Positions 1 through 64,000 of a DNA stretch of 64,000 bases are shown one piece after another. This DNA comes from Desulfovibrionaceae bacterium (GTDB lineage Bacteria > Desulfobacterota > Desulfovibrionia > Desulfovibrionales > Desulfovibrionaceae): positions 62,001 to 126,000 of the forward strand of contig JACCQO010000002.1 in NCBI GenBank assembly GCA_015709205.1, read 5' to 3'. A program made the translations under genes and the position numbers. Position 1 is the stretch's first letter. Each line of letters opens with the position of its first letter. A model generated the notes under the pieces. That model was not told the origin of the DNA, made no database searches, and was given only the letters and a program-made list of their open reading frames with translations.

Positions 1-92
1 TTCCGGTCCGCCTGGGCGGCGAGCCCGGCGCACCAGTCGCGCACAAAGGGCAGAGCGGCGGGATAGGCGGCGGTGTAGACGGCAAGGCGCAC
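1..92 (-). CDS. Putative glycosyltransferase, N-terminal fragment (runs off the window)
   Basis: This is the first 30 codons of a minus-strand gene that continues beyond the left edge. It starts at GTG (90-92) with an AAGGAAG ribosome-binding site about 7 bases upstream. The visible residues begin MRLAVYTAAYPAALPFVRDW, a beta strand followed by a helix, as in the opening of many glycosyltransferases that act on nucleotide sugars. The gene is the last visible member of the minus-strand polysaccharide run whose preceding gene is legB. Glycosyltransferase is an inference from this opening and the neighbours; the fragment is too short for a firm family call. Confidence 0.5.
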   Translation of the reverse strand, partial: MRLAVYTAAYPAALPFVRDWCAGLAAQADR

Positions 93-110
93 GGCGGGGC
101 TTCCTTTCGA

Positions 111-154
111 CGTTTGGTCGGCGTTCGGTCGGCGTTCGGGCGACGTTCGGGCGG
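111..154. repeat. 11-bp tandem repeat, about four copies
   Basis: Four adjacent 11-base units of the form CGTTYGGKCGR fill the gap between legB and the next minus-strand gene (units at 111-121, 122-132, 133-143, 144-154). The copies differ at one to three positions. No stem-loop or T-run is obvious. It may be a slippage-prone spacer; no function is visible. Confidence 0.8.
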
Positions 155-160
155 CCCGGG

Positions 161-1171
161 TCAGATGGCGTAGCCGCCGGTGCGGTAGCGGGCCAGGTTG
201 GCCGGGTCCGCGAACCACTCCACGGTCTCGGCCAGGGCGGCCAGGAATCCCTCGCGCGTGGCGCAGCGCGGGGCCCAGCCCCAGAGCCGCGCGGCCTTGG
301 CCGTTCCGGCCAAAAGCCGGTCCACCTCGCTCTTCTCCGGCCGCACGCGTTGCGCATCCAGCGCGATTTCCACGTTCGCGCCCATGGCCGTGGCGATGTC
401 CGCGGCCAGGTCGCCGATGGATTCCTCGCGGCCCGAGCCCGCGTTGACCACGTCGCCCACGGCCGCGTCGCATTCGGCGATGCGCACGAAGGCCTCCACG
501 GTGTCGGCCACGTGGTTGAAGTCGCGCGTGGGCGTCAGCGAGCCGAGCTCGATGCGCCGCGCGCCCCCGGCGATCTGGGTGATGATCGTGGGGATCACGG
601 CGCGCGCGGACTGGCGCGGGCCGAAGGTGTTGAAGGGCCGCAGGATGGCCACGGGCGTGTCGAAGGAGCGGTGGAAGGCCAGGGCCATCTGGTCCGCGCC
701 GATCTTGGTGGCCGAATAGGGCGACTGGCCCTGCAGGGGGTGGTCCTCGTCGATGGGCACGGTCAGCGCCGTGCCGTAGACCTCGCTGGTGGAGGTGTGC
801 ACCACGCGTTGCGCCCCCTCGTCGCGCGCGGCCTGGAGCACGTTGAGCGTGCCCGTGACGTTGGTCTGCACGTAGGCGTCGGGCGAGTGGTAGGAGAAGG
901 GGATGGCGATGAGCGCGGCCAGGTGCAGGATCACGTCGCACCCCTTGGCGGCCCGGCGCACGCCGTGCGGGTCGCGCACGTCGCCCAGGAAGAATTCGGT
1001 GTTGTCGCGGACGTCCGCCGGGGCCGCGTCCAGCCAGCCGCGCGAATCGAAGGAGTTGTAGTAGCAGAAGGCGCGCACGTCGCGCCCGTCGCGCACCAGC
1101 CGTTCGGTCAGGTGCGAGCCGATGAACCCGTCCGCGCCGGTGACCAGGATCTTCTTGCCGTTCAAGTCCAT
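161..1171 (-). CDS. legB: NAD-dependent 4,6-dehydratase, LegB-like
   Basis: Extended short-chain dehydrogenase/reductase of 336 residues. The N-terminal nucleotide-binding motif GADGFIGSH (about residues 12-20) is followed by the catalytic triad region with HTSTSEVYG and PYSATKIGAD (YxxxK). The stretches LIAIPFSYHSP and RPFNTFGPRQSARAVIPTII closely resemble, from memory, LegB of Campylobacter and Legionella. LegB is the GDP-GlcNAc 4,6-dehydratase that starts legionaminic acid synthesis. The ATG overlaps the end of the upstream gene by ten bases, indicating translational coupling in one operon. The substrate is inferred from family resemblance; related dehydratases use UDP-sugars. No other legionaminic acid gene is visible in the window, although the flanking operon is cut by the left edge. 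Confidence 0.82.
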   Translation of the reverse strand: MDLNGKKILVTGADGFIGSHLTERLVRDGRDVRAFCYYNSFDSRGWLDAAPADVRDNTEFFLGDVRDPHGVRRAAKGCDVILHLAALIAIPFSYHSPDAYVQTNVTGTLNVLQAARDEGAQRVVHTSTSEVYGTALTVPIDEDHPLQGQSPYSATKIGADQMALAFHRSFDTPVAILRPFNTFGPRQSARAVIPTIITQIAGGARRIELGSLTPTRDFNHVADTVEAFVRIAECDAAVGDVVNAGSGREESIGDLAADIATAMGANVEIALDAQRVRPEKSEVDRLLAGTAKAARLWGWAPRCATREGFLAALAETVEWFADPANLARYRTGGYAI

Positions 1172-2967
1172 GAGTTTCCTTCCTTGGAATCGCCTGGGGT
1201 CCTGGAATCGTTGCGGCCTGGGCGCAGGGCCGTCCGCGCGCCGGGGCCGTCCCGCCCCTGCGCCGCGTCCTTTCCGGCGGCCGCGCGCCGGAAGTTGTGG
1301 ACCATGAAGCGCACGACCTTGTCCAGGTCCATGTCCTGAAACGGGAATACCCCGTAGGTCCGCGCGCGATCAAGGCCGTAGCGCGCCGCCTCGTCGCTGC
1401 CCACGTACTTGTAGAATTCGCCGTAGTTGTAGCGCACCAGCCGGTTGCGCAGCTTGGCCAGGTAGACGTGCAGGTTGCGTTTCTCGGCCTCGTCCACGGC
1501 CGGGGCGGCCTCCAGCAGGTCGTAGTACTCGCCCCGCGAGGCCGGGTGCAGGCCGAAGCCGTGGCCCCGGTAGTAGGGGCGGCCGACCACGACGGTGGGC
1601 ACGCCGTAGTGCGGCAGTTCCAGCCCCATGGTGGAGACGTAGACCACGGCGCTGCGCGCGCCCTCCAGCAGGTCGTAGGTGGAGACGTCGTCGTCGTGCC
1701 CGTAGATCATGCCCTGCACGCCGTTTTCGAACGCGCCGCCGAAAATCCGTTCCACGCCGGAGCGCAGGATGTCGCGCAGGTACACGCGCGAGGCCATGCG
1801 CTTTTCGCCCGGGTGGCAGCGGACCACGAACTTCAGCCCGCGCTCCGTGCAGCGGCGCATGGTGTCCAGGAGCCATTCGTACTGGTCGCGGTAGAAGGCG
1901 GAATCGAAGTACCAGACCGCCGAGTCCCAGGAGACGTTGGGGATGAGCAGCACGTAGTCGTCGAAGGGCGCGCGCGCCGAGGCGTTCTCGTCGTTGAAGG
2001 TCTTGCTGTAGAGCTTGCCGGAGCGGATGTCCTCCACGTAGCGCGCGCCCTCGGCCTCGGCCTGCTCCTCGTCCATGGAAAAGGGGAACTGGTCCACGGG
2101 CTGGTTGAAGCACGAGGTGTCCTTGGCCAGGATGATGCGCTGGGGGCCCCAGTTCTCGTAGCACAGGTAGTCGCGGCCCAGGTCGGCGGCCGCGTTCACG
2201 GCCGCGCGGTTGTTCACGTACTGCCCGCCCTCGGTGAAGAGCACGTCGATTCCGCTGCGTTCCAGGGTCGCGGCCACGGCCTCGTAGGTGTTGGCGTAGG
2301 CGCGCATGGCCGCGCGGATCGTCAGCAGTTCCTCCGGGCCCGGGGCGTAGTCGTTCTGCGTGAACTTGAGGCTGGAATAGAAGGCCGCGCGGCCCGCGGC
2401 GAACCCCTTGTAGGTCCAGGCGAGGGCCTCTTCCAGGCCCATGGCGTCGATCTCCGGCGCGGCCGCGGGGGCCACGCACTCCAGGGGGACGCGGTGTTGG
2501 CCGAAGATGTCCAGCACCTGGCGCATCTTCAGCGCGCACGCGGCGCACCCGGCGGCCGAGGGGGCGACGTACCTGTTGGAGAAGCAGTGCACCGGCGCGC
2601 CGTCGCAGGCGATCCACACGGGGTCGAAGCCCATCTCGCGGAACAGGTCGCCGAGGAAGATGGACGAGCGGATCTCCTTGGGCGTGCCCGTGCAGAACCA
2701 GAGGAAGCCCACGCGGCGGCCCTCGCCCACGTTGATGCGCAGGCGGCCCTTGATGGCCGTGTCGAAGGCGCGGCGGTATTCCTGCGCCTGGCGGCGGTAG
2801 TTGGCCTCGCTGACCACGGTTTCGGGCCGCTGGCCCAGCGCGGCCTGGGGCAGGACGTCGTGGAAGCGGATGCCCAGTTCGCGGCGGAGCTGGTCGAGCA
2901 GTTCCGGCGTGATCGGCCGCTGTCCGGCCGGTTGCGGGGCGGCGGGCGGGGAAGAGGCGTGCGGCAT
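1162..2967 (-). CDS. Capsule polysaccharide synthesis-like protein
   Basis: A 601-residue cytoplasmic protein. I chose ATG at 2967, which has TAGGAG eight bases upstream; the reading frame stays open further upstream but without a supported start. The C-terminal half has features of the Capsule_synth/CDP-glycerophosphotransferase-like superfamily: VVRCHPGEKR, then VVYVSTMGLELPHYGVPTVV and YYRGHGFGLHP, the last resembling the nucleotide-sugar-binding region of KpsC/KpsS-type transferases. The N-terminal half has a cysteine cluster (about residues 147-160, CxxC) of unknown role. The gene sits between a deacetylase and legB in the polysaccharide operon. Its donor and acceptor cannot be told from sequence. 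The last roughly 30 residues are low-complexity and charged. Confidence 0.65.
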   Translation of the reverse strand: MPHASSPPAAPQPAGQRPITPELLDQLRRELGIRFHDVLPQAALGQRPETVVSEANYRRQAQEYRRAFDTAIKGRLRINVGEGRRVGFLWFCTGTPKEIRSSIFLGDLFREMGFDPVWIACDGAPVHCFSNRYVAPSAAGCAACALKMRQVLDIFGQHRVPLECVAPAAAPEIDAMGLEEALAWTYKGFAAGRAAFYSSLKFTQNDYAPGPEELLTIRAAMRAYANTYEAVAATLERSGIDVLFTEGGQYVNNRAAVNAAADLGRDYLCYENWGPQRIILAKDTSCFNQPVDQFPFSMDEEQAEAEGARYVEDIRSGKLYSKTFNDENASARAPFDDYVLLIPNVSWDSAVWYFDSAFYRDQYEWLLDTMRRCTERGLKFVVRCHPGEKRMASRVYLRDILRSGVERIFGGAFENGVQGMIYGHDDDVSTYDLLEGARSAVVYVSTMGLELPHYGVPTVVVGRPYYRGHGFGLHPASRGEYYDLLEAAPAVDEAEKRNLHVYLAKLRNRLVRYNYGEFYKYVGSDEAARYGLDRARTYGVFPFQDMDLDKVVRFMVHNFRRAAAGKDAAQGRDGPGARTALRPGRNDSRTPGDSKEGNSWT

Positions 2968-2977
2968 GAAAAGGCTC

Positions 2978-3898
2978 CTAGGCGGCCCGTCCGGGCCCGG
3001 TTTGCGGGGTAGCCGCCCGGCCTTCGGCGCGGGCGGTGGCGTATTCGCGCAGGGTGACGACGCGCACGTCCGGCCGCGCGGCCAACCGGCCGAGGAGCCG
3101 GACCAGGCGCTCGACCTTGTCCGGGGCCGGGCGCAGGGTGCGGTAGCCGTCGTCCGTGCGGCCCAGGGAATAGCTGTGGAACATGAGCCCCAGATAATCG
3201 CGCGGGGCGGTCCCGGAGACGGACCCAAAGACGGTCCCGGAGGCGGCGGCGCGGGCCGCGGCCGCGTCCACCGCGGCCTCGATCCGCGCGTCGTCCAGGG
3301 CGTCCGGGTCCACCTTCACGCGTTGGCCGTCGCGGAGCACGCAGGACACGGGCAGCTCCAGCACCCCGTGCGCGCGCACCGGGTCGTCGGCCGTGGGCAC
3401 GGCGCGGCAGAAGGGGTGGCCGTGGAAGGTGGAGGAATCCGCCAGGAATCCGGCGCGCGCGCAGGCGCGCAGGGTGGCGGCGTTGGCCCCGTAGGCTCCG
3501 GCGCGGTGGCTGGCCGGAGCGGGCGCGCCGTCCCCCAGGGCGTCGCGGAGAAAGCCCGCGCCCCAGCGGATGAGCCCCTCTTGCTCGCGCTCGGGAAGTT
3601 GGTGCATGTTCTCGCGGCGTTGCGGGTCCATCCAGAAGGGGTGGGTGTGCAGCCCGACCTCGTGCCCGGCGTCGGCCAGGGCGCGGCACGCGGCGCGCAG
3701 GGGTTCCGGCCCCCACACGGCCTGCTCGCAGACGTTCACGAAGCACGTGGCGCGCACTCCGGCCGCGCGCAGCAGGGCCACGAGCGCGGGCACGCCCGTG
3801 CGCGGGTCGGCCAGCCGGTTCTCGGCGAAGCGCTTTTCCATGAGCGGGGTCTGGGGGTTCTCCACGTCCACGCTCACGCACAGGTTCAGGCGGATCAT
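2978..3898 (-). CDS. Polysaccharide deacetylase family protein
   Basis: A 306-residue NodB-homology (carbohydrate esterase 4-like) protein. The motif-1 acid lies in SVDVE (residues 9-13). Motif 2 is GLHTHP with His84 and His86 as likely metal ligands. A motif-3-like SHRAGAYG follows. Enzymes of this fold remove acetyl groups from N-acetylated sugars, or, in the cytoplasmic polysaccharide-locus subgroup, act on unknown substrates. No signal peptide is visible, which favours a cytoplasmic or membrane-proximal role in glycan building. ATG at 3898 overlaps the stop of the upstream giant gene (ATGA), so the two are translationally coupled. The substrate is unknown. Confidence 0.78.
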   Translation of the reverse strand: MIRLNLCVSVDVENPQTPLMEKRFAENRLADPRTGVPALVALLRAAGVRATCFVNVCEQAVWGPEPLRAACRALADAGHEVGLHTHPFWMDPQRRENMHQLPEREQEGLIRWGAGFLRDALGDGAPAPASHRAGAYGANAATLRACARAGFLADSSTFHGHPFCRAVPTADDPVRAHGVLELPVSCVLRDGQRVKVDPDALDDARIEAAVDAAAARAAASGTVFGSVSGTAPRDYLGLMFHSYSLGRTDDGYRTLRPAPDKVERLVRLLGRLAARPDVRVVTLREYATARAEGRAATPQTGPGRAA

Positions 3899-6800
3899 CG
3901 ATCCTCCCCGGTGCGCGGCGCGCTTTCGTCCTTTCTGGCCAGCACGATGCAGTGCGACAACCCGGCCGCGCCCTGGGCGCGGCCCACGGCGTTGAGCCGC
4001 TCCATGATCTCCAGGTCGCCGAGCATACTCATGCCCGAGCGCACGAATTCCCGGGCCGCCGCGCTGTCCGCCAGGGCCGGGTTGGCCTCGATCTCCTTGA
4101 GGAAGTTGCGGACCGTGGCCTCGAACTTGTTGTAGACCTGATGGTGGCGCAGGACCGAATCGACCACGCGGAAGCGCCGCCCGATGCGCCGCAGGAAGAC
4201 CTCGGGCGTGGGGAAGGGCCCGCGCCCCAAGTAGGTGGAGGCCAGCAGCCAGCCGCCCGGCGCGGTGACCTGCCAGAGGCGGTCGATGGACGGCTCGATG
4301 CGCTCCTCGCCCACGTAGTAGACGACCTCCAGGGCGCTGACGAAGTCGAACCCGCCGCGCGCGGACGCGCCGTTGAGGGGCACGACCAGCCCGGGCAGCT
4401 CGGCGCGCTCGAAGCGCAGGCGCGCGTCCCTGTGCAGCGCCGCGCACTTGCGCACGGCCTCGGCCGAGATGTCCACGCCGAGGATGTCGCCGGCCGGAAA
4501 GAGGTTCTGCAGGCGCAGGGTGAAGTGGCCCAGGGCGCAGCCCACGTCCAGCAGGTGCGCGACGGACTCCGGCGGCACGTGGCGCGCGGCGAGCTCCAGC
4601 GCGGCGTTGTAGCGCGCCTGCTGCGAGGCGCGCCAGTCGTGCCCCCAGGGGTCGGAGTCGGCCCCGGCGAACAGGGTCTCGGCCCAGGCGCGGCTGCCGT
4701 AGGCGTGGCCCCCGGAGTCGGGCATGACGAGCTGGGCGCGGGGGGGCCGGGGGGCGGCCTGGGCGCGGTCCGTCGCCGTCTTGTGCGATTCGGCCGTCGC
4801 CGAAGACGCGTCGGTCGCCGCCCGTGGCGATTCGGCTGTCGCCGAAGGCGCATCGGCAACCGTTCGTACCGCGGCGGCTGCCGGGGGCGGCGGCGGGGTC
4901 GTTCCCGGTTCCCCGGCCGTGGCCAGGGCTTCGATGCGGCGGCGCAGGAAGTCGGGCACCGCGCCGTCGCCCGTGGCCGCGTAGGAGCGCGCCAGGGCGG
5001 CGAGCTCGCGCGCTTCGCGCAGGCGGCCCGCGGCGGTGCGTAGCGCGGCGTCCGGATCGGCCTTGCGGCCGGGCGCGTCCCCGGCCGGGGCGCGGTGGCC
5101 CCATTCGCCGGAGAGCACGCGCCGCGCGCAAAAGTATTCGGCCAGGGCGCGCAGCATCCAGCCCTGGCCCCAGCGCAGGTGCGGGATGTCCATGCCGTTC
5201 TCCGGCTTGCCCGGCCCGGCCTCGGGCGACCAGAGGTGCCCGAACCAGCCCTCGGCGTGCTGCATGTGCGCCGCGGTCCAGGCCAGAATGTCGCGGCCGG
5301 TGGCCAGCAGCTCCGGGTGCTCCGGGGCCAGGGTCGCGCAGAGCAGCGCGCCCTCGGCCGCGCCGTGGATGTTCACGGGGAACGGCGCGCCGGGCCGGGA
5401 GACCGGCGCGCCGTCGGCGCGCACGTAGGTGCGCTTCCAGAAGTCCAGGTAGCGCAGGTACGCGCCGCGCAGGTCCTCGCGGCCCAGGTGGTGCCACAGG
5501 CCGTGCAGGGCGCGGATCTCGAACCCCGAGTGGTAGTGGTCCAGATGGCGCGGCACGTAGTCCTGCTTGCGGCCCCAATAGAAGATGGAGCCGTCCGCGT
5601 TCTGCTCGGCCAGGGCGTAGTCCGCGGCGCGCGAGGCCAGTTCCGTCCAGTCCCCGCGGCCGGTTTCGCGGCCCATGCGGGCCAGGAATTCCGCGCCGAG
5701 GAGGTTGGCGTTGTGCACGTGGAAGTCGTCGATGGGCGTGTAGGAGAAGCAGACGCCCTGCGCGCCCATGTCGTCGCGGTGCAGGTCCTCGGTGACGAAC
5801 CGGCAGATGGAGCCGCAGGCGTGCAGCAGCCGCTTTTCGCGGGTCACGGTCCAGAGCTGCCAGAGCCCGTCGCCGACCACCGCGGATACGACCACGGACG
5901 GCGTGTCGCGCGGGATGAGGATTTGCGATTGCCAGTCGAAGGGATAGCCCCAGCAGAGGTTTTCGTACCCCGCGCTGGGATGCTCCAGGAGCCAGTCCGC
6001 CAGCCGTTCGGCCTCGTCCAGGTGCGTTGCGTCGCCTGTGGCGCGGTAGAGCCGCACGCGCGCGCCGAGGAGCAGGCCGAGGCCCTTGGGAATGCGTTTT
6101 GGGGCGATCTTCAGCCGCTTGCGCAGCCCGACGGGATCAAGTTTTTCCAACGTATTGTAATCGTTTTTGACGTTTTCACTTAAAACATTTCCGGCCTTTT
6201 CGCGCTGCAGCAGGTAGTCCGGCAGGTCGTAGGGATCCCAGCCGTCCCAGCCGTTGGCGTCCAACCAGCCCACGAGCCGGGCGCAGGCCGCGGCCATCTC
6301 GGGATCGTCGCCGTGCGCCAGGGGCGGCGCAACGAGGGCGGAGGCCGGTCGGTCCGGCGGCGTTCCGGGGGCCGCAGCGACGTCGCGCCGCGTGGGAACA
6401 CCCGCCGCGCCTTGCGCCGTCCGCTCCGCCCGCACCGCCGGGGCCTCCCGCAGCCCCGGGACCTGCCGCAACGCAGGGGCCGGGCGGGCCGCAATCCCGG
6501 CCCGGGAGGAGCCGTCCGCGATGCGGTAGTAGAACGTTTCCACCTCGTGGATGTTGCGCTCGAAGGTGCGCAGTTCGGCGGCGTAGTCCACGGTGGCGGC
6601 CAGTTCGCGCAGCCGGGGCAGCAGGGTGACCAGTTCGTCCACGGTCTCGAAGGTCACGCCCGTGGGGTGCGCGGCGAACCAGTCCGCGTAGGATTCCAAC
6701 CGCGTGGCGGCCACCGGGAGCCCGGCGGCCTGGTACTCGAAGAGCTTGTTGGCGATGGTCGAATCCAGGAAGCGGCGGTTGCCCTTTTCCACGTTCCAGG

Positions 6801-8829
6801 GAATCACGCCGAAGTCGTAGCGGCTCATTTCGCGGATCAGGATCTTTGGGGATACGGGCTCGTGGTACTCCACGCCGTCCACCCGGGCGAAGAAGTTCGC
6901 GAGCTCCTGCCGCCAGGCGGCGGGGTAGATGTGCACCGCCAGGCCGCGCGCGGCCATGGCCACGAACACGTCGCGGAAGTCGCGGTGCGCGTTGCCGCCC
7001 ACGCCGCCCTCGTAGACCACGTGGGTGCGTCCGTCGGCGGCCGAGAGCTTGGGCAGCCAGGTTTCGGGCAGGTTCGCCTCGGAGGCGTAGTTGTGGAAGA
7101 CCAGGCTCGGCCCGGCCACGCCGTACATGGCGCGCGCCTCGCGCTCCTGAAAGGGCGTGGTGTAGATGCGCCCGGCCGCGCCCCGGTTGGCCACGCCCTC
7201 CAGATAGGCCAGGCTTGCGTCGCCCCCGGCGCGCAGGGAGATGAGGTCGTGCGTGTCGTGGATCACGGGCGCGTCGCCCGCCAGGGCGGCCACGGTCAGG
7301 TCGTCGGGCTCGTTGTGGCAGTGCACCAGGTCGTAGCCGCGCGTCAGGTCCCAGAGCTGGCGGTAGCTGGTCACGAGAATGTTCGCGTCGTAGGTGGCGT
7401 CGGACAGCCCGGGATAGCGCTCGGAGAGGCGCTTCAGGGTGTAGGCCAGGCTCACCCGGTGGCCGCGCGCGCGCAGGGCCGTGGCCATCTTGTAGTTGCG
7501 GATGCACGGCGCGTTCTGCACGAAGAGCACGTTCAGCGGCCGCGCGGTGCGGCCCATGGAGAACGGCGGGAACGCCGGGCGGCGCGCCGCGGCGGGCATG
7601 GCGGTGGCGGCTTGCGGCGTCTCCTCCCGGGGGACGGCGGCCGCAGGCGCGACGACTGCGCGGTCCTGGGCTGCCGTTGTGCGATCCGACGCCACGGCCG
7701 TGCGCTCGCGCCGCGCCTCGGCCAGTCGGCCGAGAAAGCGCAGCAGCCCGACGCTCTTCTTTTCCCACGAAAGATGGTCCACCGCGTACTGCCGGATGCG
7801 CGCGGAAAAGGCCGGGTCGGCCTCGTTGCGCTCGGCCAGGGCCACCACCGGGCCCACGTCCACGGGCGACTCGTCGCCGGGCACGTTGACCACGAAGTCC
7901 AGGTCCGGCGGAAAGTCCGGGTCCTTGCAGGCAAAGACGAAGGGCATGCCGCGCAGGCAGTATTCGCGGTTCTTCAGCGAGCACAGTTCGGTCAGCCCGA
8001 TGCGGTGGTGCGCCAGCGCGCCGAGCACGACCTGGCAGCGTTCGGAAATCTCGGTGATCCGCTCCTTGTCCAGGTAGCCGTGGAAGGTGAAGTTCCGCTC
8101 CAGCCCCAGTTCGGCGATGAGCGCGGCGTAGCGGTCCAGCTCCGGCCCCTTGCCCGCCACGTGCACGTGCAGTTCGCGCGGGCCGCGATAGACGGCCATG
8201 CCCCGGATGAAGCGGTCCAGCCCGTGCCAGATGCGGAAGTCCGCCAGGGCCAGCAGTTCGATGCGCGCACCGAAGTTGCGGCCGCACGGGGGCAGGGAGT
8301 CCGGATCGATGCCGTTGGGCAGCACGTGCCAGGGCTTCTTTTCCCCGATGCGTTCGAGCTCCCAGTCCACGATGTCGCGCGTGGCCCCCACGATGCCCAT
8401 GGCCCGCGCGATGCACCGCGTGCCGAAGATTTCCTCCTGGCGCAGCAGCGGGCTTTCGGCGCTGCGCAGCTCCAGGAGTTCCTTGGACTGGTGCTCGAAG
8501 ACGATGGTGTCCACGCGCCGCGTGAGTTCCAGAAGGTGGTGGTCCGCGATGGGGTAGCGCATGTAGACCACGTCCGGCCGCGCCGCGCGGATCAGACGGG
8601 CGGCCAGCGCGCCCTTGTCCACCTCGTGGACCGGCCCGAAGTCGCGCACGTCCACGAATTCGAAGGCGTAGGCCGACCTGTCGAAGCCGTCCTCGCCGAT
8701 GCCGAGCACCAGGCAGGCCGTGTCCGGATGCAGCTTTTTGGCGGCCAGGTACTGCTGCTGGATCTTGCGCAGGATCTGCGGGTGCGTGGCGTTGATGAAT
8801 CCGAAATACAGCAGTCTGAAATCGTTCAC
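3895..8829 (-). CDS. Giant fusion: glycosyltransferase, glycosyltransferase, alpha/alpha-toroid domain, SAM methyltransferase
   Basis: A 1644-residue soluble protein starting at GTG (8827-8829) with GGAGAG about 7 bases upstream. Residues about 1-370 form a GT4/GT-B-like transferase (VLPNGID, then HVAGKGPELDRY). Residues about 430-770 form a second GT-B-like unit (HCHNEPDD, VIHDTHDLIS, NKLFEYQAAGLPV). After a Pro/Ala linker, residues about 860-1270 are rich in Trp and resemble six-hairpin alpha/alpha-toroid proteins found in polysaccharide loci (VpsJ or epimerase type). A second Ala/Ser/Thr linker with imperfect repeats leads to a class I methyltransferase at about 1415-1620 (LLDVGCALGHF). 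It is the first gene of the minus-strand polysaccharide run. Fusion suggests these activities work on the same glycan; substrates are unknown. An AT-rich codon-atypical patch lies near the start of the toroid. Confidence 0.75.
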   Translation of the reverse strand: MNDFRLLYFGFINATHPQILRKIQQQYLAAKKLHPDTACLVLGIGEDGFDRSAYAFEFVDVRDFGPVHEVDKGALAARLIRAARPDVVYMRYPIADHHLLELTRRVDTIVFEHQSKELLELRSAESPLLRQEEIFGTRCIARAMGIVGATRDIVDWELERIGEKKPWHVLPNGIDPDSLPPCGRNFGARIELLALADFRIWHGLDRFIRGMAVYRGPRELHVHVAGKGPELDRYAALIAELGLERNFTFHGYLDKERITEISERCQVVLGALAHHRIGLTELCSLKNREYCLRGMPFVFACKDPDFPPDLDFVVNVPGDESPVDVGPVVALAERNEADPAFSARIRQYAVDHLSWEKKSVGLLRFLGRLAEARRERTAVASDRTTAAQDRAVVAPAAAVPREETPQAATAMPAAARRPAFPPFSMGRTARPLNVLFVQNAPCIRNYKMATALRARGHRVSLAYTLKRLSERYPGLSDATYDANILVTSYRQLWDLTRGYDLVHCHNEPDDLTVAALAGDAPVIHDTHDLISLRAGGDASLAYLEGVANRGAAGRIYTTPFQEREARAMYGVAGPSLVFHNYASEANLPETWLPKLSAADGRTHVVYEGGVGGNAHRDFRDVFVAMAARGLAVHIYPAAWRQELANFFARVDGVEYHEPVSPKILIREMSRYDFGVIPWNVEKGNRRFLDSTIANKLFEYQAAGLPVAATRLESYADWFAAHPTGVTFETVDELVTLLPRLRELAATVDYAAELRTFERNIHEVETFYYRIADGSSRAGIAARPAPALRQVPGLREAPAVRAERTAQGAAGVPTRRDVAAAPGTPPDRPASALVAPPLAHGDDPEMAAACARLVGWLDANGWDGWDPYDLPDYLLQREKAGNVLSENVKNDYNTLEKLDPVGLRKRLKIAPKRIPKGLGLLLGARVRLYRATGDATHLDEAERLADWLLEHPSAGYENLCWGYPFDWQSQILIPRDTPSVVVSAVVGDGLWQLWTVTREKRLLHACGSICRFVTEDLHRDDMGAQGVCFSYTPIDDFHVHNANLLGAEFLARMGRETGRGDWTELASRAADYALAEQNADGSIFYWGRKQDYVPRHLDHYHSGFEIRALHGLWHHLGREDLRGAYLRYLDFWKRTYVRADGAPVSRPGAPFPVNIHGAAEGALLCATLAPEHPELLATGRDILAWTAAHMQHAEGWFGHLWSPEAGPGKPENGMDIPHLRWGQGWMLRALAEYFCARRVLSGEWGHRAPAGDAPGRKADPDAALRTAAGRLREARELAALARSYAATGDGAVPDFLRRRIEALATAGEPGTTPPPPPAAAAVRTVADAPSATAESPRAATDASSATAESHKTATDRAQAAPRPPRAQLVMPDSGGHAYGSRAWAETLFAGADSDPWGHDWRASQQARYNAALELAARHVPPESVAHLLDVGCALGHFTLRLQNLFPAGDILGVDISAEAVRKCAALHRDARLRFERAELPGLVVPLNGASARGGFDFVSALEVVYYVGEERIEPSIDRLWQVTAPGGWLLASTYLGRGPFPTPEVFLRRIGRRFRVVDSVLRHHQVYNKFEATVRNFLKEIEANPALADSAAAREFVRSGMSMLGDLEIMERLNAVGRAQGAAGLSHCIVLARKDESAPRTGEDR
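4786..4860 (-). repeat. In-frame linker repeats inside the giant fusion gene
   Basis: Imperfect direct repeats built on GATTCGGCYGTCGCCGAAG are seen in the + strand and encode repeated Ala-Thr-Ala-Glu-Ser type linker residues between the toroid and methyltransferase domains. The units are in frame, so changes in copy number would only alter linker length. Confidence 0.6.
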
Positions 8830-9054
8830 GATGCTCTCCGCGCGGTTGGAGTGCGGCCCTTTGCCTTCCTGGCTCGGGACCCGTCCGTACAGACAGGGCG
8901 CACAGGCGTGCGCGCTGAACGATATTCAATATGCATGCCATGCGGGCGGCCGGGTGGCGCGGGCGGAACGCGGCCCGCTGCCCACCGGGATCATTGCGGA
9001 AGATGGCCGGGGATGCGGCGCTGCGGCCGCGTCAAGAATTTGGACGGCCCGCGC

Positions 9055-10314
9055 TCAGGCGAACTGCCCGGCCGTGAAGCCCGAGGCCCAGGCCCACTGC
9101 AGGTTGTAGCCGCCGAGCCGCCCGGTGACGTCGAGCACCTCGCCGGTGAAGTAGAGGCCCGGCACGTCGCGGGCCTCAAGAGTTTTGGAGGAGATGCGCG
9201 CCACGTCCACGCCGCCCAGGGTGGCCTCGGAGCGCTCGTGGCCCTCGGTGCCCGAGGGCCGCAGGGGCAGCCCGTGCAGCGCGGCCTCGATCTCCGCAAG
9301 CTTTTTGGGCGCGAGCGCGGCCGGGGTCCCGGACCAGCCGCGCAGGGCGCAGAGCGCCTGGGCCAGCCGTCGGGGCAACAGCCGCGCCAGGAGGTTCTCC
9401 AGGGCCATCTTGCGGTGCGCGGCAAAGGCGGCGGCGACGTCCGCGCCCGGGAGCAGGTCGATCAGCAGCACGTCGCCGGGCGTCCAGAAGACGGAGGCGT
9501 CCAGGCACACGGGGCCGGAGATGCCCCGGTGGGTGAAGAGCAGGTCGGCGGCGAAGATCGGGAGTTTTTTGCGGGGCCTGGCGTCGCGGTCCGCGATCAC
9601 GATGCGCGCGGGCAGGGAGACGCCCGCGAGGTCGGCGCAGAACGCGGCCAGCTCCGGCGGCGCGGTGAAGGGCGCCAGGCCGGGCCGCAGCGGCGTCACT
9701 CCCAGCCCGAAGGCGCGCGCGATCTCGTAGCCGATGGCCGTGGCCCCGACCTGGGGCCAGGCCAGCCCGCCCGTGGCCACCACCAGGCTCTGGCCGGAAA
9801 AAGCGCCGCGCTCCGTGCGCACCAAGAAGCGCGCGTTCGGGTTCTCGCTCAGGGGCTCGGCTCCGAGCACGCGCACGCCGAAGGCGCAGCGCGCCCCGGC
9901 CGCCAGGGCGTCGGCCAGCAGCGCCTCGGCCACCTGGTTCGCGTCCTCGGAAAAGAGCATGTTCCGGCCCATGTCCACCACGGGCAGCCTGTGGCGGCGC
10001 ACGAAGGCCAGGGCGTCCTGCGGCGTGAACCGCGCCAGGGCGGACTTGACGAAATGCGGGTTGGCGCAGGCGTAGTCCGCGGCCGTGGCCCCGAGGTTGG
10101 TGAAGTTGCACTTGCCGCCGCCGGAGACGCGCACCTTGCGGCCGCAGCGGTCCGCGTGGTCGAGCACGAGCACGGACCGCCCGCGCGCGGCGCACTGCGC
10201 CGCGCAGACCAGCCCCGAGGCCCCGGCCCCGAGCACGAGTACGTCGGCGGAATCGAGGATGGCGATGCTGTTGTTGGAGGTGGCCGAAGAGGCCGGGGGC
10301 GTGGTGCGCGTCAT
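9055..10314 (-). CDS. NAD(P)/FAD-dependent oxidoreductase, HI0933/YhiN family
   Basis: A 419-residue flavoprotein. The FAD-binding GxGxxG motif is in LGAGASGLVCA (about residues 28-38). The family signature GRKVRVSGGGKCNFTN follows at about 58-73, and the C-terminal FAD motif TGEVLDVTGRLGGYN is at about 390-404. These match the HI0933-type (BaiN/RdsA-like) group of uncharacterised flavin oxidoreductases, at about the usual 390-420 residue length. It is a single gene, convergent with nothing and divergent from the small secreted-protein gene at 10453. The substrate is not known from sequence. The C-terminal signature is intact, so the gene is probably functional. Confidence 0.88.
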   Translation of the reverse strand: MTRTTPPASSATSNNSIAILDSADVLVLGAGASGLVCAAQCAARGRSVLVLDHADRCGRKVRVSGGGKCNFTNLGATAADYACANPHFVKSALARFTPQDALAFVRRHRLPVVDMGRNMLFSEDANQVAEALLADALAAGARCAFGVRVLGAEPLSENPNARFLVRTERGAFSGQSLVVATGGLAWPQVGATAIGYEIARAFGLGVTPLRPGLAPFTAPPELAAFCADLAGVSLPARIVIADRDARPRKKLPIFAADLLFTHRGISGPVCLDASVFWTPGDVLLIDLLPGADVAAAFAAHRKMALENLLARLLPRRLAQALCALRGWSGTPAALAPKKLAEIEAALHGLPLRPSGTEGHERSEATLGGVDVARISSKTLEARDVPGLYFTGEVLDVTGRLGGYNLQWAWASGFTAGQFA

Positions 10315-10452
10315 GGCCGCTGTCTACCGTTCCGGGCCCGGCTCGGCAAGGGGGCTGCGAGGCCGCGCGCCCGAAGATGCGGCAAGATGTTGTCGTGGAG
10401 GGTGTTATCGGATATGAAACGAGGACGTGGCGAAAAATGTGGGGGAATACCT

Positions 10453-10899
10453 ATGAGGTTTGTTTCCGTTTTCGTGCGCCCCTGGCGTTTCCTTGCAGTC
10501 CTGGCGTTGCTGGCGCTCGCGCTGCCGCATCCCGCCGCCCTGGCGGGCGGCGCGGCCCAGCCGCCGAATCCCTCCGGTCCACCCATGACCACGGTCGAGA
10601 TGGTCAATCTGCAGAACAAGGCCGTGGACTATCAGTTCAGGACCGAGGGGTACAAGATCGTCTCCACCTACCGGGTCGGACCGGAGTCCCGCCGCACCGA
10701 GCAACTGGACCTGACCAAGGTTCTGCGCGGGAACGTCTGCGTTTGCGTCTACAACCCCGATGGGCTCTGCTATGTGAGCAGCTGTGAACTGCTGAAGATC
10801 TACAACGCCGACAACGTGCCAGCACACGCCTCGGTCCAGGCATGGCGCGAAACGTCGTTCAGCCTGAAGTTCACCGTCGTGTGGGACATGTGGGACTAG
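10453..10899 (+). CDS. Small secreted protein of unknown function
   Basis: A 148-residue protein with a clear Sec signal peptide (MRFVSVFVRPWRFLAV followed by a Leu/Ala stretch, likely cut near AALAGG). I chose ATG at 10453 because it starts the signal peptide cleanly, with a G-rich tract (GGGGGAAT) about 6 bases upstream. An earlier in-frame ATG at 10414 would put 13 extra charged residues in front. The mature part is about 115 residues, with four cysteines packed in VCVCVYNPDGLCYVSSC (about residues 96-112), suggesting two disulfides or a metal site in the periplasm. I do not recognise the family. Confidence 0.7.
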   Translation: MRFVSVFVRPWRFLAVLALLALALPHPAALAGGAAQPPNPSGPPMTTVEMVNLQNKAVDYQFRTEGYKIVSTYRVGPESRRTEQLDLTKVLRGNVCVCVYNPDGLCYVSSCELLKIYNADNVPAHASVQAWRETSFSLKFTVVWDMWD

Positions 10900-11016
10900 C
10901 CCCGGGTGCCCGCGCTCCGGCGGGTTCGCCGGAGCGCCGATGCCGCGTTCGCCCGCCGCAACGCCCGGTCCTGTGGGCAGTCCGTTCAGGGGGCGGCGTC
11001 CGCAAGCGCAGCGTCC

Positions 11017-12189
11017 CTAGCCCAGCCGGTCCGCGAGCACGGCGGCGATGCGCGCGCCCGCCTTGCCGTCCCACAGGTCCGGCGTCTCGCCCTTCTTGCC
11101 GCGTCCGGAAAGGATCTTGTCCGCCTCGCGCTGCATCCGGCCCATGTCCTGGCCCACGAGCACGTTGGTGCCCCGGCTCACGGTCACGGGGCGTTCGGTG
11201 TTGGCGCGCAGGGTCAGGCAGGGGGTGCCCAGGAAGGTCGTCTCCTCCTGCACGCCGCCGGAATCCGTGAGCACCAGGGCGGCGTGGCGCATCATGTTGA
11301 GCATGTCCAGGTAGTCCACGGGGTCGCACGCGCCGAGCCCCGCGCCGCGCCGGGCCACCCGCGCCAGGGGCTCGAAGTGCCCCTCCAGCCCGAATTCCCG
11401 CGACCGCGCCGCGGTGCGCGGGTGTAGCGGAAAGACCACGGGCAGCCGCTCGGAAAGCCGGGCCACGCCTTCCAGGATCGGGGCCAGGGTCTCGCGCCGG
11501 TCCACGTTGGAGGGCCGGTGCAGGGTCAGCAGGGCGAAGGGCCGGGCCGTTGCGCCGTTTTGGCCCCGCGCCGCGTCGCCCGCCGCCAGCCCCAGCGCGC
11601 CCAGGGTGTCCCGTTGGGCCGCGGCCTCGGACTGCAGCAGGAGCGAATCGATCATCGTGTTGCCTACGAAGTGGATCTTGTGCCGCTCCACGCCCGTGCG
11701 CCACAGGTTCTCGTTGCCCGATTCCTCGGTGGTGAAGAGCAGGTCGCTGATGGCGTCCGTGAGCACGCGGTTGATTTCCTCGGGCATGCTCTCGTCGAAG
11801 GAGCGCAGCCCGGCCTCCACGTGGGCCACGGGCACGCCGAGCTTTCTGGCCGTGAGCGCGCAGGCGATGGTCGAATTCACGTCGCCCACGACCACGACCA
11901 GATCCGGGCGCACGTCCGCGAGCACCTTTTCGAAGGCGACCATGATCGCGCCGGTCTGCTCGGCGTGCGTGCCCGAGCCCACGCCCAGGTTCACGTCCGG
12001 CTCGGGCAGGCCGAGCTGGCGGATGAACACGTCCGAGAGGTTGGCGGAATAGTGCTGGCCCGTGTGCACCAGCACCTGACGCAGGGGCGTGCGCCAGCCG
12101 GCGGGGGGCAGGGCGGCCAGGGCGCGGTGCACCGGGGCCACCTTCATGAAGTTGGGCCGCGCGCCCATGACGTGCACGATGGTGGGCAT
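11017..12189 (-). CDS. wecB: UDP-N-acetylglucosamine 2-epimerase (non-hydrolysing)
   Basis: A 390-residue enzyme that interconverts UDP-GlcNAc and UDP-ManNAc for surface polysaccharide synthesis. ATG at 12189 is followed by the family opening (VMGARPNFMKVAPV) and preceded by GGAG. Conserved catalytic segments are present: VVVGDVNST, HVEAGLRSFD, MPEEINR, TLHRPSNVD and LTDSGGVQEE. Length fits the family (about 370-400). Residues about 200-215 carry a small Gly/Ala-rich insertion. It is transcribed away from the neighbouring glycosyltransferase at 12388. The epimerase could supply ManNAc for the polysaccharides made by this region. A hydrolysing NeuC-type enzyme is the alternative, but the retained motifs favour WecB. 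Confidence 0.92.
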   Translation of the reverse strand: MPTIVHVMGARPNFMKVAPVHRALAALPPAGWRTPLRQVLVHTGQHYSANLSDVFIRQLGLPEPDVNLGVGSGTHAEQTGAIMVAFEKVLADVRPDLVVVVGDVNSTIACALTARKLGVPVAHVEAGLRSFDESMPEEINRVLTDAISDLLFTTEESGNENLWRTGVERHKIHFVGNTMIDSLLLQSEAAAQRDTLGALGLAAGDAARGQNGATARPFALLTLHRPSNVDRRETLAPILEGVARLSERLPVVFPLHPRTAARSREFGLEGHFEPLARVARRGAGLGACDPVDYLDMLNMMRHAALVLTDSGGVQEETTFLGTPCLTLRANTERPVTVSRGTNVLVGQDMGRMQREADKILSGRGKKGETPDLWDGKAGARIAAVLADRLG

Positions 12190-12387
12190 GGCGATCTCCG
12201 GGGTTGGGGCGGCGTTGGCCGCCCCGCCACGCGGGGCGTGCGCTGCGCCGCCATGTGCTGGTAATGCCATCTCCGCTCGGATGTTGCAAAACCTTTCCCG
12301 GCTCTGATAGCATGGCCGATCAAGGGGGCCTGTCACAGGGGGGCCCGTCACGGGGCCGCGCCCCGCATACCCAGCAGCAAGGCAGCC

Positions 12388-13593
12388 ATGAACGACGACT
12401 CCCGCTCTCCCGCCCGCCTCGGTTTTGTCGGGCACATCAACGACAACAAGTTCCTCAAGGACATCATGCGCGCGCTGTCCGCCACGCACGAGGTGCGCCT
12501 GGCCGACTACTTCGACGACGACGCGGTGCGCCGGATGGTCGCGGCCTCGGACGTGATCTGGGTGGAGTGGGGCACGGACCTGGCCGCCAAGATCGCGACC
12601 CTGGCCCCGGACAAGCGCAAGATCCTGCGCATCCACAGCTTCGAGGCCTTCACCTCCTACCCCGCGACCATCCCCTTCGAGCGCTATTCGGACGTGATCT
12701 TCGTTTCCGAATACATCCGCTCCCTGGTGGCCCAGCAGGTGCCGGACATGGAGGACCGCACGCGCACGCACATCGTGCGCAACGGCGTGGACCTCTCGCG
12801 TTTTTCCCTGAAGACCGGCAACAACCCCTTCGACATCGCCTTCGTGGCCATGTTCCGCCACGTGAAGAACATTCCGCTGCTGCTGCAGTGCTTCGCGGCC
12901 CTGCACGCGCGCGATCCGCGCTACAAGCTGCACATCGCGGGCGACTTCATCGGCGCGGAGGTGGACGTCAACGAGCTGGGCCGCTACCTGAGCCACATCA
13001 TCGAGGCCATGGGGCTGGCCGGTTCGATCATCTTCTACGGCCGCATCGACGACGTGCACGCCTGGCTTGCCGACAAGAACTGGATCGTGTCCACGAGCAT
13101 GCGCGAGGCGCATCCGCTGAACCTGGTGGAGGGCATGGCCGTGGGCCTGCGGCCCGTGGTGCACAACTATCCGGCCGCGCGCGAGGTCTTCGACGCCGAG
13201 TACGTGTTCAACACCGTGGACCAGTTCGTGGAGATGGTCCTCACGTCCGAATGCCGCCCGGAGCGCTACCGCGAGTTCGTGGAGTGCAACTTTCCGCTGG
13301 ACGGGCAGATGGAGCACATCGCGCGGATTCTGGCCCTGGGCTGGGACGCGGGGAGCGGCGCGGCCCGGGGGGCGGCCCGGAGTGCGGCCCCAAGTGCGGA
13401 CGGGCGGCGGGAGGAACGCGGGGCGGCGGGAGCCCCGGCCCCGGGGCTGGTGGACGCCGACGCGCCGGAGAACCGCCGCGTGCGCTCGTTGTTGAACCTG
13501 GCCGAGCACTACCGCCGCCGGGGCGAGGAGGCCAAGAGCGAGGAATACCTGGCCCAGGCCCGCGCCCTGATGGGCAAGGGCCCGCTGTCCTGA
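12388..13593 (+). CDS. Glycosyltransferase, GT4-like
   Basis: A 401-residue GT-B-type transferase. The N-terminal domain opens with LGFVGHINDNKFLKDI. The C-terminal domain contains HIVRNGVDLSRF (about residue 130), the typical linker before the nucleotide-sugar half, followed by VAMFRHVKN and the donor-binding acidic stretch STSMREAHPLNLVEGMA (about 238-254). The last 80 residues are an Ala/Gly-rich linker and a charged helical tail with a TPR-like look (LLNLAEHYRRRGEEAKSEEY). It is divergent from wecB and ends in a strong terminator. Probable role: adding a sugar to a surface glycan; donor and acceptor are unknown. Confidence 0.82.
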   Translation: MNDDSRSPARLGFVGHINDNKFLKDIMRALSATHEVRLADYFDDDAVRRMVAASDVIWVEWGTDLAAKIATLAPDKRKILRIHSFEAFTSYPATIPFERYSDVIFVSEYIRSLVAQQVPDMEDRTRTHIVRNGVDLSRFSLKTGNNPFDIAFVAMFRHVKNIPLLLQCFAALHARDPRYKLHIAGDFIGAEVDVNELGRYLSHIIEAMGLAGSIIFYGRIDDVHAWLADKNWIVSTSMREAHPLNLVEGMAVGLRPVVHNYPAAREVFDAEYVFNTVDQFVEMVLTSECRPERYREFVECNFPLDGQMEHIARILALGWDAGSGAARGAARSAAPSADGRREERGAAGAPAPGLVDADAPENRRVRSLLNLAEHYRRRGEEAKSEEYLAQARALMGKGPLS

Positions 13594-13638
13594 GGCGGGC
13601 GGAGCGGGAAGCGGGTCGAATCGGATTCGGGCCGGGCG

Positions 13639-13664
13639 ATCGACCGGAAACATCGACCGGAAAC
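13639..13664. repeat. 13-bp perfect direct duplication
   Basis: ATCGACCGGAAAC occurs twice head to tail (13639-13651 and 13652-13664) between the glycosyltransferase stop and its terminator. It is a short tandem duplication with no evident coding or structural role. Confidence 0.85.
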
Positions 13665-13668
13665 AAGG

Positions 13669-13701
13669 ACGCGCCCCGCGTTTGCGGGGCGCGTTTCTTT
13701 T
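13669..13701 (+). terminator. Rho-independent terminator after the 12388 glycosyltransferase
   Basis: Perfect 11-bp GC-rich stem (13669-13679 with 13684-13694), loop GTTT, followed by TTCTTTT. It ends plus-strand transcription before the convergent epimerase gene. Confidence 0.88.
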
Positions 13702-13763
13702 CGGAAGGACGGGCGAGGGACGCCATGGGCGCGGGCGGCCCGGCCCCGGCGGTCGCGCGATTT

Positions 13764-14825
13764 TCAGCCCCGGCGCTCGCGCAGCCAGGCCACGGTGCGC
13801 GCTATGCCCGTTTCCAGGGGGACGCGCGGGGCGAAGCCGGTCCGCTCGCGCAGCCGGGTCACGTCGCCCACGGAGCGGCGGATGTCGCCGGGGCGGATGG
13901 GCCCGAATTCCAACGGCCCGGGCGCGGCCGCGGCCGCCAGCACGGCCTGGGCCAGCCGGAGCACCGTGGTTTCGCGGCCCGTGCCGACGTTGAACACGCC
14001 GGTGAGCGGCGCGCCTTTCGGCCCGCCGCCGGGGCCGTCGACCAGTCCGGCGGCCAGGAAATAGCAGCGCACCACGTCGTCCACGTAGATGAAGTCGCGC
14101 GACTGGGAGCCGTCGCCGTGCACGGTGAGCGGGCGGCGCGCCAGGGCTTGGTCGATGAACCGGGAGATCACGCCGGAGTAGGGCGAGGACGGGTCCTGGC
14201 GCGGGCCGAAGATGTTGAAGAAGCGCAGGGAGCAGCCGAAGCCCGCGTCGCGCACGTGGGCCGAGGCCTGGTACTTGGCCCGGCCGTAGGGGCTGAGCTG
14301 GGTGGCCGCGTCGGCGGCCTCCTCGGCCAGGGGCAGGTCCTGCAGGTCGCCGTACTCCGCGGCCGAGCCCGCGAACACGAAGGAGGCGAACCCGGCCGCG
14401 CGTGCCGCGCCGTGCAGGGCCAGGGTGGCGTCGCGGTTCACGGCCATGGTCTCGGCCGCATGCGCCATGGACCAGGGCACGCTGACCACGGCGGCCAGGT
14501 GGAAGCAGTGCGCCAGCCCCGGGTGGCGGCGCACCAGGTCCGCAAGCAGCCCGGGCTCGGCGATCGAGCGCTGGTGGAAGCGGAAGTCCGGGTGCGTGCG
14601 GAACTCGTCCATGTTGCGCTCGAACCCGGAAAAGAAGGTGTCCACCCCGACCACGGGGTACCCCGCGCCGAGCAGCGCCGCGCACAGATGGCTGCCCACG
14701 AATCCGGCGCACCCCGTGACCAGGCAGGCCGGGCGTTCGGCAAGGGACCGCCCGGCGGCGGAGGGGGAGGCGGTGGCGGTCTGGGCGCTGGCGGGCCGGG
14801 CGCTGGTCGATCGGGTGGCGGGCAT
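13764..14825 (-). CDS. NAD-dependent sugar epimerase/dehydratase
   Basis: A 353-residue extended SDR protein of the UDP-glucose/UDP-glucuronate 4-epimerase type. After an unusual 30-residue Ala/Ser/Thr-rich N-terminal extension come CLVTGCAGFVGSHL (NAD binding, about 34-47), FAGSAAEYG, and the active-site YGRAK (about 180). The later FFNIFGPRQDP and VHGDGSQSRDFIYVDDVV are typical of nucleotide-sugar epimerases. ATG at 14825 has GGAG seven bases upstream. The extension is atypical; a later start would need a non-ATG codon. It probably makes a nucleotide-sugar donor for the surrounding glycosyltransferases; exact substrate unknown. Confidence 0.82.
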   Translation of the reverse strand: MPATRSTSARPASAQTATASPSAAGRSLAERPACLVTGCAGFVGSHLCAALLGAGYPVVGVDTFFSGFERNMDEFRTHPDFRFHQRSIAEPGLLADLVRRHPGLAHCFHLAAVVSVPWSMAHAAETMAVNRDATLALHGAARAAGFASFVFAGSAAEYGDLQDLPLAEEAADAATQLSPYGRAKYQASAHVRDAGFGCSLRFFNIFGPRQDPSSPYSGVISRFIDQALARRPLTVHGDGSQSRDFIYVDDVVRCYFLAAGLVDGPGGGPKGAPLTGVFNVGTGRETTVLRLAQAVLAAAAAPGPLEFGPIRPGDIRRSVGDVTRLRERTGFAPRVPLETGIARTVAWLRERRG

Positions 14826-15123
14826 GGGCGCTCCGTCGGGTGTTGTGCGGACGTCGCGGGTCCGTCCCGTGAACGGTCCGCAGGGCCGGATGGGGCGGAT
14901 GATGCATCAGGCCGGGAAACTTGGCAACATGAGCAGCGAGCGGGCAGCGGCCGGGCGGCGCGCCATGGGGGAGCGGCGGGGCGGGGTCCTGGGGCGTTGC
15001 GTGCCGGGCGGTGCGCGCCGGGCGGTGCGTGATTCGCGGCGGACACGCGGGCGGCGTGGAAAAGCCCGGTGCGCCCTGGCCGCGCCGCCGCCCGCAACCC
15101 GGCTCCGAAGGCCGGGTTTTTCC
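14826..15123. other. Intergenic region without a supported gene
   Basis: Between the epimerase start and the tRNA promoter I see no coding region. It holds a perfect 13-base match in a 14-base tandem duplication (15003-15016 and 15017-15030, GCCGGGCGGTGCG) and generally GC-rich sequence. The epimerase promoter is presumably here but no clear boxes are visible. Confidence 0.6.
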
Positions 15124-15152
15124 TTGACAACCCAAGCGGCCCAGCCTAGAAA
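15124..15152 (+). promoter_or_regulatory. Sigma-70-type promoter of tRNA-Ser
   Basis: TTGACA (15124-15129) is separated by 17 bases from TAGAAA (15147-15152). The perfect -35 and a 4/6 -10 box lie about 45 bases before the mature tRNA, a normal distance. Confidence 0.7.
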
Positions 15153-15194
15153 TTTCGTTCCCGTTCAGCCGCCCGGCGGCGTATCGGGAGGCCG

Positions 15195-15290
<96 letters not shown>

Positions 15291-15298
15291 ATTTCAAG

Positions 15299-15330
15299 GG
15301 CCGCGACCAACGTCGCGGCCTTTTTTTTTT
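15299..15330 (+). terminator. Rho-independent terminator of tRNA-Ser
   Basis: Perfect 9-bp stem (15299-15307 with 15312-15320), loop CAAC, followed by ten T residues. It begins nine bases after the tRNA CCA end. Confidence 0.95.
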
Positions 15331-15492
15331 GTTCGTCTGGGCGTACCTCTTCGCCTGCGACAGGTCCCGTCCCGCCCGCGTACCCTACCGCAGCGCCGGG
15401 TTTTTTCGGTCGCCCGGGCGTGCTATGCTGCGCCCGCGCGTCCAGGGCGCGGGCGCGCGACCGCCATCCGCCGACCGCGCCGACTGGAGGAA

Positions 15493-16206
15493 ATGCCGAC
15501 CATGACCTATTCCATCACCCCGCTGCTCACCGGCGCGCGCAATCCGGACCAGGGCATCATGACCTACCAGCGGGGCTACGGGCGGTCCATCTGGCTGCCC
15601 ATCTGGGCCTTTCTGCTGCGCGGGGAAAAGACCGTGCTCGTGGACACCGGGCTGGACGAGGACGAGTTCATGGTTCCGGCCGGGTTCACCGAGCAGACCG
15701 GGCTCACGCCCCTGCCGCTCACCGAGGCCCTGGCCGCGCAGGGCCTCGCGCCCGAAGACGTGGACGTGGTCCTGAACACCCACCTGCACGACGACCACTG
15801 CGGCAACAACCGTCTCTTCCCCCACGCCGCGTTTTACGTCCACGCCGTGGAACTGGACTTCTGCCGCAACCCGCATCCCCTGGACCATCGCTACGACACC
15901 TACTTCATCGAGGACCAGGAGTTCCACGTGGTCCGCGAGGAGGGCGAAATTCTGCCCGGCATTCGCGTGCTGCATTCGCCCGGCCACACGCCCGGGTGCA
16001 TGACCGTGCTCGTGGACACCGCCGCCGGGGTCGCGGCCATCACCGGGTTCTGCTGCAACGCCGAAAACTTCCCGGCCAACGGCCCGGCCATCTGCCCCGG
16101 CGTGCACACCGACGCACTGGCCGCCTGGGATTCCATCCAGCGCGTCAAGGGATTGGGCGCGACGATCCTGCCCATGCACGAGCTGCGCTTGCCGTCCCTG
16201 CCGTAA
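15493..16206 (+). CDS. Metallo-beta-lactamase-fold hydrolase, AHL-lactonase-like
   Basis: A 237-residue protein with the zinc-binding signature HLHDDH (His97, His99, Asp101, His102) and a further His in HSPGHTPG. Overall layout resembles the N-acyl homoserine lactonase-like branch of the MBL superfamily. The usual bridging Asp after the fifth strand (commonly in a GD motif) is not at its expected place; here the stretch reads AITGFCCNAENF. The start ATG lies behind TGGAGGAAATGCCGACC: the listed codon and the later ATG at 15502 are both possible. No signal peptide. It stands alone between the tRNA and the kinase. Substrate is unknown; glyoxalase II-like or lactonase activity are only possibilities. 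Confidence 0.8.
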   Translation: MPTMTYSITPLLTGARNPDQGIMTYQRGYGRSIWLPIWAFLLRGEKTVLVDTGLDEDEFMVPAGFTEQTGLTPLPLTEALAAQGLAPEDVDVVLNTHLHDDHCGNNRLFPHAAFYVHAVELDFCRNPHPLDHRYDTYFIEDQEFHVVREEGEILPGIRVLHSPGHTPGCMTVLVDTAAGVAAITGFCCNAENFPANGPAICPGVHTDALAAWDSIQRVKGLGATILPMHELRLPSLP

Positions 16207-16367
16207 GGTGTGCCCGCCGCATCCGCCCTGCCGTGCGGCGGCCTCCCGCACGGCCCTGGCCACGCCCCCTTCCGCCTTTGATCGGCCTGGTTCCTGGCGT
16301 CCCGCTTTCCGCCGTTTCGCCACGGCCCGCGCCCCGGTGGCGCTGTCCGATTATCTTTACAAGATCA

Positions 16368-16397
16368 TTGCCTTTTTATTCGGTTGCGGGCTATATC
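16368..16397 (+). promoter_or_regulatory. Possible sigma-70 promoter of the hybrid kinase gene
   Basis: TTGCCT (16368-16373) and TATATC (16392-16397) are 18 bases apart in a locally AT-rich patch about 80 bases before the kinase ATG. Both boxes match 4 or 5 of 6 consensus bases by eye. Confidence 0.4.
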
Positions 16398-16479
16398 TTA
16401 AGAATTGTCTGTCCGTGTGGTTCGGGGGGAGAGGGGCCCTCCGGAGCCGCCCCGTCGTCCCACGCCCACGAGGTCGTTC

Positions 16480-19932
<3,453 letters not shown>

Positions 19933-19976
19933 GCCGGGCGCGATCGTATCCTTATAGAAGAGGCGGCCCGGTCCGC

Positions 19977-20864
19977 CTACTGCTCCAGGCTTTCCAGCGC
20001 GCCCCGGACCACGGCCTCGGTGCAGCGCTGCAGGAGGTCCGAGTCCAGGTCCCAGCAGTGCCAATAAAGGTCCACGGACTCGGGGGCCGCGCTCAGTTCC
20101 ACCATTTTGCCCTCCAGCACGTACGGCAGGGACTGCTGGTCCGGCAGGCTGCCGCAGGCCAGCCCCGCGGCGATGAACTCCGCGTACTTCTCGGGCGAGG
20201 GCACGTAGTGCACGTTGAGCCGCTCGGGCGCCGCACCCAGGGCGCGGCGCAGGAACTTGTTCTGCAGGTCGTCCTTGCGGTTGTAGAACAGAAAGGGCGC
20301 GCGCGCCGCGGCCTCGGCCGTGATTCCGTCGGGAAACCAGCGCGCCGCGTAGGCGGGCGAGCCCAGCAGCCGGTAGTCCATGCGCCCCAGGCGCACGGCG
20401 CGGCAGCCCCGCGCGGGCTCGGCCAGGGCGCTCACGCAGCCCGCCACCTCGCCATCGGCCAGGAGCCGGTGGGTCTGGTCCTGGTCGTCTACCGAAAGCT
20501 GCAGCAGCACGTCTTCGCGCTCCACGAATTTCCGCACCGCGTCCAGAAACCACGTGGCCAGGCTGTCGGCGTTCACGCCCACGCGCAACTCGGCCCGGCC
20601 TTCCCCCCCGGCCAGCGGCAGGGCGCTGGCCAGGTCCTGTTCCAGGCGGCAGACCTGCCGGTAGTGGCGCAGCAGCGCGCGTCCGGCGGGCGTGAGCCGC
20701 GGCGGCGTGGCGCGGACCAGGAGCACGGACCCGGCGCGCTCCTCCAGCAGCCGCACGCGCTGCGACACCGCGGACTGGGTCAGGTGCAGCACCGTTGCGG
20801 CCCGCTCGAATCCGCCTTCCTGCACCACCGCGGCCATGGCTTCCAGCAGCTTGTAGTCGAGCAT
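19977..20864 (-). CDS. argP: LysR-family regulator, ArgP/LysG type
   Basis: A 295-residue LysR-type protein. The N-terminal helix-turn-helix (about residues 3-60) has the ArgP-like opening MLDYKLLEAMAAVVQEGGF and LTQSAVSQRVRLLEE; the rest is a substrate-binding-like effector domain. ArgP/LysG proteins bind lysine or arginine and activate a divergently transcribed exporter. That arrangement is seen here: the gene faces away from a LysE/ArgO-type exporter at 20957 across a 92-base AT-rich gap. The effector is inferred from this context. It is slightly different from E. coli ArgP but of the same length (297). Confidence 0.87.
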   Translation of the reverse strand: MLDYKLLEAMAAVVQEGGFERAATVLHLTQSAVSQRVRLLEERAGSVLLVRATPPRLTPAGRALLRHYRQVCRLEQDLASALPLAGGEGRAELRVGVNADSLATWFLDAVRKFVEREDVLLQLSVDDQDQTHRLLADGEVAGCVSALAEPARGCRAVRLGRMDYRLLGSPAYAARWFPDGITAEAAARAPFLFYNRKDDLQNKFLRRALGAAPERLNVHYVPSPEKYAEFIAAGLACGSLPDQQSLPYVLEGKMVELSAAPESVDLYWHCWDLDSDLLQRCTEAVVRGALESLEQ

Positions 20865-20956
20865 GTTTTGCCATTAGCATTTTTTATGCGAGTCAACAAT
20901 TATAAATTTTACTTACGGAAAGCTCCCGGCTAGACCATGCGCACAAGGAGTGCGAC
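20865..20956. promoter_or_regulatory. Divergent regulatory region between argP-like gene and exporter
   Basis: An AT-rich 92-base gap in otherwise GC-rich DNA. It contains a short inverted repeat GCAT-TTTTT-ATGC (20877-20889), of the T-N11-A kind bound by LysR proteins, and an AT-rich stretch (20895-20915) that could hold the exporter -10. Boxes cannot be assigned firmly. Confidence 0.5.
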
Positions 20957-21574
20957 ATGCTCATGCCGTTCATGCAGGGATTCGGGACCGGGGGCGGGCT
21001 CATCGTGGCCATCGGGGCGCAGAACGCCTTTGTGCTGGCGCAGGCGCTGCGGCGCAACCATCACGTGGCCGTGGCGCTGCTGTGCTGCCTCTTCGACGTG
21101 CTGCTCATCAGCGCCGGGGTGGCCGGGGTGGGGGCGGCCGTGGGGGGCGCGCCCGCGCTACGCGTGGGCATGGCCTGGGCCGCGGCCGCGTTCCTGGGCT
21201 GGTACGGGGCGCGGGCCGCGCTCGCGGCCCTGCACGGCGGCGGTTGCCTGGAAGTCGAAAGCGGGGAGCGCACCCTGCGCTCGGCCGTGCTCTTCACCCT
21301 GGCCGTGACCTTTCTCAATCCGCACGCCTACCTGGACACCGTGGTCCTGGTGGGCGGGCTGTCCGCCTCCTTCGAGGGCGCGGCGCGCTGGGCCTTTGCC
21401 GTGGGGGCCATGAGCGCCTCGTGCATTTGGTTTCTGGGGCTGGGGCTGGGCGGGGCGCGGCTGGCCCCGGTCTTCCGGCGGCCGGTCTCCTGGCGCGTGC
21501 TCGACGGCCTCGTGGCCCTGACCATGTGGTCCATCGCCGCGGGCCAAGTCCGTTTCGCCCTGGCCGGAGCCTAG
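20957..21574 (+). CDS. LysE/ArgO-family amino-acid exporter
   Basis: A 205-residue inner-membrane protein with about six hydrophobic segments. Family landmarks include GGGLIVAIGAQNAFVLAQAL (about residues 12-31) and TFLNPHAYLDTVVLVGG (about 115-131), both typical of LysE/ArgO exporters of lysine, arginine or canavanine. ATG at 20957 has AAGGAG seven bases upstream. It is divergent from an ArgP-like regulator, the classic arrangement in which high intracellular basic amino acid induces export. Exact substrate (Lys or Arg) is not decided by sequence. Confidence 0.9.
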   Translation: MLMPFMQGFGTGGGLIVAIGAQNAFVLAQALRRNHHVAVALLCCLFDVLLISAGVAGVGAAVGGAPALRVGMAWAAAAFLGWYGARAALAALHGGGCLEVESGERTLRSAVLFTLAVTFLNPHAYLDTVVLVGGLSASFEGAARWAFAVGAMSASCIWFLGLGLGGARLAPVFRRPVSWRVLDGLVALTMWSIAAGQVRFALAGA

Positions 21575-21952
21575 GCCGGTCGGGCTCGCGGCGTATAACG
21601 CGGTTGCCTTGTCCCGCGCGGCGGGATATGGTCCGCCTCCCGTCGGCATTCGTTCCTCCTCTTTCTCCTCCTCTCTCGCCGCCGCCATGCGCCGACACGG
21701 GGCCGTCCGCCGGAGCGCGCTCCGCGGGCCGGGTCCTGGTGGTTCGTTCTTCTTGTTTTCTGGGGATGCCCCGCGCGTGCCGGTTCACGGCCCTACGGGC
21801 GGAAATCGGGTTTTCCGGAAGGTCGCTGTGCGCCGCAACGGGCTGGTGGGCCTGGCGCCTTAGGGGTTTGGCGGCAAAAAATGAAAAAAATTTACCAATT
21901 ATATCGAAGTGTAAGAAAAAAAAATCAAAAAAAGTTTTGCTTCCCTTAAGAT
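21575..21952. other. Intergenic region, GC-rich then sharply AT-rich; no supported gene
   Basis: Short open frames here have no ribosome-binding sites and arginine/proline-rich translations typical of GC-rich noise. From about 21,876 to 21,945 the sequence becomes A-rich (runs of 7-9 A), a marked break from the surrounding composition, and leads into the hairpin-rich segment at 21,953. Confidence 0.55.
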
Positions 21953-22138
21953 GGAGGCTGTCCAGGTCGAAAAGGATAAGTAACGGATAGCCTCCACATT
22001 GGCGGCGGCAAAGGGCCGCAGGTTCTTTGAAGGAGGAGGCGAAGACCGCCCCCGGTGCGGGAGCGCAGCAGCGATGGTGAAAATCGCCACAGGACTGCAA
22101 CTCGGCGCAGCGGGAATGCAAAGCGAATGTGACGCGTC
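21953..22138 (+). other. Hairpin-rich segment upstream of the DUF4402 operon, possible structured RNA
   Basis: An 11-bp stem (21953-21963 with 21985-21995, one G-U pair) closes a 21-base loop containing AAGGATAA. It is followed by a 5-bp hairpin GCGGC/GCCGC around 22003-22019, a GCGAT/ATCGC hairpin at 22071-22087, and CTGC/GCAG around 22095-22110. The segment sits between an A-rich stretch that could hold a promoter and the perfect -35 at 22172. The stems suggest a structured RNA or leader, strand assumed plus. No known riboswitch consensus fits; see findings. Confidence 0.4.
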
Positions 22139-22171
22139 TTCTGTATGGGGATGCTGCAAGATTCTTCGGTA

Positions 22172-22201
22172 TTGACAGAGGCCTTGCATTTTACTTAAAA
22201 T
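22172..22201 (+). promoter_or_regulatory. Strong sigma-70 promoter of the DUF4402/chaperone operon
   Basis: Perfect TTGACA (22172-22177), 18-base spacer, and TAAAAT (22196-22201, 5/6 match). The predicted start near 22208 leaves a leader of about 37 bases with the strong ribosome-binding tract AAAGGAGGAGGGGGG before ATG 22245. Confidence 0.75.
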
Positions 22202-22244
22202 CGGTTCCAAATCCAAAACCTATCCAAAGGAGGAGGGGGGTCGT

Positions 22245-22766
22245 ATGAAAAAGTTGTCGAAGATTTTGGCAGTTGTTGTGTGCCTGAGCGTTTTGGGCAC
22301 CTTCGGGGTCGCCAATGCCGGTACCAGGACGGCGGCCATGGACGTCAGCGCGGAAGTCATCGACCTCGTGTCGGCCGTTACGACCACGGGTCTGAACTTC
22401 GGGTCCCTGATCCCGATCACCGGCGGCAACGCCACGCTGGACTGCTCGGCGGGCTTCAGCAACGCCCTGGCCGAGGACGGTGTGACCATCACCACTTCCA
22501 CCGCCCCGGTCGCCGGCGTGATCACCGTCACCGCCGCCGCTGCTGGCAACGTCACCATTACGGCTACCAACTCTACACAGATCCGCACCGGCGCCCTGGG
22601 CTCTCCGTCCATGACCGTCGACTGGATCTCTGACAACTCGCAGCTCGGTGCCCGCGTCGTCGCGGCCGGCGCCAACGACTTCTACGTCGGCGGACGCCTG
22701 AACGTGGGCGCGACCCAGGAAGCCGGCACCTACACCGGTACCCTGACCGTGACGGTCACGTACTAA
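22245..22766 (+). CDS. DUF4402 secreted protein, putative pilus/fibre subunit 1
   Basis: A 173-residue exported protein. The signal peptide MKKLSKILAVVVCLSVLGTF is probably cut after VANA (residue 25). The mature part is a beta-rich Thr/Ala/Val/Gly domain ending in FYVGGRLNVGATQEAGTYTG and TLTVTVTY, the closing beta-hairpin typical of DUF4402 proteins. Members are encoded with PapD-like chaperones and ushers and are thought to be fibre subunits, as here. The gene has the strongest ribosome-binding site in the window and a near-consensus promoter, suggesting abundant product. It is followed after 15 bases by a paralogue. Confidence 0.85.
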   Translation: MKKLSKILAVVVCLSVLGTFGVANAGTRTAAMDVSAEVIDLVSAVTTTGLNFGSLIPITGGNATLDCSAGFSNALAEDGVTITTSTAPVAGVITVTAAAAGNVTITATNSTQIRTGALGSPSMTVDWISDNSQLGARVVAAGANDFYVGGRLNVGATQEAGTYTGTLTVTVTY

Positions 22767-22781
22767 CCGACGCGACCAACG

Positions 22782-23291
22782 ATGGCTCTAAAGAAGGCCT
22801 TGGCCCTCACCGCGGCCGCAGGAGCGATGGCTCTCTCCATCCTCCTGTGGCCAGGGGGTCAAGGCCTTCTGGCCTTCGACGCCGTCTACGTGCAGCCCAT
22901 GTCCTTTGGGCGCATCATTCCCACCGGCACCTCTGAAACCCTTGAAATCGACGCCCGCACAGGGTATGCGCAAGCGACGGTCGTCAGCGGCGGCACGGTC
23001 ACGTTCCTCAACAACGGCTACAGCGGCATGATCCGCGTCATGACCAACTCCACGGCCGGGGGCGAGAACGTCACCGTCAACTTCCCCTCGTCGGCCGGCC
23101 TGTATCTTTACGACGGCGGCACCATCGTGGACTCCATGCGGCTCTACTTCATGCAGGAGCGGTCCATGACCTCCGGGGTCACGGTTTACGGCAACCTCGA
23201 CCTGTACTACGGAGGGCGGCTCGACCTGAAGGTCGGCCAGCGCGCCGGAACGTACACCGGTTCCGTGAACGTCAATCTGGTCATCAACTGA
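22782..23291 (+). CDS. DUF4402-like secreted protein, putative subunit 2
   Basis: A 169-residue exported protein with a hydrophobic leader (about residues 1-31, ending near GLLAFDA). It shares with its upstream neighbour the start of the mature domain (MSFGRIIPTGTSETLEID) and the ending LYYGGRLDLKVGQRAGTYTG plus a final beta strand. It is richer in Tyr and Met. The pair may be a major and a minor or tip subunit. It is 15 bases behind the first subunit and 38 bases before the chaperone gene in one operon. No obvious ribosome-binding site precedes its ATG, so expression is likely coupled and lower. Confidence 0.78.
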   Translation: MALKKALALTAAAGAMALSILLWPGGQGLLAFDAVYVQPMSFGRIIPTGTSETLEIDARTGYAQATVVSGGTVTFLNNGYSGMIRVMTNSTAGGENVTVNFPSSAGLYLYDGGTIVDSMRLYFMQERSMTSGVTVYGNLDLYYGGRLDLKVGQRAGTYTGSVNVNLVIN

Positions 23292-23329
23292 CGCGTTGTG
23301 ACCAGCGCCACGCGTTTCCAGGAGGTCGC

Positions 23330-24193
23330 TTGATCCGCTCGCATCCGTTCCGCCTCGTCCTGTCCGCTTTCTTCGTTTCCATCGTGCTCGGCGCCGCCGT
23401 TGCGCACGCCGGGTCAGTCTCCCTGGTGGTCACGCCGACCCGCGTGGTGCTCGACGACCGTCACCGCTCCCAGGACATCCAGGTCATCAGCCTGTCCAAC
23501 GAGCGGCTGAGCTACGAGGTCGACACGGAGCACTACATGCAGGCGGGCGACGGCACCCTGTCCCCGGCTCGGCAGAAGACCAAGCGCCAGGAGCTGGCCG
23601 AAAAGATGATCCGCTTCTCCCCGCGCCGCGCCACGCTGGCGCCCAAGGGCACCCAGGTCGTGCGCCTTGTCTATCGCGCACCGCAGGGGCTGCCGGACGG
23701 CGAATACCGGCTGCACATGTCCGTGCAGCCCACGCCGCTGGATTCCTCGGCCGCGGCACTGGGCACCGGAGAGGGCGGCAGCGACCAGGCCGCGATCCTG
23801 GACATCTACGTGGGCATCTCCATCCCGGTGTTCGTGCGCGTGGGCGAGTCCAGCGCCAAGGTCGCCGTGACCGGAGCCACCTTCGCCTCGCCCAAGGGCA
23901 AGCCCGGCGCGCCGGGCCTCAAGGTGGGCTTCAAGCGCAGCGGCAACCGCTCCACCTTCGGCGACGTGAGCGTGATCTACAAGCGGCCCGGCGACGCCAA
24001 GGGCCGCCTGCTCGGCAGGCTTCCGGGCATCCCCATCTACTATCCCAACGAGAACCTGGAGATCGTGGTGCCCCTGGACCTGAAGTCCGGCGAGGCGCTC
24101 AAGTCCCTGGCCGGCGGCAGCATCGAGGTCCTGTATCAGGACGCCGAGGGCGACCAGGGCGAGGTGCTCGCCTCGAGCACGTTCAATCTTTAG
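23330..24193 (+). CDS. Periplasmic PapD-like fimbrial chaperone
   Basis: A 287-residue exported protein. Translation probably starts at TTG (23330) four bases after AGGAGG. The signal peptide ends near AVAHA (residue 27). The first Ig-like domain has the chaperone pattern VVTPTRVVLDDRHRSQDIQV and later FSPRRATLAPKGTQVVRLVYR, with the hydrophobic/basic G1-like strand that donates to subunits. A second beta domain follows, ending at LASSTFNL. Chaperones of this type keep subunits folded and deliver them to the usher; the usher here is on the opposite strand at 25062-28388. The family call is good; which subunit it serves is inferred from the operon. Confidence 0.82.
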   Translation: MIRSHPFRLVLSAFFVSIVLGAAVAHAGSVSLVVTPTRVVLDDRHRSQDIQVISLSNERLSYEVDTEHYMQAGDGTLSPARQKTKRQELAEKMIRFSPRRATLAPKGTQVVRLVYRAPQGLPDGEYRLHMSVQPTPLDSSAAALGTGEGGSDQAAILDIYVGISIPVFVRVGESSAKVAVTGATFASPKGKPGAPGLKVGFKRSGNRSTFGDVSVIYKRPGDAKGRLLGRLPGIPIYYPNENLEIVVPLDLKSGEALKSLAGGSIEVLYQDAEGDQGEVLASSTFNL

Positions 24194-24258
24194 CGCCCGC
24201 ACCCCGAGGCCGCCGCGGCCGGGCAACGATCCCGGCCGCGGCGCGCCGGACGCAGAAC

Positions 24259-24296
24259 AAGGCCCGCCCCGACACGTGTGTCGGGGCGGGCCTTTC
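24259..24296. terminator. Terminator hairpin after the chaperone gene
   Basis: A very long perfect stem, 24259-24275 with 24278-24294 (17 bp if closed to a two-base loop), followed by TTTC. It ends the plus-strand fibre operon and could also act on the minus strand, where a short A/T tail is present. Confidence 0.85.
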
Positions 24297-24575
24297 GATG
24301 TTCCTGGGCGCCGCGGCGTGCCCAGCGCTTGCCTTGCGTCGCCCGTTGGCGGCTCCCGCGAAGCCGGCGGCTCGTTCGCCGACCGTCGCCGGGCGCGCGC
24401 CGCCGTGCGGCCGTGGGAAGGGCCTGCCGGAACCGGAGACGCGCGGGGCCGGTCGCAAGGCCGCGGCATGGCGGCGGCTACGAGAGGGCGGCCGTTGTTG
24501 GCGGTGGATGGCGCAGGGATGGGGCGGTTGCGCGGCGCACGGCTCCATGGGGAAGCCGCGCGCCGCGCGGGTGGA
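24297..24575. other. Gap between convergent operons, nothing recognised
   Basis: GC-rich sequence after the terminator with arginine-rich spurious frames only. No promoter, repeat or RNA gene is evident. Confidence 0.6.
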
Positions 24576-25004
24576 TCAGAACAGGCTGGGGCTGTTGGGG
24601 GAACCGTCCGTGGCGACCGTGGTGCGCCGTTTGGAGCGGATCTCGGGGTCCGCGCACACCGCTTGCATGGCCTCGTCCAGGCCGGCGTGGCAGTCGGGCT
24701 TCATCAGCAGGTGATAGACGCACCATTGTTCCTCGAAGGGATAAATGTAGTGGTCTCCATGCTCCTCGTTCATGCAGGTCACGGTGTAGAGCGAGACCCT
24801 GTAGTTGTCGAACACGCCCTTCTGCTTCTTCTCGAATTCGCAGGTGCGCACGATGCGTTTCGAACTGCGCGTGGAGTGGGCGACCTTGTCCGCCGCGGGC
24901 GGGACCCGGAAACCGGCGCTCGCGCCCCGGGGGCCGGTGGCGCAGCCCGCGGACGCGGCCGCGAGGGCGGCGAGGAGCAGGAGCAGGGCTGGTGTGCTGC
25001 GCAT
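24576..25004 (-). CDS. Small lipoprotein of unknown function near the usher
   Basis: A 142-residue protein with a lipoprotein signal (MRSTPALLLLLAALAAASAG followed by Cys21; lipobox SAGC), so probably outer-membrane anchored. Five further cysteines lie in the mature part, for example RTCEF, TVTCMN, QWCVY, PDCHAG and AVCAD, suggesting disulfides. ATG at 25004 has AAGGAG eight bases upstream. It follows the usher gene by 57 bases on the same strand and may be co-transcribed with it. I do not recognise the family; a pilus-accessory role is only inferred from position. Confidence 0.72.
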   Translation of the reverse strand: MRSTPALLLLLAALAAASAGCATGPRGASAGFRVPPAADKVAHSTRSSKRIVRTCEFEKKQKGVFDNYRVSLYTVTCMNEEHGDHYIYPFEEQWCVYHLLMKPDCHAGLDEAMQAVCADPEIRSKRRTTVATDGSPNSPSLF

Positions 25005-25061
25005 GGTGCATCTCCTTGTGGCCGGGCCGCGTCCCGACGGAACCGCGGCCTCGGCGGGTCA

Positions 25062-28000
25062 TCACGATTGCGGTATCTCCACCACTTCGGCGGAAACCTG
25101 CCGTCCGCGCAGGGTCTGGCCCAGGGCCAGGGCCCGGGCCCGATCCAGCGGACCGGCGATCACCCGGTAGAAGGTGCCGCGATCGGGCACCTGCACCGGG
25201 ACGATGCGGAAGTTCACGTCGGCGAACAGCTCCGGCGATTCGGTCTTGAACCCGTCGATGGCGGCCAGGGCGTTGTCCTCTGAGACGTAGGAGGCCAGGT
25301 GCACGCCGAAGGCCTGCCCTGGGGCGGCAGCGGCGAAGGCGGTGGCCGGAGCGGCCGTGAACGAGGTGAAGCCCTTCTGGGCCACGAACCCGCCGTCGTC
25401 CTGGCCTGCCTGGCCCGCCTGGCCCATGCGCGCATTCCCGAAGCTCAGGGACTGGGCCGAGAAGCCCTTTTCCACGGCCAGGTCCGGCGAACGCTCGGTG
25501 AACCGCTTGGGCGAGGCCGCGATGAGTTCGGACTTGGATTGGTACAGGGCCAGGTCCGTCCAGCTCTTGATTTCGCCCTTGCCGGAAACCTTGACGGGCG
25601 GGGAGGGCATGGCGAACAGGCCGTGCTTCATGAGGTAGTCGGGCGCGGGACGGACCACGTAGGTTCCGGGCCGCACCTGGCGGAAGATGTAGAAGCCGTC
25701 CGCCGCGGCCTTGGCCGTGGCCTGGATCACGCCGGAGGCGTCCACCAGTTCCAGGGGCAGGTTGGGCACCTGCACCGGTGTCCCGCCGTCGGCAAGAAAG
25801 ACGTTGCCGTCGATCTCGCTGGTGACCTGCACGGGATAGTCGAGCACGTAGGTCTTGCCCGGGCGCACGTACACGGCGTCGCCTTCGGTCACGGTGGACC
25901 AGAAGTAGTTCCAGTCCTTGCCCTTGTCGATCTCGATGTCCACGGGCCGGTAGCTGGGCAGGCCGAGCAGGGCGGCCACGCCCGAGTCGTCGGTGCGCTC
26001 CCTGGCGCCGACCTGGGTGGCCTTGACGAAGACGCGCTTGAGGGGCTCGTCGCCCTCGTCGAAGACGTAGTTGTAGTTGCGGTCCAGGAAGACGCGCACG
26101 GACACGCCGCCGGAAAGGGCCATGTTGCGCTCGTCCGGGGTGGGTACGCCGGTCCTGGGATCCAGCCCCAGGGACATGTTGAAGTTGGTGTTCATTTCGA
26201 AATAGCCCGCGTCGGAGTAGGACAGGGCGGGCGAGATGACCAGGCTGCCCAGGGTGATGTCCAGGCCCCCGCCGTAGGCATTGTACGGGTCCTTTTCGCT
26301 GTCGTGCTGCTTGCGGTAGCTTAAGAAGGCGCCGACGTGGTCCGTGAGGCTCCAGCGCTGGGTGTAGCGCAGGTCGTAGTAGCCCAGGTGCACCGTGGGG
26401 CGCAGCGTGTAGCCCATTTCGCTGTAGAGCTCGATACGTCCCAGGCCCGGGTGGTTTTCGAATTCGTAGTCGCCGCGCAGCAGGACCGAGCCGGTGATGT
26501 TCTTGAATTCCTGCACGTCCTTGCCGGTTCCCGTGGAGGACAAGCCATGCGACAGGTGGGTATCCTCGGCGATGAGGGCGGAGATCGTGTGTCCGAGGGT
26601 GTAGTCCGTCCTGTCGGCGTATTCCGTGCGCACGAAGCCCAGGTTGTTGCCCAGGCCGATGTCGTCGGTCAGGGACACGCCGGCGAAATCCAACCCCGCG
26701 GAAGTGCGGTGGCGCAGGCGTTCGCTGGCCACCAGGCTCTGGTCGTCGTAGTCGTCGAAGAACGACTCCTGCTTGAAGTTCAGGCTGAAGAAGTCGAAGC
26801 CTTTGGTCAGGGTGGCCTGCGCCTTGTGGCCGCCGTAGGTGTCCACCAGGCCGTCGGCGCGGAAGTAGAGCCGGTCGGGCCCGAGCAGGCTGGTGCCCAG
26901 GTAGACGTAGTTGTGGCGCTCGTTCTCGAGCTGGATGCTGTTGACGCCGGTGAACACCGAGGCCCAGTCCGCGAGGCCGTAGCTGAACAGGGCCGTGCCC
27001 ATGACGGCGTTGTCATCCTTGCCGCGCGGCAGTTCCTTGTAGGTGATGGTCTGGCTGTTCTGCTGGATCAGGGACAGGCCGTACTCCAGCTTGCCCGGGG
27101 CGATCATCTCGCGGCCCACGTCCACGGTGCGCGTCTCGGTGCGCTTCTGGCCCTGGGGGCCGTAGAACTTGAGCATGATGTCGTTGCGGCCATAGTAGAG
27201 CTGGATGTCCGGGAACTCGTAGCGGCCGTCGTCGCCCACGGTGACCGAGCCGAGCAGCCGCTGGTTGTGGTAGAGTTCCACGTCCCAGCCGGGCAGGCTG
27301 TCGCCCACGACGGTGGTGGTGTCGTAGAGGTTGTTCGACCCCAGGGCGCGGTTTTCCACGTAGATGCCGCGCTCGTTGGAGCGGATGCCCTGGCCCGGGA
27401 AACGCACGGTGTCCACGTCGCCCAGGACCACGCGCGTCGCGCCCAGGGGGCCGAGCATCTGGCCGGTCGGGTCCACGCGCTCGCCGGTGATGCGCAGCGT
27501 CTCCAGGTAGTTGTCGTCGGTGTCGTCCTTGCCCGAGGCGTAGACCTTGGTGCTCATGAAGGCCAGGTCGCCGGTGTAGGTAAGGGCGTAGCGGTTGGTC
27601 GAGGTGGTCTCGTCCTTGTTTTCGTGCTTGTTGATGTTGTTGCTGAAGTTCGTGTCCAGCCCGTGCAGGGAGAAAAACTCGTAGTCCATGCCGCGCAGGG
27701 GCAGGTTCACGGAATAGCTGCCGGGCTTGGAGGTCCGCCGCCCGTGCTTGCGCGCGAGCTTTTCCTGGATGGGCAGCGGCTGGGAAGGCTTCAGGGTGAC
27801 GCGCAGCTTGGACAGGCTGACGTTGATCTCCATGGGAAACCACTTGGCGAGCAGCAGGGTGGAGACGTACAGGCCGAATCCGTCGTCGCGCACCTGGTAG
27901 GCCGGAAACGAGTGGATCGTTCCGGCGATCTCCACCTGGCCTGCGCGCCTGTTGAGCCGGAAGGTGTTCTTCTCGTCCAGGAACCAGCCGGTGGCCTCTT

Positions 28001-28388
28001 GGAGGTCCGTAGACGTGGTGATCGGGAAGGAGATGGCCTCCACGAAGGTCTCGAAGGGCAGGAAGACCTGCTTGCCGTCGTCGTAGCCGAGCATGCCCTC
28101 GTACAGGAACATGTCGTCCACGGCCAGGTTGAGGATCAGCAGGTTCTTTTCGGAGAGGACCGGGTCGGTTTTCCTGGCCCCGCCTTCCTGCACCGGGGCG
28201 TCCAGGTCCGTCGGGGCCGGGGCCGTGTCGGGCGCGGCCAGGGCCGGGCACGCGACGGCGAGGAACAGGGCGGCCGTCAGCGCGAGCGCAAGGGCCAGGG
28301 ACGCAAGCCGAGGCTGCGGTCGGGGGGGCGCTACGGGGCCCGGGGTGGGCGCCGTGCGCCGGGACGGAGCGGGGCGTTCGCGTTTCAT
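25062..28388 (-). CDS. Outer-membrane usher-like protein with C-terminal SPOR domain
   Basis: A 1108-residue exported protein. A basic N-terminus and hydrophobic segment (about residues 29-51) make a long signal peptide. Residues about 75-215 resemble the usher N-domain. The central part is a Tyr/Gly-rich beta barrel with the alternative-usher motif YGRNDIMLKFYGPQGQKR and repeated barrel strands. Near residue 770 a Ca-binding-like FLDRNYNYVFDEGDEPL starts carboxypeptidase-regulatory-like beta domains. The last 82 residues (about 1027-1108, FGVHLASYVSEDNALAAI to the end) form a SPOR-type peptidoglycan-binding domain. Ushers secrete and assemble chaperone-delivered fibre subunits. The SPOR ending, in place of ordinary usher C-terminal domains, is unusual. 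It faces the DUF4402/chaperone operon from the other strand. Confidence 0.8.
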   Translation of the reverse strand: MKRERPAPSRRTAPTPGPVAPPRPQPRLASLALALALTAALFLAVACPALAAPDTAPAPTDLDAPVQEGGARKTDPVLSEKNLLILNLAVDDMFLYEGMLGYDDGKQVFLPFETFVEAISFPITTSTDLQEATGWFLDEKNTFRLNRRAGQVEIAGTIHSFPAYQVRDDGFGLYVSTLLLAKWFPMEINVSLSKLRVTLKPSQPLPIQEKLARKHGRRTSKPGSYSVNLPLRGMDYEFFSLHGLDTNFSNNINKHENKDETTSTNRYALTYTGDLAFMSTKVYASGKDDTDDNYLETLRITGERVDPTGQMLGPLGATRVVLGDVDTVRFPGQGIRSNERGIYVENRALGSNNLYDTTTVVGDSLPGWDVELYHNQRLLGSVTVGDDGRYEFPDIQLYYGRNDIMLKFYGPQGQKRTETRTVDVGREMIAPGKLEYGLSLIQQNSQTITYKELPRGKDDNAVMGTALFSYGLADWASVFTGVNSIQLENERHNYVYLGTSLLGPDRLYFRADGLVDTYGGHKAQATLTKGFDFFSLNFKQESFFDDYDDQSLVASERLRHRTSAGLDFAGVSLTDDIGLGNNLGFVRTEYADRTDYTLGHTISALIAEDTHLSHGLSSTGTGKDVQEFKNITGSVLLRGDYEFENHPGLGRIELYSEMGYTLRPTVHLGYYDLRYTQRWSLTDHVGAFLSYRKQHDSEKDPYNAYGGGLDITLGSLVISPALSYSDAGYFEMNTNFNMSLGLDPRTGVPTPDERNMALSGGVSVRVFLDRNYNYVFDEGDEPLKRVFVKATQVGARERTDDSGVAALLGLPSYRPVDIEIDKGKDWNYFWSTVTEGDAVYVRPGKTYVLDYPVQVTSEIDGNVFLADGGTPVQVPNLPLELVDASGVIQATAKAAADGFYIFRQVRPGTYVVRPAPDYLMKHGLFAMPSPPVKVSGKGEIKSWTDLALYQSKSELIAASPKRFTERSPDLAVEKGFSAQSLSFGNARMGQAGQAGQDDGGFVAQKGFTSFTAAPATAFAAAAPGQAFGVHLASYVSEDNALAAIDGFKTESPELFADVNFRIVPVQVPDRGTFYRVIAGPLDRARALALGQTLRGRQVSAEVVEIPQS

Positions 28389-28624
28389 GGTTCTCTGCGC
28401 TGGTCCGGCATGAGCGCCGGAGCCGATTGTTCCGCCGGAGCGGGACGCCGGACAAGGGCGTCAACCCTCGTATCGGCGCGGCGCGGAATCCCTTTACGGT
28501 TTGGGGCGGGAAATTGCGTGTGCCGCGAGGCCCATGCCGGGCCGGGCGCGCATGGCCGGGACGCGGGGGCAAAGGGGCCCGCGGGGGGGGGCGGAAAGGT
28601 CGAGGGGAGGAGGCCGGACCGGAC

Positions 28625-29695
28625 TTAAAGTCCGACGAGCCCGAGCATGGAGGAGAAGAAGCCGCCCTCGCCGTCGGAGTTCTCCGCTCCGCCGTCGGGC
28701 TGGGCCGTCCGGGCATCCGCCGTCGTGGGGGCGGGCTGCTGGGCGTTGGCCGCAGGTCGCGTCGTCGGGGCGTCCTCGGCGGCGGCTTGCTGCTGCACGG
28801 CGTCCTGGCCCATGGCGTTCGCATCTTCCTGCGCGTTGTCGGGCGCCGGGGGGGCGGCGGCCTCGACCTTGGCGCAGGCCGCCGCCAGGGCTTCCTCGCG
28901 TGTGCCGACGCAGTCGGTGGGGAAGCCCAGGGGATCGTGCAGGCACCAGCGCGGGCCCAATTGGTTGTGGAAGTTCAGGTCCAGGCCTGGTTCGCCGTTC
29001 TTGCAGGTCGTGGAGAAGAGCGCGCCCACGAGGCCGAGGGCGCCCATGTTTTCCGAGCGCTTGTAGGTGGTCAGGCGTTCGGGCGGACGGCCGAATTCGT
29101 CGGCCGGATCGATGATCTTGTCGGTGTAGCCGCCTACGTTGCTCAGTCCCTGGATCTGGGTGGGAGAAAGAGGCACCGTGGGGCCGACGGCCTTGGCCGG
29201 GGTCCCCTTTTTCGTTCCTGTGGCTGCGTCCGCCGCGATGGCGCGGGCCAGGGCGGCCTTGCGCAGTTCCTTGACGCGCTGCGTGCCCAGCTCGGCCACG
29301 CGTTCGGCGGACAGGGGCACGCGGCGGCCCGTGGCCTTGTCCACGGCCGGATCGGCCGGGGCGGCTGCGGTGGCGTTCGCGACCCCTGCGGCGGCCCCTG
29401 CGCCGGGCTGGGCAGCGGTCTGTGTGGTGGTCTGTGCGGCGGGCGCATCGCCGGTTTTTGGGGTGGGCGTCGCGCCGTCCAGGAGGCGGGCCGCCGTCTG
29501 GTGCGGCCGAACCGCGGGGGCGGTGGCCCCGGGGACGACCCGCATGGGCTGCGCGGCGCGCTGCGGTGCGCAGCCCGCGGCCGCGACGAGCGCCAGCCCG
29601 AGCAGCAGGGCCGGAACCAACCGTTGCGCCGCACCGGCGGCAACGCGGCGGGCCGGGCCACGCCGGAGTTGGGAGGGACGGGCGAACAAACGCAT
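28625..29695 (-). CDS. Low-complexity lipoprotein of unknown function
   Basis: A 356-residue probable lipoprotein: signal segment with lipobox VAAAGC (Cys about residue 33). ATG at 29695 is preceded by TAGGAG at six bases. The N-terminal mature part is Ala/Thr/Pro-rich, likely an extended periplasmic tether. The middle (about 150-280) is ordered, with conserved-looking GGYTDKIIDPADEFGRPPERLT and four cysteines between CKNGEPG and CAKVEAA. The C-terminus is again Gln/Ala-rich. It lies eight bases after the TPR gene and upstream of the usher, so probably belongs to the same secretion/fibre unit. Family not recognised. Confidence 0.7.
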   Translation of the reverse strand: MRLFARPSQLRRGPARRVAAGAAQRLVPALLLGLALVAAAGCAPQRAAQPMRVVPGATAPAVRPHQTAARLLDGATPTPKTGDAPAAQTTTQTAAQPGAGAAAGVANATAAAPADPAVDKATGRRVPLSAERVAELGTQRVKELRKAALARAIAADAATGTKKGTPAKAVGPTVPLSPTQIQGLSNVGGYTDKIIDPADEFGRPPERLTTYKRSENMGALGLVGALFSTTCKNGEPGLDLNFHNQLGPRWCLHDPLGFPTDCVGTREEALAAACAKVEAAAPPAPDNAQEDANAMGQDAVQQQAAAEDAPTTRPAANAQQPAPTTADARTAQPDGGAENSDGEGGFFSSMLGLVGL

Positions 29696-29703
29696 GGCGG
29701 CTC

Positions 29704-31254
29704 CTACGGGCAGGCCTTCTGGGTGCGTGCGGCCTCGATCACGCCGCACTGGCCCAGGGAGCAGGCCGAGGTGAAGTCCGCGCACATGTCGCCGGAGCGG
29801 CCCAGCTCCTTGTAGGCGAAGCCCCGGTTCAGGTAGGCCTGCGCGTACCTGGGATCGATCTGGATGGCCTTGGAGTAGTCCTGCACGGCCTTGTCGTACT
29901 CGCGCAGGAAGTGCTCGGAAAAACCGCGGTTGTTGAAGGCCTTGGCGAACAGGGGATCGGCGTTCACGGCCTTGGTGTAGGCGGTCACGGCCTCCTTGTA
30001 GCGGCCCAGGTCGTGCAGGGCCGCGCCCTCGTTGTTGTAGGGCACGGCGGCGTCCGGCGTGCGCACCACGGCGCGGTAGGTCAGGTTCAGGGCCTGCTCC
30101 GGGTCGTTGTACCGGCCGCTTTCCTCGTCCCAGAGCCGGGCCGTGGAGTGCACGAGCTCCTTGGAGGTCATGCGCTCCAAGGGCTTGGCCTGCTGCGGCG
30201 CGGCCGCTTCGTCCATGTCGCCCGCGGGCGCGTCCAGGTCGCCGAATTCGTGGGAGGCCGCCTCGTTGACGATGCGCGGCACAAAGGGCGAGGCGTCCGC
30301 AGCCGCTTGGGCGGCGGCCTGGGCGGTCTGTTCCGGCGTGGCCGGAGCGGCCGGTGAGCCCGGTGCGGCCGCTGCGGCGGGCGCAACCGGCGCGGCGGGA
30401 ACTGCCGACGCGACCTGGGCCGCCGGGGCCTGGGCCACGGCCGCGGGGGCCGGAGATTCCACCGGAGCGGCTTCGGCGACGGCCGGAACCTGCTGTGCCG
30501 CCGGGGCCAGGTCGCGTTCGGCCGGGACCTGGGCTGCCGGGGCCTGGGCTGCCGGGGCCGCCGAAGCGGCCATGGCGGGCGCAGCCGGAGCCGGGGCCGG
30601 GCTGGGCGCGGCCAGGGCAAAGGAGCCGCCCGGCTCCTGCGCCGGAGCCGGGGCCGGGACGGCGGGCGCCGCCGGAGCCGGGGCCAGGGAGGGGCCCGCG
30701 AGCGTGGGTGCCTGCCCGGCGACGGCGGCTCCGGCCGGGGCCTGCGCGAGCTGCGGCTGGTCCAGGTAGGCTCCGCCCGTGGCCGCCCACTGGCGCATGG
30801 CCTCCTGGAACTGGGACATCTCGATGGGAATCTTGACCCGGGCCCTGGCCGTGGGGCCGCGGCCGGTGGTCAATTCGCGCTTGTCCACCACCTGGGCGGG
30901 GAAATGGTATTTGACGAGCTTGGCCAGCACCAGCTTGTCCATGCGCATCTGGCGGACCATGAAGTTCTTGCGCAGGAAGGTCAGGGCCTTGCGCATGGCC
31001 TGTTCGCCGGCCTGGCGCACGGCGGCCTGCTCGGCCGCCTCCGGACTGCCGCTGTCCATGACCGCCACGCGCGCGTCGCCCATGAAGTTGAGTGCGGCCT
31101 GGGCCGGAAGGGGCAGCGCCGCGCAGAGGGCGAGGGCCAGAACGGCCGCCAGGAGGGACGGGACCGGGACGAACGGCCTGCGCCGCGCTGCGGCCGGAGC
31201 GGCTTGCGTCCGCGCGGAGGCTGCCGGGGGATCTTCGGTGCGAGGTGCGTACAT
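29704..31254 (-). CDS. Exported TPR protein with Ala/Pro-rich linker
   Basis: A 516-residue protein. A long signal peptide ends near PLPAQA (about residue 52). Residues about 54-165 form a small alpha/beta domain with spaced alanines (EAAEQAAVRQAGEQAMRKAL), resembling FlgT-N/LPP20-type outer-membrane assembly domains by eye. A Pro/Ala linker of roughly 200 residues follows, long enough to span much of the periplasm. The C-terminus carries three to four tetratricopeptide repeats (about 395-495; NNEGAALHDLGRYKEAVTAY, AFNNRGFSEHFLREYDKAV, AYLNRGFAYKELGRSGDM). It heads the minus-strand unit that includes the lipoprotein and the usher. A scaffold role in fibre assembly is inferred. Confidence 0.72.
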   Translation of the reverse strand: MYAPRTEDPPAASARTQAAPAAARRRPFVPVPSLLAAVLALALCAALPLPAQAALNFMGDARVAVMDSGSPEAAEQAAVRQAGEQAMRKALTFLRKNFMVRQMRMDKLVLAKLVKYHFPAQVVDKRELTTGRGPTARARVKIPIEMSQFQEAMRQWAATGGAYLDQPQLAQAPAGAAVAGQAPTLAGPSLAPAPAAPAVPAPAPAQEPGGSFALAAPSPAPAPAAPAMAASAAPAAQAPAAQVPAERDLAPAAQQVPAVAEAAPVESPAPAAVAQAPAAQVASAVPAAPVAPAAAAAPGSPAAPATPEQTAQAAAQAAADASPFVPRIVNEAASHEFGDLDAPAGDMDEAAAPQQAKPLERMTSKELVHSTARLWDEESGRYNDPEQALNLTYRAVVRTPDAAVPYNNEGAALHDLGRYKEAVTAYTKAVNADPLFAKAFNNRGFSEHFLREYDKAVQDYSKAIQIDPRYAQAYLNRGFAYKELGRSGDMCADFTSACSLGQCGVIEAARTQKACP

Positions 31255-31267
31255 GGCGTCTTCCTTG

Positions 31268-31332
31268 CTGGAACCGGTGTGCGCTGGAACCGGTGTGCGC
31301 TGGAACCGGTGTGCGCTGGGAACCGACGTGCG
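31268..31332. repeat. 16-bp tandem repeat, three perfect copies plus a diverged fourth
   Basis: CTGGAACCGGTGTGCG occurs three times head to tail (31268-31283, 31284-31299, 31300-31315), followed by a 17-base variant (31316-31332). The array starts 14 bases upstream of the TPR gene start, in what must be its 5-prime leader or promoter. A possible protein-binding array or slippage-prone control element. Confidence 0.9.
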
Positions 31333-31482
31333 CCGGGGGCGCGTTTGCGGGCGTCGGTTCGGGACCGGACGGGCTGGCGTGGCCGCGTCCTCTCTGGCTC
31401 TTTCGGCAGGATCGGAAAAAGCTTTATCCCCTGAGGGCTGCGGAAGTGCCTGACGGAGTGGCGCAGGACCGGGGGGCCGTTC

Positions 31483-33633
31483 TCAACTGCCGGAAGGCGC
31501 GGGCGCGGCCGCGTCCGCTTCGGGGCGCTCGCCCGCGTCCCCGTGCGTGTCCCCGTGTGTGTCCCCGGACGCGTCCTCGGGCGCGTCTTCGGGCGGGGCC
31601 GGGGCCGGGCGCCCCAGTTCGGCCAGCCGCCTGCGCGCCGGGGCGAACCCCGGATCCAGGGCCAGCGCGCGGCGGAACAGGGCCACGGCTTCCTCGGTGT
31701 GGTCCGAGGTCAGGAGCAGGGCCCCGAGGTTGTAGGTGGCCTCCACGTGCTTCGGCTCGATCTGCAGCGTCCGGGCGAAGGACCGCGCCGCGCCCTGGCG
31801 GTCGCCCGCGCGCAGCAGGGCCACGCCCTTGTTGTAGTGCGCCGAGGCCAGGGACGGATCCAGGGTCAGGGCCGCGTCGAAGGAGGCCAGGGCTTCGTCC
31901 AGGCGTCCGGTTTCCATGAGCATGTAGCCCAGGTCGTCGCGGCCCTTGGCGTAGCCGGGGTCCGCGGCGTTGGCCCGGCGCACGTATTCCATGCCCTCGG
32001 CCGCGCGGCCCAGGTGGAACAGGGCGATGCCCAGGTGGTCCAGGGGGTTGGGATCGCGCGCGTTGAGCTTGACGGCCTCCTGGAAGGGCGAGAGCGCCTC
32101 CTGGTAGCGGCCCAGGCGCAGGAGCTCCAGGCCCATGTTGTAGAAGGCCATGGGGTATTCCGGGTTGATGCGCAGGGCCGCGCGGAACTGGTCGCCCGCG
32201 GCCGCGTAGTTCTTGCGCTTGCTCAGGGCCGCCCCGAGCATGCAGTGGGCGATGAAGTTGTTCCGGGTGCTTGCCAGGGCGTGCTCGAACAGGGTCACGG
32301 AGTCCTTCCACACCGCGGTCTGGACCCAGGTCACGGGCACCAGGGAGCCCACGGCGGTCCAGGTGGCCAGGGCCAGCACCAGCCAGGGGCCGGCCCAACC
32401 GAACCCGGCCCGGACGCGCAGCCGTTCGGCCCCGGCCCACACGGACCAGACCGCGGCCACGTAGAGGCCCATGTAGGGGAAATAGGCGTAGCGGTCGGCC
32501 ATGGACTGCAGCCCGACCTGCACGATGCCGATGACCGGCACCAGCGCGCCCAGGAACCAGAGCCAGCCCACGAGCACGAAGGGCGCGCGCCGCGCCAGGC
32601 GCAGGCCCAGCCAGCCCAGGCCGACCACCAGGGTCAGCCCCACGGCGGCCCCGGCCAGGGGCGGCGACGCCGGGAACGGATAGATCACGGCCAGGTCGTG
32701 CGGCAGCACGGCCTTGCCCAGATAGGCCCCGTAGGCCGCCAGCGCGTTGGCCAGGCGCGGCAGCAGCCCGTTCTCGGCGAACGAGCGCATGGCCCCGCCG
32801 CGATCCTGGGCCAGCACGGTGATCACGCAGGAGGCCGCGCTGAGCGCGAAGAGCGGCCATTTTTCCAATACCAGGGGCACCAGGGGCCCCAGCGGCCCCA
32901 GACGAGGGACGACGCCCCCGGCCGTTTTTGCGGCCGGAGCCGGAACGCGGCCCAGGGGCCAGAAATCGAGCAGCAGCAATACGCAGGGCAGGGTCACGAG
33001 CATGGGCTTGCACATCAGGCTCAGCGCCATGCACAGGGCCACCACGGCCATGCGCCCGGCCGCGGGCGCGCGCGCGTAGCCCGTGTACGCCAGCATGCCC
33101 AGCAGGCCGAAGAAGACCGAGAGCACGTCCTTGCGCTCCGAGATCCAGGCCACGGACTCCACGTGCATGGGGTGCACGGCGAACAGGGCCGCGGCGGCCA
33201 GGGCGCGCCAGGGGGCCCCGGTGGCGCGCGCCAGGAAGAGGAAGAGCAGCGCGGCGTTGGCCGCGTGCAGCAGCAGCGAGGTCAGGTGGTGGCCCATGGG
33301 GTCGGTGCCCCAGAGGGTCACGTCGAGCATGTGCGCCAGCCAGGTAAGGGGGTGCCAGTTGGCCATGCGCAGGCTGGTGAAGGCCCAGAGCGCGCCGTGT
33401 CCCGTGAGCCCCTCCAGGACCACGGCGCGGTCCGTGACGTAGCCGTTGTCGTCGTAGTTCAGGAATCCGGCGTCGAGCACGCCGTAGTGCGCCAGGATGG
33501 CCAAGCCGGCCACGAGCAGCGCCATCCACGTGCGCGTCCAGCCGGAGCGGACGGCGGCGTCCGCGTCGGCCGGGACGGCATCGGGAACGGGCGCGGCGGC
33601 GAGGCCGGGGGTGCGGAAAAGGGTACGACTCAT
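31483..33633 (-). CDS. Membrane GT-C-like glycosyltransferase with TPR domain (paralogue 2)
   Basis: A 716-residue inner-membrane protein. About ten transmembrane helices occupy residues about 35-440. The first periplasmic loop has the acidic motif NYDDNGYVT and later NWHPLTWLAHMLD, then HPMHVESVAWISERKDVL. This layout matches the TMTC/DUF1736-like GT-C family, in which a lipid-linked sugar is transferred to protein. The C-terminal 260 residues hold about seven tetratricopeptide repeats (for example YPMAFYNMGLELLRLGRYQEAL), probably for acceptor recognition. ATG at 33633 overlaps the upstream paralogue stop (ATGA). A mannosyl- or other O-glycosyl-transfer role is inferred from family and operon. 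Confidence 0.75.
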   Translation of the reverse strand: MSRTLFRTPGLAAAPVPDAVPADADAAVRSGWTRTWMALLVAGLAILAHYGVLDAGFLNYDDNGYVTDRAVVLEGLTGHGALWAFTSLRMANWHPLTWLAHMLDVTLWGTDPMGHHLTSLLLHAANAALLFLFLARATGAPWRALAAAALFAVHPMHVESVAWISERKDVLSVFFGLLGMLAYTGYARAPAAGRMAVVALCMALSLMCKPMLVTLPCVLLLLDFWPLGRVPAPAAKTAGGVVPRLGPLGPLVPLVLEKWPLFALSAASCVITVLAQDRGGAMRSFAENGLLPRLANALAAYGAYLGKAVLPHDLAVIYPFPASPPLAGAAVGLTLVVGLGWLGLRLARRAPFVLVGWLWFLGALVPVIGIVQVGLQSMADRYAYFPYMGLYVAAVWSVWAGAERLRVRAGFGWAGPWLVLALATWTAVGSLVPVTWVQTAVWKDSVTLFEHALASTRNNFIAHCMLGAALSKRKNYAAAGDQFRAALRINPEYPMAFYNMGLELLRLGRYQEALSPFQEAVKLNARDPNPLDHLGIALFHLGRAAEGMEYVRRANAADPGYAKGRDDLGYMLMETGRLDEALASFDAALTLDPSLASAHYNKGVALLRAGDRQGAARSFARTLQIEPKHVEATYNLGALLLTSDHTEEAVALFRRALALDPGFAPARRRLAELGRPAPAPPEDAPEDASGDTHGDTHGDAGERPEADAAAPAPSGS

Positions 33634-35414
33634 GGTGTTGCGGGTGCGAGGCCCAGTCGGCCCTGGAGTTGTTCCCACTTGGCCAGGGCGCGGCGGGCGC
33701 GGTCGAGGTTTGCGGTCTTGGTTTCGTCCTTGGGATCCAGGTCCACGGCGCGCTGGAATTCCGCCACGGCCCCGGCGTAGTCGCGGCGCTTGAACGCGAC
33801 CACGCCCAGGGTGTTGCGGGCCTCGGCGTAGCCCGGGGTGCGCTTCAGGATCCGGCGCGCGTATTCCTCGGCCTCGTCCAGGCTGCCTTCCTGGAGCAGG
33901 GCCAGGGAGATCATGTGCAGGGTCTGGCGGTGGTTCGGGTCGCGCTCGAGCCCTTGGCGGAAGAGTTCCAGGGCGGATTCGGGGTCGCCGTCCTCGTAGA
34001 ATTCGTAGCCCGCGGCCACGTAGGCCTCGGGGCTGTGGTGCGTGGCCTCGATGGCGTGGGCGAAAAGGGTGCGCGAATCCTTCCATACCCCGGTCTGCGC
34101 GCGCGTCAGGGGCAGGAGCACGGCCAGGGCCGCGCCGAGCAGCACGGCGGCCGCCGCGCCGCGCCGCGCCCGCGATCCGGCTTCGGTCCCGCCCCGGCGC
34201 GCCAACAGCGCTCCCGTTCCCCAGGCCAGGGCCACGTAGAGCCCGATGCACGGCAGGTAGGCGTAGCGGTCGGCCATGGCCTGCCTGCCCACCTGCACCA
34301 GGCCGATGACCGGCAGCAGGGCGACCAGGTACCAGAGCAGGCCGAAGAGCAGCGCCGGGACCTTCCTGCGCAGCCGCCACGCGGCCCAGAGCGCCCAGCC
34401 CAGCAGCACGGCGCACCCCGCGCCCTGCCACAGCGGCGCGTCGGCGGGCAGGGGGTAGAAGACCGCCAGGTCGTGCGGCGCGAGCAGCTTGGCCGCGTAG
34501 GCCACGTAGGAGACCAGGGCGTTGGCCGCGCGCAGCGCCGGGTCGGCCAGCTCCATGGAGGCCACGGCCCCGCCCCGGCTCTGGGCGACCATGGTCACCC
34601 AGGCCGAGGCCAGGGACAGGGCCGCGAGCGGCAGCTTTTCGGGCACGAGCCGGCGCGCGTCCTCCAGCAGCCGCCGCAGGGCGGGCGACGTTCTTGCGCC
34701 GCACCGGGGAACGGGACCATCGACCCCATTTCCCTCCTCCCCGGATTCCCCGGGCGACGCAAAGGCGGTTCGGCCCAGGGGCCAGAAATCGAGCAGCAGG
34801 AGCAGCGCGGGCAGGGTGACGAGCATGGGCTTGGCCATCAGCCCCAGGGCCATGCAGGCGGCCACGAGCAGCCAGCGGCCCGGGCCCGGCCTGCGCGCGT
34901 AGCGCACGTAGGCCAGCAGCGCCAGCAGGCCGAAGCAGAGAAAGAGCACGTCCTTGCGCTCCGAGACCCAGGCCACGGACTCCACGTGCAGCGGATGGAC
35001 CGCGAAGAGCGCGGCCGCGGCCAGGCTGCGCCAGGGCGCGCCCGTGGCCGCGAGCAGGAAGAGCAGCAGCAGGGCCGCGTTGAGCGCGTGCAGGGCCAGG
35101 CTGGTGCGGTGGAACACGCGCGCGGAAATGCCGTCCGCCCCGCTCAGGTCCGCGTCGAGCATGTACGAAAGCCACGTCAGCGGGTGCCAGTTGGCCACCT
35201 CCAGGGAGCTGAAGGCGAACGCCACGTTGTCGCGCGTCAGCCCCTCGGGCACCATGGGATTGGCGGTGACGTACTCCTCGTCGTCGTAGTTGGTGAAGCC
35301 GTTGTCCAGGCCCGGGGCATGCGCCAGCAGGGCCAGGCAGGCCACGGCCACGGCCAGCAGCAGCGGCAGCACGCGCCGCAGTGCGGGCGCAAGGGGCGAG
35401 GCGGCGGCCGTCAC
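33630..35414 (-). CDS. Membrane GT-C-like glycosyltransferase with TPR domain (paralogue 1)
   Basis: A 594-residue inner-membrane protein, paralogous to the next gene: NYDDEEYVT, NWHPLTWLSYMLD, HPLHVESVAWVSERKDVL and KPMLVTLPALLLLLDFWPLG are shared with small changes. About ten transmembrane helices are followed by about three tetratricopeptide repeats. Start is GTG at 35414 with AGGGGGA upstream, overlapping the methyltransferase stop (GTGA). The pair probably arose by duplication, with the second copy carrying more TPRs. The likely role is transfer of a polyprenyl-phosphate-linked sugar to periplasmic protein; acceptor unknown. Confidence 0.75.
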   Translation of the reverse strand: MTAAASPLAPALRRVLPLLLAVAVACLALLAHAPGLDNGFTNYDDEEYVTANPMVPEGLTRDNVAFAFSSLEVANWHPLTWLSYMLDADLSGADGISARVFHRTSLALHALNAALLLLFLLAATGAPWRSLAAAALFAVHPLHVESVAWVSERKDVLFLCFGLLALLAYVRYARRPGPGRWLLVAACMALGLMAKPMLVTLPALLLLLDFWPLGRTAFASPGESGEEGNGVDGPVPRCGARTSPALRRLLEDARRLVPEKLPLAALSLASAWVTMVAQSRGGAVASMELADPALRAANALVSYVAYAAKLLAPHDLAVFYPLPADAPLWQGAGCAVLLGWALWAAWRLRRKVPALLFGLLWYLVALLPVIGLVQVGRQAMADRYAYLPCIGLYVALAWGTGALLARRGGTEAGSRARRGAAAAVLLGAALAVLLPLTRAQTGVWKDSRTLFAHAIEATHHSPEAYVAAGYEFYEDGDPESALELFRQGLERDPNHRQTLHMISLALLQEGSLDEAEEYARRILKRTPGYAEARNTLGVVAFKRRDYAGAVAEFQRAVDLDPKDETKTANLDRARRALAKWEQLQGRLGLAPATP

Positions 35415-36400
35415 CGCGCGTCCCCCTCTTGAACAGGCGCGCCCGCCGGTGCGCGCAAATAGAGCGTGGCCGTGGAGCCGTCGTGCGCGGCCGAGGCCAG
35501 GTTGGCCTGCGCGGCGGCCACGGGCAAAAGCAGCGGGCCCAGGGCCAGCCCCGCCAGGGTGCGCAGCGGCCCGCCCGTGGTCTTGGACGTCCCGCGCACG
35601 TTTTTGATGACCTCGAAGGGAAAGAGCGGGTGGAAGCCGAGGCGCGTGTACAGGCCGCAGAGGCTGTCTATGACGTTGAACTCCTGGCAGAAGTGGTCGA
35701 AGGCCGAAATCTCGAAGCCGCGCCGGCAGAGGTGCTCGGCCAGCCGGTCCATATCGAAGTGGACCACGTGGCGCGGCAGGTCCAGGTGCAGCCAGTCGGC
35801 CCCGGCCCGGCGCGCGCGGGTCGATCCGAAGTTGGGCAGCGAGAGCACCACCAGCCCGCCGGGGCGCAGGCCCGCCACGGCGGCGTCGAAGGTCTCGCCC
35901 GGGTTGGTGAAGTGCTCCAGGGAGTGCCAGAAGGTCACGGCGTCGAAGCGCCGCGCGTCCGCGGCCAGGGCCTCGGCCACGGTGGGGAAGACGCGGTCCG
36001 CGCCGATGTTCGCGCGTGCGCGGCGCGCGGCCGTGGTGTCCAGCTCCACCCCGGCCACGTCGTAGCCCCTGCGGGCCAGCTCGCGCAGCATCACGCCGCG
36101 CCCGCAGCCCACGTCGAGCACGCGCCCGCCCCGGGGCGTGCGCCGGGCCACGCGGCGGGCGCGGGCCACCCGCAGCGCGCGCGAGATGCGCTCCACCGGG
36201 CCCACGAACTTGGCCTCGCCCTCGCCGTAGTAGGCGTCGTCGTAGAACGCGGCGAGTTGTTCCGCCGTGGGCATGGGGTCCAGGAAGGCCGTGCCGCAGT
36301 CCGCGCACGCGGCCAGGTCGTAGCCGCAGGTCGCCGCGTCGTAGCCCTTGAGCGGCGCGGTGCGCGTCCCCCGGCAGAAGGGGCAGGGCGCGGCGGCCAT
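35411..36400 (-). CDS. Class I SAM-dependent methyltransferase with N-terminal zinc-ribbon-like motif
   Basis: A 329-residue cytoplasmic protein. Two CxxC pairs (CPFC near residue 6 and CADC near 32) form a probable zinc ribbon. The SAM-binding motif VLDVGCGRGVMLREL is at about residues 93-107, then WHSLEHFTNPGETF, typical of methyltransferases acting on sugars or lipids in glycan loci. A C-terminal hydrophobic helix (about 285-305, LALGPLLLPVAAAQANL) may touch the membrane. Start ATG overlaps the glycosyltransferase stop by one base (TGATG). It probably methylates the sugar or lipid intermediate used by the two GT-C proteins downstream. Confidence 0.8.
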   Translation of the reverse strand: MAAAPCPFCRGTRTAPLKGYDAATCGYDLAACADCGTAFLDPMPTAEQLAAFYDDAYYGEGEAKFVGPVERISRALRVARARRVARRTPRGGRVLDVGCGRGVMLRELARRGYDVAGVELDTTAARRARANIGADRVFPTVAEALAADARRFDAVTFWHSLEHFTNPGETFDAAVAGLRPGGLVVLSLPNFGSTRARRAGADWLHLDLPRHVVHFDMDRLAEHLCRRGFEISAFDHFCQEFNVIDSLCGLYTRLGFHPLFPFEVIKNVRGTSKTTGGPLRTLAGLALGPLLLPVAAAQANLASAAHDGSTATLYLRAPAGAPVQEGDAR

Positions 36401-37173
36401 CAGGCCTCCACGGTCCGGCGTTCGCTTCTGGGCGGGATGTCGAAGATCGGGCTGTGCCTGAGACCCATCTTGGCCAGCCGGAACTCCACCGAGGTGCGCA
36501 GCACGCCCAGGCCGTAGACCACCGAGCGCCTGAAGCTGATGGACGAGGACTCCGTCTCGTAGCGCGTGGGGCAGGTAATCTCGCCGATGCGGTAGCCCGC
36601 GAAGATGATCTGGGCGAGCATCTGGTTGTCGAAGACGAAGTCGTCGTCGTTGGCCTCGAGCGGCAGGTTCTCCAGCACCTGGCGGGAGAAGGCGCGGTAG
36701 CCGGTGTGGTATTCCGAGAGCTTGTGCCCGACCATGAGGTTCTGGAAGAACGTGAGCGCGCGGTTGGCCACGTACTTGTAGAGCGGCATGCCGCCCTCCA
36801 GCGCGCCGGTGCCCAGGATGCGCGAGCCGAGCACGCAGTCGAACTCGCCCATGGCGATGAGCCAAGCCATGGAGGGGATCAGCTTGGGCGTGTACTGGTA
36901 GTCGGGGTGGAGCATGATGACGATGTCCGCCCCGAGCTTGAGCGCCTCGCGGTAGCAGGTCTTCTGGTTGCCGCCGTAGCCCTTGTTGGCCAGGTGGATG
37001 AAGGTCTTGATGCCCAGACGGCGGGCGACCTCGGCGGTGTTGTCGGAACTGCGGTCGTCCACGAGGATGATGTCGTCCACCACGTCGCGATCGACTTCCG
37101 CATTGGTCCTGGACAGGGTCTGCGCCGCATTGTAGGCGGGCATGACCACGACGATCTTCTTCCCTGAGATCAT
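36400..37173 (-). CDS. Family 2 glycosyltransferase, polyprenyl-phosphate sugar synthase type
   Basis: A 257-residue GT-A protein with [15 protein letters not shown] at the N-terminus, the DxD-type metal motif in [11 protein letters not shown] (about residues 36-46) and [17 protein letters not shown]. Pattern and length resemble DPM1-like/dolichol-phosphate sugar synthases without added membrane helices. It would load a sugar on polyprenyl phosphate on the cytoplasmic side. First gene of a four-gene operon with one-to-four-base overlaps (methyltransferase and two GT-C proteins). ATG at 37173, AGGAAG about ten bases upstream. Sugar identity unknown. Confidence 0.83.
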
Positions 37174-37599
37174 TCCGAAAGCTTCCTGCTTTGGGTTGTC
37201 GTCCGGCGCAAGGCCGGTGGCCGCTGCAACTGTAACCGCAATGCGGACCCGGGCGCAATGCGCGCGGCGCGGTCCGTTCCGTTCCCTGCGGTCCGGGCGC
37301 GGCGCCTGCCGGGCACGACCGCGTCCTGGCTTTCGTATCGGCCGGTTGCGGCAATGGTTTAGGGAAAAACTGCGGGCCCGCCGGAATGCGCCGGACCGCG
37401 CCGGATCGCGCCGGACGGACTTGGGTCGCGCCGGACTGGACCGGATGTGCCCTTGTACGCTAAAGCCCCGGGAAAGAGGGCCGATACGTCCACTGTGCCG
37501 CGCGCGGGCGCGGCCCCGACACATGCCCCCGTGCCGCGCACTGCGCGGCGTTCACCCGGCCGGTCGCCTGCGCGGTCCGGCAGTGCAAAAGGAGTGACC
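37174..37599. other. Divergent intergenic region with a 10-bp periodic CCGGA array
   Basis: The gap lies between the minus-strand GT2 operon and the plus-strand lipoprotein. No gene is supported. From 37381 to 37450 CCGGA recurs at exact ten-base steps (37381, 37391, 37401, 37411, then 37431 and 37441) with intervening GCG, one unit being degenerate. Promoters for both directions should be here, but no convincing boxes are seen. Confidence 0.6.
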
Positions 37600-38019
37600 A
37601 TGCGTGCAGTGAGATTTCCGGAAGCACCGGCGACCCCGGAGCGCGCGCTGCGCCCCGCGCGGTTCCTGGCCCCGGCGTTGGCCCTGGTCCCGGTGTTGGC
37701 CCTGATGCTCGTTCTGGCCGGGGCCCTGGCGGGCTGCGGCTCGGACAAGGACCCGGTGGAAACGGCCAAGGCCGCCTTTGCCGAGGATTTCAAGGGGTTG
37801 TCCAATTCCTACCGGGCCACCCAGAAGGAGTGCAAGTCCTTCGAGCGCAACGGCCAGTCCTACACCCTGTGTCTGCGCGACCAGCGCGGCGACCAGGGCT
37901 TGTCCTTCGAGGAAAAGGACGGCACCCGGGTGCGCGAAAAGGTGCTGGAATTCGAGGGCAGCAAGGTGCGCGTGCGCATCACCGGCGTGGGGCACATCGC
38001 CTTCGACCTCGTGCCCTGA
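37600..38019 (+). CDS. Small lipoprotein of unknown function
   Basis: A 139-residue probable lipoprotein. ATG at 37600 has AAAAGGAG six bases upstream. A long basic-then-hydrophobic leader ends in the lipobox LAGALAGC (Cys about 46). The mature part of about 90 residues is mostly beta with one pair of cysteines (KECKSF and TLCLRD), and ends GVGHIAFDLVP. No family is recognised. The gene stands alone and ends in a strong terminator. Confidence 0.75.
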   Translation: MRAVRFPEAPATPERALRPARFLAPALALVPVLALMLVLAGALAGCGSDKDPVETAKAAFAEDFKGLSNSYRATQKECKSFERNGQSYTLCLRDQRGDQGLSFEEKDGTRVREKVLEFEGSKVRVRITGVGHIAFDLVP

Positions 38020-38041
38020 GCGGGCTCGCCCGTGGGAACGA

Positions 38042-38085
38042 AAAAAGGCCGCCCGCCCCGCTGCTGCGGGGCGGGCGGCCTTTTT
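38042..38085 (+). terminator. Rho-independent terminator of the lipoprotein gene
   Basis: A 20-bp uninterrupted stem (38042-38061 with 38066-38085, loop TGCT) that ends in five A/T pairs; the core GGCCGCCCGCCCCGC is GC only. Poly-T follows the core on the plus strand and A-tract precedes it, so it may work on both strands. Confidence 0.93.
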
Positions 38086-38134
38086 CCGGCGCATCGCGCC
38101 TTCGCCGCAGGCGCGCCGAAAAGTTTGGGAGAGT

Positions 38135-38164
38135 CCGGAGAGCCCTTTTCAAAGGATTCTCCGG
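38135..38164. repeat. Interrupted palindrome, possible dispersed intergenic element
   Basis: CCGGAGA-gc-CCTTT-tc-AAAGG-at-TCTCCGG forms a hairpin with one internal mismatch. Hairpins of similar style (CTTT/AAAG core flanked by G/C arms) recur between genes in Desulfovibrio genomes as I recall; no second copy is seen in this window. Confidence 0.55.
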
Positions 38165-38204
38165 CCGCCGGAGGCCGCCCCGAAGGGGCCTCCCGAGCGG
38201 ATGC

Positions 38205-38717
38205 CTAGTTCTCGGCGTCGGAGCCCGGCTCGGCCACGTGCGCGGCCAGGTCGGCCCCGAGCACGTCGCGCAGCTGGGCGCTGAAGCCCTCCAGGCCGCG
38301 CTCGTGCACGTGGGCCAGGATGGCGGCCTCGTCGGCCACGGCGGAAAAGGGCGTGCGCAGCGCGCAGAGCAGGTGGATGCCCGTGATCTTGCCGTTCTGG
38401 TCGATGGCTCCGAGCACGTTGGCTTCGCCCAGGCGACGCGTCAGGTCGTCGGGCACGCCGGGAATGGCCAGGATGTCGCGGCGGGGCATGAAGAGATAGC
38501 TGATGCCCACGGCGGGGCCGGACAGGGGGCGGTTCTGGAAGCCCTCGTCGAGGTTCAGGCCGCTTTCGCGCGCGGCCTCGATCATGCCGAAGATGTCCGC
38601 GGCGATGGATTCGGCGTGGGTCTTTTCCTGGTCGGAACCGGTCTCCGTGTCGGGGCCGGTCTCCGTGTCGGGGCTGGTCTCGGGGGCCTGGTTGCTGGTC
38701 GGATCGTCGGGGGTCAT
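38205..38717 (-). CDS. Hypothetical cytoplasmic protein
   Basis: A 170-residue acidic protein. The first 32 residues are low-complexity, with an in-frame duplication TETGPDTETGSD encoded by an 18-base repeat (38642-38677). The rest is a compact domain: IAADIFGMIEAARESGLNLDE, a hydrophobic GISYLFMPRRDILAIPG, and IDQNGKITGIHLLCALRTPF. No signal peptide or membrane helix. I do not recognise the family. It is a monocistron between convergent terminators, upstream of cheV in the minus direction by position but separated from it by 160 bases. Confidence 0.65.
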   Translation of the reverse strand: MTPDDPTSNQAPETSPDTETGPDTETGSDQEKTHAESIAADIFGMIEAARESGLNLDEGFQNRPLSGPAVGISYLFMPRRDILAIPGVPDDLTRRLGEANVLGAIDQNGKITGIHLLCALRTPFSAVADEAAILAHVHERGLEGFSAQLRDVLGADLAAHVAEPGSDAEN

Positions 38718-38878
38718 GCGCTCCTCGGTCGGGCTTCGGGGTGGTCGCGGCGTCCGCGCGCCCGGAGGGGCGCGGCCAGGCCGCGTCGGCAGCGTGCTAC
38801 ATGCCCGGCCCGGTGCGGCCTGTCAAGGCGTGCGCCCGGCCCGGCGTCGGATCCCCGGCGGGCCCGCTCCCCGGTTCG

Positions 38879-39850
38879 CTAGGCCGTTGCGCGCGCCGCG
38901 CGGATCAGGGCCATGGCCCGTTGTGCCAGGGTGCCGAACTCGGGCTTGGAGATCTGGTCGTCCGCGCCCACGGATTCGCCCTTGTGGCGCAGTTCGTCGG
39001 TGATCAGCGAGGAGAAGAGGATCACGGGCAGGACCTTGAGCACCGGATCCTCCTTGATGTGCCGCGTCAGGGTGTAGCCGTCCATGGCCGGCATCTCGAT
39101 GTCGGAGATGACCACGTCGAGCAGGTCGGTGATGGGGCGGCCCCGGGCCGCGACGTCGTCGCGCATGTCCTTGAGCCGGTTCCAGGCTTCCTGGCCGTTC
39201 TGGAAGGCCTCGGTGGCGAAGCGGGCCTCCTGCAGCTTCTGGCGCACCAGGGAGCGCATGGTCGTGGAGTCCTCGGAAACCAGGGCGCGCAGGGGCCCGC
39301 CCGCGTCCCGGTCCGCGTCGGGCCCGGCGTCCACCTCGGCGTCCGCGCCCAGGTCCGGGTCCAGGTCCACGATGAGCCGTTCCAGGTCCAGGAGCAGGGC
39401 GAAGTGCCCGTCCAGGGTCACGGTGCCGGTGACGCAGTTGCAATCCATGGACGTCAGGTAGCGGCTGGGCGGCTGCACCTCGGTCCAGGGCAGGCGGAAG
39501 ATGCGCGTGACCCCGGAAACCAGGAAGCCCGTGGTGCGCTGGTTGAACTGCGTGACCAGGACCACCTCGTAGGGGCTGGGCTCGCGGACCATGTCCAGGC
39601 ACACGGCCAGGTCGATGATCGGCAGGATGCGGTCGCGCAGGGGGATGGTGCCCAGGTAGCTGGGGTGCGGCGGCGCGGAGGGGCGCTTGTGGTCGGGCAG
39701 CTCGATGACCTCGAGGACCTTGGCCACGTTGACCCCGAAGTGCACGGGCTCGCCCTGGTCCCCGGCGCCGTGCTCGTTGATGTAGAACTCGATGATTTCC
39801 AGTTCGTTGGTGCCCACCTTCAACAAGACGTCGCTCTGATTCTCGCTCAT
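38879..39850 (-). CDS. cheV: CheV-type chemotaxis coupling protein (CheW-REC)
   Basis: A 323-residue cytoplasmic protein. Residues about 10-175 are a CheW-like domain (FGVNVAKVLEVIELP, GTIPLRDRILPIIDLAVCL). After a Gly/Asp-rich linker residues about 195-320 are a receiver domain with SEDSTTMRSL, the phospho-acceptor in VVISDIEMPAMDGYTL and the conserved Lys in ISKPEF. CheV links chemoreceptors to CheA and adjusts sensitivity through phosphorylation. ATG at 39850 with GGAGAAAG upstream. No other chemotaxis gene is adjacent, as is common for CheV in species with many receptors. Confidence 0.9.
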   Translation of the reverse strand: MSENQSDVLLKVGTNELEIIEFYINEHGAGDQGEPVHFGVNVAKVLEVIELPDHKRPSAPPHPSYLGTIPLRDRILPIIDLAVCLDMVREPSPYEVVLVTQFNQRTTGFLVSGVTRIFRLPWTEVQPPSRYLTSMDCNCVTGTVTLDGHFALLLDLERLIVDLDPDLGADAEVDAGPDADRDAGGPLRALVSEDSTTMRSLVRQKLQEARFATEAFQNGQEAWNRLKDMRDDVAARGRPITDLLDVVISDIEMPAMDGYTLTRHIKEDPVLKVLPVILFSSLITDELRHKGESVGADDQISKPEFGTLAQRAMALIRAARATA

Positions 39851-39964
39851 GGTCTTTCTCCGCCCGGTGGCGCTGTGGTCCGTGTTGGGAAGACAGGCTA
39901 GCGGCAATCCTCCACCTCTCCCATTATAAACTGCGGGTTTCAATGGTTGCGCCCGGGCGGCGGC

Positions 39965-39988
39965 AAAAAAAGCGCCGCAAGGCGGCGC
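39965..39988 (-). terminator. Rho-independent terminator of the CNB-domain gene
   Basis: On the minus strand a 7-bp GC stem (GCGCCGC/GCGGCGC, loop CTT) is followed by seven T residues. It lies 43 bases after the stop of the gene at 40031. Confidence 0.85.
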
Positions 39989-40030
39989 GAAGCGGAGGAG
40001 TCCTCCGGGGCGGGCGGACAGGAGCGTCGG

Positions 40031-40690
40031 CTATTCCTCGTCGTCGTCCTCTTCGCCGCCTTCCTCCTTGAAGGTGCGCAGCCGCTGCACGGCCTTGGCC
40101 ACGAAGCTGTCCATCTCCAGGATGCCGATGCGCTTGGAGCCGTCGGAGTGCTTGCGCATCTCGATCATCTGGAGGTTGGCCAGGGTGTTGAAGATGGCGT
40201 TGACCTTGGCCGGGGAGATGACGAAGGAGTGGGCCACGGCCTTGGTGGTGTTCAGGTAGTCGAGCTCCTCCACTCCGTGCAGGGCGAAGAGCCCGAGCAT
40301 CTGGGAGACGCCGTGGAAGGCGCTGGGCACCTGCATGGACTTGACCGTGGCCACCTTGAGCCGGTGCACGAGCACGTCGAGCACGGTCTGCATGATCTGG
40401 GGCGACTGCTTGACGAATTCCTCGAAGTCGTCCTTCTTGATCTCCACGACCTTGCAGTCCTCCAGGGCCACGGCCGAGGCCGTGCGCTTCTGGTCGCCCA
40501 GGAGCACGGCCATCTCGCCGAACAGGGACAAGGGCCTGAGAATGGCCAGGACCTTCTTCTTGCCGTTGATCTCCTTGGAAAGCTCCACGCGGCCCTCGCG
40601 CAGCAGATAGGCCGAGTCGCCCTTGGACCCCTCGTTGAAGATGACCGTATACTTGAGGAAGTTGCGGACCATGTAGGTGGGGTTGCTCAT
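40031..40690 (-). CDS. Cyclic-nucleotide-binding-domain regulator, Crp-like
   Basis: A 219-residue protein. Residues about 10-125 are a cyclic-nucleotide-binding beta roll (YLLREGRVELSKE, LFGEMAVLLGDQKRTASAVA; the GE...R-T-A phosphate-binding cassette is present). A long helix follows and then a C-terminal region with helix-turn-helix-like pattern (SFVISPAKVNAIFNTLANLQ). Thus it may be a Crp/Fnr-family DNA-binding regulator or a signalling adaptor. It ends with an acidic tail (GGEEDDDEE). ATG at 40690; monocistronic with its own terminator. Ligand (cAMP or other) cannot be told. Confidence 0.8.
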   Translation of the reverse strand: MSNPTYMVRNFLKYTVIFNEGSKGDSAYLLREGRVELSKEINGKKKVLAILRPLSLFGEMAVLLGDQKRTASAVALEDCKVVEIKKDDFEEFVKQSPQIMQTVLDVLVHRLKVATVKSMQVPSAFHGVSQMLGLFALHGVEELDYLNTTKAVAHSFVISPAKVNAIFNTLANLQMIEMRKHSDGSKRIGILEMDSFVAKAVQRLRTFKEEGGEEDDDEE

Positions 40691-40827
40691 GGGAAGGCCC
40701 CCTGCGCGCGGCGCGTTGGAGTTCTGGGTGCGCCCATTCTACCCGCTGGAGGGCGTGCGCACAACGGCGGAGTTCACATTTCGGGGGGAAGTCGCCGTCC
40801 GGAGGGCCGGCCGCGCCGCCCGTAAGG

Positions 40828-41388
40828 TCAGAATCGGGTCAGGGCGCCTTCGTTGGCGAAGAAGACCTTGCGCTTGTCGCCCTTCGCGCCTGCTTCCTGC
40901 TTGGCATTTGCTTCCGGTTTGGCGTCCGGTCCCTTGGCGCCGGGCGTGAGGACCATGCGGTAGCCGAAGGTCAGGAACAGGGGGCCCGCGTCGCCCAGGT
41001 CCTCGGGTTCGAGGATGAACTCGAAGGGCACGCCGGTTTCGGGAGAGAGCGGCTTGGGGAGCGAAACGAGCAGGTCCTTGGCCACCACTCGGCCCTGGGA
41101 GTCGCTGAGATAGGCGGCGAGCCAGAGCTCCTCGACCCAGGAGGCCCATTCGGGCAGGCGGTCGGCCCGGGGCCGGGCCACGCCGCGCACGCCGAAGCTG
41201 TTGCGGAAGGGCACGGCCTCGTAGTCGAAGCGCCAGAACTTCATGTCCAGGGTCTGGCCGGTGTTGACCACCCAGGGATTGCGGTTCAGGTGCCGGACGC
41301 TCAACTGCGAGCAGCCGCTCGCAACGAGCAGCGCACCCAGGGCCAGGCCCAGGACGGCGACGACGACGAGCGGCCGGGATTTCTTCAT
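40828..41388 (-). CDS. Lipoprotein of unknown function
   Basis: A 186-residue probable outer-membrane lipoprotein: MKKSRPLVVVAVLGLALG leader and lipobox VASGC (Cys about 26). The mature domain (about 30-160) is beta-rich with several Trp (NPWVVNTGQTLDMKFWRFDY, EWASWVEELWLAAYL). A Lys/Ala-rich stretch (KPEANAKQEAGAKGDKRK) precedes the end. ATG at 41388. It follows the cysteine-cluster gene by 18 bases, and the shikimate kinase gene is further upstream, so all three may form one operon. Family not recognised. Confidence 0.72.
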   Translation of the reverse strand: MKKSRPLVVVAVLGLALGALLVASGCSQLSVRHLNRNPWVVNTGQTLDMKFWRFDYEAVPFRNSFGVRGVARPRADRLPEWASWVEELWLAAYLSDSQGRVVAKDLLVSLPKPLSPETGVPFEFILEPEDLGDAGPLFLTFGYRMVLTPGAKGPDAKPEANAKQEAGAKGDKRKVFFANEGALTRF

Positions 41389-41406
41389 GGGGGCAAGGGG
41401 TTGTGG

Positions 41407-42003
41407 TTACCTGATTCTGGGTATTCCTTGTACCAGCATCTCGGCCAGAGTCAAGTTGACCTTGGGCAGCGCGCGGAGACGATCGCCCAGGAAGGCCATT
41501 TCGATGGCCGCGAGCTCGCGGTACAGGGGGGTGCGGTCCAGGACGGGCGGGGTCTCGGCCTCGCGCGTGAGATCCTCGAAGCGGTAACAGCCGGGAAAGC
41601 GCTCGGCCACGCCGTCGGGCCGCACGAAGCGGTGCGCCGTGCCGTGCATGCGGCAGATCATCAGCCGGTGGGAATACAGGCCGCAGAGCCCGTCCTCGTT
41701 GAGCGGGCACATGATCTGCGGGCGCAGGCCCCGGCGGAGCATGGCCGAGGTCCGGCGCACGTAGTCCTCGGCGCGTTCCAGGAAGCGCTCGCGCCGGGCC
41801 GTGTCCAGCGCCGCCATGCCGCGCCAGAGGTAGGTCCATTCCACGTAGGTGTGGTGCTGGAAGTAGCTCACGCAGCAGTTCTGGCCGCAGTCGGCGCAGG
41901 TGAAGCCCGCGGGCGCGGCCAGGCGGTCGTATTCCGCCTGCATGGCGGCGTAGAGTTTTTCCAGCCGGGCGAAGACGCCCAGCGGCTTCTTGCTCTTCTT
42001 CAT
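41407..42003 (-). CDS. YkgJ-family cysteine-cluster protein
   Basis: A protein of about 198 residues with a CxxC-GQNCC cluster (CADCGQNCC, about residues 36-44), then CPLNEDGLCGLYSHRLMICR, the pattern of the YkgJ/CxxCxxCC zinc- or iron-chelating domain. Function of this family is poorly defined; metal binding is expected. The start could be ATG at 42003 or TTG at 42009; neither has a clear ribosome-binding site, suggesting coupling to the aroK gene that ends 15 bases upstream. No signal peptide. Confidence 0.82.
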   Translation of the reverse strand: MKKSKKPLGVFARLEKLYAAMQAEYDRLAAPAGFTCADCGQNCCVSYFQHHTYVEWTYLWRGMAALDTARRERFLERAEDYVRRTSAMLRRGLRPQIMCPLNEDGLCGLYSHRLMICRMHGTAHRFVRPDGVAERFPGCYRFEDLTREAETPPVLDRTPLYRELAAIEMAFLGDRLRALPKVNLTLAEMLVQGIPRIR

Positions 42004-42018
42004 GGGCAAAGGGAGGTT

Positions 42019-42573
42019 TCAGGCCCGCCCCATGGGGGCGGCGCGCAGTTGCTCCAGGAGGGCGGCCACGCAGGCCGCGGGATCCTTGTCGCCGGTGCCC
42101 AGCACGTGGGTGGCCGCGGCCAGGTACAGGGGCCGGCGCTCGGCGTAGAGGTCGTCGATGGTCTGGCCCGGGGCGATGGCCAGGCCCCGGCCCTCGCCGC
42201 CGCCCACGCGCCGCCGCACGTCCTCGAGCGTGGCGTCCAGGAAGACCACCGGGCCCAGGGCGCGCAGGGCGGCCACGGCCGTGGGGCCGTAGATCACGCT
42301 GCCGCCCGTGGAAACGACCATGCGCCGCACGCGCAGGGCCGCGATCACGCGCTCCTCCACGCGGCGGAATTCGGCCAGGCCGAAGCGGTCGAAGATGTCC
42401 TGCAGGGGCGCGCCGAAATAGGCTTCGAGCAGGCGGTCCGTGTCCAGGTGCCCCCAGCCCAGGGTCCGGGCGAGCAGTTCCCCCACCGTGGACTTGCCCG
42501 CCCCGGCCATGCCCACCAGGGAGATGCAGGCCCCTTCGGGCAGTTCCTCGAGCGTCATACGGTTTTCGTACAT
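42019..42573 (-). CDS. aroK: Shikimate kinase
   Basis: A 184-residue kinase of the aromatic amino-acid pathway that phosphorylates shikimate at the 3-OH using ATP. The Walker A loop GMAGAGKSTVGELLA is at about residues 21-35, the shikimate-binding DTD at about 44-46 (HLDTDRLLE), FRRVEERV and STGGSVIYG follow in order. Lid-type arginines occur in RRPLYLAAA. Start at ATG 42573 or 42558; the second removes five residues and leaves all motifs. No clear ribosome-binding site at either. Length is slightly above the usual 170. A gluconate kinase-like protein is the alternative; the DTD and GGS motifs favour AroK. Confidence 0.85.
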   Translation of the reverse strand: MYENRMTLEELPEGACISLVGMAGAGKSTVGELLARTLGWGHLDTDRLLEAYFGAPLQDIFDRFGLAEFRRVEERVIAALRVRRMVVSTGGSVIYGPTAVAALRALGPVVFLDATLEDVRRRVGGGEGRGLAIAPGQTIDDLYAERRPLYLAAATHVLGTGDKDPAACVAALLEQLRAAPMGRA

Positions 42574-42729
42574 GGCGTGCAAAGGTGTGCGGTGCGGTCG
42601 GGCCGCCGGGCGCGCGCGGCCCGTCGCCGCGGCGGCCGTCCCCGTGGCGGCACCCCAGAAAATGGGAGCAAACGCAAACAAAGGCAAGGGGATTTTGCCG
42701 TTGCGGTGCCGGGCCGCGGCCCGGCGGAT

Positions 42730-42759
42730 TTGACGAAACACCTGGATTCGGTCAATACT
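42730..42759 (+). promoter_or_regulatory. Likely sigma-70 promoter of the second hybrid kinase
   Basis: TTGACG (42730-42735) and AATACT (42754-42759), 18 bases apart, sit about 55 bases before the kinase ATG at 42815. The -35 matches 5/6 and the -10 4/6. Confidence 0.5.
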
Positions 42760-42814
42760 CGAGGAGTTGATCTTCCTTTTCCAGCAAGAGTGATAGCGGG
42801 GGGCGCACACGCTG

Positions 42815-45466
42815 ATGCAGACAGAGCCGGACTCGACCCTCGAGCAAATGCCCAGGCCGGGCCTCGGCAGCAAATCCATTTCCCGGGACCTTGCGGTCAG
42901 CCTGACCCTGCTGCTGCTGCTCTTCGCGGCCGTGCTCTCCGGCGTGGGCTACTTCAAACAGTCGCGGACCATGCTCGCGGACGTGCAGGGCAAGGCCGAC
43001 GAGGCCGTGGAACGCATCGCGGGCATCCTGGCCGTGCCCATGTGGAACGTGGACTACACCAGCGTGGGCCTGGTCACCTCGGTCTTCGGCCAGAACGAGC
43101 TGGTGGACTACATCCGCGTGCTCGACCCGGACGGCGGCGAGGTCTACAAGCTGCTCAAGGACAACCCCTTCGCCGCGGGCATCGTGCGCCGCCACGACAT
43201 CGTCTACCGCGACCGGATCATCGGCTCGGTGGAGATGGGCTTTTCCCTGCGGCCGTACCAGGCGCGGCTGGACCGGCTGCTCTTCGTCTCCCTGTGGACC
43301 ACGCTGGGCGCGGTGGTGGTGGTGCTCACGGCCACCGGGCTGCTGATGCGCGTGTTCATCCGCAAGCCCTTGAGCGACCTGCGCCGGGGCATCGGCCGGG
43401 TGGCCAAGGGCGACTATTCCTACACCTTCCCCGAGGTGCAGCACGCCGAGCTGCGCGAGATCGCCCTGCGCGTGCGCGAGATGAGCCGGGACATCTCGGC
43501 CAGGGAGAACGAACTGCAGGGCGTGAACCGCGCCCTGACCGCGGCCGAGGAGCAGTACCGCTCCATCTACGAGAATTCCCTGGCGGGCATCTTCCAGTTT
43601 TCCGCCGTTGGCCGGGTGCAGCGCTGCAACCCGGCCATGGCCGCCATCTTCGGCTACGCCGACGAGGATGAACTGCGCGCGGCCGTGGACGACGTGGCCG
43701 AGGGGCTCTTCGTGGACCCGGCGGACTGGGAGACCCTGTTGCAGGACCTGCGCGAGCGTGGCGGCGTGTCCCTGTTCGAGGCGCGCTTCCAGCGGCGCGA
43801 CGGCTCCGGGCTGTGGGGCACGATCTCGGCCCGGGCCATCCTCGAGGAGCAGGGCGCGCTGGCGGGCGTGGAGGGCATGTTCGTGGACGTGTCCGAACGC
43901 AAGCAGGCCCAGGACGAACTGGCCGAATTGAACCGCCACCTGGAGAGCCTGGTGCGCGAGCGCACCAGCGACCTGGCGGCCAAGGCCGAGGAACTGGAGC
44001 GCGCCAACGAACGGCTGCGCGCCCTGGACCGCATGAAGTCCGCCTTCCTCTCCTCGGTCTCGCACGAGCTGCGCACGCCGCTGACCTCCATCCTCGGCTT
44101 CGCCAAGCTGCTCAACCGGGATTTCCGCAGGCACTTCTTCGACAAGGCGGGCGAGGACGCCTCCCTGGTCATCAAGGGGCGGCGGATGATGGAGAACCTG
44201 GAGATCATCGAGCGCGAGGGCGATAGGCTGACGCGGCTGATCAACGACGTGCTCGACCTGAACAAGATCGAGTCCGGCCGCGTGGAGTGGAACGATACGC
44301 CCATCGATCTGGGGGAGATGGTCGGCCGCGCCGTGAGCGCGGTGCAGGGGCTGTTCGCCGAAAAACCCATGATCGAGCTGCGCCTGGACCTGGCCAAGGA
44401 CCTGCCGCACATCTACGCGGACCAGGACCGCATCGAGCAGGTGCTCATCAACCTGCTGAACAACGCGGCCAAGTTCACGGACGAGGGCACGGTCACGGTG
44501 TCCGGGCGGCGCACGGCCGGCGGGCTGGCCGAGATCCGCGTGGAGGACACCGGCGTGGGCATCCCCCCGGCGGACCTGGCCAAGATCTTCGAAAAGTTCC
44601 ATCAGCTCCGGCCCGCGGACACGCTGCAGGACAAGCCCAAGGGCACGGGGCTGGGGCTGACCATCTGCCGCGAGATCGTGGAGCACTACGGCGGGTCCAT
44701 CTGGGCCGAGAGCGAACCCGGCGCGGGCGCGGCCATCGTCTTCCAGCTCCCGGGCGTGGGGGAGGACGAAACCGAGGCCGGGGGAGCGCGGGAAGGCGCC
44801 ACATGTTGCGCGCCGGGCCCGGGCGAGCGGGGGCCGCTGATCCTGGTGGTGGACGACGACCCGGCGGTGAACTCCTACCTGTCGCAGATCTTCGAGGGCG
44901 AAGGGTTCCGCGTGGCGCGTTCCTTTGACGGCGAGTCGGCCCTGGAATGCGCGCGCTCCCTTGCGCCGGATCTGATCACCATGGACATCATGATGCCGAT
45001 CATGGACGGCAAGACGGCCATCTCCAGGCTGCGTTCGGATCCGGCCCTGGCGGCCATTCCGGTGCTGGTGGTCTCGGTGGTCAAGGGCGAGGCCTTCGGC
45101 GCGGACGCGGCGCTGGAGAAGCCCATCGACGTGGAGCGGCTGCTGGGCACGGTGCACGGGCTGCTCAACCGGCGCGAGTGCCGCCAGCCGCTGATGCTTT
45201 TGAACGAGGGCGGCGAGCCGCTGGCCGCGCCCATCACCCTGTGCGCCGGGGACATCGTCAACTGCACGGCCGACGAATTGTGGCAGCGGGTGCGCGACGG
45301 CTTCCGGGGCACGGTGATCCTGCCCTACGGCGCGGAGAAGCGCATCGACGTCTCGGCCCTGGCCTCGCGCGACGGCGTGTCCGTGCTGATCCTGGCCAAC
45401 GGCGGCAGCGTGGGCGACGCCCTGGCCGCGCATCCCTACCAGGGGGCCGACCCCACCGAGGCCTGA
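42815..45466 (+). CDS. Hybrid sensor histidine kinase / receiver protein with extra C-terminal domain
   Basis: An 883-residue inner-membrane protein. TM1 is at about residues 27-47, a short periplasmic sensor of about 110 residues follows, TM2 at about 158-180, then HAMP, PAS (about 245-365), a coiled helix, HisKA with His417 in SVSHELRTPLT, HATPase (NNAAKFTDEG, DTGVGIP, GTGLGLTI) and a receiver with Asp724 in TMDIMMPIMDG. After the receiver about 90 residues remain (RRECRQPLMLLNEGGEPLAA onward) that match no domain I know. The periplasmic part resembles DUF3365/sCache-like modules (PMWNVDYTSVGLV). It is divergent from aroK. Signal and target are unknown. Confidence 0.9.
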   Translation: MQTEPDSTLEQMPRPGLGSKSISRDLAVSLTLLLLLFAAVLSGVGYFKQSRTMLADVQGKADEAVERIAGILAVPMWNVDYTSVGLVTSVFGQNELVDYIRVLDPDGGEVYKLLKDNPFAAGIVRRHDIVYRDRIIGSVEMGFSLRPYQARLDRLLFVSLWTTLGAVVVVLTATGLLMRVFIRKPLSDLRRGIGRVAKGDYSYTFPEVQHAELREIALRVREMSRDISARENELQGVNRALTAAEEQYRSIYENSLAGIFQFSAVGRVQRCNPAMAAIFGYADEDELRAAVDDVAEGLFVDPADWETLLQDLRERGGVSLFEARFQRRDGSGLWGTISARAILEEQGALAGVEGMFVDVSERKQAQDELAELNRHLESLVRERTSDLAAKAEELERANERLRALDRMKSAFLSSVSHELRTPLTSILGFAKLLNRDFRRHFFDKAGEDASLVIKGRRMMENLEIIEREGDRLTRLINDVLDLNKIESGRVEWNDTPIDLGEMVGRAVSAVQGLFAEKPMIELRLDLAKDLPHIYADQDRIEQVLINLLNNAAKFTDEGTVTVSGRRTAGGLAEIRVEDTGVGIPPADLAKIFEKFHQLRPADTLQDKPKGTGLGLTICREIVEHYGGSIWAESEPGAGAAIVFQLPGVGEDETEAGGAREGATCCAPGPGERGPLILVVDDDPAVNSYLSQIFEGEGFRVARSFDGESALECARSLAPDLITMDIMMPIMDGKTAISRLRSDPALAAIPVLVVSVVKGEAFGADAALEKPIDVERLLGTVHGLLNRRECRQPLMLLNEGGEPLAAPITLCAGDIVNCTADELWQRVRDGFRGTVILPYGAEKRIDVSALASRDGVSVLILANGGSVGDALAAHPYQGADPTEA

Positions 45467-45717
45467 TTCCTTTCCCCATACCGGCGCGCCAGAGCCTCCG
45501 TTCCATTCCCTGTCCATCTCGGGTCATCCCCAGGGGCGTCCCGTCGCCGCAGGCGACGCAGCCCCGCACGCCCGTCGATGCCCGACTTCCCCGCGCGACT
45601 TGCACCTATTTCCCCGCCCGGCAGTTCCGGGAGCGTATCGTCGGGGACTCCCTTACCTCGCCAAAAGGTTTAGGGGGGTGATGGTGGGGGCGGGAGGGGG
45701 TCCTCCCCCGGCAACGC
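45467..45717. other. Gap between convergent genes, nothing recognised
   Basis: Pyrimidine-rich then G-rich sequence with no ribosome-binding-site-led frame. It includes GGGGGTGATGGTGGGGGCGGGAGGGGG (45674-45700 region), a G-rich tract on the plus strand, before the rpsI terminator. Confidence 0.5.
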
Positions 45718-45753
45718 AAAAAAGGCGGAAACCGCTTCGCGGTTTCCGCCTTT
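45718..45753 (-). terminator. Rho-independent terminator of rplM-rpsI
   Basis: On the minus strand a 15-bp stem (45721-45735 with 45739-45753, loop GAA) is followed by a run of T, 31 bases after the rpsI stop. Confidence 0.92.
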
Positions 45754-45783
45754 GCAGGCGAAGTCGTTCGGTACCCGGGCGGA

Positions 45784-46176
45784 TTAACGCTTGGAGTACT
45801 GGAACCGGGCGCGGGCGCCGCGCTGGCCGTACTTCTTGCGCTCCTTCTTGCGCGCGTCGCGGGTCAGGAACCCGGCGCGCTTGAGGGCGGGGCGCAGGTC
45901 GGCATCGAAGATCAGCAGGGCGCGGGAGATGCCGTGGCGCACGGCCTCGGCCTGACCGGCGATGCCGCCGCCCACGACGTTGATCTTGATGTCGAACTTG
46001 TCCTGCAGCTTGGTGAGCACCAGGGGCTGGCGGATGATCATCTGCAGGGTGGCCCGGGGGAAATATTCGTTGGCGGGCTTGCCGTTGACCAGGAACTGGC
46101 CGCTGCCTGCGTACAGGCGCGTCCTGGCGATGGCGGTCTTTCTCTTACCGGTGCCGTAGTAGAAATCCTGCGACAT
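45784..46176 (-). CDS. rpsI: 30S ribosomal protein S9
   Basis: A 130-residue ribosomal protein. The sequence opens [19 protein letters not shown] and ends [13 protein letters not shown], the conserved basic C-terminus that reaches toward the P-site tRNA. Length is as usual (about 130). ATG at 46176, 17 bases after rplM, the standard L13-S9 operon. It is followed by a strong terminator. Confidence 0.98.
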
Positions 46177-46193
46177 GATAACTCCTGACGCCG

Positions 46194-46634
46194 TTAGGCG
46201 TTGGTCTTGATTTCCAGAGGTTTGAGCTGCTGGGCGGCGTGCGGGTGCTCGGAGCCGGCGTAGATCTTCAGCTTCTTGAGCAGGGCGCGGCCCAGGCGGT
46301 TCTTGGGCAGCATGCCGCGCACGGCCGCGCGGATGACTTCCTCGGGCTTGTTCTGCAGCATGTCGCCCAGGGTGGTGGTCTTCAAGCCGCCGACGTAACC
46401 GGAGTAGCTGTAGTACTTCTTGTCGGCCAGCTTCTTGCCGGTGACCTTGATCTTCTCGGCGTTGACGACCACGATGAAGTCTCCGTTGTCCATGTGCGGC
46501 GCGAACTCGGGCTTGTGCTTGCCGCGCAGGCGATGCGCGACCTGCGCCGCCAGGCGACCCAGGATGAGGTCGGTGGCGTCGACCAGGTACCACTCGCGGG
46601 AGATGTCCTCGGGTGTGGGAGTGAACGTCTTCAT
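46194..46634 (-). CDS. rplM: 50S ribosomal protein L13
   Basis: A 146-residue ribosomal protein. Chosen start ATG 46634 has AAGGAG nine bases upstream; an earlier in-frame ATG lacks one. Family stretches [39 protein letters not shown] and [20 protein letters not shown] are intact. First gene of the L13-S9 operon. Confidence 0.98.
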
Positions 46635-46673
46635 TATATTTTCTGCTCCTTCTTGATCCTCGAAAGAGCGACT

Positions 46674-46702
46674 ACATAATGGCAATCCCCGTGGACTGTC
46701 AA
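46674..46702 (-). promoter_or_regulatory. Promoter of rplM-rpsI
   Basis: On the minus strand TTGACA (plus 46697-46702) and TTATGT (plus 46674-46679) are 17 bases apart, about 40 bases before the rplM ATG. The -35 is perfect, the -10 weak. Confidence 0.5.
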
Positions 46703-46785
46703 CAGGAAAAGTCGCGCCCTCGAATTTTTGATCCTACTCCTCCCGGGGGGCCGTGGCAAGGGGCCTGGACGGGGTTTCAAAGGTG

Positions 46786-46820
46786 GACCGGAGAATCGGA
46801 CCGGAGAATCGGGCCGGAGG
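46786..46820. repeat. 13-bp tandem repeat, about 2.7 copies
   Basis: GACCGGAGAATCG is repeated exactly (46786-46798 and 46799-46811) with a partial third unit GGCCGGAGG. It lies in the divergent gap between rplM and the HD-domain gene. The rest of the 46703-46963 gap is GC-rich with nothing else recognised. Confidence 0.85.
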
Positions 46821-46963
46821 CGGCGGAGGGCGCGGGCACAGGCGCGGACCGGGGGAGGGCGGAGCGAAACCGGAGCCGTCCGCGGCCTTGAGCTTTGCGC
46901 CCCTCCGTCGTACAAACGGCCACAGGCGCAACCGGGCCCGACGCCCACAGCCGGGAGACATGC

Positions 46964-48205
46964 ATGCCCAGCATTCGCAAGAGCCTTCTGCAGTTCGTTT
47001 TTTCCGGCGCTTTCATGAAGCGCTGGAACGACAAGCTGCGCCCCATGGAACTGCTCGAGATCGACAAGCAGGCCCACAAGATGGTCGTGGCCTGGGCCCT
47101 GTTCATGTGCAACAGCCGGGGCCTGAGCGGGGAGGAGCGGCTGCGTCTGGGCGGGGAAATCGCCGAGGGCGGGCTCTTCGACTATTTCTACCGGCTGGTG
47201 ATCACGGACATCAAGCCGCCGATCTTCTATCAGATCAAGGCCAACCCCGAGCACTACCGCAAGCTGACGCGCTGGGTTCTGGAGCGCATGGAGCCGCGCG
47301 TGCAGACCCTGGGGCCGGAGTTCTGGGAGCGGCTGCGGGCCTATTTCGCGGCGGACGAGAACACCCTGTCGCGGCGCATCCTCTCGGCCGCGCACACCTT
47401 CGCCTCGGGCTGGGAGTTCAACCTCATCAAGGGCATCAACCCGCGCGACGACGAGTTCCAGGAGATCGACGAGTCCTTCAACAAGAGCCTGGCCGAGCAC
47501 GCGGACCTCGTGGGCGTGGACGAGCTCATGGCCGGGTGGGAGTCGCCGCTGGGCCGCTTCGGGCATCTCACGGGGCAACTGCGCTTCCAGAAACGCTGGT
47601 CCCAGACCCCGCGCATCCCGGAGACCTCGGTGCTCGGGCACATGTTCACCGTGGCCTGCTACGCCTACTTCTTTTCGCTGACCGTGGGCGCGTGCCGGGC
47701 GCGGTGCCAGAACAACTTCTACGCCGGGCTGTTCCACGACCTGCCGGAGCTGCTCACGCGCGACATCATCTCCCCGGTCAAGCGCTCCGTGGACTACCTG
47801 GCCGACCTGGTCAACGAGTACGAACGCAAGGAGCTCACGCGCCGCGTGTTCGAGCCCCTGCAGGCCGGCGGCCACGGCGACATCTGCGAGCGGCTGGCCT
47901 TTTTCCTCGGCCTGGGCACGGGCTCGGAGTTCCACGACACGGCCCTGGTGGACGGCAGGCCCGTGCGCACGGACTTCGCCGGGCTGCAGGCCGGCTACAA
48001 CGAGGACCGCTTCGACCCCAAGGACGGGGAGCTGCTCAAGATCTGCGACATCATGGCCGCGTTCATCGAAGCCTACACGGCCCTGCGCAACGGCATATCC
48101 TCGGACCAGCTCCAGGCCGCCATCTGGCGGATGCGCAGCAAGTACGGCCGCGTCAGCCTGGGCGACGCCGTGCACGTGGGCGCGCTGCTGGCCGACTTCG
48201 ACTAG
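46964..48205 (+). CDS. HD-domain phosphohydrolase
   Basis: A 413-residue cytoplasmic protein. ATG at 46964 has GGGAG eight bases upstream; an earlier in-frame codon at 46895 gives a poor N-terminus. The HD motif is in NNFYAGLFHDLPELLTRDI (about residues 246-264), with the first metal His probably in SVLGHMFTVACY and a late Asp in KICDIMAAFIEAY. Pattern resembles the HD_3/YfbR-like nucleotidase group, though the protein is twice as long as YfbR (199). It is followed after 27 bases by a CBS-domain gene, probably in the same operon. Substrate unknown; a nucleotide is likely. Confidence 0.78.
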   Translation: MPSIRKSLLQFVFSGAFMKRWNDKLRPMELLEIDKQAHKMVVAWALFMCNSRGLSGEERLRLGGEIAEGGLFDYFYRLVITDIKPPIFYQIKANPEHYRKLTRWVLERMEPRVQTLGPEFWERLRAYFAADENTLSRRILSAAHTFASGWEFNLIKGINPRDDEFQEIDESFNKSLAEHADLVGVDELMAGWESPLGRFGHLTGQLRFQKRWSQTPRIPETSVLGHMFTVACYAYFFSLTVGACRARCQNNFYAGLFHDLPELLTRDIISPVKRSVDYLADLVNEYERKELTRRVFEPLQAGGHGDICERLAFFLGLGTGSEFHDTALVDGRPVRTDFAGLQAGYNEDRFDPKDGELLKICDIMAAFIEAYTALRNGISSDQLQAAIWRMRSKYGRVSLGDAVHVGALLADFD

Positions 48206-48232
48206 ACCCCAAGAACGAGGGAGAAAGAGCTT

Positions 48233-48709
48233 ATGATGCTGCGAAAACGCGCCTGGGACATCATGCACGAGGACTTCATCACCATGACCGAGGAGGCCTC
48301 GGTGCTCGACGCCATGCGCGGGCTGGCCTCGTCGCCCCCGGGCTGCCTGGCCGTGCTCGTGACCGCGCCGGACGGCACGTACAAGGGCACGGTCTCCTCC
48401 TGGGACATGGTCCGCTTCGTGTCCACGGCGCTGCAGGGCGCGGACGCCTACAAGGACGTGGACGACGAGGGCTTCGAGGCCGGTGTGGGCGCGCATTGCA
48501 AGAAATGCGGCATCACGGGCGTGAGCGCGCTGATCAACCCCAAGACCCCGGTGGCGCGCCCGGGCGACCCGCTCCTGGTGCTCATGGAGGCCATGGTCAA
48601 GTCCGGCCAGCGGCTGGCCGTGGTCAAGGAGGGCGACAAGGTCATGGGCGTGATCTCCCTGACCGACGTGTTCAAGGAGCTGGCCCAGGGCATGGTGCCC
48701 GAGGACTAG
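48233..48709 (+). CDS. CBS-domain-pair protein
   Basis: A 158-residue cytoplasmic protein made of two CBS motifs: AWDIMHEDFITMTEEASVLD (about residues 7-26) and ALINPKTPVARPGDPLLVLM with IHSLT-like ending VMGVISLTDVFKEL. CBS pairs bind adenosine nucleotides. Between them lies an insertion with AHCKKCGITG (two Cys). ATG 48233 or 48236 behind GAGGGAGAAAG. It follows an HD phosphohydrolase and may sense the nucleotide the HD protein acts on; this is inference from adjacency. Confidence 0.85.
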   Translation: MMLRKRAWDIMHEDFITMTEEASVLDAMRGLASSPPGCLAVLVTAPDGTYKGTVSSWDMVRFVSTALQGADAYKDVDDEGFEAGVGAHCKKCGITGVSALINPKTPVARPGDPLLVLMEAMVKSGQRLAVVKEGDKVMGVISLTDVFKELAQGMVPED

Positions 48710-48754
48710 GCCGGAAGGGAACCCGCGGGGCGAACGCCGCGCGCCGCATATCCG

Positions 48755-48799
48755 AAAAAAACGGGCGGCCCGGAACGCATTGCGCGTTCCGGGCCGCCC
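48755..48799 (-). terminator. Terminator of ribB
   Basis: A 16-bp perfect stem (48763-48778 with 48784-48799) with a 5-base loop. On the minus strand it is followed by AC-free T-run (complement of 48755-48761), 50 bases after the ribB stop. It may also stop the CBS gene on the plus strand. Confidence 0.9.
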
Positions 48800-48848
48800 T
48801 TGTCTTCGGTTCGACGATCGCCGGCGGTTCCAGTCGGAGGCGGGCGCC

Positions 48849-49502
48849 TCAGACCGCGATGCGCGCGCTTGCCTCGCGGAAGCGCACGATGTCGTCCACC
48901 GTGCACACGGGCAGCCCGTGCAGCCCGGCAAAGGCCACGATCTCCGGCAGCCGGGCCATGGTGCCGTCCGGGTTGGTCAGTTCGCAGAGCACGCCGCAGG
49001 GCGCAAGCCCGGCGAGCTGCATGAGGTCCACGGTGGCCTCGGTGTGCCCGCGCCGCTCCAGCACGCCGCCGTCGCGGGCGAGCAGGGGGAAGACGTGCCC
49101 GGGCCGCCGCAGGTCCGCCGGAGCCGCGCCGTCGCGCACGGCGGCGCGCACCGTGGCCACGCGGTCCGCGGCCGAGACGCCGGTGGTCACGCCCGCGGCC
49201 GCCTCGATGGACACGGTGAAGGCCGTGCCCTGCGTGTTGGTGTTGCGCTCGACCATCATGGGCAGCCCCAGGGCGCGGACCTTCTCGCGCTTCAGGCACA
49301 GGCACACGATGCCGCTGCATTCGCGGATGAGCAGGGCCATCTGGGGTTCGGTCAGGGACCCGGCCGCGAAGATGAGGTCGCCCTCGTTCTCGCGGTCCTC
49401 GTCGTCCGTGACGAGCACGCCCCGGCCCGCGGCCAGGGAGGCCAGGGCGGCCTCCACGCGCTCCAGGGGCGCTCCAAAGGGGGACAATAGATTCTGATTC
49501 AT
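48849..49502 (-). CDS. ribB: 3,4-dihydroxy-2-butanone-4-phosphate synthase
   Basis: A 217-residue enzyme converting ribulose 5-phosphate to formate and DHBP in riboflavin synthesis. Start ATG 49502 with AGGAG eight bases upstream. Motifs: [19 protein letters not shown] (metal-binding Glu/Asp loop, about residues 30-48), [38 protein letters not shown] and [11 protein letters not shown]. Length matches the monofunctional E. coli RibB (217), with no C-terminal RibA half. Controlled by the FMN riboswitch upstream and closed by a terminator. Confidence 0.96.
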
Positions 49503-49641
49503 GGTAATTCTCCTGTAAGAAAAACGGGTTACCAGAATCAGGGCGCAAGGGGACAGACGACCGGCCGCGCACGCGACCGGCAGGGCGGCCACGGGATGCC
49601 CGCAAGGGGGTCCGCGCCGTCCAGGTGGGGACTCGACTGCC
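49503..49641 (-). other. Expression platform between FMN riboswitch and ribB
   Basis: About 140 bases separate the aptamer from the ribB ATG. A G/C hairpin can form around 49555-49590 (GGCCG/CGGCC type). A terminator with T-run is not obvious, and the ribosome-binding site TACAGGAG is close to the ATG, so control may be by sequestering translation or by Rho. Confidence 0.45.
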
Positions 49642-49804
49642 TCATTCTCTTCCATCCGGACTGTCACCGTCGGCTCCGGCATCGCACCGGATCTGCTGAC
49701 CCCTCCTCCCGACGAGGAGGGCGCTCGCGGGCTCCCCCGGCCGGGCGCCGAAGCGCCGGACCCGGGATACCGCCGGTGGGGAATTGCACCCCGCCCTGAG
49801 AACA
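49642..49804 (-). promoter_or_regulatory. FMN riboswitch (RFN element)
   Basis: On the minus strand the conserved RFN core is present in order: TCAGGGCGGGGTG, AATTCCCCACCGGCGGTA, a variable arm, GAGCCCGCGAGCG, CAGATCCGGTG, then GCCGACGGTGACAGTCCGGATG and AAGAGAA at the 3-prime end. The outer stem closes between TCTC (near 49802) and GAGA (near 49646). It precedes ribB and should lower its expression when FMN is abundant. Confidence 0.96.
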
Positions 49805-49846
49805 AGTGGTTCGATTCTTGGCCCAAGCAAGGGCCCGCGTCAATCG

Positions 49847-49922
49847 AAAGATAGCCTCCTACGGAGGCGGGGAAAGATAGCCTTCTCCCGAGGCTGGGAA
49901 AGATCGCCCTTCGGGCGCGGGG
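49847..49922. repeat. Three tandem 24-26-bp units, each forming its own hairpin
   Basis: Units begin AAAGATAGCC, AAAGATAGCC and AAAGATCGCC (49847, 49873, 49899) and end in GGGG or TGGG. Each has a short palindrome with different bases: GCCTCC/GGAGGC, AGCCT/AGGCT, CGCCC/GGGCG. A possible fourth, degenerate hairpin follows (GGGCG/CGCCC). It lies between the FMN riboswitch and the pckA terminator. Confidence 0.8.
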
Positions 49923-49982
49923 AAAGGGCGGCGGCACGCCCGTGCCCGCGCCCCGGGACGCGGGCCTGCGCCGCGCGGCGCG

Positions 49983-50012
49983 AAAAAAAGCGGCCCGGTG
50001 GGGGCCGCTTTT
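49983..50012 (-). terminator. Terminator of pckA
   Basis: On the minus strand the stem AAAAGCGGCCC/GGGCCGCTTTT (50002-50012 with 49986-49996) is followed by further T residues (seven T in all). It begins about 27 bases after the pckA stop. Confidence 0.9.
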
Positions 50013-50038
50013 CGAAACGTCCTTATGTGCGCCCGGGG

Positions 50039-51766
50039 CTACATGGCCATGGTCCGGGCCATGCGTTCGAGCAGGTCGGGCTTTTCCGCCAGGTCCGTGG
50101 AGAGCAGGTATTCGCGCCGCCGGCGCATGCGCTCGCGGAAGAGCGCGAGATAGGCCTCGCGGTTCTGGACGTGGGCCGGGTCGTACTTGGCGTAGAACCC
50201 GGGCAGCAGTTCCTCCACCGAGTCGCGGGCCGGAATCTGCGCGCCGGGCAGGAGGTCCCAGTCCACCCATTCCAGCCGGTCCATGAGCACGGCGGTCTGC
50301 AGGGTCAGCGAGGTCTTCAGCGGGATGTCCGTGAGGTCCTTGTCCGAGGAGCGCCAGAATCCGGCGGAGTTGAAGCAGTAGCCCGTGGCCCCGGACTCGA
50401 AGACCTTGGAGAAGGCGCGCACGTCGCGCCAGAGCTCGTAGACGCGGAAGGGGTTGGCGAAGGGGATGAAGACCAGGCGGCCCATCTCCTTTTCCGAGAC
50501 GTTCTCGGCCTGGTTGCGCACGGTCATCAGCGCCGCGCCCATGGCCACGGCCAGGTCCGGGTCGGTGTAGCGCATGATCGGCGGCAGGGTGGTGTCCTTG
50601 GAGAGCCAGCACATGGTCGCCGGGAAGGCGCAGCGGTTTACGTAGGCCCCGAGCAGGTCGCGGTCCATGAGCGCGCGGCCGTTGGCGTTGCGCAGGTCCA
50701 TGCCCACGGGCAGGTTGTGGCCGCCCACGTCCATCTGCATGTGGTTCATCACCGCGATGACGTAGGTCCAGTCCTGGTGGCCCAGGGGGCGGGAGTCGGT
50801 CTTGTCGAAGAGCGTGGGCTCCCAGGCGCGGCAGACCTTGTTCTCGATGTCGATCTGGAAGGCGTCGTCGTGGAGCACGACCTTGTGGAAGCCGTCGGGC
50901 AGGGTGCCCGCGTTGTCGTGGGCGTTGGTGTGCGAGGACTTGCCCGTGCCCGAGAGGCCGAAGAAGGCGATGGAGCGGTGCCCGAGCTGCTGCGCGGCCT
51001 CGTCCTCGCAGTTGGAGAAGTCGAATTCCTTGATGCCGCCGTGGCAGGCGGCCATGCCCACGCGGATGCCCGAGGTCCAGGCCAGGGTCAGGGTGCCCTT
51101 CTTGCGCTCGCCGAAATAGCGCATGCCGAAGTTGAAGATGACGTTGGCCTGCTCGTCCACCAGGGCGAGCTGCGGACCGCCGTGGTTGTGGTAGAAGGGG
51201 TCCTCGTTGCGCCAGTCGTTGTCGCCGATGACGATGATGTCCTGCACGGGCAGGGGGTGGCTCTTTTCGTAGGCCTCGGCCAGCTCGGCGTAGGGCGTGA
51301 AGTTGGCCAGCCAGTTGAAGACGTTCATGGCGTCGTCTTCCGTGGCGATGATCGTGGCCTTGATCATCAGGTCCTTGTCCAGCCCGACCACGCCCACGGC
51401 CTTGATCAGCGGCCGCTTCTGCAGGTCGCTCACGGCCTCGCGCAGGTCGCCGAGGACCTTGCTGCGGTCCGAGGGCGTGAGGCGGTTGAAGAAGCGCCGG
51501 GCCTCGGCCGTGCGGCCCACGATGCGGCCCTGGCAGTGGTTGAGGACCTTGGCCCCGCGGGGCAGCTCCAGCCGCCGCGCCGCCGGGGGATAGATCTCCA
51601 GGTCCGTCTCCTGCACGTCCCACTGGGCGCGCGCCAGTTCGTAGGCCTCGGCCGCCGAGACCTCGCGGACGCGCTTGTCCATGAGCAGGGTCTCGGCCAC
51701 GGCGCGCAGGGGCGGAATGCGCGTGAGCTCGTTCTTGTAGAATTCGTAGGTGGACTGGCTGGCCAT
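50039..51766 (-). CDS. pckA: Phosphoenolpyruvate carboxykinase (ATP), divergent type
   Basis: A 575-residue enzyme interconverting oxaloacetate plus ATP with PEP, ADP and CO2. ATG 51766 has AGGAC seven bases upstream; the earlier in-frame start lacks support. The kinase P-loop is [14 protein letters not shown]; the usual ATP-PEPCK reads [23 protein letters not shown] stands for the YAGEMKKG loop, and [11 protein letters not shown] for the kinase-2 motif. The overall length is above the usual 525-540, and the protein is clearly related but distant from E. coli PckA. Anaplerotic or gluconeogenic role is expected. Monocistronic with a good terminator. Confidence 0.85.
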
Positions 51767-51935
51767 GGCTTGTCCTCGCGCGGGGGTTGGGGTGTGGCGG
51801 GCCCTGGGCCGAAGCCGCAACGGACGGCTGCTGCGGATCGATACTGCGGCGCGCGCGGTCTGGGTACACGAAAAACGCGCGCGGGAAAAGCCCCGGGCCG
51901 CGGAAATCGCCCGGGCGGGCGGCCCGGGAGCGGCC

Positions 51936-52931
51936 CTAGAAGGTGCCCGTCACAAAGGCCTGGGCCAGCAGCATCGTGTACTTGCGGTTGTAGAGGCGTT
52001 CGGCCTTGACCAGTTCCCGGCCCGCCTCGGCCGGTTCCATGGCCTTGGCGTAGGGGCGGTCGGTGATCATGGCGCAGAAGGAGTCGGCCGCCGCGGCGAG
52101 CTGGCCGATGGAGCTGATCTGCTGGTCCGCGGTCTTGCGCGGATAGCCCGAGCCGTCGAGGCGTTCGTGGTGCTCCAGGATGCACTGCATGATCTCGTCG
52201 TGCTTGATGCCCAGCTTGCCCATGATCCGCGCGCCGGTCAGGGAGTGGGCCACGACCTTTTCGCGGTCCTCCTTGGTCAGGGGCACGGTCTTGTCGCGGA
52301 TGAACTGGGGCACCTTGCTCATGCCCAGGTCGTGCAGGAAGAGGCCCTGCGCGGTGCGGTCCAGGTCGCGGCGGCGCAGCTCCTTGCGCGTCCTGAAGAG
52401 CAGCCACAGGCCGACCACGGCGGTGTTCATGGAGTGGTTGGGCAGGGTGTGCGCGGTCTTCAGGCGGCGCATCAGCGCCTTGATGCGGTGCTGGTCCTCG
52501 TTGAGATACTCGGTGAGGACCATGATGTCCGCGTCCAGCCGTTCGTACACGGCCTGCACGGGCTGGTCGAAGAATTCCTCCAGGCGGGCGGGCAGGGCCT
52601 GGAAGAAGATGTCCGCGATCTCCGCCTCCTTGAGGTTGGCGTCCACGAGCACCAGGTCGAGCTGCTTGCAGATGTGCTTGGAGTAGACCGGGTGGTCGGA
52701 GCGCGAGACGAAGAGATCGCCGGTCTGGCAGAGGTTGTTGATCTCCTCGACCTGCTCGTTGGTCAGCCGCTGGCCCTTGCGGCTGTAGGTCTGCAACTGG
52801 CAGACGTCCTCCTTGAACACGAACAGGTCCAGCGGAGGCCGGTACTTGGGGAAGCTGTCGAGGATGGCCAGGCTGATCTGGTAGTATTCCTCGGTGATGT
52901 TGTCCGGAACCGAACTCTTGTGTGCGCACAT
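51936..52931 (-). CDS. HD-GYP-type phosphodiesterase-like protein
   Basis: A 331-residue cytoplasmic protein. Residues about 160-310 form an HD-GYP-like domain: HDLGMSKVP (His200-Asp201), the double His EHHERLDGSGYP (His254, His255; GYP in 262-264). HD-GYP proteins degrade cyclic di-GMP. The usual Lys after HDxG is Met here, which may affect activity. The N-terminal 150 residues are helical with no recognised sensor domain. ATG at 52931. It is separate from pckA (gap 169 bases) and not obviously in an operon. An inactive signalling protein is possible. Confidence 0.85.
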   Translation of the reverse strand: MCAHKSSVPDNITEEYYQISLAILDSFPKYRPPLDLFVFKEDVCQLQTYSRKGQRLTNEQVEEINNLCQTGDLFVSRSDHPVYSKHICKQLDLVLVDANLKEAEIADIFFQALPARLEEFFDQPVQAVYERLDADIMVLTEYLNEDQHRIKALMRRLKTAHTLPNHSMNTAVVGLWLLFRTRKELRRRDLDRTAQGLFLHDLGMSKVPQFIRDKTVPLTKEDREKVVAHSLTGARIMGKLGIKHDEIMQCILEHHERLDGSGYPRKTADQQISSIGQLAAAADSFCAMITDRPYAKAMEPAEAGRELVKAERLYNRKYTMLLAQAFVTGTF

Positions 52932-53789
52932 GGGGCGACTCGTTCACCTGGCCCCGCGAACCCGGGGGTGGACGTTTTCCAATGCAGCCCCCTAGATAGC
53001 GATTTGTCCCGCCTCCTGCAAGGCGGCAATGCCGCTGTCCCCTTTCGTCGCCCTTGGGCGGCGCGCTGGGCGGAGGATTTTCCGCGGCGGCGCGTGGCGG
53101 GCGGGTTGGGCGGGCGCAGCGCGAGGGTGGCCGCCGCGCCTGAGGAACGCGGGTTCGGGGCGGTGCGCCCCAGGCTGGTGCGTCGGGGCTTCAAGCGCTG
53201 CTTGATGGTTTTTCCCCGCGCGGGACCGCCCCGGAGAAACCGCTCCCTGGATGCTCCGCCGTTGCGCCGTTGTTCCTCCCCTGGCGCGTCCTCGTCGTCC
53301 TTTTTTCTCTTTCCGCCCGGCGGGACCCCCGCTCCGGCTCCCCGCGCGACGCCGCGCCCGGTGACCCGGGCGCATCCTCCGGCCGGGCGGCCCTCCTTCC
53401 TCCACGCCGCCGCGCTCCCGGGACGCCGGGGGAAGTGCGGGCGGATGCTTCGGGCCGTCTCACCGCCCGCGCATCCGACAGCACTTTCACCGGCGTCCGG
53501 CCCGCGCACCATCCCCTGCGATCCGTCTTGCTTTTCCTTTTTTCCCCCTGCCGCCCGTTTCGCTGCCCTCCGCCACACCGGCGGCCGCCCCGCGTCCGCC
53601 TTCGGTTCTCGGCGCATTTTTCTCCCACCGGACCCATCCCCCTTTCTCCCACGTCTTCCCCCGGCTCCCACCTTCTGCTCCTCCCGGACCCGTCCGTCCG
53701 GGAGCCCGCGTCCGGGGCGGATTTTTTCTAAATTTTTTTTAAACAAAACTTCAATTGCTACTTGACAGTTATCTGCCTGTAGGAGAAGA
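52932..53789. other. Long non-coding gap before the dcw cluster with a polypyrimidine plus strand
   Basis: About 860 bases hold no supported gene; frames here give Arg/Pro/Ser-rich translations without ribosome-binding sites. From about 53,210 to 53,730 the plus strand is strongly pyrimidine-rich, with repeated TTTTC/CTCC/CCC blocks, and the last 50 bases become AT-rich (TTTTTTCTAAATTTTTTTTAAAC). A TTGACA at 53762-53767 may be the mraZ -35 but no good -10 follows. Confidence 0.6.
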
Positions 53790-53820
53790 AGTGGTGAAAA
53801 GTGGTAAAAGGTGGGAATGG
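53790..53820 (+). promoter_or_regulatory. MraZ operator: three 10-bp-spaced GTGG boxes
   Basis: GTGGTG (53791), GTGGTA (53801) and GTGGGA (53811) are exactly ten bases apart and end at the GGGAAC before the mraZ ATG. MraZ is known to bind direct repeats of this kind upstream of its own gene and repress the dcw operon. Here the last box overlaps the place of the ribosome-binding site. Confidence 0.82.
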
Positions 53821-53824
53821 GAAC

Positions 53825-54274
53825 ATGCTCTTCCGCGGACGATCCTACAGAAGCCTGGACGACAAGGGGCGGCTCATGCTGCCCCCGGAGTTCCGGGACA
53901 TTCTGCTGTCGCGCAGCTCGGAAGGGCGGTTCGTGCTCACCACCTACGACGGCTGCGTCGTGGGCTACCCGCTGCCCGACTGGGAGGAGTTCGAGGAGAA
54001 CTTCAACCGTCTGCGCAACCCTTCCAAGAAGATGCGCGACTTCCGGCGCCTGGTCATCGGCGGCGCCGAGGAGATGGTCATCGACAAGCAGGGGCGGGTG
54101 CGCATTTCCCCGGCCCACCGGGGTTATGCGACCCTGGGCAAGGACGTGGTCATCGTGGGGCAGCTGAACAAGTTCGAGATTTGGGACCAGGCCAGGGTCG
54201 AGACCGTCATGGAGCAGGACTTCAGCGACGTGACCGGCGAACTGGCCGAAAGCGGAATCGACTTCGCCTTGTAG
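53825..54274 (+). CDS. mraZ: Transcriptional regulator MraZ
   Basis: A 149-residue DNA-binding protein of two SpoVT/AbrB-like halves ([21 protein letters not shown] at the start, and [19 protein letters not shown] from about residue 80). It represses its own dcw operon through the upstream repeats. ATG 53825 is chosen; it has no canonical ribosome-binding site because the boxes occupy that place. First gene of the dcw cluster; the next gene starts 11 bases after its stop. Confidence 0.95.
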
Positions 54275-54285
54275 GAGAGAGCCGT

Positions 54286-55278
54286 TTGCCAACGAGCGGG
54301 GAAGCGGAACCTCGGCAACACCTGCACGTGCCCGTGCTTCGGGACGAGGTTCTGCACTATCTCCGGCCCAAACCCGGCGGTGTCTATCTGGACGGCACCG
54401 TGGGGCTGGGCGGCCACAGCGAGGCCATCATGGAGGCGGCACAGGGCGGGGCGCAGCTCCTGGGGCTCGACCGTGACGCACGGGCCCTGCGGATCGCCGG
54501 AGAGAGACTGGGGCGGTTCGGGGAGCGGGTTGCGCTGGTGCACACCGCGTACAGCGGGTTCGCGGACGCCCTTCGGGAAAAGGGCTGGGACGAACCCGGG
54601 AAGCTGGACGGCGTGCTCCTGGACGTGGGCGTCTCGTCCATGCAGTTGGACGACCCCGAGCGGGGCTTCAGCTTTCTGCAGGACGGGCCGCTGGACATGC
54701 GGATGGACCCGGGAGGGGGCATGGCCCCGGCCTCGGCCATCGTGAACAGGACAGGTTTCGAGGAATTGAAGCGGATCATTTGGGAGTACGGAGAGGATCC
54801 CATGGCCGGTCGCATCGCCCGCAGCATCATCAACGCCCGCAACGAGGAGCCCATCGAAACGACCCTGCGCCTGGCGCGGATCGTGGAAAAGGCCTATCCT
54901 CCGAAGATGCGGGCCACCGCCAGGAACCATCCCGCCACCCGTACCTTCCAGGCCCTGCGCGTGGCCGTCAACGGCGAGCTGGACGAGCTGAGGTCCTTTC
55001 TCAGGGACGTCGTCCCCCACGTGGCCGTCGGCGGGCGCATCGCCGTCATCTCCTTCCATTCCCTCGAAGACAGGATCGTCAAGCGGTTCTTCCGGGACGA
55101 GGCCAAAGGCTGCGTCTGTCCCCGGGAGATTCCGGTATGCATCTGCGGTCGTACCCCCACCTTGAAGGTGTTGACCAAAAAGCCGGTCGTTCCCGGCGAA
55201 GCCGAGATCGCCGCCAATCCGCGCGCGCGCAGTTCCAAGCTGCGCGTGGCCGAGCGGGTGGCGCAGCCCGCGGCCTGA
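54286..55278 (+). CDS. rsmH: 16S rRNA (cytosine-1402 N4)-methyltransferase
   Basis: A 330-residue SAM-dependent enzyme that methylates C1402 of 16S rRNA in the ribosomal P site. TTG start at 54286 behind AGGAGAG; no ATG gives a better frame. The family landmarks HVPVLRDEVLHYL, DGTVGLGGHSEAI (SAM loop), LLDVGVSSMQLDDPERGFSF, RNHPATRTFQALRVAVNGEL and ISFHSLEDRIVKRFF are all present. A Cys-rich loop (KGCVCPREIPVCICG, about residues 274-288) is in the usual place. Part of the dcw cluster, between mraZ and ftsL. Confidence 0.97.
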   Translation: MPTSGEAEPRQHLHVPVLRDEVLHYLRPKPGGVYLDGTVGLGGHSEAIMEAAQGGAQLLGLDRDARALRIAGERLGRFGERVALVHTAYSGFADALREKGWDEPGKLDGVLLDVGVSSMQLDDPERGFSFLQDGPLDMRMDPGGGMAPASAIVNRTGFEELKRIIWEYGEDPMAGRIARSIINARNEEPIETTLRLARIVEKAYPPKMRATARNHPATRTFQALRVAVNGELDELRSFLRDVVPHVAVGGRIAVISFHSLEDRIVKRFFRDEAKGCVCPREIPVCICGRTPTLKVLTKKPVVPGEAEIAANPRARSSKLRVAERVAQPAA

Positions 55279-55411
55279 GGCCGGACGGCCCGCGGCCGCC
55301 ACGAGGCGGACCGCGCCTGGGTGCGCCAGGACTGCGCACGGACCGGACGCGCGGCGTACCGGCCTCGGGGGACGGGCGCGCCGCGCGCAGCGAGCGCATG
55401 AGGAGAATCGG

Positions 55412-55729
55412 ATGGTTCGCGAAAACAGCGGGTTCATACTCGGGTCCATCCTGGCCGTGGCCGCCAGCCTGGTGCTCGGCCTGACTCTGGTCTGGCTGAA
55501 CATCGAGCGCATGGACATGGCCTACGGGCTCAAGCAGCTCCAGACCGAGATCGACAAGGGCGAGGCCCTGTCGGCCAAGCTGGGCGTGGAGCGCGACAAC
55601 CTCATGTCCCCCTACCGGCTGCGCAGGAAGGCCGAGGAATACGGCCTGGCCCCGGCGGGCCAGGGTCAGGTGCGGCGCATGCCCGATCCCGATGCCCGGC
55701 CCGGCGCGCAGGCCGGGGGCGGAAACTGA
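55412..55729 (+). CDS. ftsL: Cell division protein FtsL
   Basis: A 105-residue bitopic membrane protein. Short cytoplasmic N-terminus, one membrane helix (about residues 9-29, ILGSILAVAASLVLGLTLVW), then a periplasmic coiled segment (LKQLQTEIDKGEALSAKLGVERDNL) and a tail with AEEYGLAPAGQGQV. The residues after the coil fit FtsL at this location between rsmH and ftsI. Sequence is weakly conserved in this family; the call rests on topology and gene order. ATG at 55412 has AGGAGAATCGG upstream. Confidence 0.85.
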   Translation: MVRENSGFILGSILAVAASLVLGLTLVWLNIERMDMAYGLKQLQTEIDKGEALSAKLGVERDNLMSPYRLRRKAEEYGLAPAGQGQVRRMPDPDARPGAQAGGGN

Positions 55730-55792
55730 TTTTTCGGAACCCGCTTCGGATTCGGCCCCAGAGAATCAAGGACCAAGGAACCAGAGGACACG

Positions 55793-57835
55793 ATGCGAGC
55801 CCGCAAAGCCAACAAACCCCTGCCGGCCTCCCGGCTGCCCAAGGCGCGGACCCTGCGTCTCGGCGCGGCCGTGGACGGCAGCCGGGTGCGCATCGTGCTC
55901 GTGGCCGCGCTCATGGGCTTGGCCTGGCTCGGCCTGCTGGGCCGGGCCTACTGGGTCCAGGTGGTGGACGGGCCGCGCCTGGCGAGCCTGGCCAGCCGTC
56001 AGCACGTGGCCTCGGAATACGTCAGCGGCGAGCGCGGCCGCATCTACGACCGCGCCGGGCACCTGCTGGCCATGAGCGTGGAGTTCAAGTCCATCTTCGC
56101 GCGGCCCCTGGAGGTGGAGAATCCCCGGGCCGCGGCGCGCGTGCTCGCGAACGCGCTCTCCCGGCCCTATGCCGAGGTCCTGCGTCGCCTGACCGAGCGC
56201 CGCAAGTTCGTGTGGATCGCGCGCCAGGTGGGCGACAAGGCCGCCTCGGTGGTGGCCGACGCCAGCCTGTCGGGCGTGTACTTGACGACCGAGTATGCGC
56301 GGCAGTATCCGGACCGCCACCTGGCCGGGCAGCTCATCGGCTTTGTGGGATTGGACCAGAAGGGCCTGGAAGGCGTGGAAAAGGCCTTCGACGGGCTGCT
56401 CGCGGGCCGCGAGGCCAGCTTCCCGGTGCAGCGCGACGCCTCGGGCCGCCGCCTCTATCTGGACGAGGCGGGCCGCGAGGTGGACATCGACGGCGGCGAC
56501 CTGCACCTGACCATCGACGAGCACGTCCAGTTCGTGGCCGAGGAGGCCCTGCAGGCCGCGGTGCGCGACAACGAGGCCAAAAGCGGCACCTGCCTGGTGG
56601 TGGACGTGGCCTCGGGCGAGATCCTGGCCTGGGCCGAATACCCGTTCTTCAACCCCAACACCTATCGCGACTCCAGCCCGGCCCAGTGGCGTTCGCGCAT
56701 CGCGGGCGACGCCGTGGAGCCCGGATCCACGCTCAAGGCCTTTGTCGTGGCCGCGGCCCTGCAGGAGGGCGTGTGCGACCGCGACAGCCTCTACTACTGC
56801 GAGAACGGCCGCTGGCGCATCAAGGGCGCGACCATCAACGACACGCACAAGTACAAGTGGCTGCCCGTGCACAAGGTGCTGCGGTACTCCTCCAATATCG
56901 GGGCGGCCAAGATCGGCGAAGGCCTCGGCGTGCCCAAGTACTACGAATATCTTTCCAACCTCGGTTTCGGCCGGCGCACGGGGCTGCCGCTGCCGGGCGA
57001 GAGCAGGGGCATCCTGCGCGAGCCCGGCGAGTGGACGGACGTGGACCTGGCCGCGGCCTCCTTCGGCCAGGGCGTGGGCGTGACCGCGCTGCAGCTGGCC
57101 CGGGCCTACCTGTGCCTGGCCAACGACGGCGTGCTGAGGCCCCTGCGCCTGGTGCGCTCGCCCGAGGTGGAGCGCGAGCCCGACCGGGCCGTGTTCCGGC
57201 CCGAGGTCGCGCGCCAGGTGCTGGCCATGCTCCGCGACGTGGTCATGGAGGACGGCACGGGCACGGCCGCGCGCATCGAGGGGCTGCAGATCGGCGGCAA
57301 GACGGGCACGGCCCAGAAGGCCGAGCCGACCGGGGGGTACGGCAAGAAGTACCTGGCGTCGTTCGTGGGTTTCGTGCCCGTGGACAGGCCCAGGTTTTAC
57401 ATCCAGGTGATGGTCGACGAGCCCCAGCCGAGCCACTACGGCGGGGTCGTCGCCGCCCCGGCGTTCAAGGAGATCGCCGTCAAATCGTTGGCCTACCTGG
57501 GCGAGCTGCCCGATGTCGGGCCCTTGCCCGCAGCGGCCATGGAGGTGGCAGGTGATGCCGAAAACAAGCGGATCGTTCACAAGTTCGAGGTTGGGGAAAA
57601 TGCTGCTGGAAGCGTTGCAGCTTCCGCTGACCGGGATGACGGCCGCGTGCCAGACGTTGTCGGCTATTCGCTGCGTCGGGCCGTGGCGCTTTTCGCACGC
57701 CGGGGGGTCATGCCCGCCGTACGGGGCGAGGGTCTGGTCGTCGCCCGCCAGAGCCCTGCTCCGGGAGGATCATGGGAAAAGGCCCGCGAGCAGGGGTGCG
57801 TCCTCTGGCTCGCGCGCGGGGACGAACGGTCCTGA
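55793..57835 (+). CDS. ftsI: Penicillin-binding protein 2/3, FtsI, with C-terminal PASTA domain
   Basis: A 680-residue peptidoglycan transpeptidase of the division septum. A basic cytoplasmic N-terminus and one membrane anchor (about residues 33-53) lead to a PBP dimerisation domain (SGERGRIYDRAGHLLA at 76-91). The transpeptidase has Ser312 in PGSTLKAF (SxxK), Ser366-Ser-Asn368 (SxN) and KTGTA at 503-507. The last about 60 residues form a PASTA-like unit (DVVGYSLRRAVALFARRGVM), which binds muropeptides; PASTA on FtsI is known in delta-proteobacterial and Gram-positive forms. It belongs to the dcw operon, followed by murE after 7 bases. Confidence 0.95.
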   Translation: MRARKANKPLPASRLPKARTLRLGAAVDGSRVRIVLVAALMGLAWLGLLGRAYWVQVVDGPRLASLASRQHVASEYVSGERGRIYDRAGHLLAMSVEFKSIFARPLEVENPRAAARVLANALSRPYAEVLRRLTERRKFVWIARQVGDKAASVVADASLSGVYLTTEYARQYPDRHLAGQLIGFVGLDQKGLEGVEKAFDGLLAGREASFPVQRDASGRRLYLDEAGREVDIDGGDLHLTIDEHVQFVAEEALQAAVRDNEAKSGTCLVVDVASGEILAWAEYPFFNPNTYRDSSPAQWRSRIAGDAVEPGSTLKAFVVAAALQEGVCDRDSLYYCENGRWRIKGATINDTHKYKWLPVHKVLRYSSNIGAAKIGEGLGVPKYYEYLSNLGFGRRTGLPLPGESRGILREPGEWTDVDLAAASFGQGVGVTALQLARAYLCLANDGVLRPLRLVRSPEVEREPDRAVFRPEVARQVLAMLRDVVMEDGTGTAARIEGLQIGGKTGTAQKAEPTGGYGKKYLASFVGFVPVDRPRFYIQVMVDEPQPSHYGGVVAAPAFKEIAVKSLAYLGELPDVGPLPAAAMEVAGDAENKRIVHKFEVGENAAGSVAASADRDDGRVPDVVGYSLRRAVALFARRGVMPAVRGEGLVVARQSPAPGGSWEKAREQGCVLWLARGDERS

Positions 57836-57842
57836 CATCGAT

Positions 57843-59291
57843 ATGGAGAAACCCTTGCAGTTCGAAGCCCTCAAGGAACTGGTCCGCCAGGGCCTGATGG
57901 TCCGCAGCCACTCGGGCCGCGTGCTCGCGGGCGAGGCCTTCGTGGCCGTGCCCGGGGCCAAGGTGGACGGCGCGCGGTTCATCGCCGACGCCCTGGAACG
58001 CGGCGCGGCCTGGGTCGTGTGCCGCGACGCGGAGATGGTGCCCGAAACGCACCGCGACAAGGCCGTGGTCCATCCCGAGCCCGCCGTGGCCCTGGGCGAG
58101 CTGGCCGCCGCGCACTTCGGCACCGAGGACCTGGGGATCCCCATCGTGGGCGTGACCGGCACCAACGGCAAGACCACCACCTGCTACATGCTCGAACATC
58201 TTTTCAGCGCCCTGGGCCGCCGCGTGGGCGTGCTCGGCACCGTGACCTACCGCTGGCCCGGGTTCGAGCTGGACGCGCCGCTGACCACGCCGGACTGCTG
58301 GCAGCTGCACGAGCTGATTTCCAACATGGCCGCCGCGGGCGTGGACATGGTCGTCATGGAGGTCTCCTCCCACGCCCTGGCCCAGGACCGCGTGGCCGGG
58401 CTGGAGTTCGCCGCGGGCGTGCTCACCAACGTGACCCAGGACCACCTGGACTACCACAAGACCATGGAGGACTACTTCCAGGCCAAGGCCCGGCTGTTCA
58501 CGCGCTGCGCGCCCGAGGGCAAGCCCGGCGTGGTCAACCTGGACGACCCCTACGGCGCGCGCCTGGCCCGGGAATATCCCCAGGCCGTGGGCTACGGCCT
58601 CGGCGCGGGGGCCTGCGCCGCGGTCGAGAACTCCCTGTGCGGCGAGGTGCTGGAGAGCACCACGGCCGGGCTGAAGCTGCGCATGCGCTGGCACGACGAG
58701 ACCTGGGAACTGAAGTCCACCCAGGTGGGCGAGCACAACGGTTCGAATCTGCTGGCCGTGCAGGCCGTGGGCTTGGCCCTGGGCGTCAAGCCCGCGCAGT
58801 TCAAGGTGCTGGAGTCCTTCAAGGGCGTGCCCGGGCGGTTGGAGCGCGTGGCCAATTCCAAGGGACTGGACGTGTTCGTGGACTACGCGCACACCCCGGA
58901 CGCCCTGGAGCACGTGCTCGACGCCCTGCACGGAGCCGGGTTCGCGCGCATCGTCACCGTGTTCGGCTGCGGCGGCGACCGCGACCGCACCAAGCGCCCG
59001 CTCATGGGCCGCGCCGTGTGCGCGCGCTCGGCCGTGGCCGTGGTCACGTCCGACAATCCGCGCTCAGAGGATCCCCTGGCCATCATCGAGGACATCAAGC
59101 CCGGCCTGGCCGCCTGCGCCAAGGTCATCGTGGAGCCGGACCGCCGCGCGGCCATCCGGCTGGCCGTGGGCGCCATGCGCCCGGGCGACTGCCTGCTCGT
59201 CGCGGGCAAGGGCCACGAGGCCTATCAGGAGATCCGGGGCGAACGCACCCATTTCAGCGACCAGGAAACCGTGCGGGAGATCCTGAAGTGA
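57843..59291 (+). CDS. murE: UDP-MurNAc-tripeptide synthetase (meso-DAP ligase)
   Basis: A 482-residue ligase that adds meso-diaminopimelate to UDP-MurNAc-L-Ala-D-Glu with ATP. P-loop GTNGKTT at residues 106-112, carbamylated Lys region further on, and the specificity motif DNPR at 404-407 (SDNPRSEDP), which marks the meso-DAP-type enzyme rather than the Lys-type. ATG at 57843; ribosome-binding site weak. The next gene start (GTG 59288) overlaps its stop. Consistent with Gram-negative peptidoglycan. Confidence 0.97.
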   Translation: MEKPLQFEALKELVRQGLMVRSHSGRVLAGEAFVAVPGAKVDGARFIADALERGAAWVVCRDAEMVPETHRDKAVVHPEPAVALGELAAAHFGTEDLGIPIVGVTGTNGKTTTCYMLEHLFSALGRRVGVLGTVTYRWPGFELDAPLTTPDCWQLHELISNMAAAGVDMVVMEVSSHALAQDRVAGLEFAAGVLTNVTQDHLDYHKTMEDYFQAKARLFTRCAPEGKPGVVNLDDPYGARLAREYPQAVGYGLGAGACAAVENSLCGEVLESTTAGLKLRMRWHDETWELKSTQVGEHNGSNLLAVQAVGLALGVKPAQFKVLESFKGVPGRLERVANSKGLDVFVDYAHTPDALEHVLDALHGAGFARIVTVFGCGGDRDRTKRPLMGRAVCARSAVAVVTSDNPRSEDPLAIIEDIKPGLAACAKVIVEPDRRAAIRLAVGAMRPGDCLLVAGKGHEAYQEIRGERTHFSDQETVREILK

Positions 59292-60727
59292 AGCTGACCC
59301 TGGCCGATGCACGCACCGCCATGCGCGCGGTGGGCGACCTGGCGGACCGCGCCGAGGTCATGCCCCGCCGCGCGGCCACCGACAGCCGCGAGGTGGGCCA
59401 CGGCGACGTGTTCTTCTGCATCCGGGGCGAGCGCGTGGACGGCCACGACTACGCCCGGGCCGCGGTGGCCGCCGGGGCCGTGGCCGTGGTCGCCGGGCGC
59501 GTGCTGCCCGACGCGGGCGCGCCCGTGCTCGTGGCCGACGACGTCGCCGCCGCCCTGGGGCGGCTGGCCGCGGCGCACCGCGCCCGGTCCAGCTCCCGGG
59601 TCATCGGCGTCACGGGCTCGGCGGGCAAGACCACGGTCAAGGAACTGCTCGCCGCCGTGCTCTCCTGCGCGGGCGAGACGGCCAGGAACAGGCTGAACCT
59701 CAACAATCAGATCGGCATGCCCCTGTCCATGCTCGCGGCCTCGGGCGACGAGCGCTTCTGGGTCATGGAGGCGGGCATCAGCGAGCCGCGCGACATGGAC
59801 GAGCTGGGCGCGGTGTTGCGGCCGGACCTGGCCGTGGTCGTCAACGTGGGCCCGGCGCACCTGGAGGCCCTGGGCGACGTGGCCGGGGTGGCCCGGCACA
59901 AGGCCCGGCTCCTGGCCTGGACCTCGGACGCCAACGGCGGCGGCCAGGGCCTGGTCAGCGCGGACTACCCCGAGCTGGTGGCCGCCGCGCGCGCCGAAAT
60001 GGCCGGCGTGGCCTTCTTCTCGGCCCGCGGGGCGGACGCGGACGCGGTCGAGGTCCCGGGCCGGATGGTCTGCACCGCGCGCTATCTGGGCGCCGTGGCC
60101 GAAGGCGGCCGTTTCCTGCTGACCCTGGAGGACGGCGAACTGGACCTGACGCTGCCCCTGCGCGGCGCGTTCCTGGCCGAGTCCGTGGCCGCCGCCGCCG
60201 GTGCCGCGCTGCTCGCGGGCTGCGCGCCCGAGACCGTGGCCCTGGGCCTGGCCAAGGCCGAACTCCCGCGCCAGCGCTTTTCCGTGCGCCCGGCGGCCGT
60301 GGCGGGCTGGACCGTGATCGACGACTCCTACAACGCCAACCCGCTGTCCCTGCAACGCGCCATGGAGGCGGCCGCGGAGATGGCCCGGGCGTCCGGCGCT
60401 CTCCGCGAGCTGGTGCTCGTGCTCGGCGAGATGCGCGAGCTGGGCGCGGACGCGGTGCGCGCGCACCGCGAGGCCGGCGCGCAGGCCGCGCGGCTGGGAG
60501 CGGCCGTGGTCTTCTGGAAGGGCGGCCACGCCGAGGACGTGGAGCAGGGGCTCCGGGCGGAAAATTTCGAGGGCGTGTTCCGCGCCGAGGCCGCGCCGGG
60601 GGACGTGCGCGACTATCTGGCCGGACGCGCGGGAAACGAAGGCGTGGTCCTGGTCAAGGGCTCGCACTCCAACCACATGGAACACTTCACATCGGCCATT
60701 GTCCGGGAGAACGCGGATGTTGTATAA
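59288..60727 (+). CDS. murF: UDP-MurNAc-tripeptide D-alanyl-D-alanine ligase
   Basis: A 479-residue ATP-dependent ligase that attaches D-Ala-D-Ala to the tripeptide precursor. GTG start at 59288 overlaps murE stop (GTGA). P-loop GSAGKTT at 110-116, [23 protein letters not shown] and the C-terminal [11 protein letters not shown] plus VLGEMRELG motifs are characteristic. Followed by mraY whose ATG lies 10 bases before the murF stop. Confidence 0.97.
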
Positions 60728-61793
60728 CCTGCTGTACCCGTTGAGTTCCGACGTCGGATTCCTCAACGTCTTCCGGTACATCACCTTTCGGTCCATCTGG
60801 GCCCTGCTCACGGCGCTGATGATCACCATCCTCATCGGACCGGCGTTCATCCGCCTCCTGCAGCGCATCAAGTGCGGCCAGTACATCCAGGCCGAGGTCC
60901 AGGCGCACCAGTGCAAGGCCGGGACCCCGACCATGGGCGGCCTGCTCATGGGCGCGGGCGTGATCGTCAGCGTGCTGCTCTGGGCCGACCTGACCAACCA
61001 CTACGTCTGGTTGATCCTCTTCGTCTTCGCGGGCTTCGGGCTGGTCGGCTTCCTGGACGACTATTCCAAGCTGCGCCACCACGCCAACAAGGGCTTCTCC
61101 GCGCGGGCCAAGTTCCTGGGCCAGGTCCTGGTGGCCGTGGCGGCCATGGTCTTCCTGATCCACGAGCCCGCCTACTCCACGACCCTGGCCGTGCCGTTCC
61201 TCAAGGCCTTCACCCCGAACCTGGGCTGGCTCTACCTGCCCTTCGCCGTGCTCGTCATGGTCGGTTCCTCCAACGGCGTGAACCTGACCGACGGCATGGA
61301 CGGACTGGCCATCGGCCCGGCCATCGTGGCCGGGGCCTGTTTCAGCATCTTCGTCTACGTGGCCGGCCACGTGGCCATGGCCAGGTACCTGCAGGTCTCC
61401 TACATCCCCGGCGTGGGCGAGGTGGCCGTGTTCTGCGGCGCCCTGGTGGGCGGCGGGCTCGGGTTCCTCTGGTTCAACGCCTTCCCGGCCCAGGTCTTCA
61501 TGGGCGACGTGGGCTCCCTGTCCATCGGCGGGGCGCTCGGGTTCGTGGCCGTGCTCTGCAAGCAGGAACTGGTCCTGGTCATCGTGGGCGGGCTCTTCGT
61601 GGTCGAGACCCTCTCGGTCATCCTCCAGGTGGGCTACTTCCGGTTCAGCGGCGGCAAGCGCATCTTCCGCATGGCTCCGCTGCACCACCATTTCGAACTC
61701 AAGGGCATTCCGGAATCCAAGATCATCATCCGCTTTTGGATTCTCTCCATCCTTCTGGCCCTGGCCGCGCTCTCCACGCTCAAGCTGCGCTGA
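60717..61793 (+). CDS. mraY: Phospho-N-acetylmuramoyl-pentapeptide transferase
   Basis: A 358-residue polytopic membrane enzyme that forms lipid I from UDP-MurNAc-pentapeptide and undecaprenyl phosphate. ATG at 60717 overlaps murF. Around ten transmembrane helices; landmarks are [18 protein letters not shown] (catalytic Asp), [26 protein letters not shown] and [11 protein letters not shown]. About the usual 360 residues. Confidence 0.97.
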
Positions 61794-61851
61794 CGGGCGG
61801 ACCGACCGGAACGGGAACAAGAACGAAGGATACAAGACGGGCAGCAAGAAA

Positions 61852-63231
61852 ATGAACAGCAGGATCGAGCAACACGCGCACGAATACGCCGGAAAGACGG
61901 CGGTGGTCGTCGGGGCCGGGGGCTCCGGTCGCGCCGCCGCGCGCCTTCTGGGCGAACTCGGCGCGCACGTGCGCGTGCTCGACAGGGACCTTGCGCACCT
62001 TCCCGACGACTTCAAGGCCCTGGCCGCCGAGCGCGGGTTCGAGCTCGCGGGCGGCGCGCACCGGGCCGAACATTTCGACGGAGCCGACCTCGTGATCATG
62101 AGTCCGGGCGTCCCCGTGGCCGCCATCACCCCCCTCCTGGCTGAGCGGGGGCGTCCGGAGATCATCGGCGAGTTGGAGTTGGCCGCACGGTTGGTCACCG
62201 AGCCGATCATCGCCGTTACCGGAACCAACGGCAAGACGACCACGGTGACCCTGGCCGCGCGCATCCTCGCCTCCGTGGGCCGCAAGGTCTTCCTGGGCGG
62301 CAACGTGGGCACTCCGCTCTGCGAGTACGTGCTCACGGGCGATCGGGCCGACTGCCTGGTGCTCGAGGTCTCCAGCTTCCAGCTCCAGACCAGCGTCACC
62401 TTCAAGCCCTGGGTGGGCGTGCTGCTCAACTTCTCGCCCAACCACCTGGACTACCACGCGGACATGGACGAGTACCTGGACGCCAAGCTGAAGCTCTTCG
62501 CCAACCAGGAGGAGCACGAGCTGGCCGTGCTGCCCGCGGCCCAGCGCGAGCTGCTGGAGCCGCGTCTGGCCACCCGCGCGCGCGTGGTCTGGTACGCCCC
62601 GCAGCAGCGCTTCCACAGCGCGGGCCTGACCGGGGCGCACAACCAGGCCAACATGGAGGCCGCCTACCAAGCCTGCCGCTATCTGGGCGTGACCGAGTGC
62701 GAGGCCCAGATCGCCCTGGGCGCGGTGGAGGCCATGCCCAACCGCCTGGAGCGCGTGGTCGAGACCAACGGAGTGCTCTTCGTCAACGACACCAAGGCCA
62801 CCACCGTGGAGGCCGTAGCCGCGGCCCTGGCCGCCTCGGACCGCCCGGTGCGCCTGCTGGCCGGGGGCAAGTGGAAGGGTGGCGACTTCGCGGTCCTCCG
62901 GCCCCTGGTGCGCGAGAAGGTCCGCGCCGTGGGCCTCTACGGCGCGAGCCGCGAGATCTTCGAGCAGGGCCTTTCCGGCGCGGCCGGAGCGGGCACGGAC
63001 GTGGAGCTCTTCTGGGAGGAGACCATGGAGGCCGCCGCGCGCCGCCTCTACGCCGGGGCCGCCCCGGGCGACGCCGTGCTGCTCTCCCCGGCGACCTCCA
63101 GCTTCGACCAGTACAAGGACTACCAGGCGCGCGGCGACGACTTCCGCCGCATCGCCCGGGCCATCGCGACGGAACAGGCCGGGAACGCGGCCACCGCCGC
63201 CACCCCCAAGGCCGCCGGAGGCGCGCAATGA
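61852..63231 (+). CDS. murD: UDP-MurNAc-L-alanine--D-glutamate ligase
   Basis: A 459-residue ATP-dependent ligase that adds D-Glu to UDP-MurNAc-L-Ala. N-terminal GAGGSGRAAARLLGELG, P-loop GTNGKTT at residues 124-130, then VLEVSSFQLQ, NHLDYH, and NDTKATTVEA plus LLAGGKWKGGDF. Length fits (about 440-460). ATG 61852 follows mraY by 58 bases; stop overlaps the ftsW start (ATGA). The last residues are Ala-rich. Confidence 0.97.
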   Translation: MNSRIEQHAHEYAGKTAVVVGAGGSGRAAARLLGELGAHVRVLDRDLAHLPDDFKALAAERGFELAGGAHRAEHFDGADLVIMSPGVPVAAITPLLAERGRPEIIGELELAARLVTEPIIAVTGTNGKTTTVTLAARILASVGRKVFLGGNVGTPLCEYVLTGDRADCLVLEVSSFQLQTSVTFKPWVGVLLNFSPNHLDYHADMDEYLDAKLKLFANQEEHELAVLPAAQRELLEPRLATRARVVWYAPQQRFHSAGLTGAHNQANMEAAYQACRYLGVTECEAQIALGAVEAMPNRLERVVETNGVLFVNDTKATTVEAVAAALAASDRPVRLLAGGKWKGGDFAVLRPLVREKVRAVGLYGASREIFEQGLSGAAGAGTDVELFWEETMEAAARRLYAGAAPGDAVLLSPATSSFDQYKDYQARGDDFRRIARAIATEQAGNAATAATPKAAGGAQ

Positions 63232-64000
63232 GCACCGCCGATCGCCCGAACGGCGCGCCCCAGGGCCGCGCCTCGCTCAAGGAGGCCGTGCTTTCCATGG
63301 ACCTCCTGCTCCTCGGGGTCACGCTCCTGCTCATGGGCATCGGGCTGATGATGGTGCTCTCGGCCAGCGGAATCATGGCCGAGAAGTTCTTCGGCGACAA
63401 ATACCACTTCTTCCACCGCCAGATCCTCTTCGCCGTGGCGGGCACGGCGCTGATGGCCACCGTGGCCCTGGCCCCGCGCAAGCGCATCTACTCCCTGAAG
63501 TACCTGCTGCTCTTCGGCGTGGTCTTCACGCTCCTGGCCGTGCTCGTCACCCCGCTCGGCCTGGAGATCAACGGCGCGCGGCGCTGGCTCAAGCTCGGCC
63601 CGTTCTCCCTGCAGCCCATGGAGTTCGCCAAGGTGGCCCTGGTCGTCTACCTGGCCTGGTTCTTCAGCCGCAAGCAGGAGCTGGTCAAGAGCTTCTCCGT
63701 GGGCGTGGTGCCGCCGTTCCTGGTCACGGGCCTGATGTGCCTGCTCCTGCTCCTGCAGCCGGACTTCGGCGGCGCGGCCGTGCTGGCCATGCTCCTGTTC
63801 CTGATGTGCCTGGCGGGCGGCACGCGGCTCGTGTACCTGCTCCTGTCCCTGTGCCTGGCCGGGGGCGGGGCCTGGCTGCTCATCGTCCAGTCGCCGTACC
63901 GCTCGCGCCGCCTGCTGGCCTTCATGGACCCCTTCAAGGACGCCCTGGACACCGGCTACCAGCTCGTGCAGTCGCTCTACGCCCTGGGTTCGGGCCGGAT
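63228..64000 (+). CDS. ftsW: Cell division peptidoglycan polymerase FtsW (5-prime part)
   Basis: The first 257 codons of ftsW; the gene continues past the right edge. ATG 63228 overlaps murD stop. After a short hydrophilic start, membrane helices alternate with short loops; conserved SEDS-family marks include MMVLSASGIMAEKFFGD, GARRWLKLGPFSLQPMEFAK (about residues 115-134) and LQPDFGGAAV with the catalytic Asp region, then PFKDALDTGYQLVQSLYALGSG near the end. FtsW polymerises septal glycan with FtsI, whose gene is in the same cluster. Confidence 0.97.
   Translation, partial: MSTADRPNGAPQGRASLKEAVLSMDLLLLGVTLLLMGIGLMMVLSASGIMAEKFFGDKYHFFHRQILFAVAGTALMATVALAPRKRIYSLKYLLLFGVVFTLLAVLVTPLGLEINGARRWLKLGPFSLQPMEFAKVALVVYLAWFFSRKQELVKSFSVGVVPPFLVTGLMCLLLLLQPDFGGAAVLAMLLFLMCLAGGTRLVYLLLSLCLAGGGAWLLIVQSPYRSRRLLAFMDPFKDALDTGYQLVQSLYALGSGR

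Follow-up and report, generated by a model that had tools for sequence, protein, structure and literature searches.

A SPOR-tailed usher of a DUF4402 chaperone-usher lineage that may be tethered to peptidoglycan

Why would an usher, the outer-membrane platform of a chaperone-usher pilus, end in a SPOR domain? The question is raised by one gene of the window (the whole stretch of 64,000 nucleotides of Desulfovibrionaceae DNA analysed here). The best explanation, and one that we regard as rather probable, is that the SPOR tail tethers the usher to peptidoglycan, which perhaps also sets the position of the usher. In the proposed mechanism, a PapD-like chaperone would hand DUF4402 subunits to the N-terminal domain of the usher, the subunits would be joined at its C-terminal domains and exported via the plugged barrel, and a periplasmic disordered arm of ~60 residues behind the second C-terminal domain would hold out the SPOR domain, which would grip the glycan strands of peptidoglycan and so tether the usher to the cell wall. 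The tethered usher would probably be enriched at strand-rich sites, namely septa and new poles.

Predicted fold and gene surroundings of the window protein

The original prediction located the gene correctly and left its minus strand unstated (Table 1). A family-profile search of the window's assembly found this gene as the only usher gene, with no second copy in the genome, and a search of the same genome for DUF4402 genes found two, both inside the window.

Table 1 Features of the usher gene and its cassette in the window
Feature	Position	Strand	Basis
Usher-SPOR ORF (P0001)	25062-28388	minus	ATG start, 1108 aa
N-terminal leader, residues 1-52	28233..28388	minus	Hydrophobic, signal-peptide-like stretch, read from translation
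N-terminal periplasmic domain, ~residues 83-201	27786..28142	minus	Strands and helices of model
Beta barrel, ~residues 239-743	26160..27674	minus	Model; FimD and PapC match
Plug domain inside barrel, ~residues 357-424	27117..27320	minus	Model; contains YGRNDIMLKFYG
First C-terminal beta domain, ~residues 760-852	25833..26111	minus	Model
Second C-terminal beta domain, ~residues 853-958, CarboxypepD_reg/SdrD_B-like	25515..25832	minus	Pfam and model
Disordered linker, residues 960-1021 (~60 residues)	25326..25511	minus	pLDDT under 50
SPOR domain, residues 1024-1103	25080..25319	minus	Pfam PF05036, 25.3 bits vs cut-off 21, E 2e-5
DUF4402 pilin-like subunit 1	22245..22766	plus	PF14352 E 6.9e-19
DUF4402 pilin-like subunit 2	22782..23291	plus	PF14352 E 5.1e-10
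PapD-like periplasmic chaperone	23330..24193	plus	PapD_N E 0.0013, below cut-off; conserved cassette member

The usher part was recognised by its predicted fold. The AlphaFold2 model from an 85-row alignment had a mean pLDDT of 86.2 (an earlier model from 7 aligned relatives was poor, at 43.7, and was set aside), and its 18 best Foldseek matches were FimD and PapC, with E down to 1.9e-28 at ~12% identity, which led the other structural matches by a wide margin. The FimD alignment reaches model residue 896 and takes in the first C-terminal beta domain, and the PDB usher alignment excludes the N-terminal domain; since the remainder of the model matches FimD and PapC, the window protein is, on this model, an usher by fold with a plugged barrel and C-terminal beta domains, as the original prediction of a long beta-barrel usher-like protein had it. 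The barrel was counted as six strands ahead of the plug and 17 long strands behind it, the plug position being presumed by analogy with FimD/PapC. Like FimD and PapC, the protein has an N-terminal domain, a plug-interrupted barrel and two C-terminal beta domains; unlike them, it lacks a Pfam usher match and carries SPOR on a disordered arm, and we know of no usher with a SPOR tail. The regulatory beta domains that had also been predicted were recovered, as CarboxypepD_reg and SdrD_B match residues 873-913 slightly below their Pfam cut-offs and are found at E <= 0.05 in 72 of the 74 C-terminal segments of the family. The predicted alternative-usher motif fared less evenly: YGRNDIMLKFYG is present at residues 399-410 of the translation, but the assignment to alternative (alpha) ushers is weak, with the TcfC E-set domain PF16967 sub-threshold in the plug region of two relatives (P0002 and P0004, E 0.083 and 0.3) and absent from the window protein at E <= 0.1; the DUF4402 subunits also set the window protein apart from alternative ushers.

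Behind these domains lies the tail. The SPOR-like unit of 82 residues that had been proposed does begin with FGVHLASY at residue 1027 and run to the C-terminus, and the suggested HMM search placed PF05036 above its cut-off there (Table 1). The DSSP assignment of the model gives the order beta-alpha-beta-beta-alpha-beta in residues 1026-1105, which is the SPOR topology, and the suggested prediction of the whole structure thus yielded both an usher fold and a SPOR topology. SPOR matches occur at six places in the window's assembly, all above cut-off, with the usher tail among them at E 1.5e-6. The weak point is that a small profile, built from just five non-usher SPOR domains of this genome, scored the window protein at E 0.13, and a PDB sequence search with the SPOR tail returned no SPOR chain. 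Replacement of the usher C-terminal domains by SPOR was considered and rejected, as the model keeps two beta domains with SPOR after them. According to the model, SPOR is added behind both C-terminal beta domains via the disordered linker.

The cassette is found at most of the loci surveyed. Of the 87 usher loci, 73 have both DUF4402 and chaperone genes and 6 have just one of the two; the remaining 8 have neither, often on short contigs. Many loci stop near the usher, so missing neighbours are no proof of absence. In the window, the usher is convergent with the two adjoining DUF4402 genes and the chaperone gene, a layout seen at 6 of the 13 loci listed as SPOR-bearing compared with 3 of the 59 remaining named loci that have a chaperone. 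Other genes lie close by. Two lipoprotein-like genes, at 24576-25004 (-) and ~28625-29700 (-), flank the usher on its own strand; a short stretch containing a cysteine is common to both (phmmer E 2e-6, one-sequence search), and neither has a Pfam match at E <= 0.1. At 29704-31254 (-) lies the gene of a TPR protein whose long middle part is rich in alanine and proline; weak relatives of it occur at loci L030, L060 and L090, and on a Pseudoalteromonas plasmid the cassette cluster is likewise followed by a TPR gene. Upstream of the usher, 31424-36308 (-) encodes a pair of large, mutually similar membrane proteins that look like TMTC-type proteins with TPR repeats.

SPOR domains among relatives and beside their genes

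A single-protein scan of the contigs of the named genomes gave no relatives, and a family alignment search of these genomes gave 245, of which the best 80 were analysed. Usher relatives at ~24% identity come from six genomes, all belonging to a single genus within the same family, and the window's own genus was sampled by its genome alone. Using a SPOR profile iterated on these very tails, 12 of the 87 usher proteins were matched, with tandem copies up to three (three copies in four proteins that are Desulfobacterales-type or related, two in three others), and the profile of five non-usher SPOR domains alone matched 9 of the 87 at E <= 0.01. Among 261 shuffled control proteins, none was matched at E <= 1 by the first SPOR profile and one, at 0.8, by the last. 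Since the best 80 of 245 relatives were taken with a query bearing SPOR-like tails, the SPOR share among them is likely overstated for the whole family. Pfam SPOR was found at E <= 0.05 in 13 of the 74 C-terminal segments, a set from which the 6 P000x relatives and 7 of the 80 loci, with truncated or broken frames, were excluded; in individual scans it was above cut-off in L030, L037, L038, L040, L047 and L053 and gave no match in L048, L078, L101 and L105. In P0003, the Pfam SPOR domain precedes the N-terminal domain instead of sitting C-terminally. The NCBIfam FtsN, RlpA and DamX models also match some usher relatives. The survey of DUF4402-associated ushers that the original prediction had suggested therefore found the fusion in several bacterial groups, and the usher-SPOR build is recurrent beyond the window's genome.

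The tails are not uniform. Compared with the SPOR profile in hhalign, the Vibrio/alteromonad tails as a group had a probability of 92.8%, three other tailed groups 53, 41 and 33%, and four more under 3%, against 0.4% for the tail-less C-termini used as control; the weak or absent SPOR match in several tailed groups counts against the peptidoglycan tether. Many relatives have no tail, which also counts against it. On a quick tree (LG+G4, 8 of the 87 proteins left out), 42 of 79 rows were labelled tail-less, so SPOR is unneeded for the usher core. Tail-less and tailed rows were strongly clustered, with at least 4 changes for the tail-less label; SPOR plus SPOR-like versus the rest took 8 changes, gain being indistinguishable from loss, with L053 and L058 labelled SPOR-like, although L053 then proved to exceed the Pfam cut-off. 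The SPOR-usher profile matched 174 of the 395 genomes in a sample of the phylum. Among the matches listed, only G493 covers most of the usher, and its 907-residue frame, read by eye, terminates without a SPOR tail; nearly all other listed rows show SPOR or one C-terminal domain alone.

Three further arrangements were observed. In G380:C10:6908-7312 (L122), a 166-residue frame matches positions 5-128 (the N-terminal segment) of the SPOR-usher alignment only, at E 4.7e-24, so this segment may also exist as a stand-alone protein. At L071, SPOR repeats occupy a separate frame (11993-12523) right after the usher frame (8704-11982), which may reflect either a genuine split or a sequencing error. The ushers P0002-P0007 (L023-L028) have a hydrophobic start with no obvious cleavage site, then a long region rich in lysine and proline that leads up to the N-terminal domain, and these starts look as if they were membrane-anchored or periplasm-spanning.

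Stand-alone SPOR genes are likewise found next to the cassette. On the Pseudoalteromonas plasmid, the DUF4402, chaperone and usher genes lie between two separately annotated SPOR proteins, and a TPR protein is present as well. A separate SPOR gene was found at all five Vibrio/alteromonad loci surveyed, and two of these loci have two such genes. Pfam SPOR was present in 10 of 10 separate proteins scanned, nine over the cut-off and that of L074 at 20.6 versus 21, and by eye these proteins start like lipoproteins, as judged by the lipobox pattern. The tail-less L061 has a weak separate SPOR match (E 0.0028, five-domain profile only). With 6 SPOR places in the 4.25 Mb of the window's genome, a SPOR gene within 18 kb would be expected by chance at roughly 2-3% of loci, a rough figure that takes its rate from this one genome. 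Fusion and neighbouring genes thus link SPOR with the DUF4402 usher system in both ways.

Explanations of the SPOR tail

The linkers before SPOR in the family (~36-274 residues) and the tandem copies suit a tether. A tail that ties the usher to the wall could also be mainly a mechanical anchor all over the cell, with no septal or polar preference. The usher must presumably bear the pulling forces on the pilus, the SPOR copies number up to three on long linkers, and the pilus rod is described in a review (PMC7616799) as anchored by the usher in the outer membrane only, all of which fits such an anchor. However, the SPOR domains studied so far are reported to favour denuded, septum-enriched strands (PMC6895207), and we consider a purely mechanical role possible though doubtful.

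Whether the tail binds glycan at all bears on the tether and on a second alternative, in which SPOR is genuine but no longer glycan-binding and serves as a protein-interaction or regulatory module, for example by docking the chaperone-subunit complex or a partner lipoprotein. In RlpA and FtsN, the glycan is held by glutamine and basic residues, the glycan-contacting glutamine of RlpA is required in FtsN and DamX, and Q251, W283 and R285 of FtsN matter for septal localisation (PMC6895207). The glutamine site (RlpA Q270) is H1030 in the window protein, and it is H in 19 of the 22 fused domains and Q in 3; this histidine counts against the peptidoglycan tether and favours an interaction module. 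The drifted tails of the alteromonad ushers (Pfam SPOR in L037, none in L078 or L105) point the same way, as does the glutamine that the separate SPOR lipoproteins near these ushers mostly retain. In contrast, the basic site (FtsN R285), R1075 in the window protein, is R in 21 of the 22 fused domains with one gap, the W two positions before it (F in the window protein) is kept in 15 of 22, fused copies in L038 and L047 bear the glutamine, and the tandem copies are consistent with avidity for a polymer. Because the arginine and, in most copies, the tryptophan are kept, glycan binding by the fused domains is plausible though the glutamine is mostly replaced, and their ligand preference may differ from those known. 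A SPOR module that has lost glycan binding is unlikely in our judgement.

A third alternative is that the window protein is not a working usher and is some other barrel exporter with a borrowed fold. No Pfam usher family matches it at E <= 0.1, including PF00577 (Usher), which is found in 1 of 45 family members at E 0.005, and PDB sequence searches with the protein and the family profile returned no usher chain (E <= 1 for the family profile); the lack of Pfam usher matches also counts against the tether. Of 7 records for relatives on plasmids, 6 name the protein by its regulatory domains only or as hypothetical, and one carries no annotation. Against this stand FimD and PapC as clearly the best structural matches, the DUF4402 and chaperone genes at most loci, and the NCBIfam PefC/AfrB usher model, which matches 2 of 45 members (best E 3.2e-6), and another kind of exporter appears highly improbable. 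Finally, an assembly or sequencing artefact, one of the cases named in the original prediction as its possible undoing, has the draft state of the genome (120 contigs) as its sole support and is practically negligible, as a junction error is very unlikely given one uninterrupted frame across barrel, linker and SPOR whose third-position GC stays high throughout (0.939, 0.893 and 0.875, respectively) and the identical domain order in named, independent genomes.

Meaning for chaperone-usher pili

An usher with a SPOR tail is apparently undescribed as an usher architecture: the original prediction knew of none, and none was found in searches of open-licence papers, nor was any mention of DUF4402. 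The usher tail shares its domain family, and in part the W-x-R residues, with FtsN, DamX, DedD and RlpA; those proteins act in division or morphogenesis according to PMC6895207, whereas the usher SPOR sits on a pilus platform and has H in place of Q. A system alike in idea is PilQ of type IVa pili, an outer-membrane pilus pore with AMIN domains that bind peptidoglycan and bring it to septa and poles, as stated in two reports (PMC5285504, PMC10653833). PilQ differs in having an unrelated pore and an unrelated wall-binding domain, and it serves another pilus class. Because relatives in other bacteria have the same design, pili tied to or placed by the wall are suggested beyond the window's genome. 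We tentatively propose, as a possibility short of an even chance, that the DUF4402 chaperone-usher lineage couples its platform to peptidoglycan via SPOR, fused at either end of the usher or carried by lipoproteins of the cluster, and that its pili are thereby set up at sites of division and at new poles. If this placement is true, the SPOR-usher would be the chaperone-usher counterpart of PilQ and its AMIN domains.

In the standard view, as given in PMC7616799, nothing but the usher secures a chaperone-usher pilus in the outer membrane. A wall-binding tail would explain how the usher platform withstands force and what determines its location, and it would make both questions testable through a domain of ~80 residues. 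All known SPOR proteins were assigned to division and morphogenesis in 2019 (PMC6895207), and a wall-binding usher tail would extend the use of SPOR past these processes.
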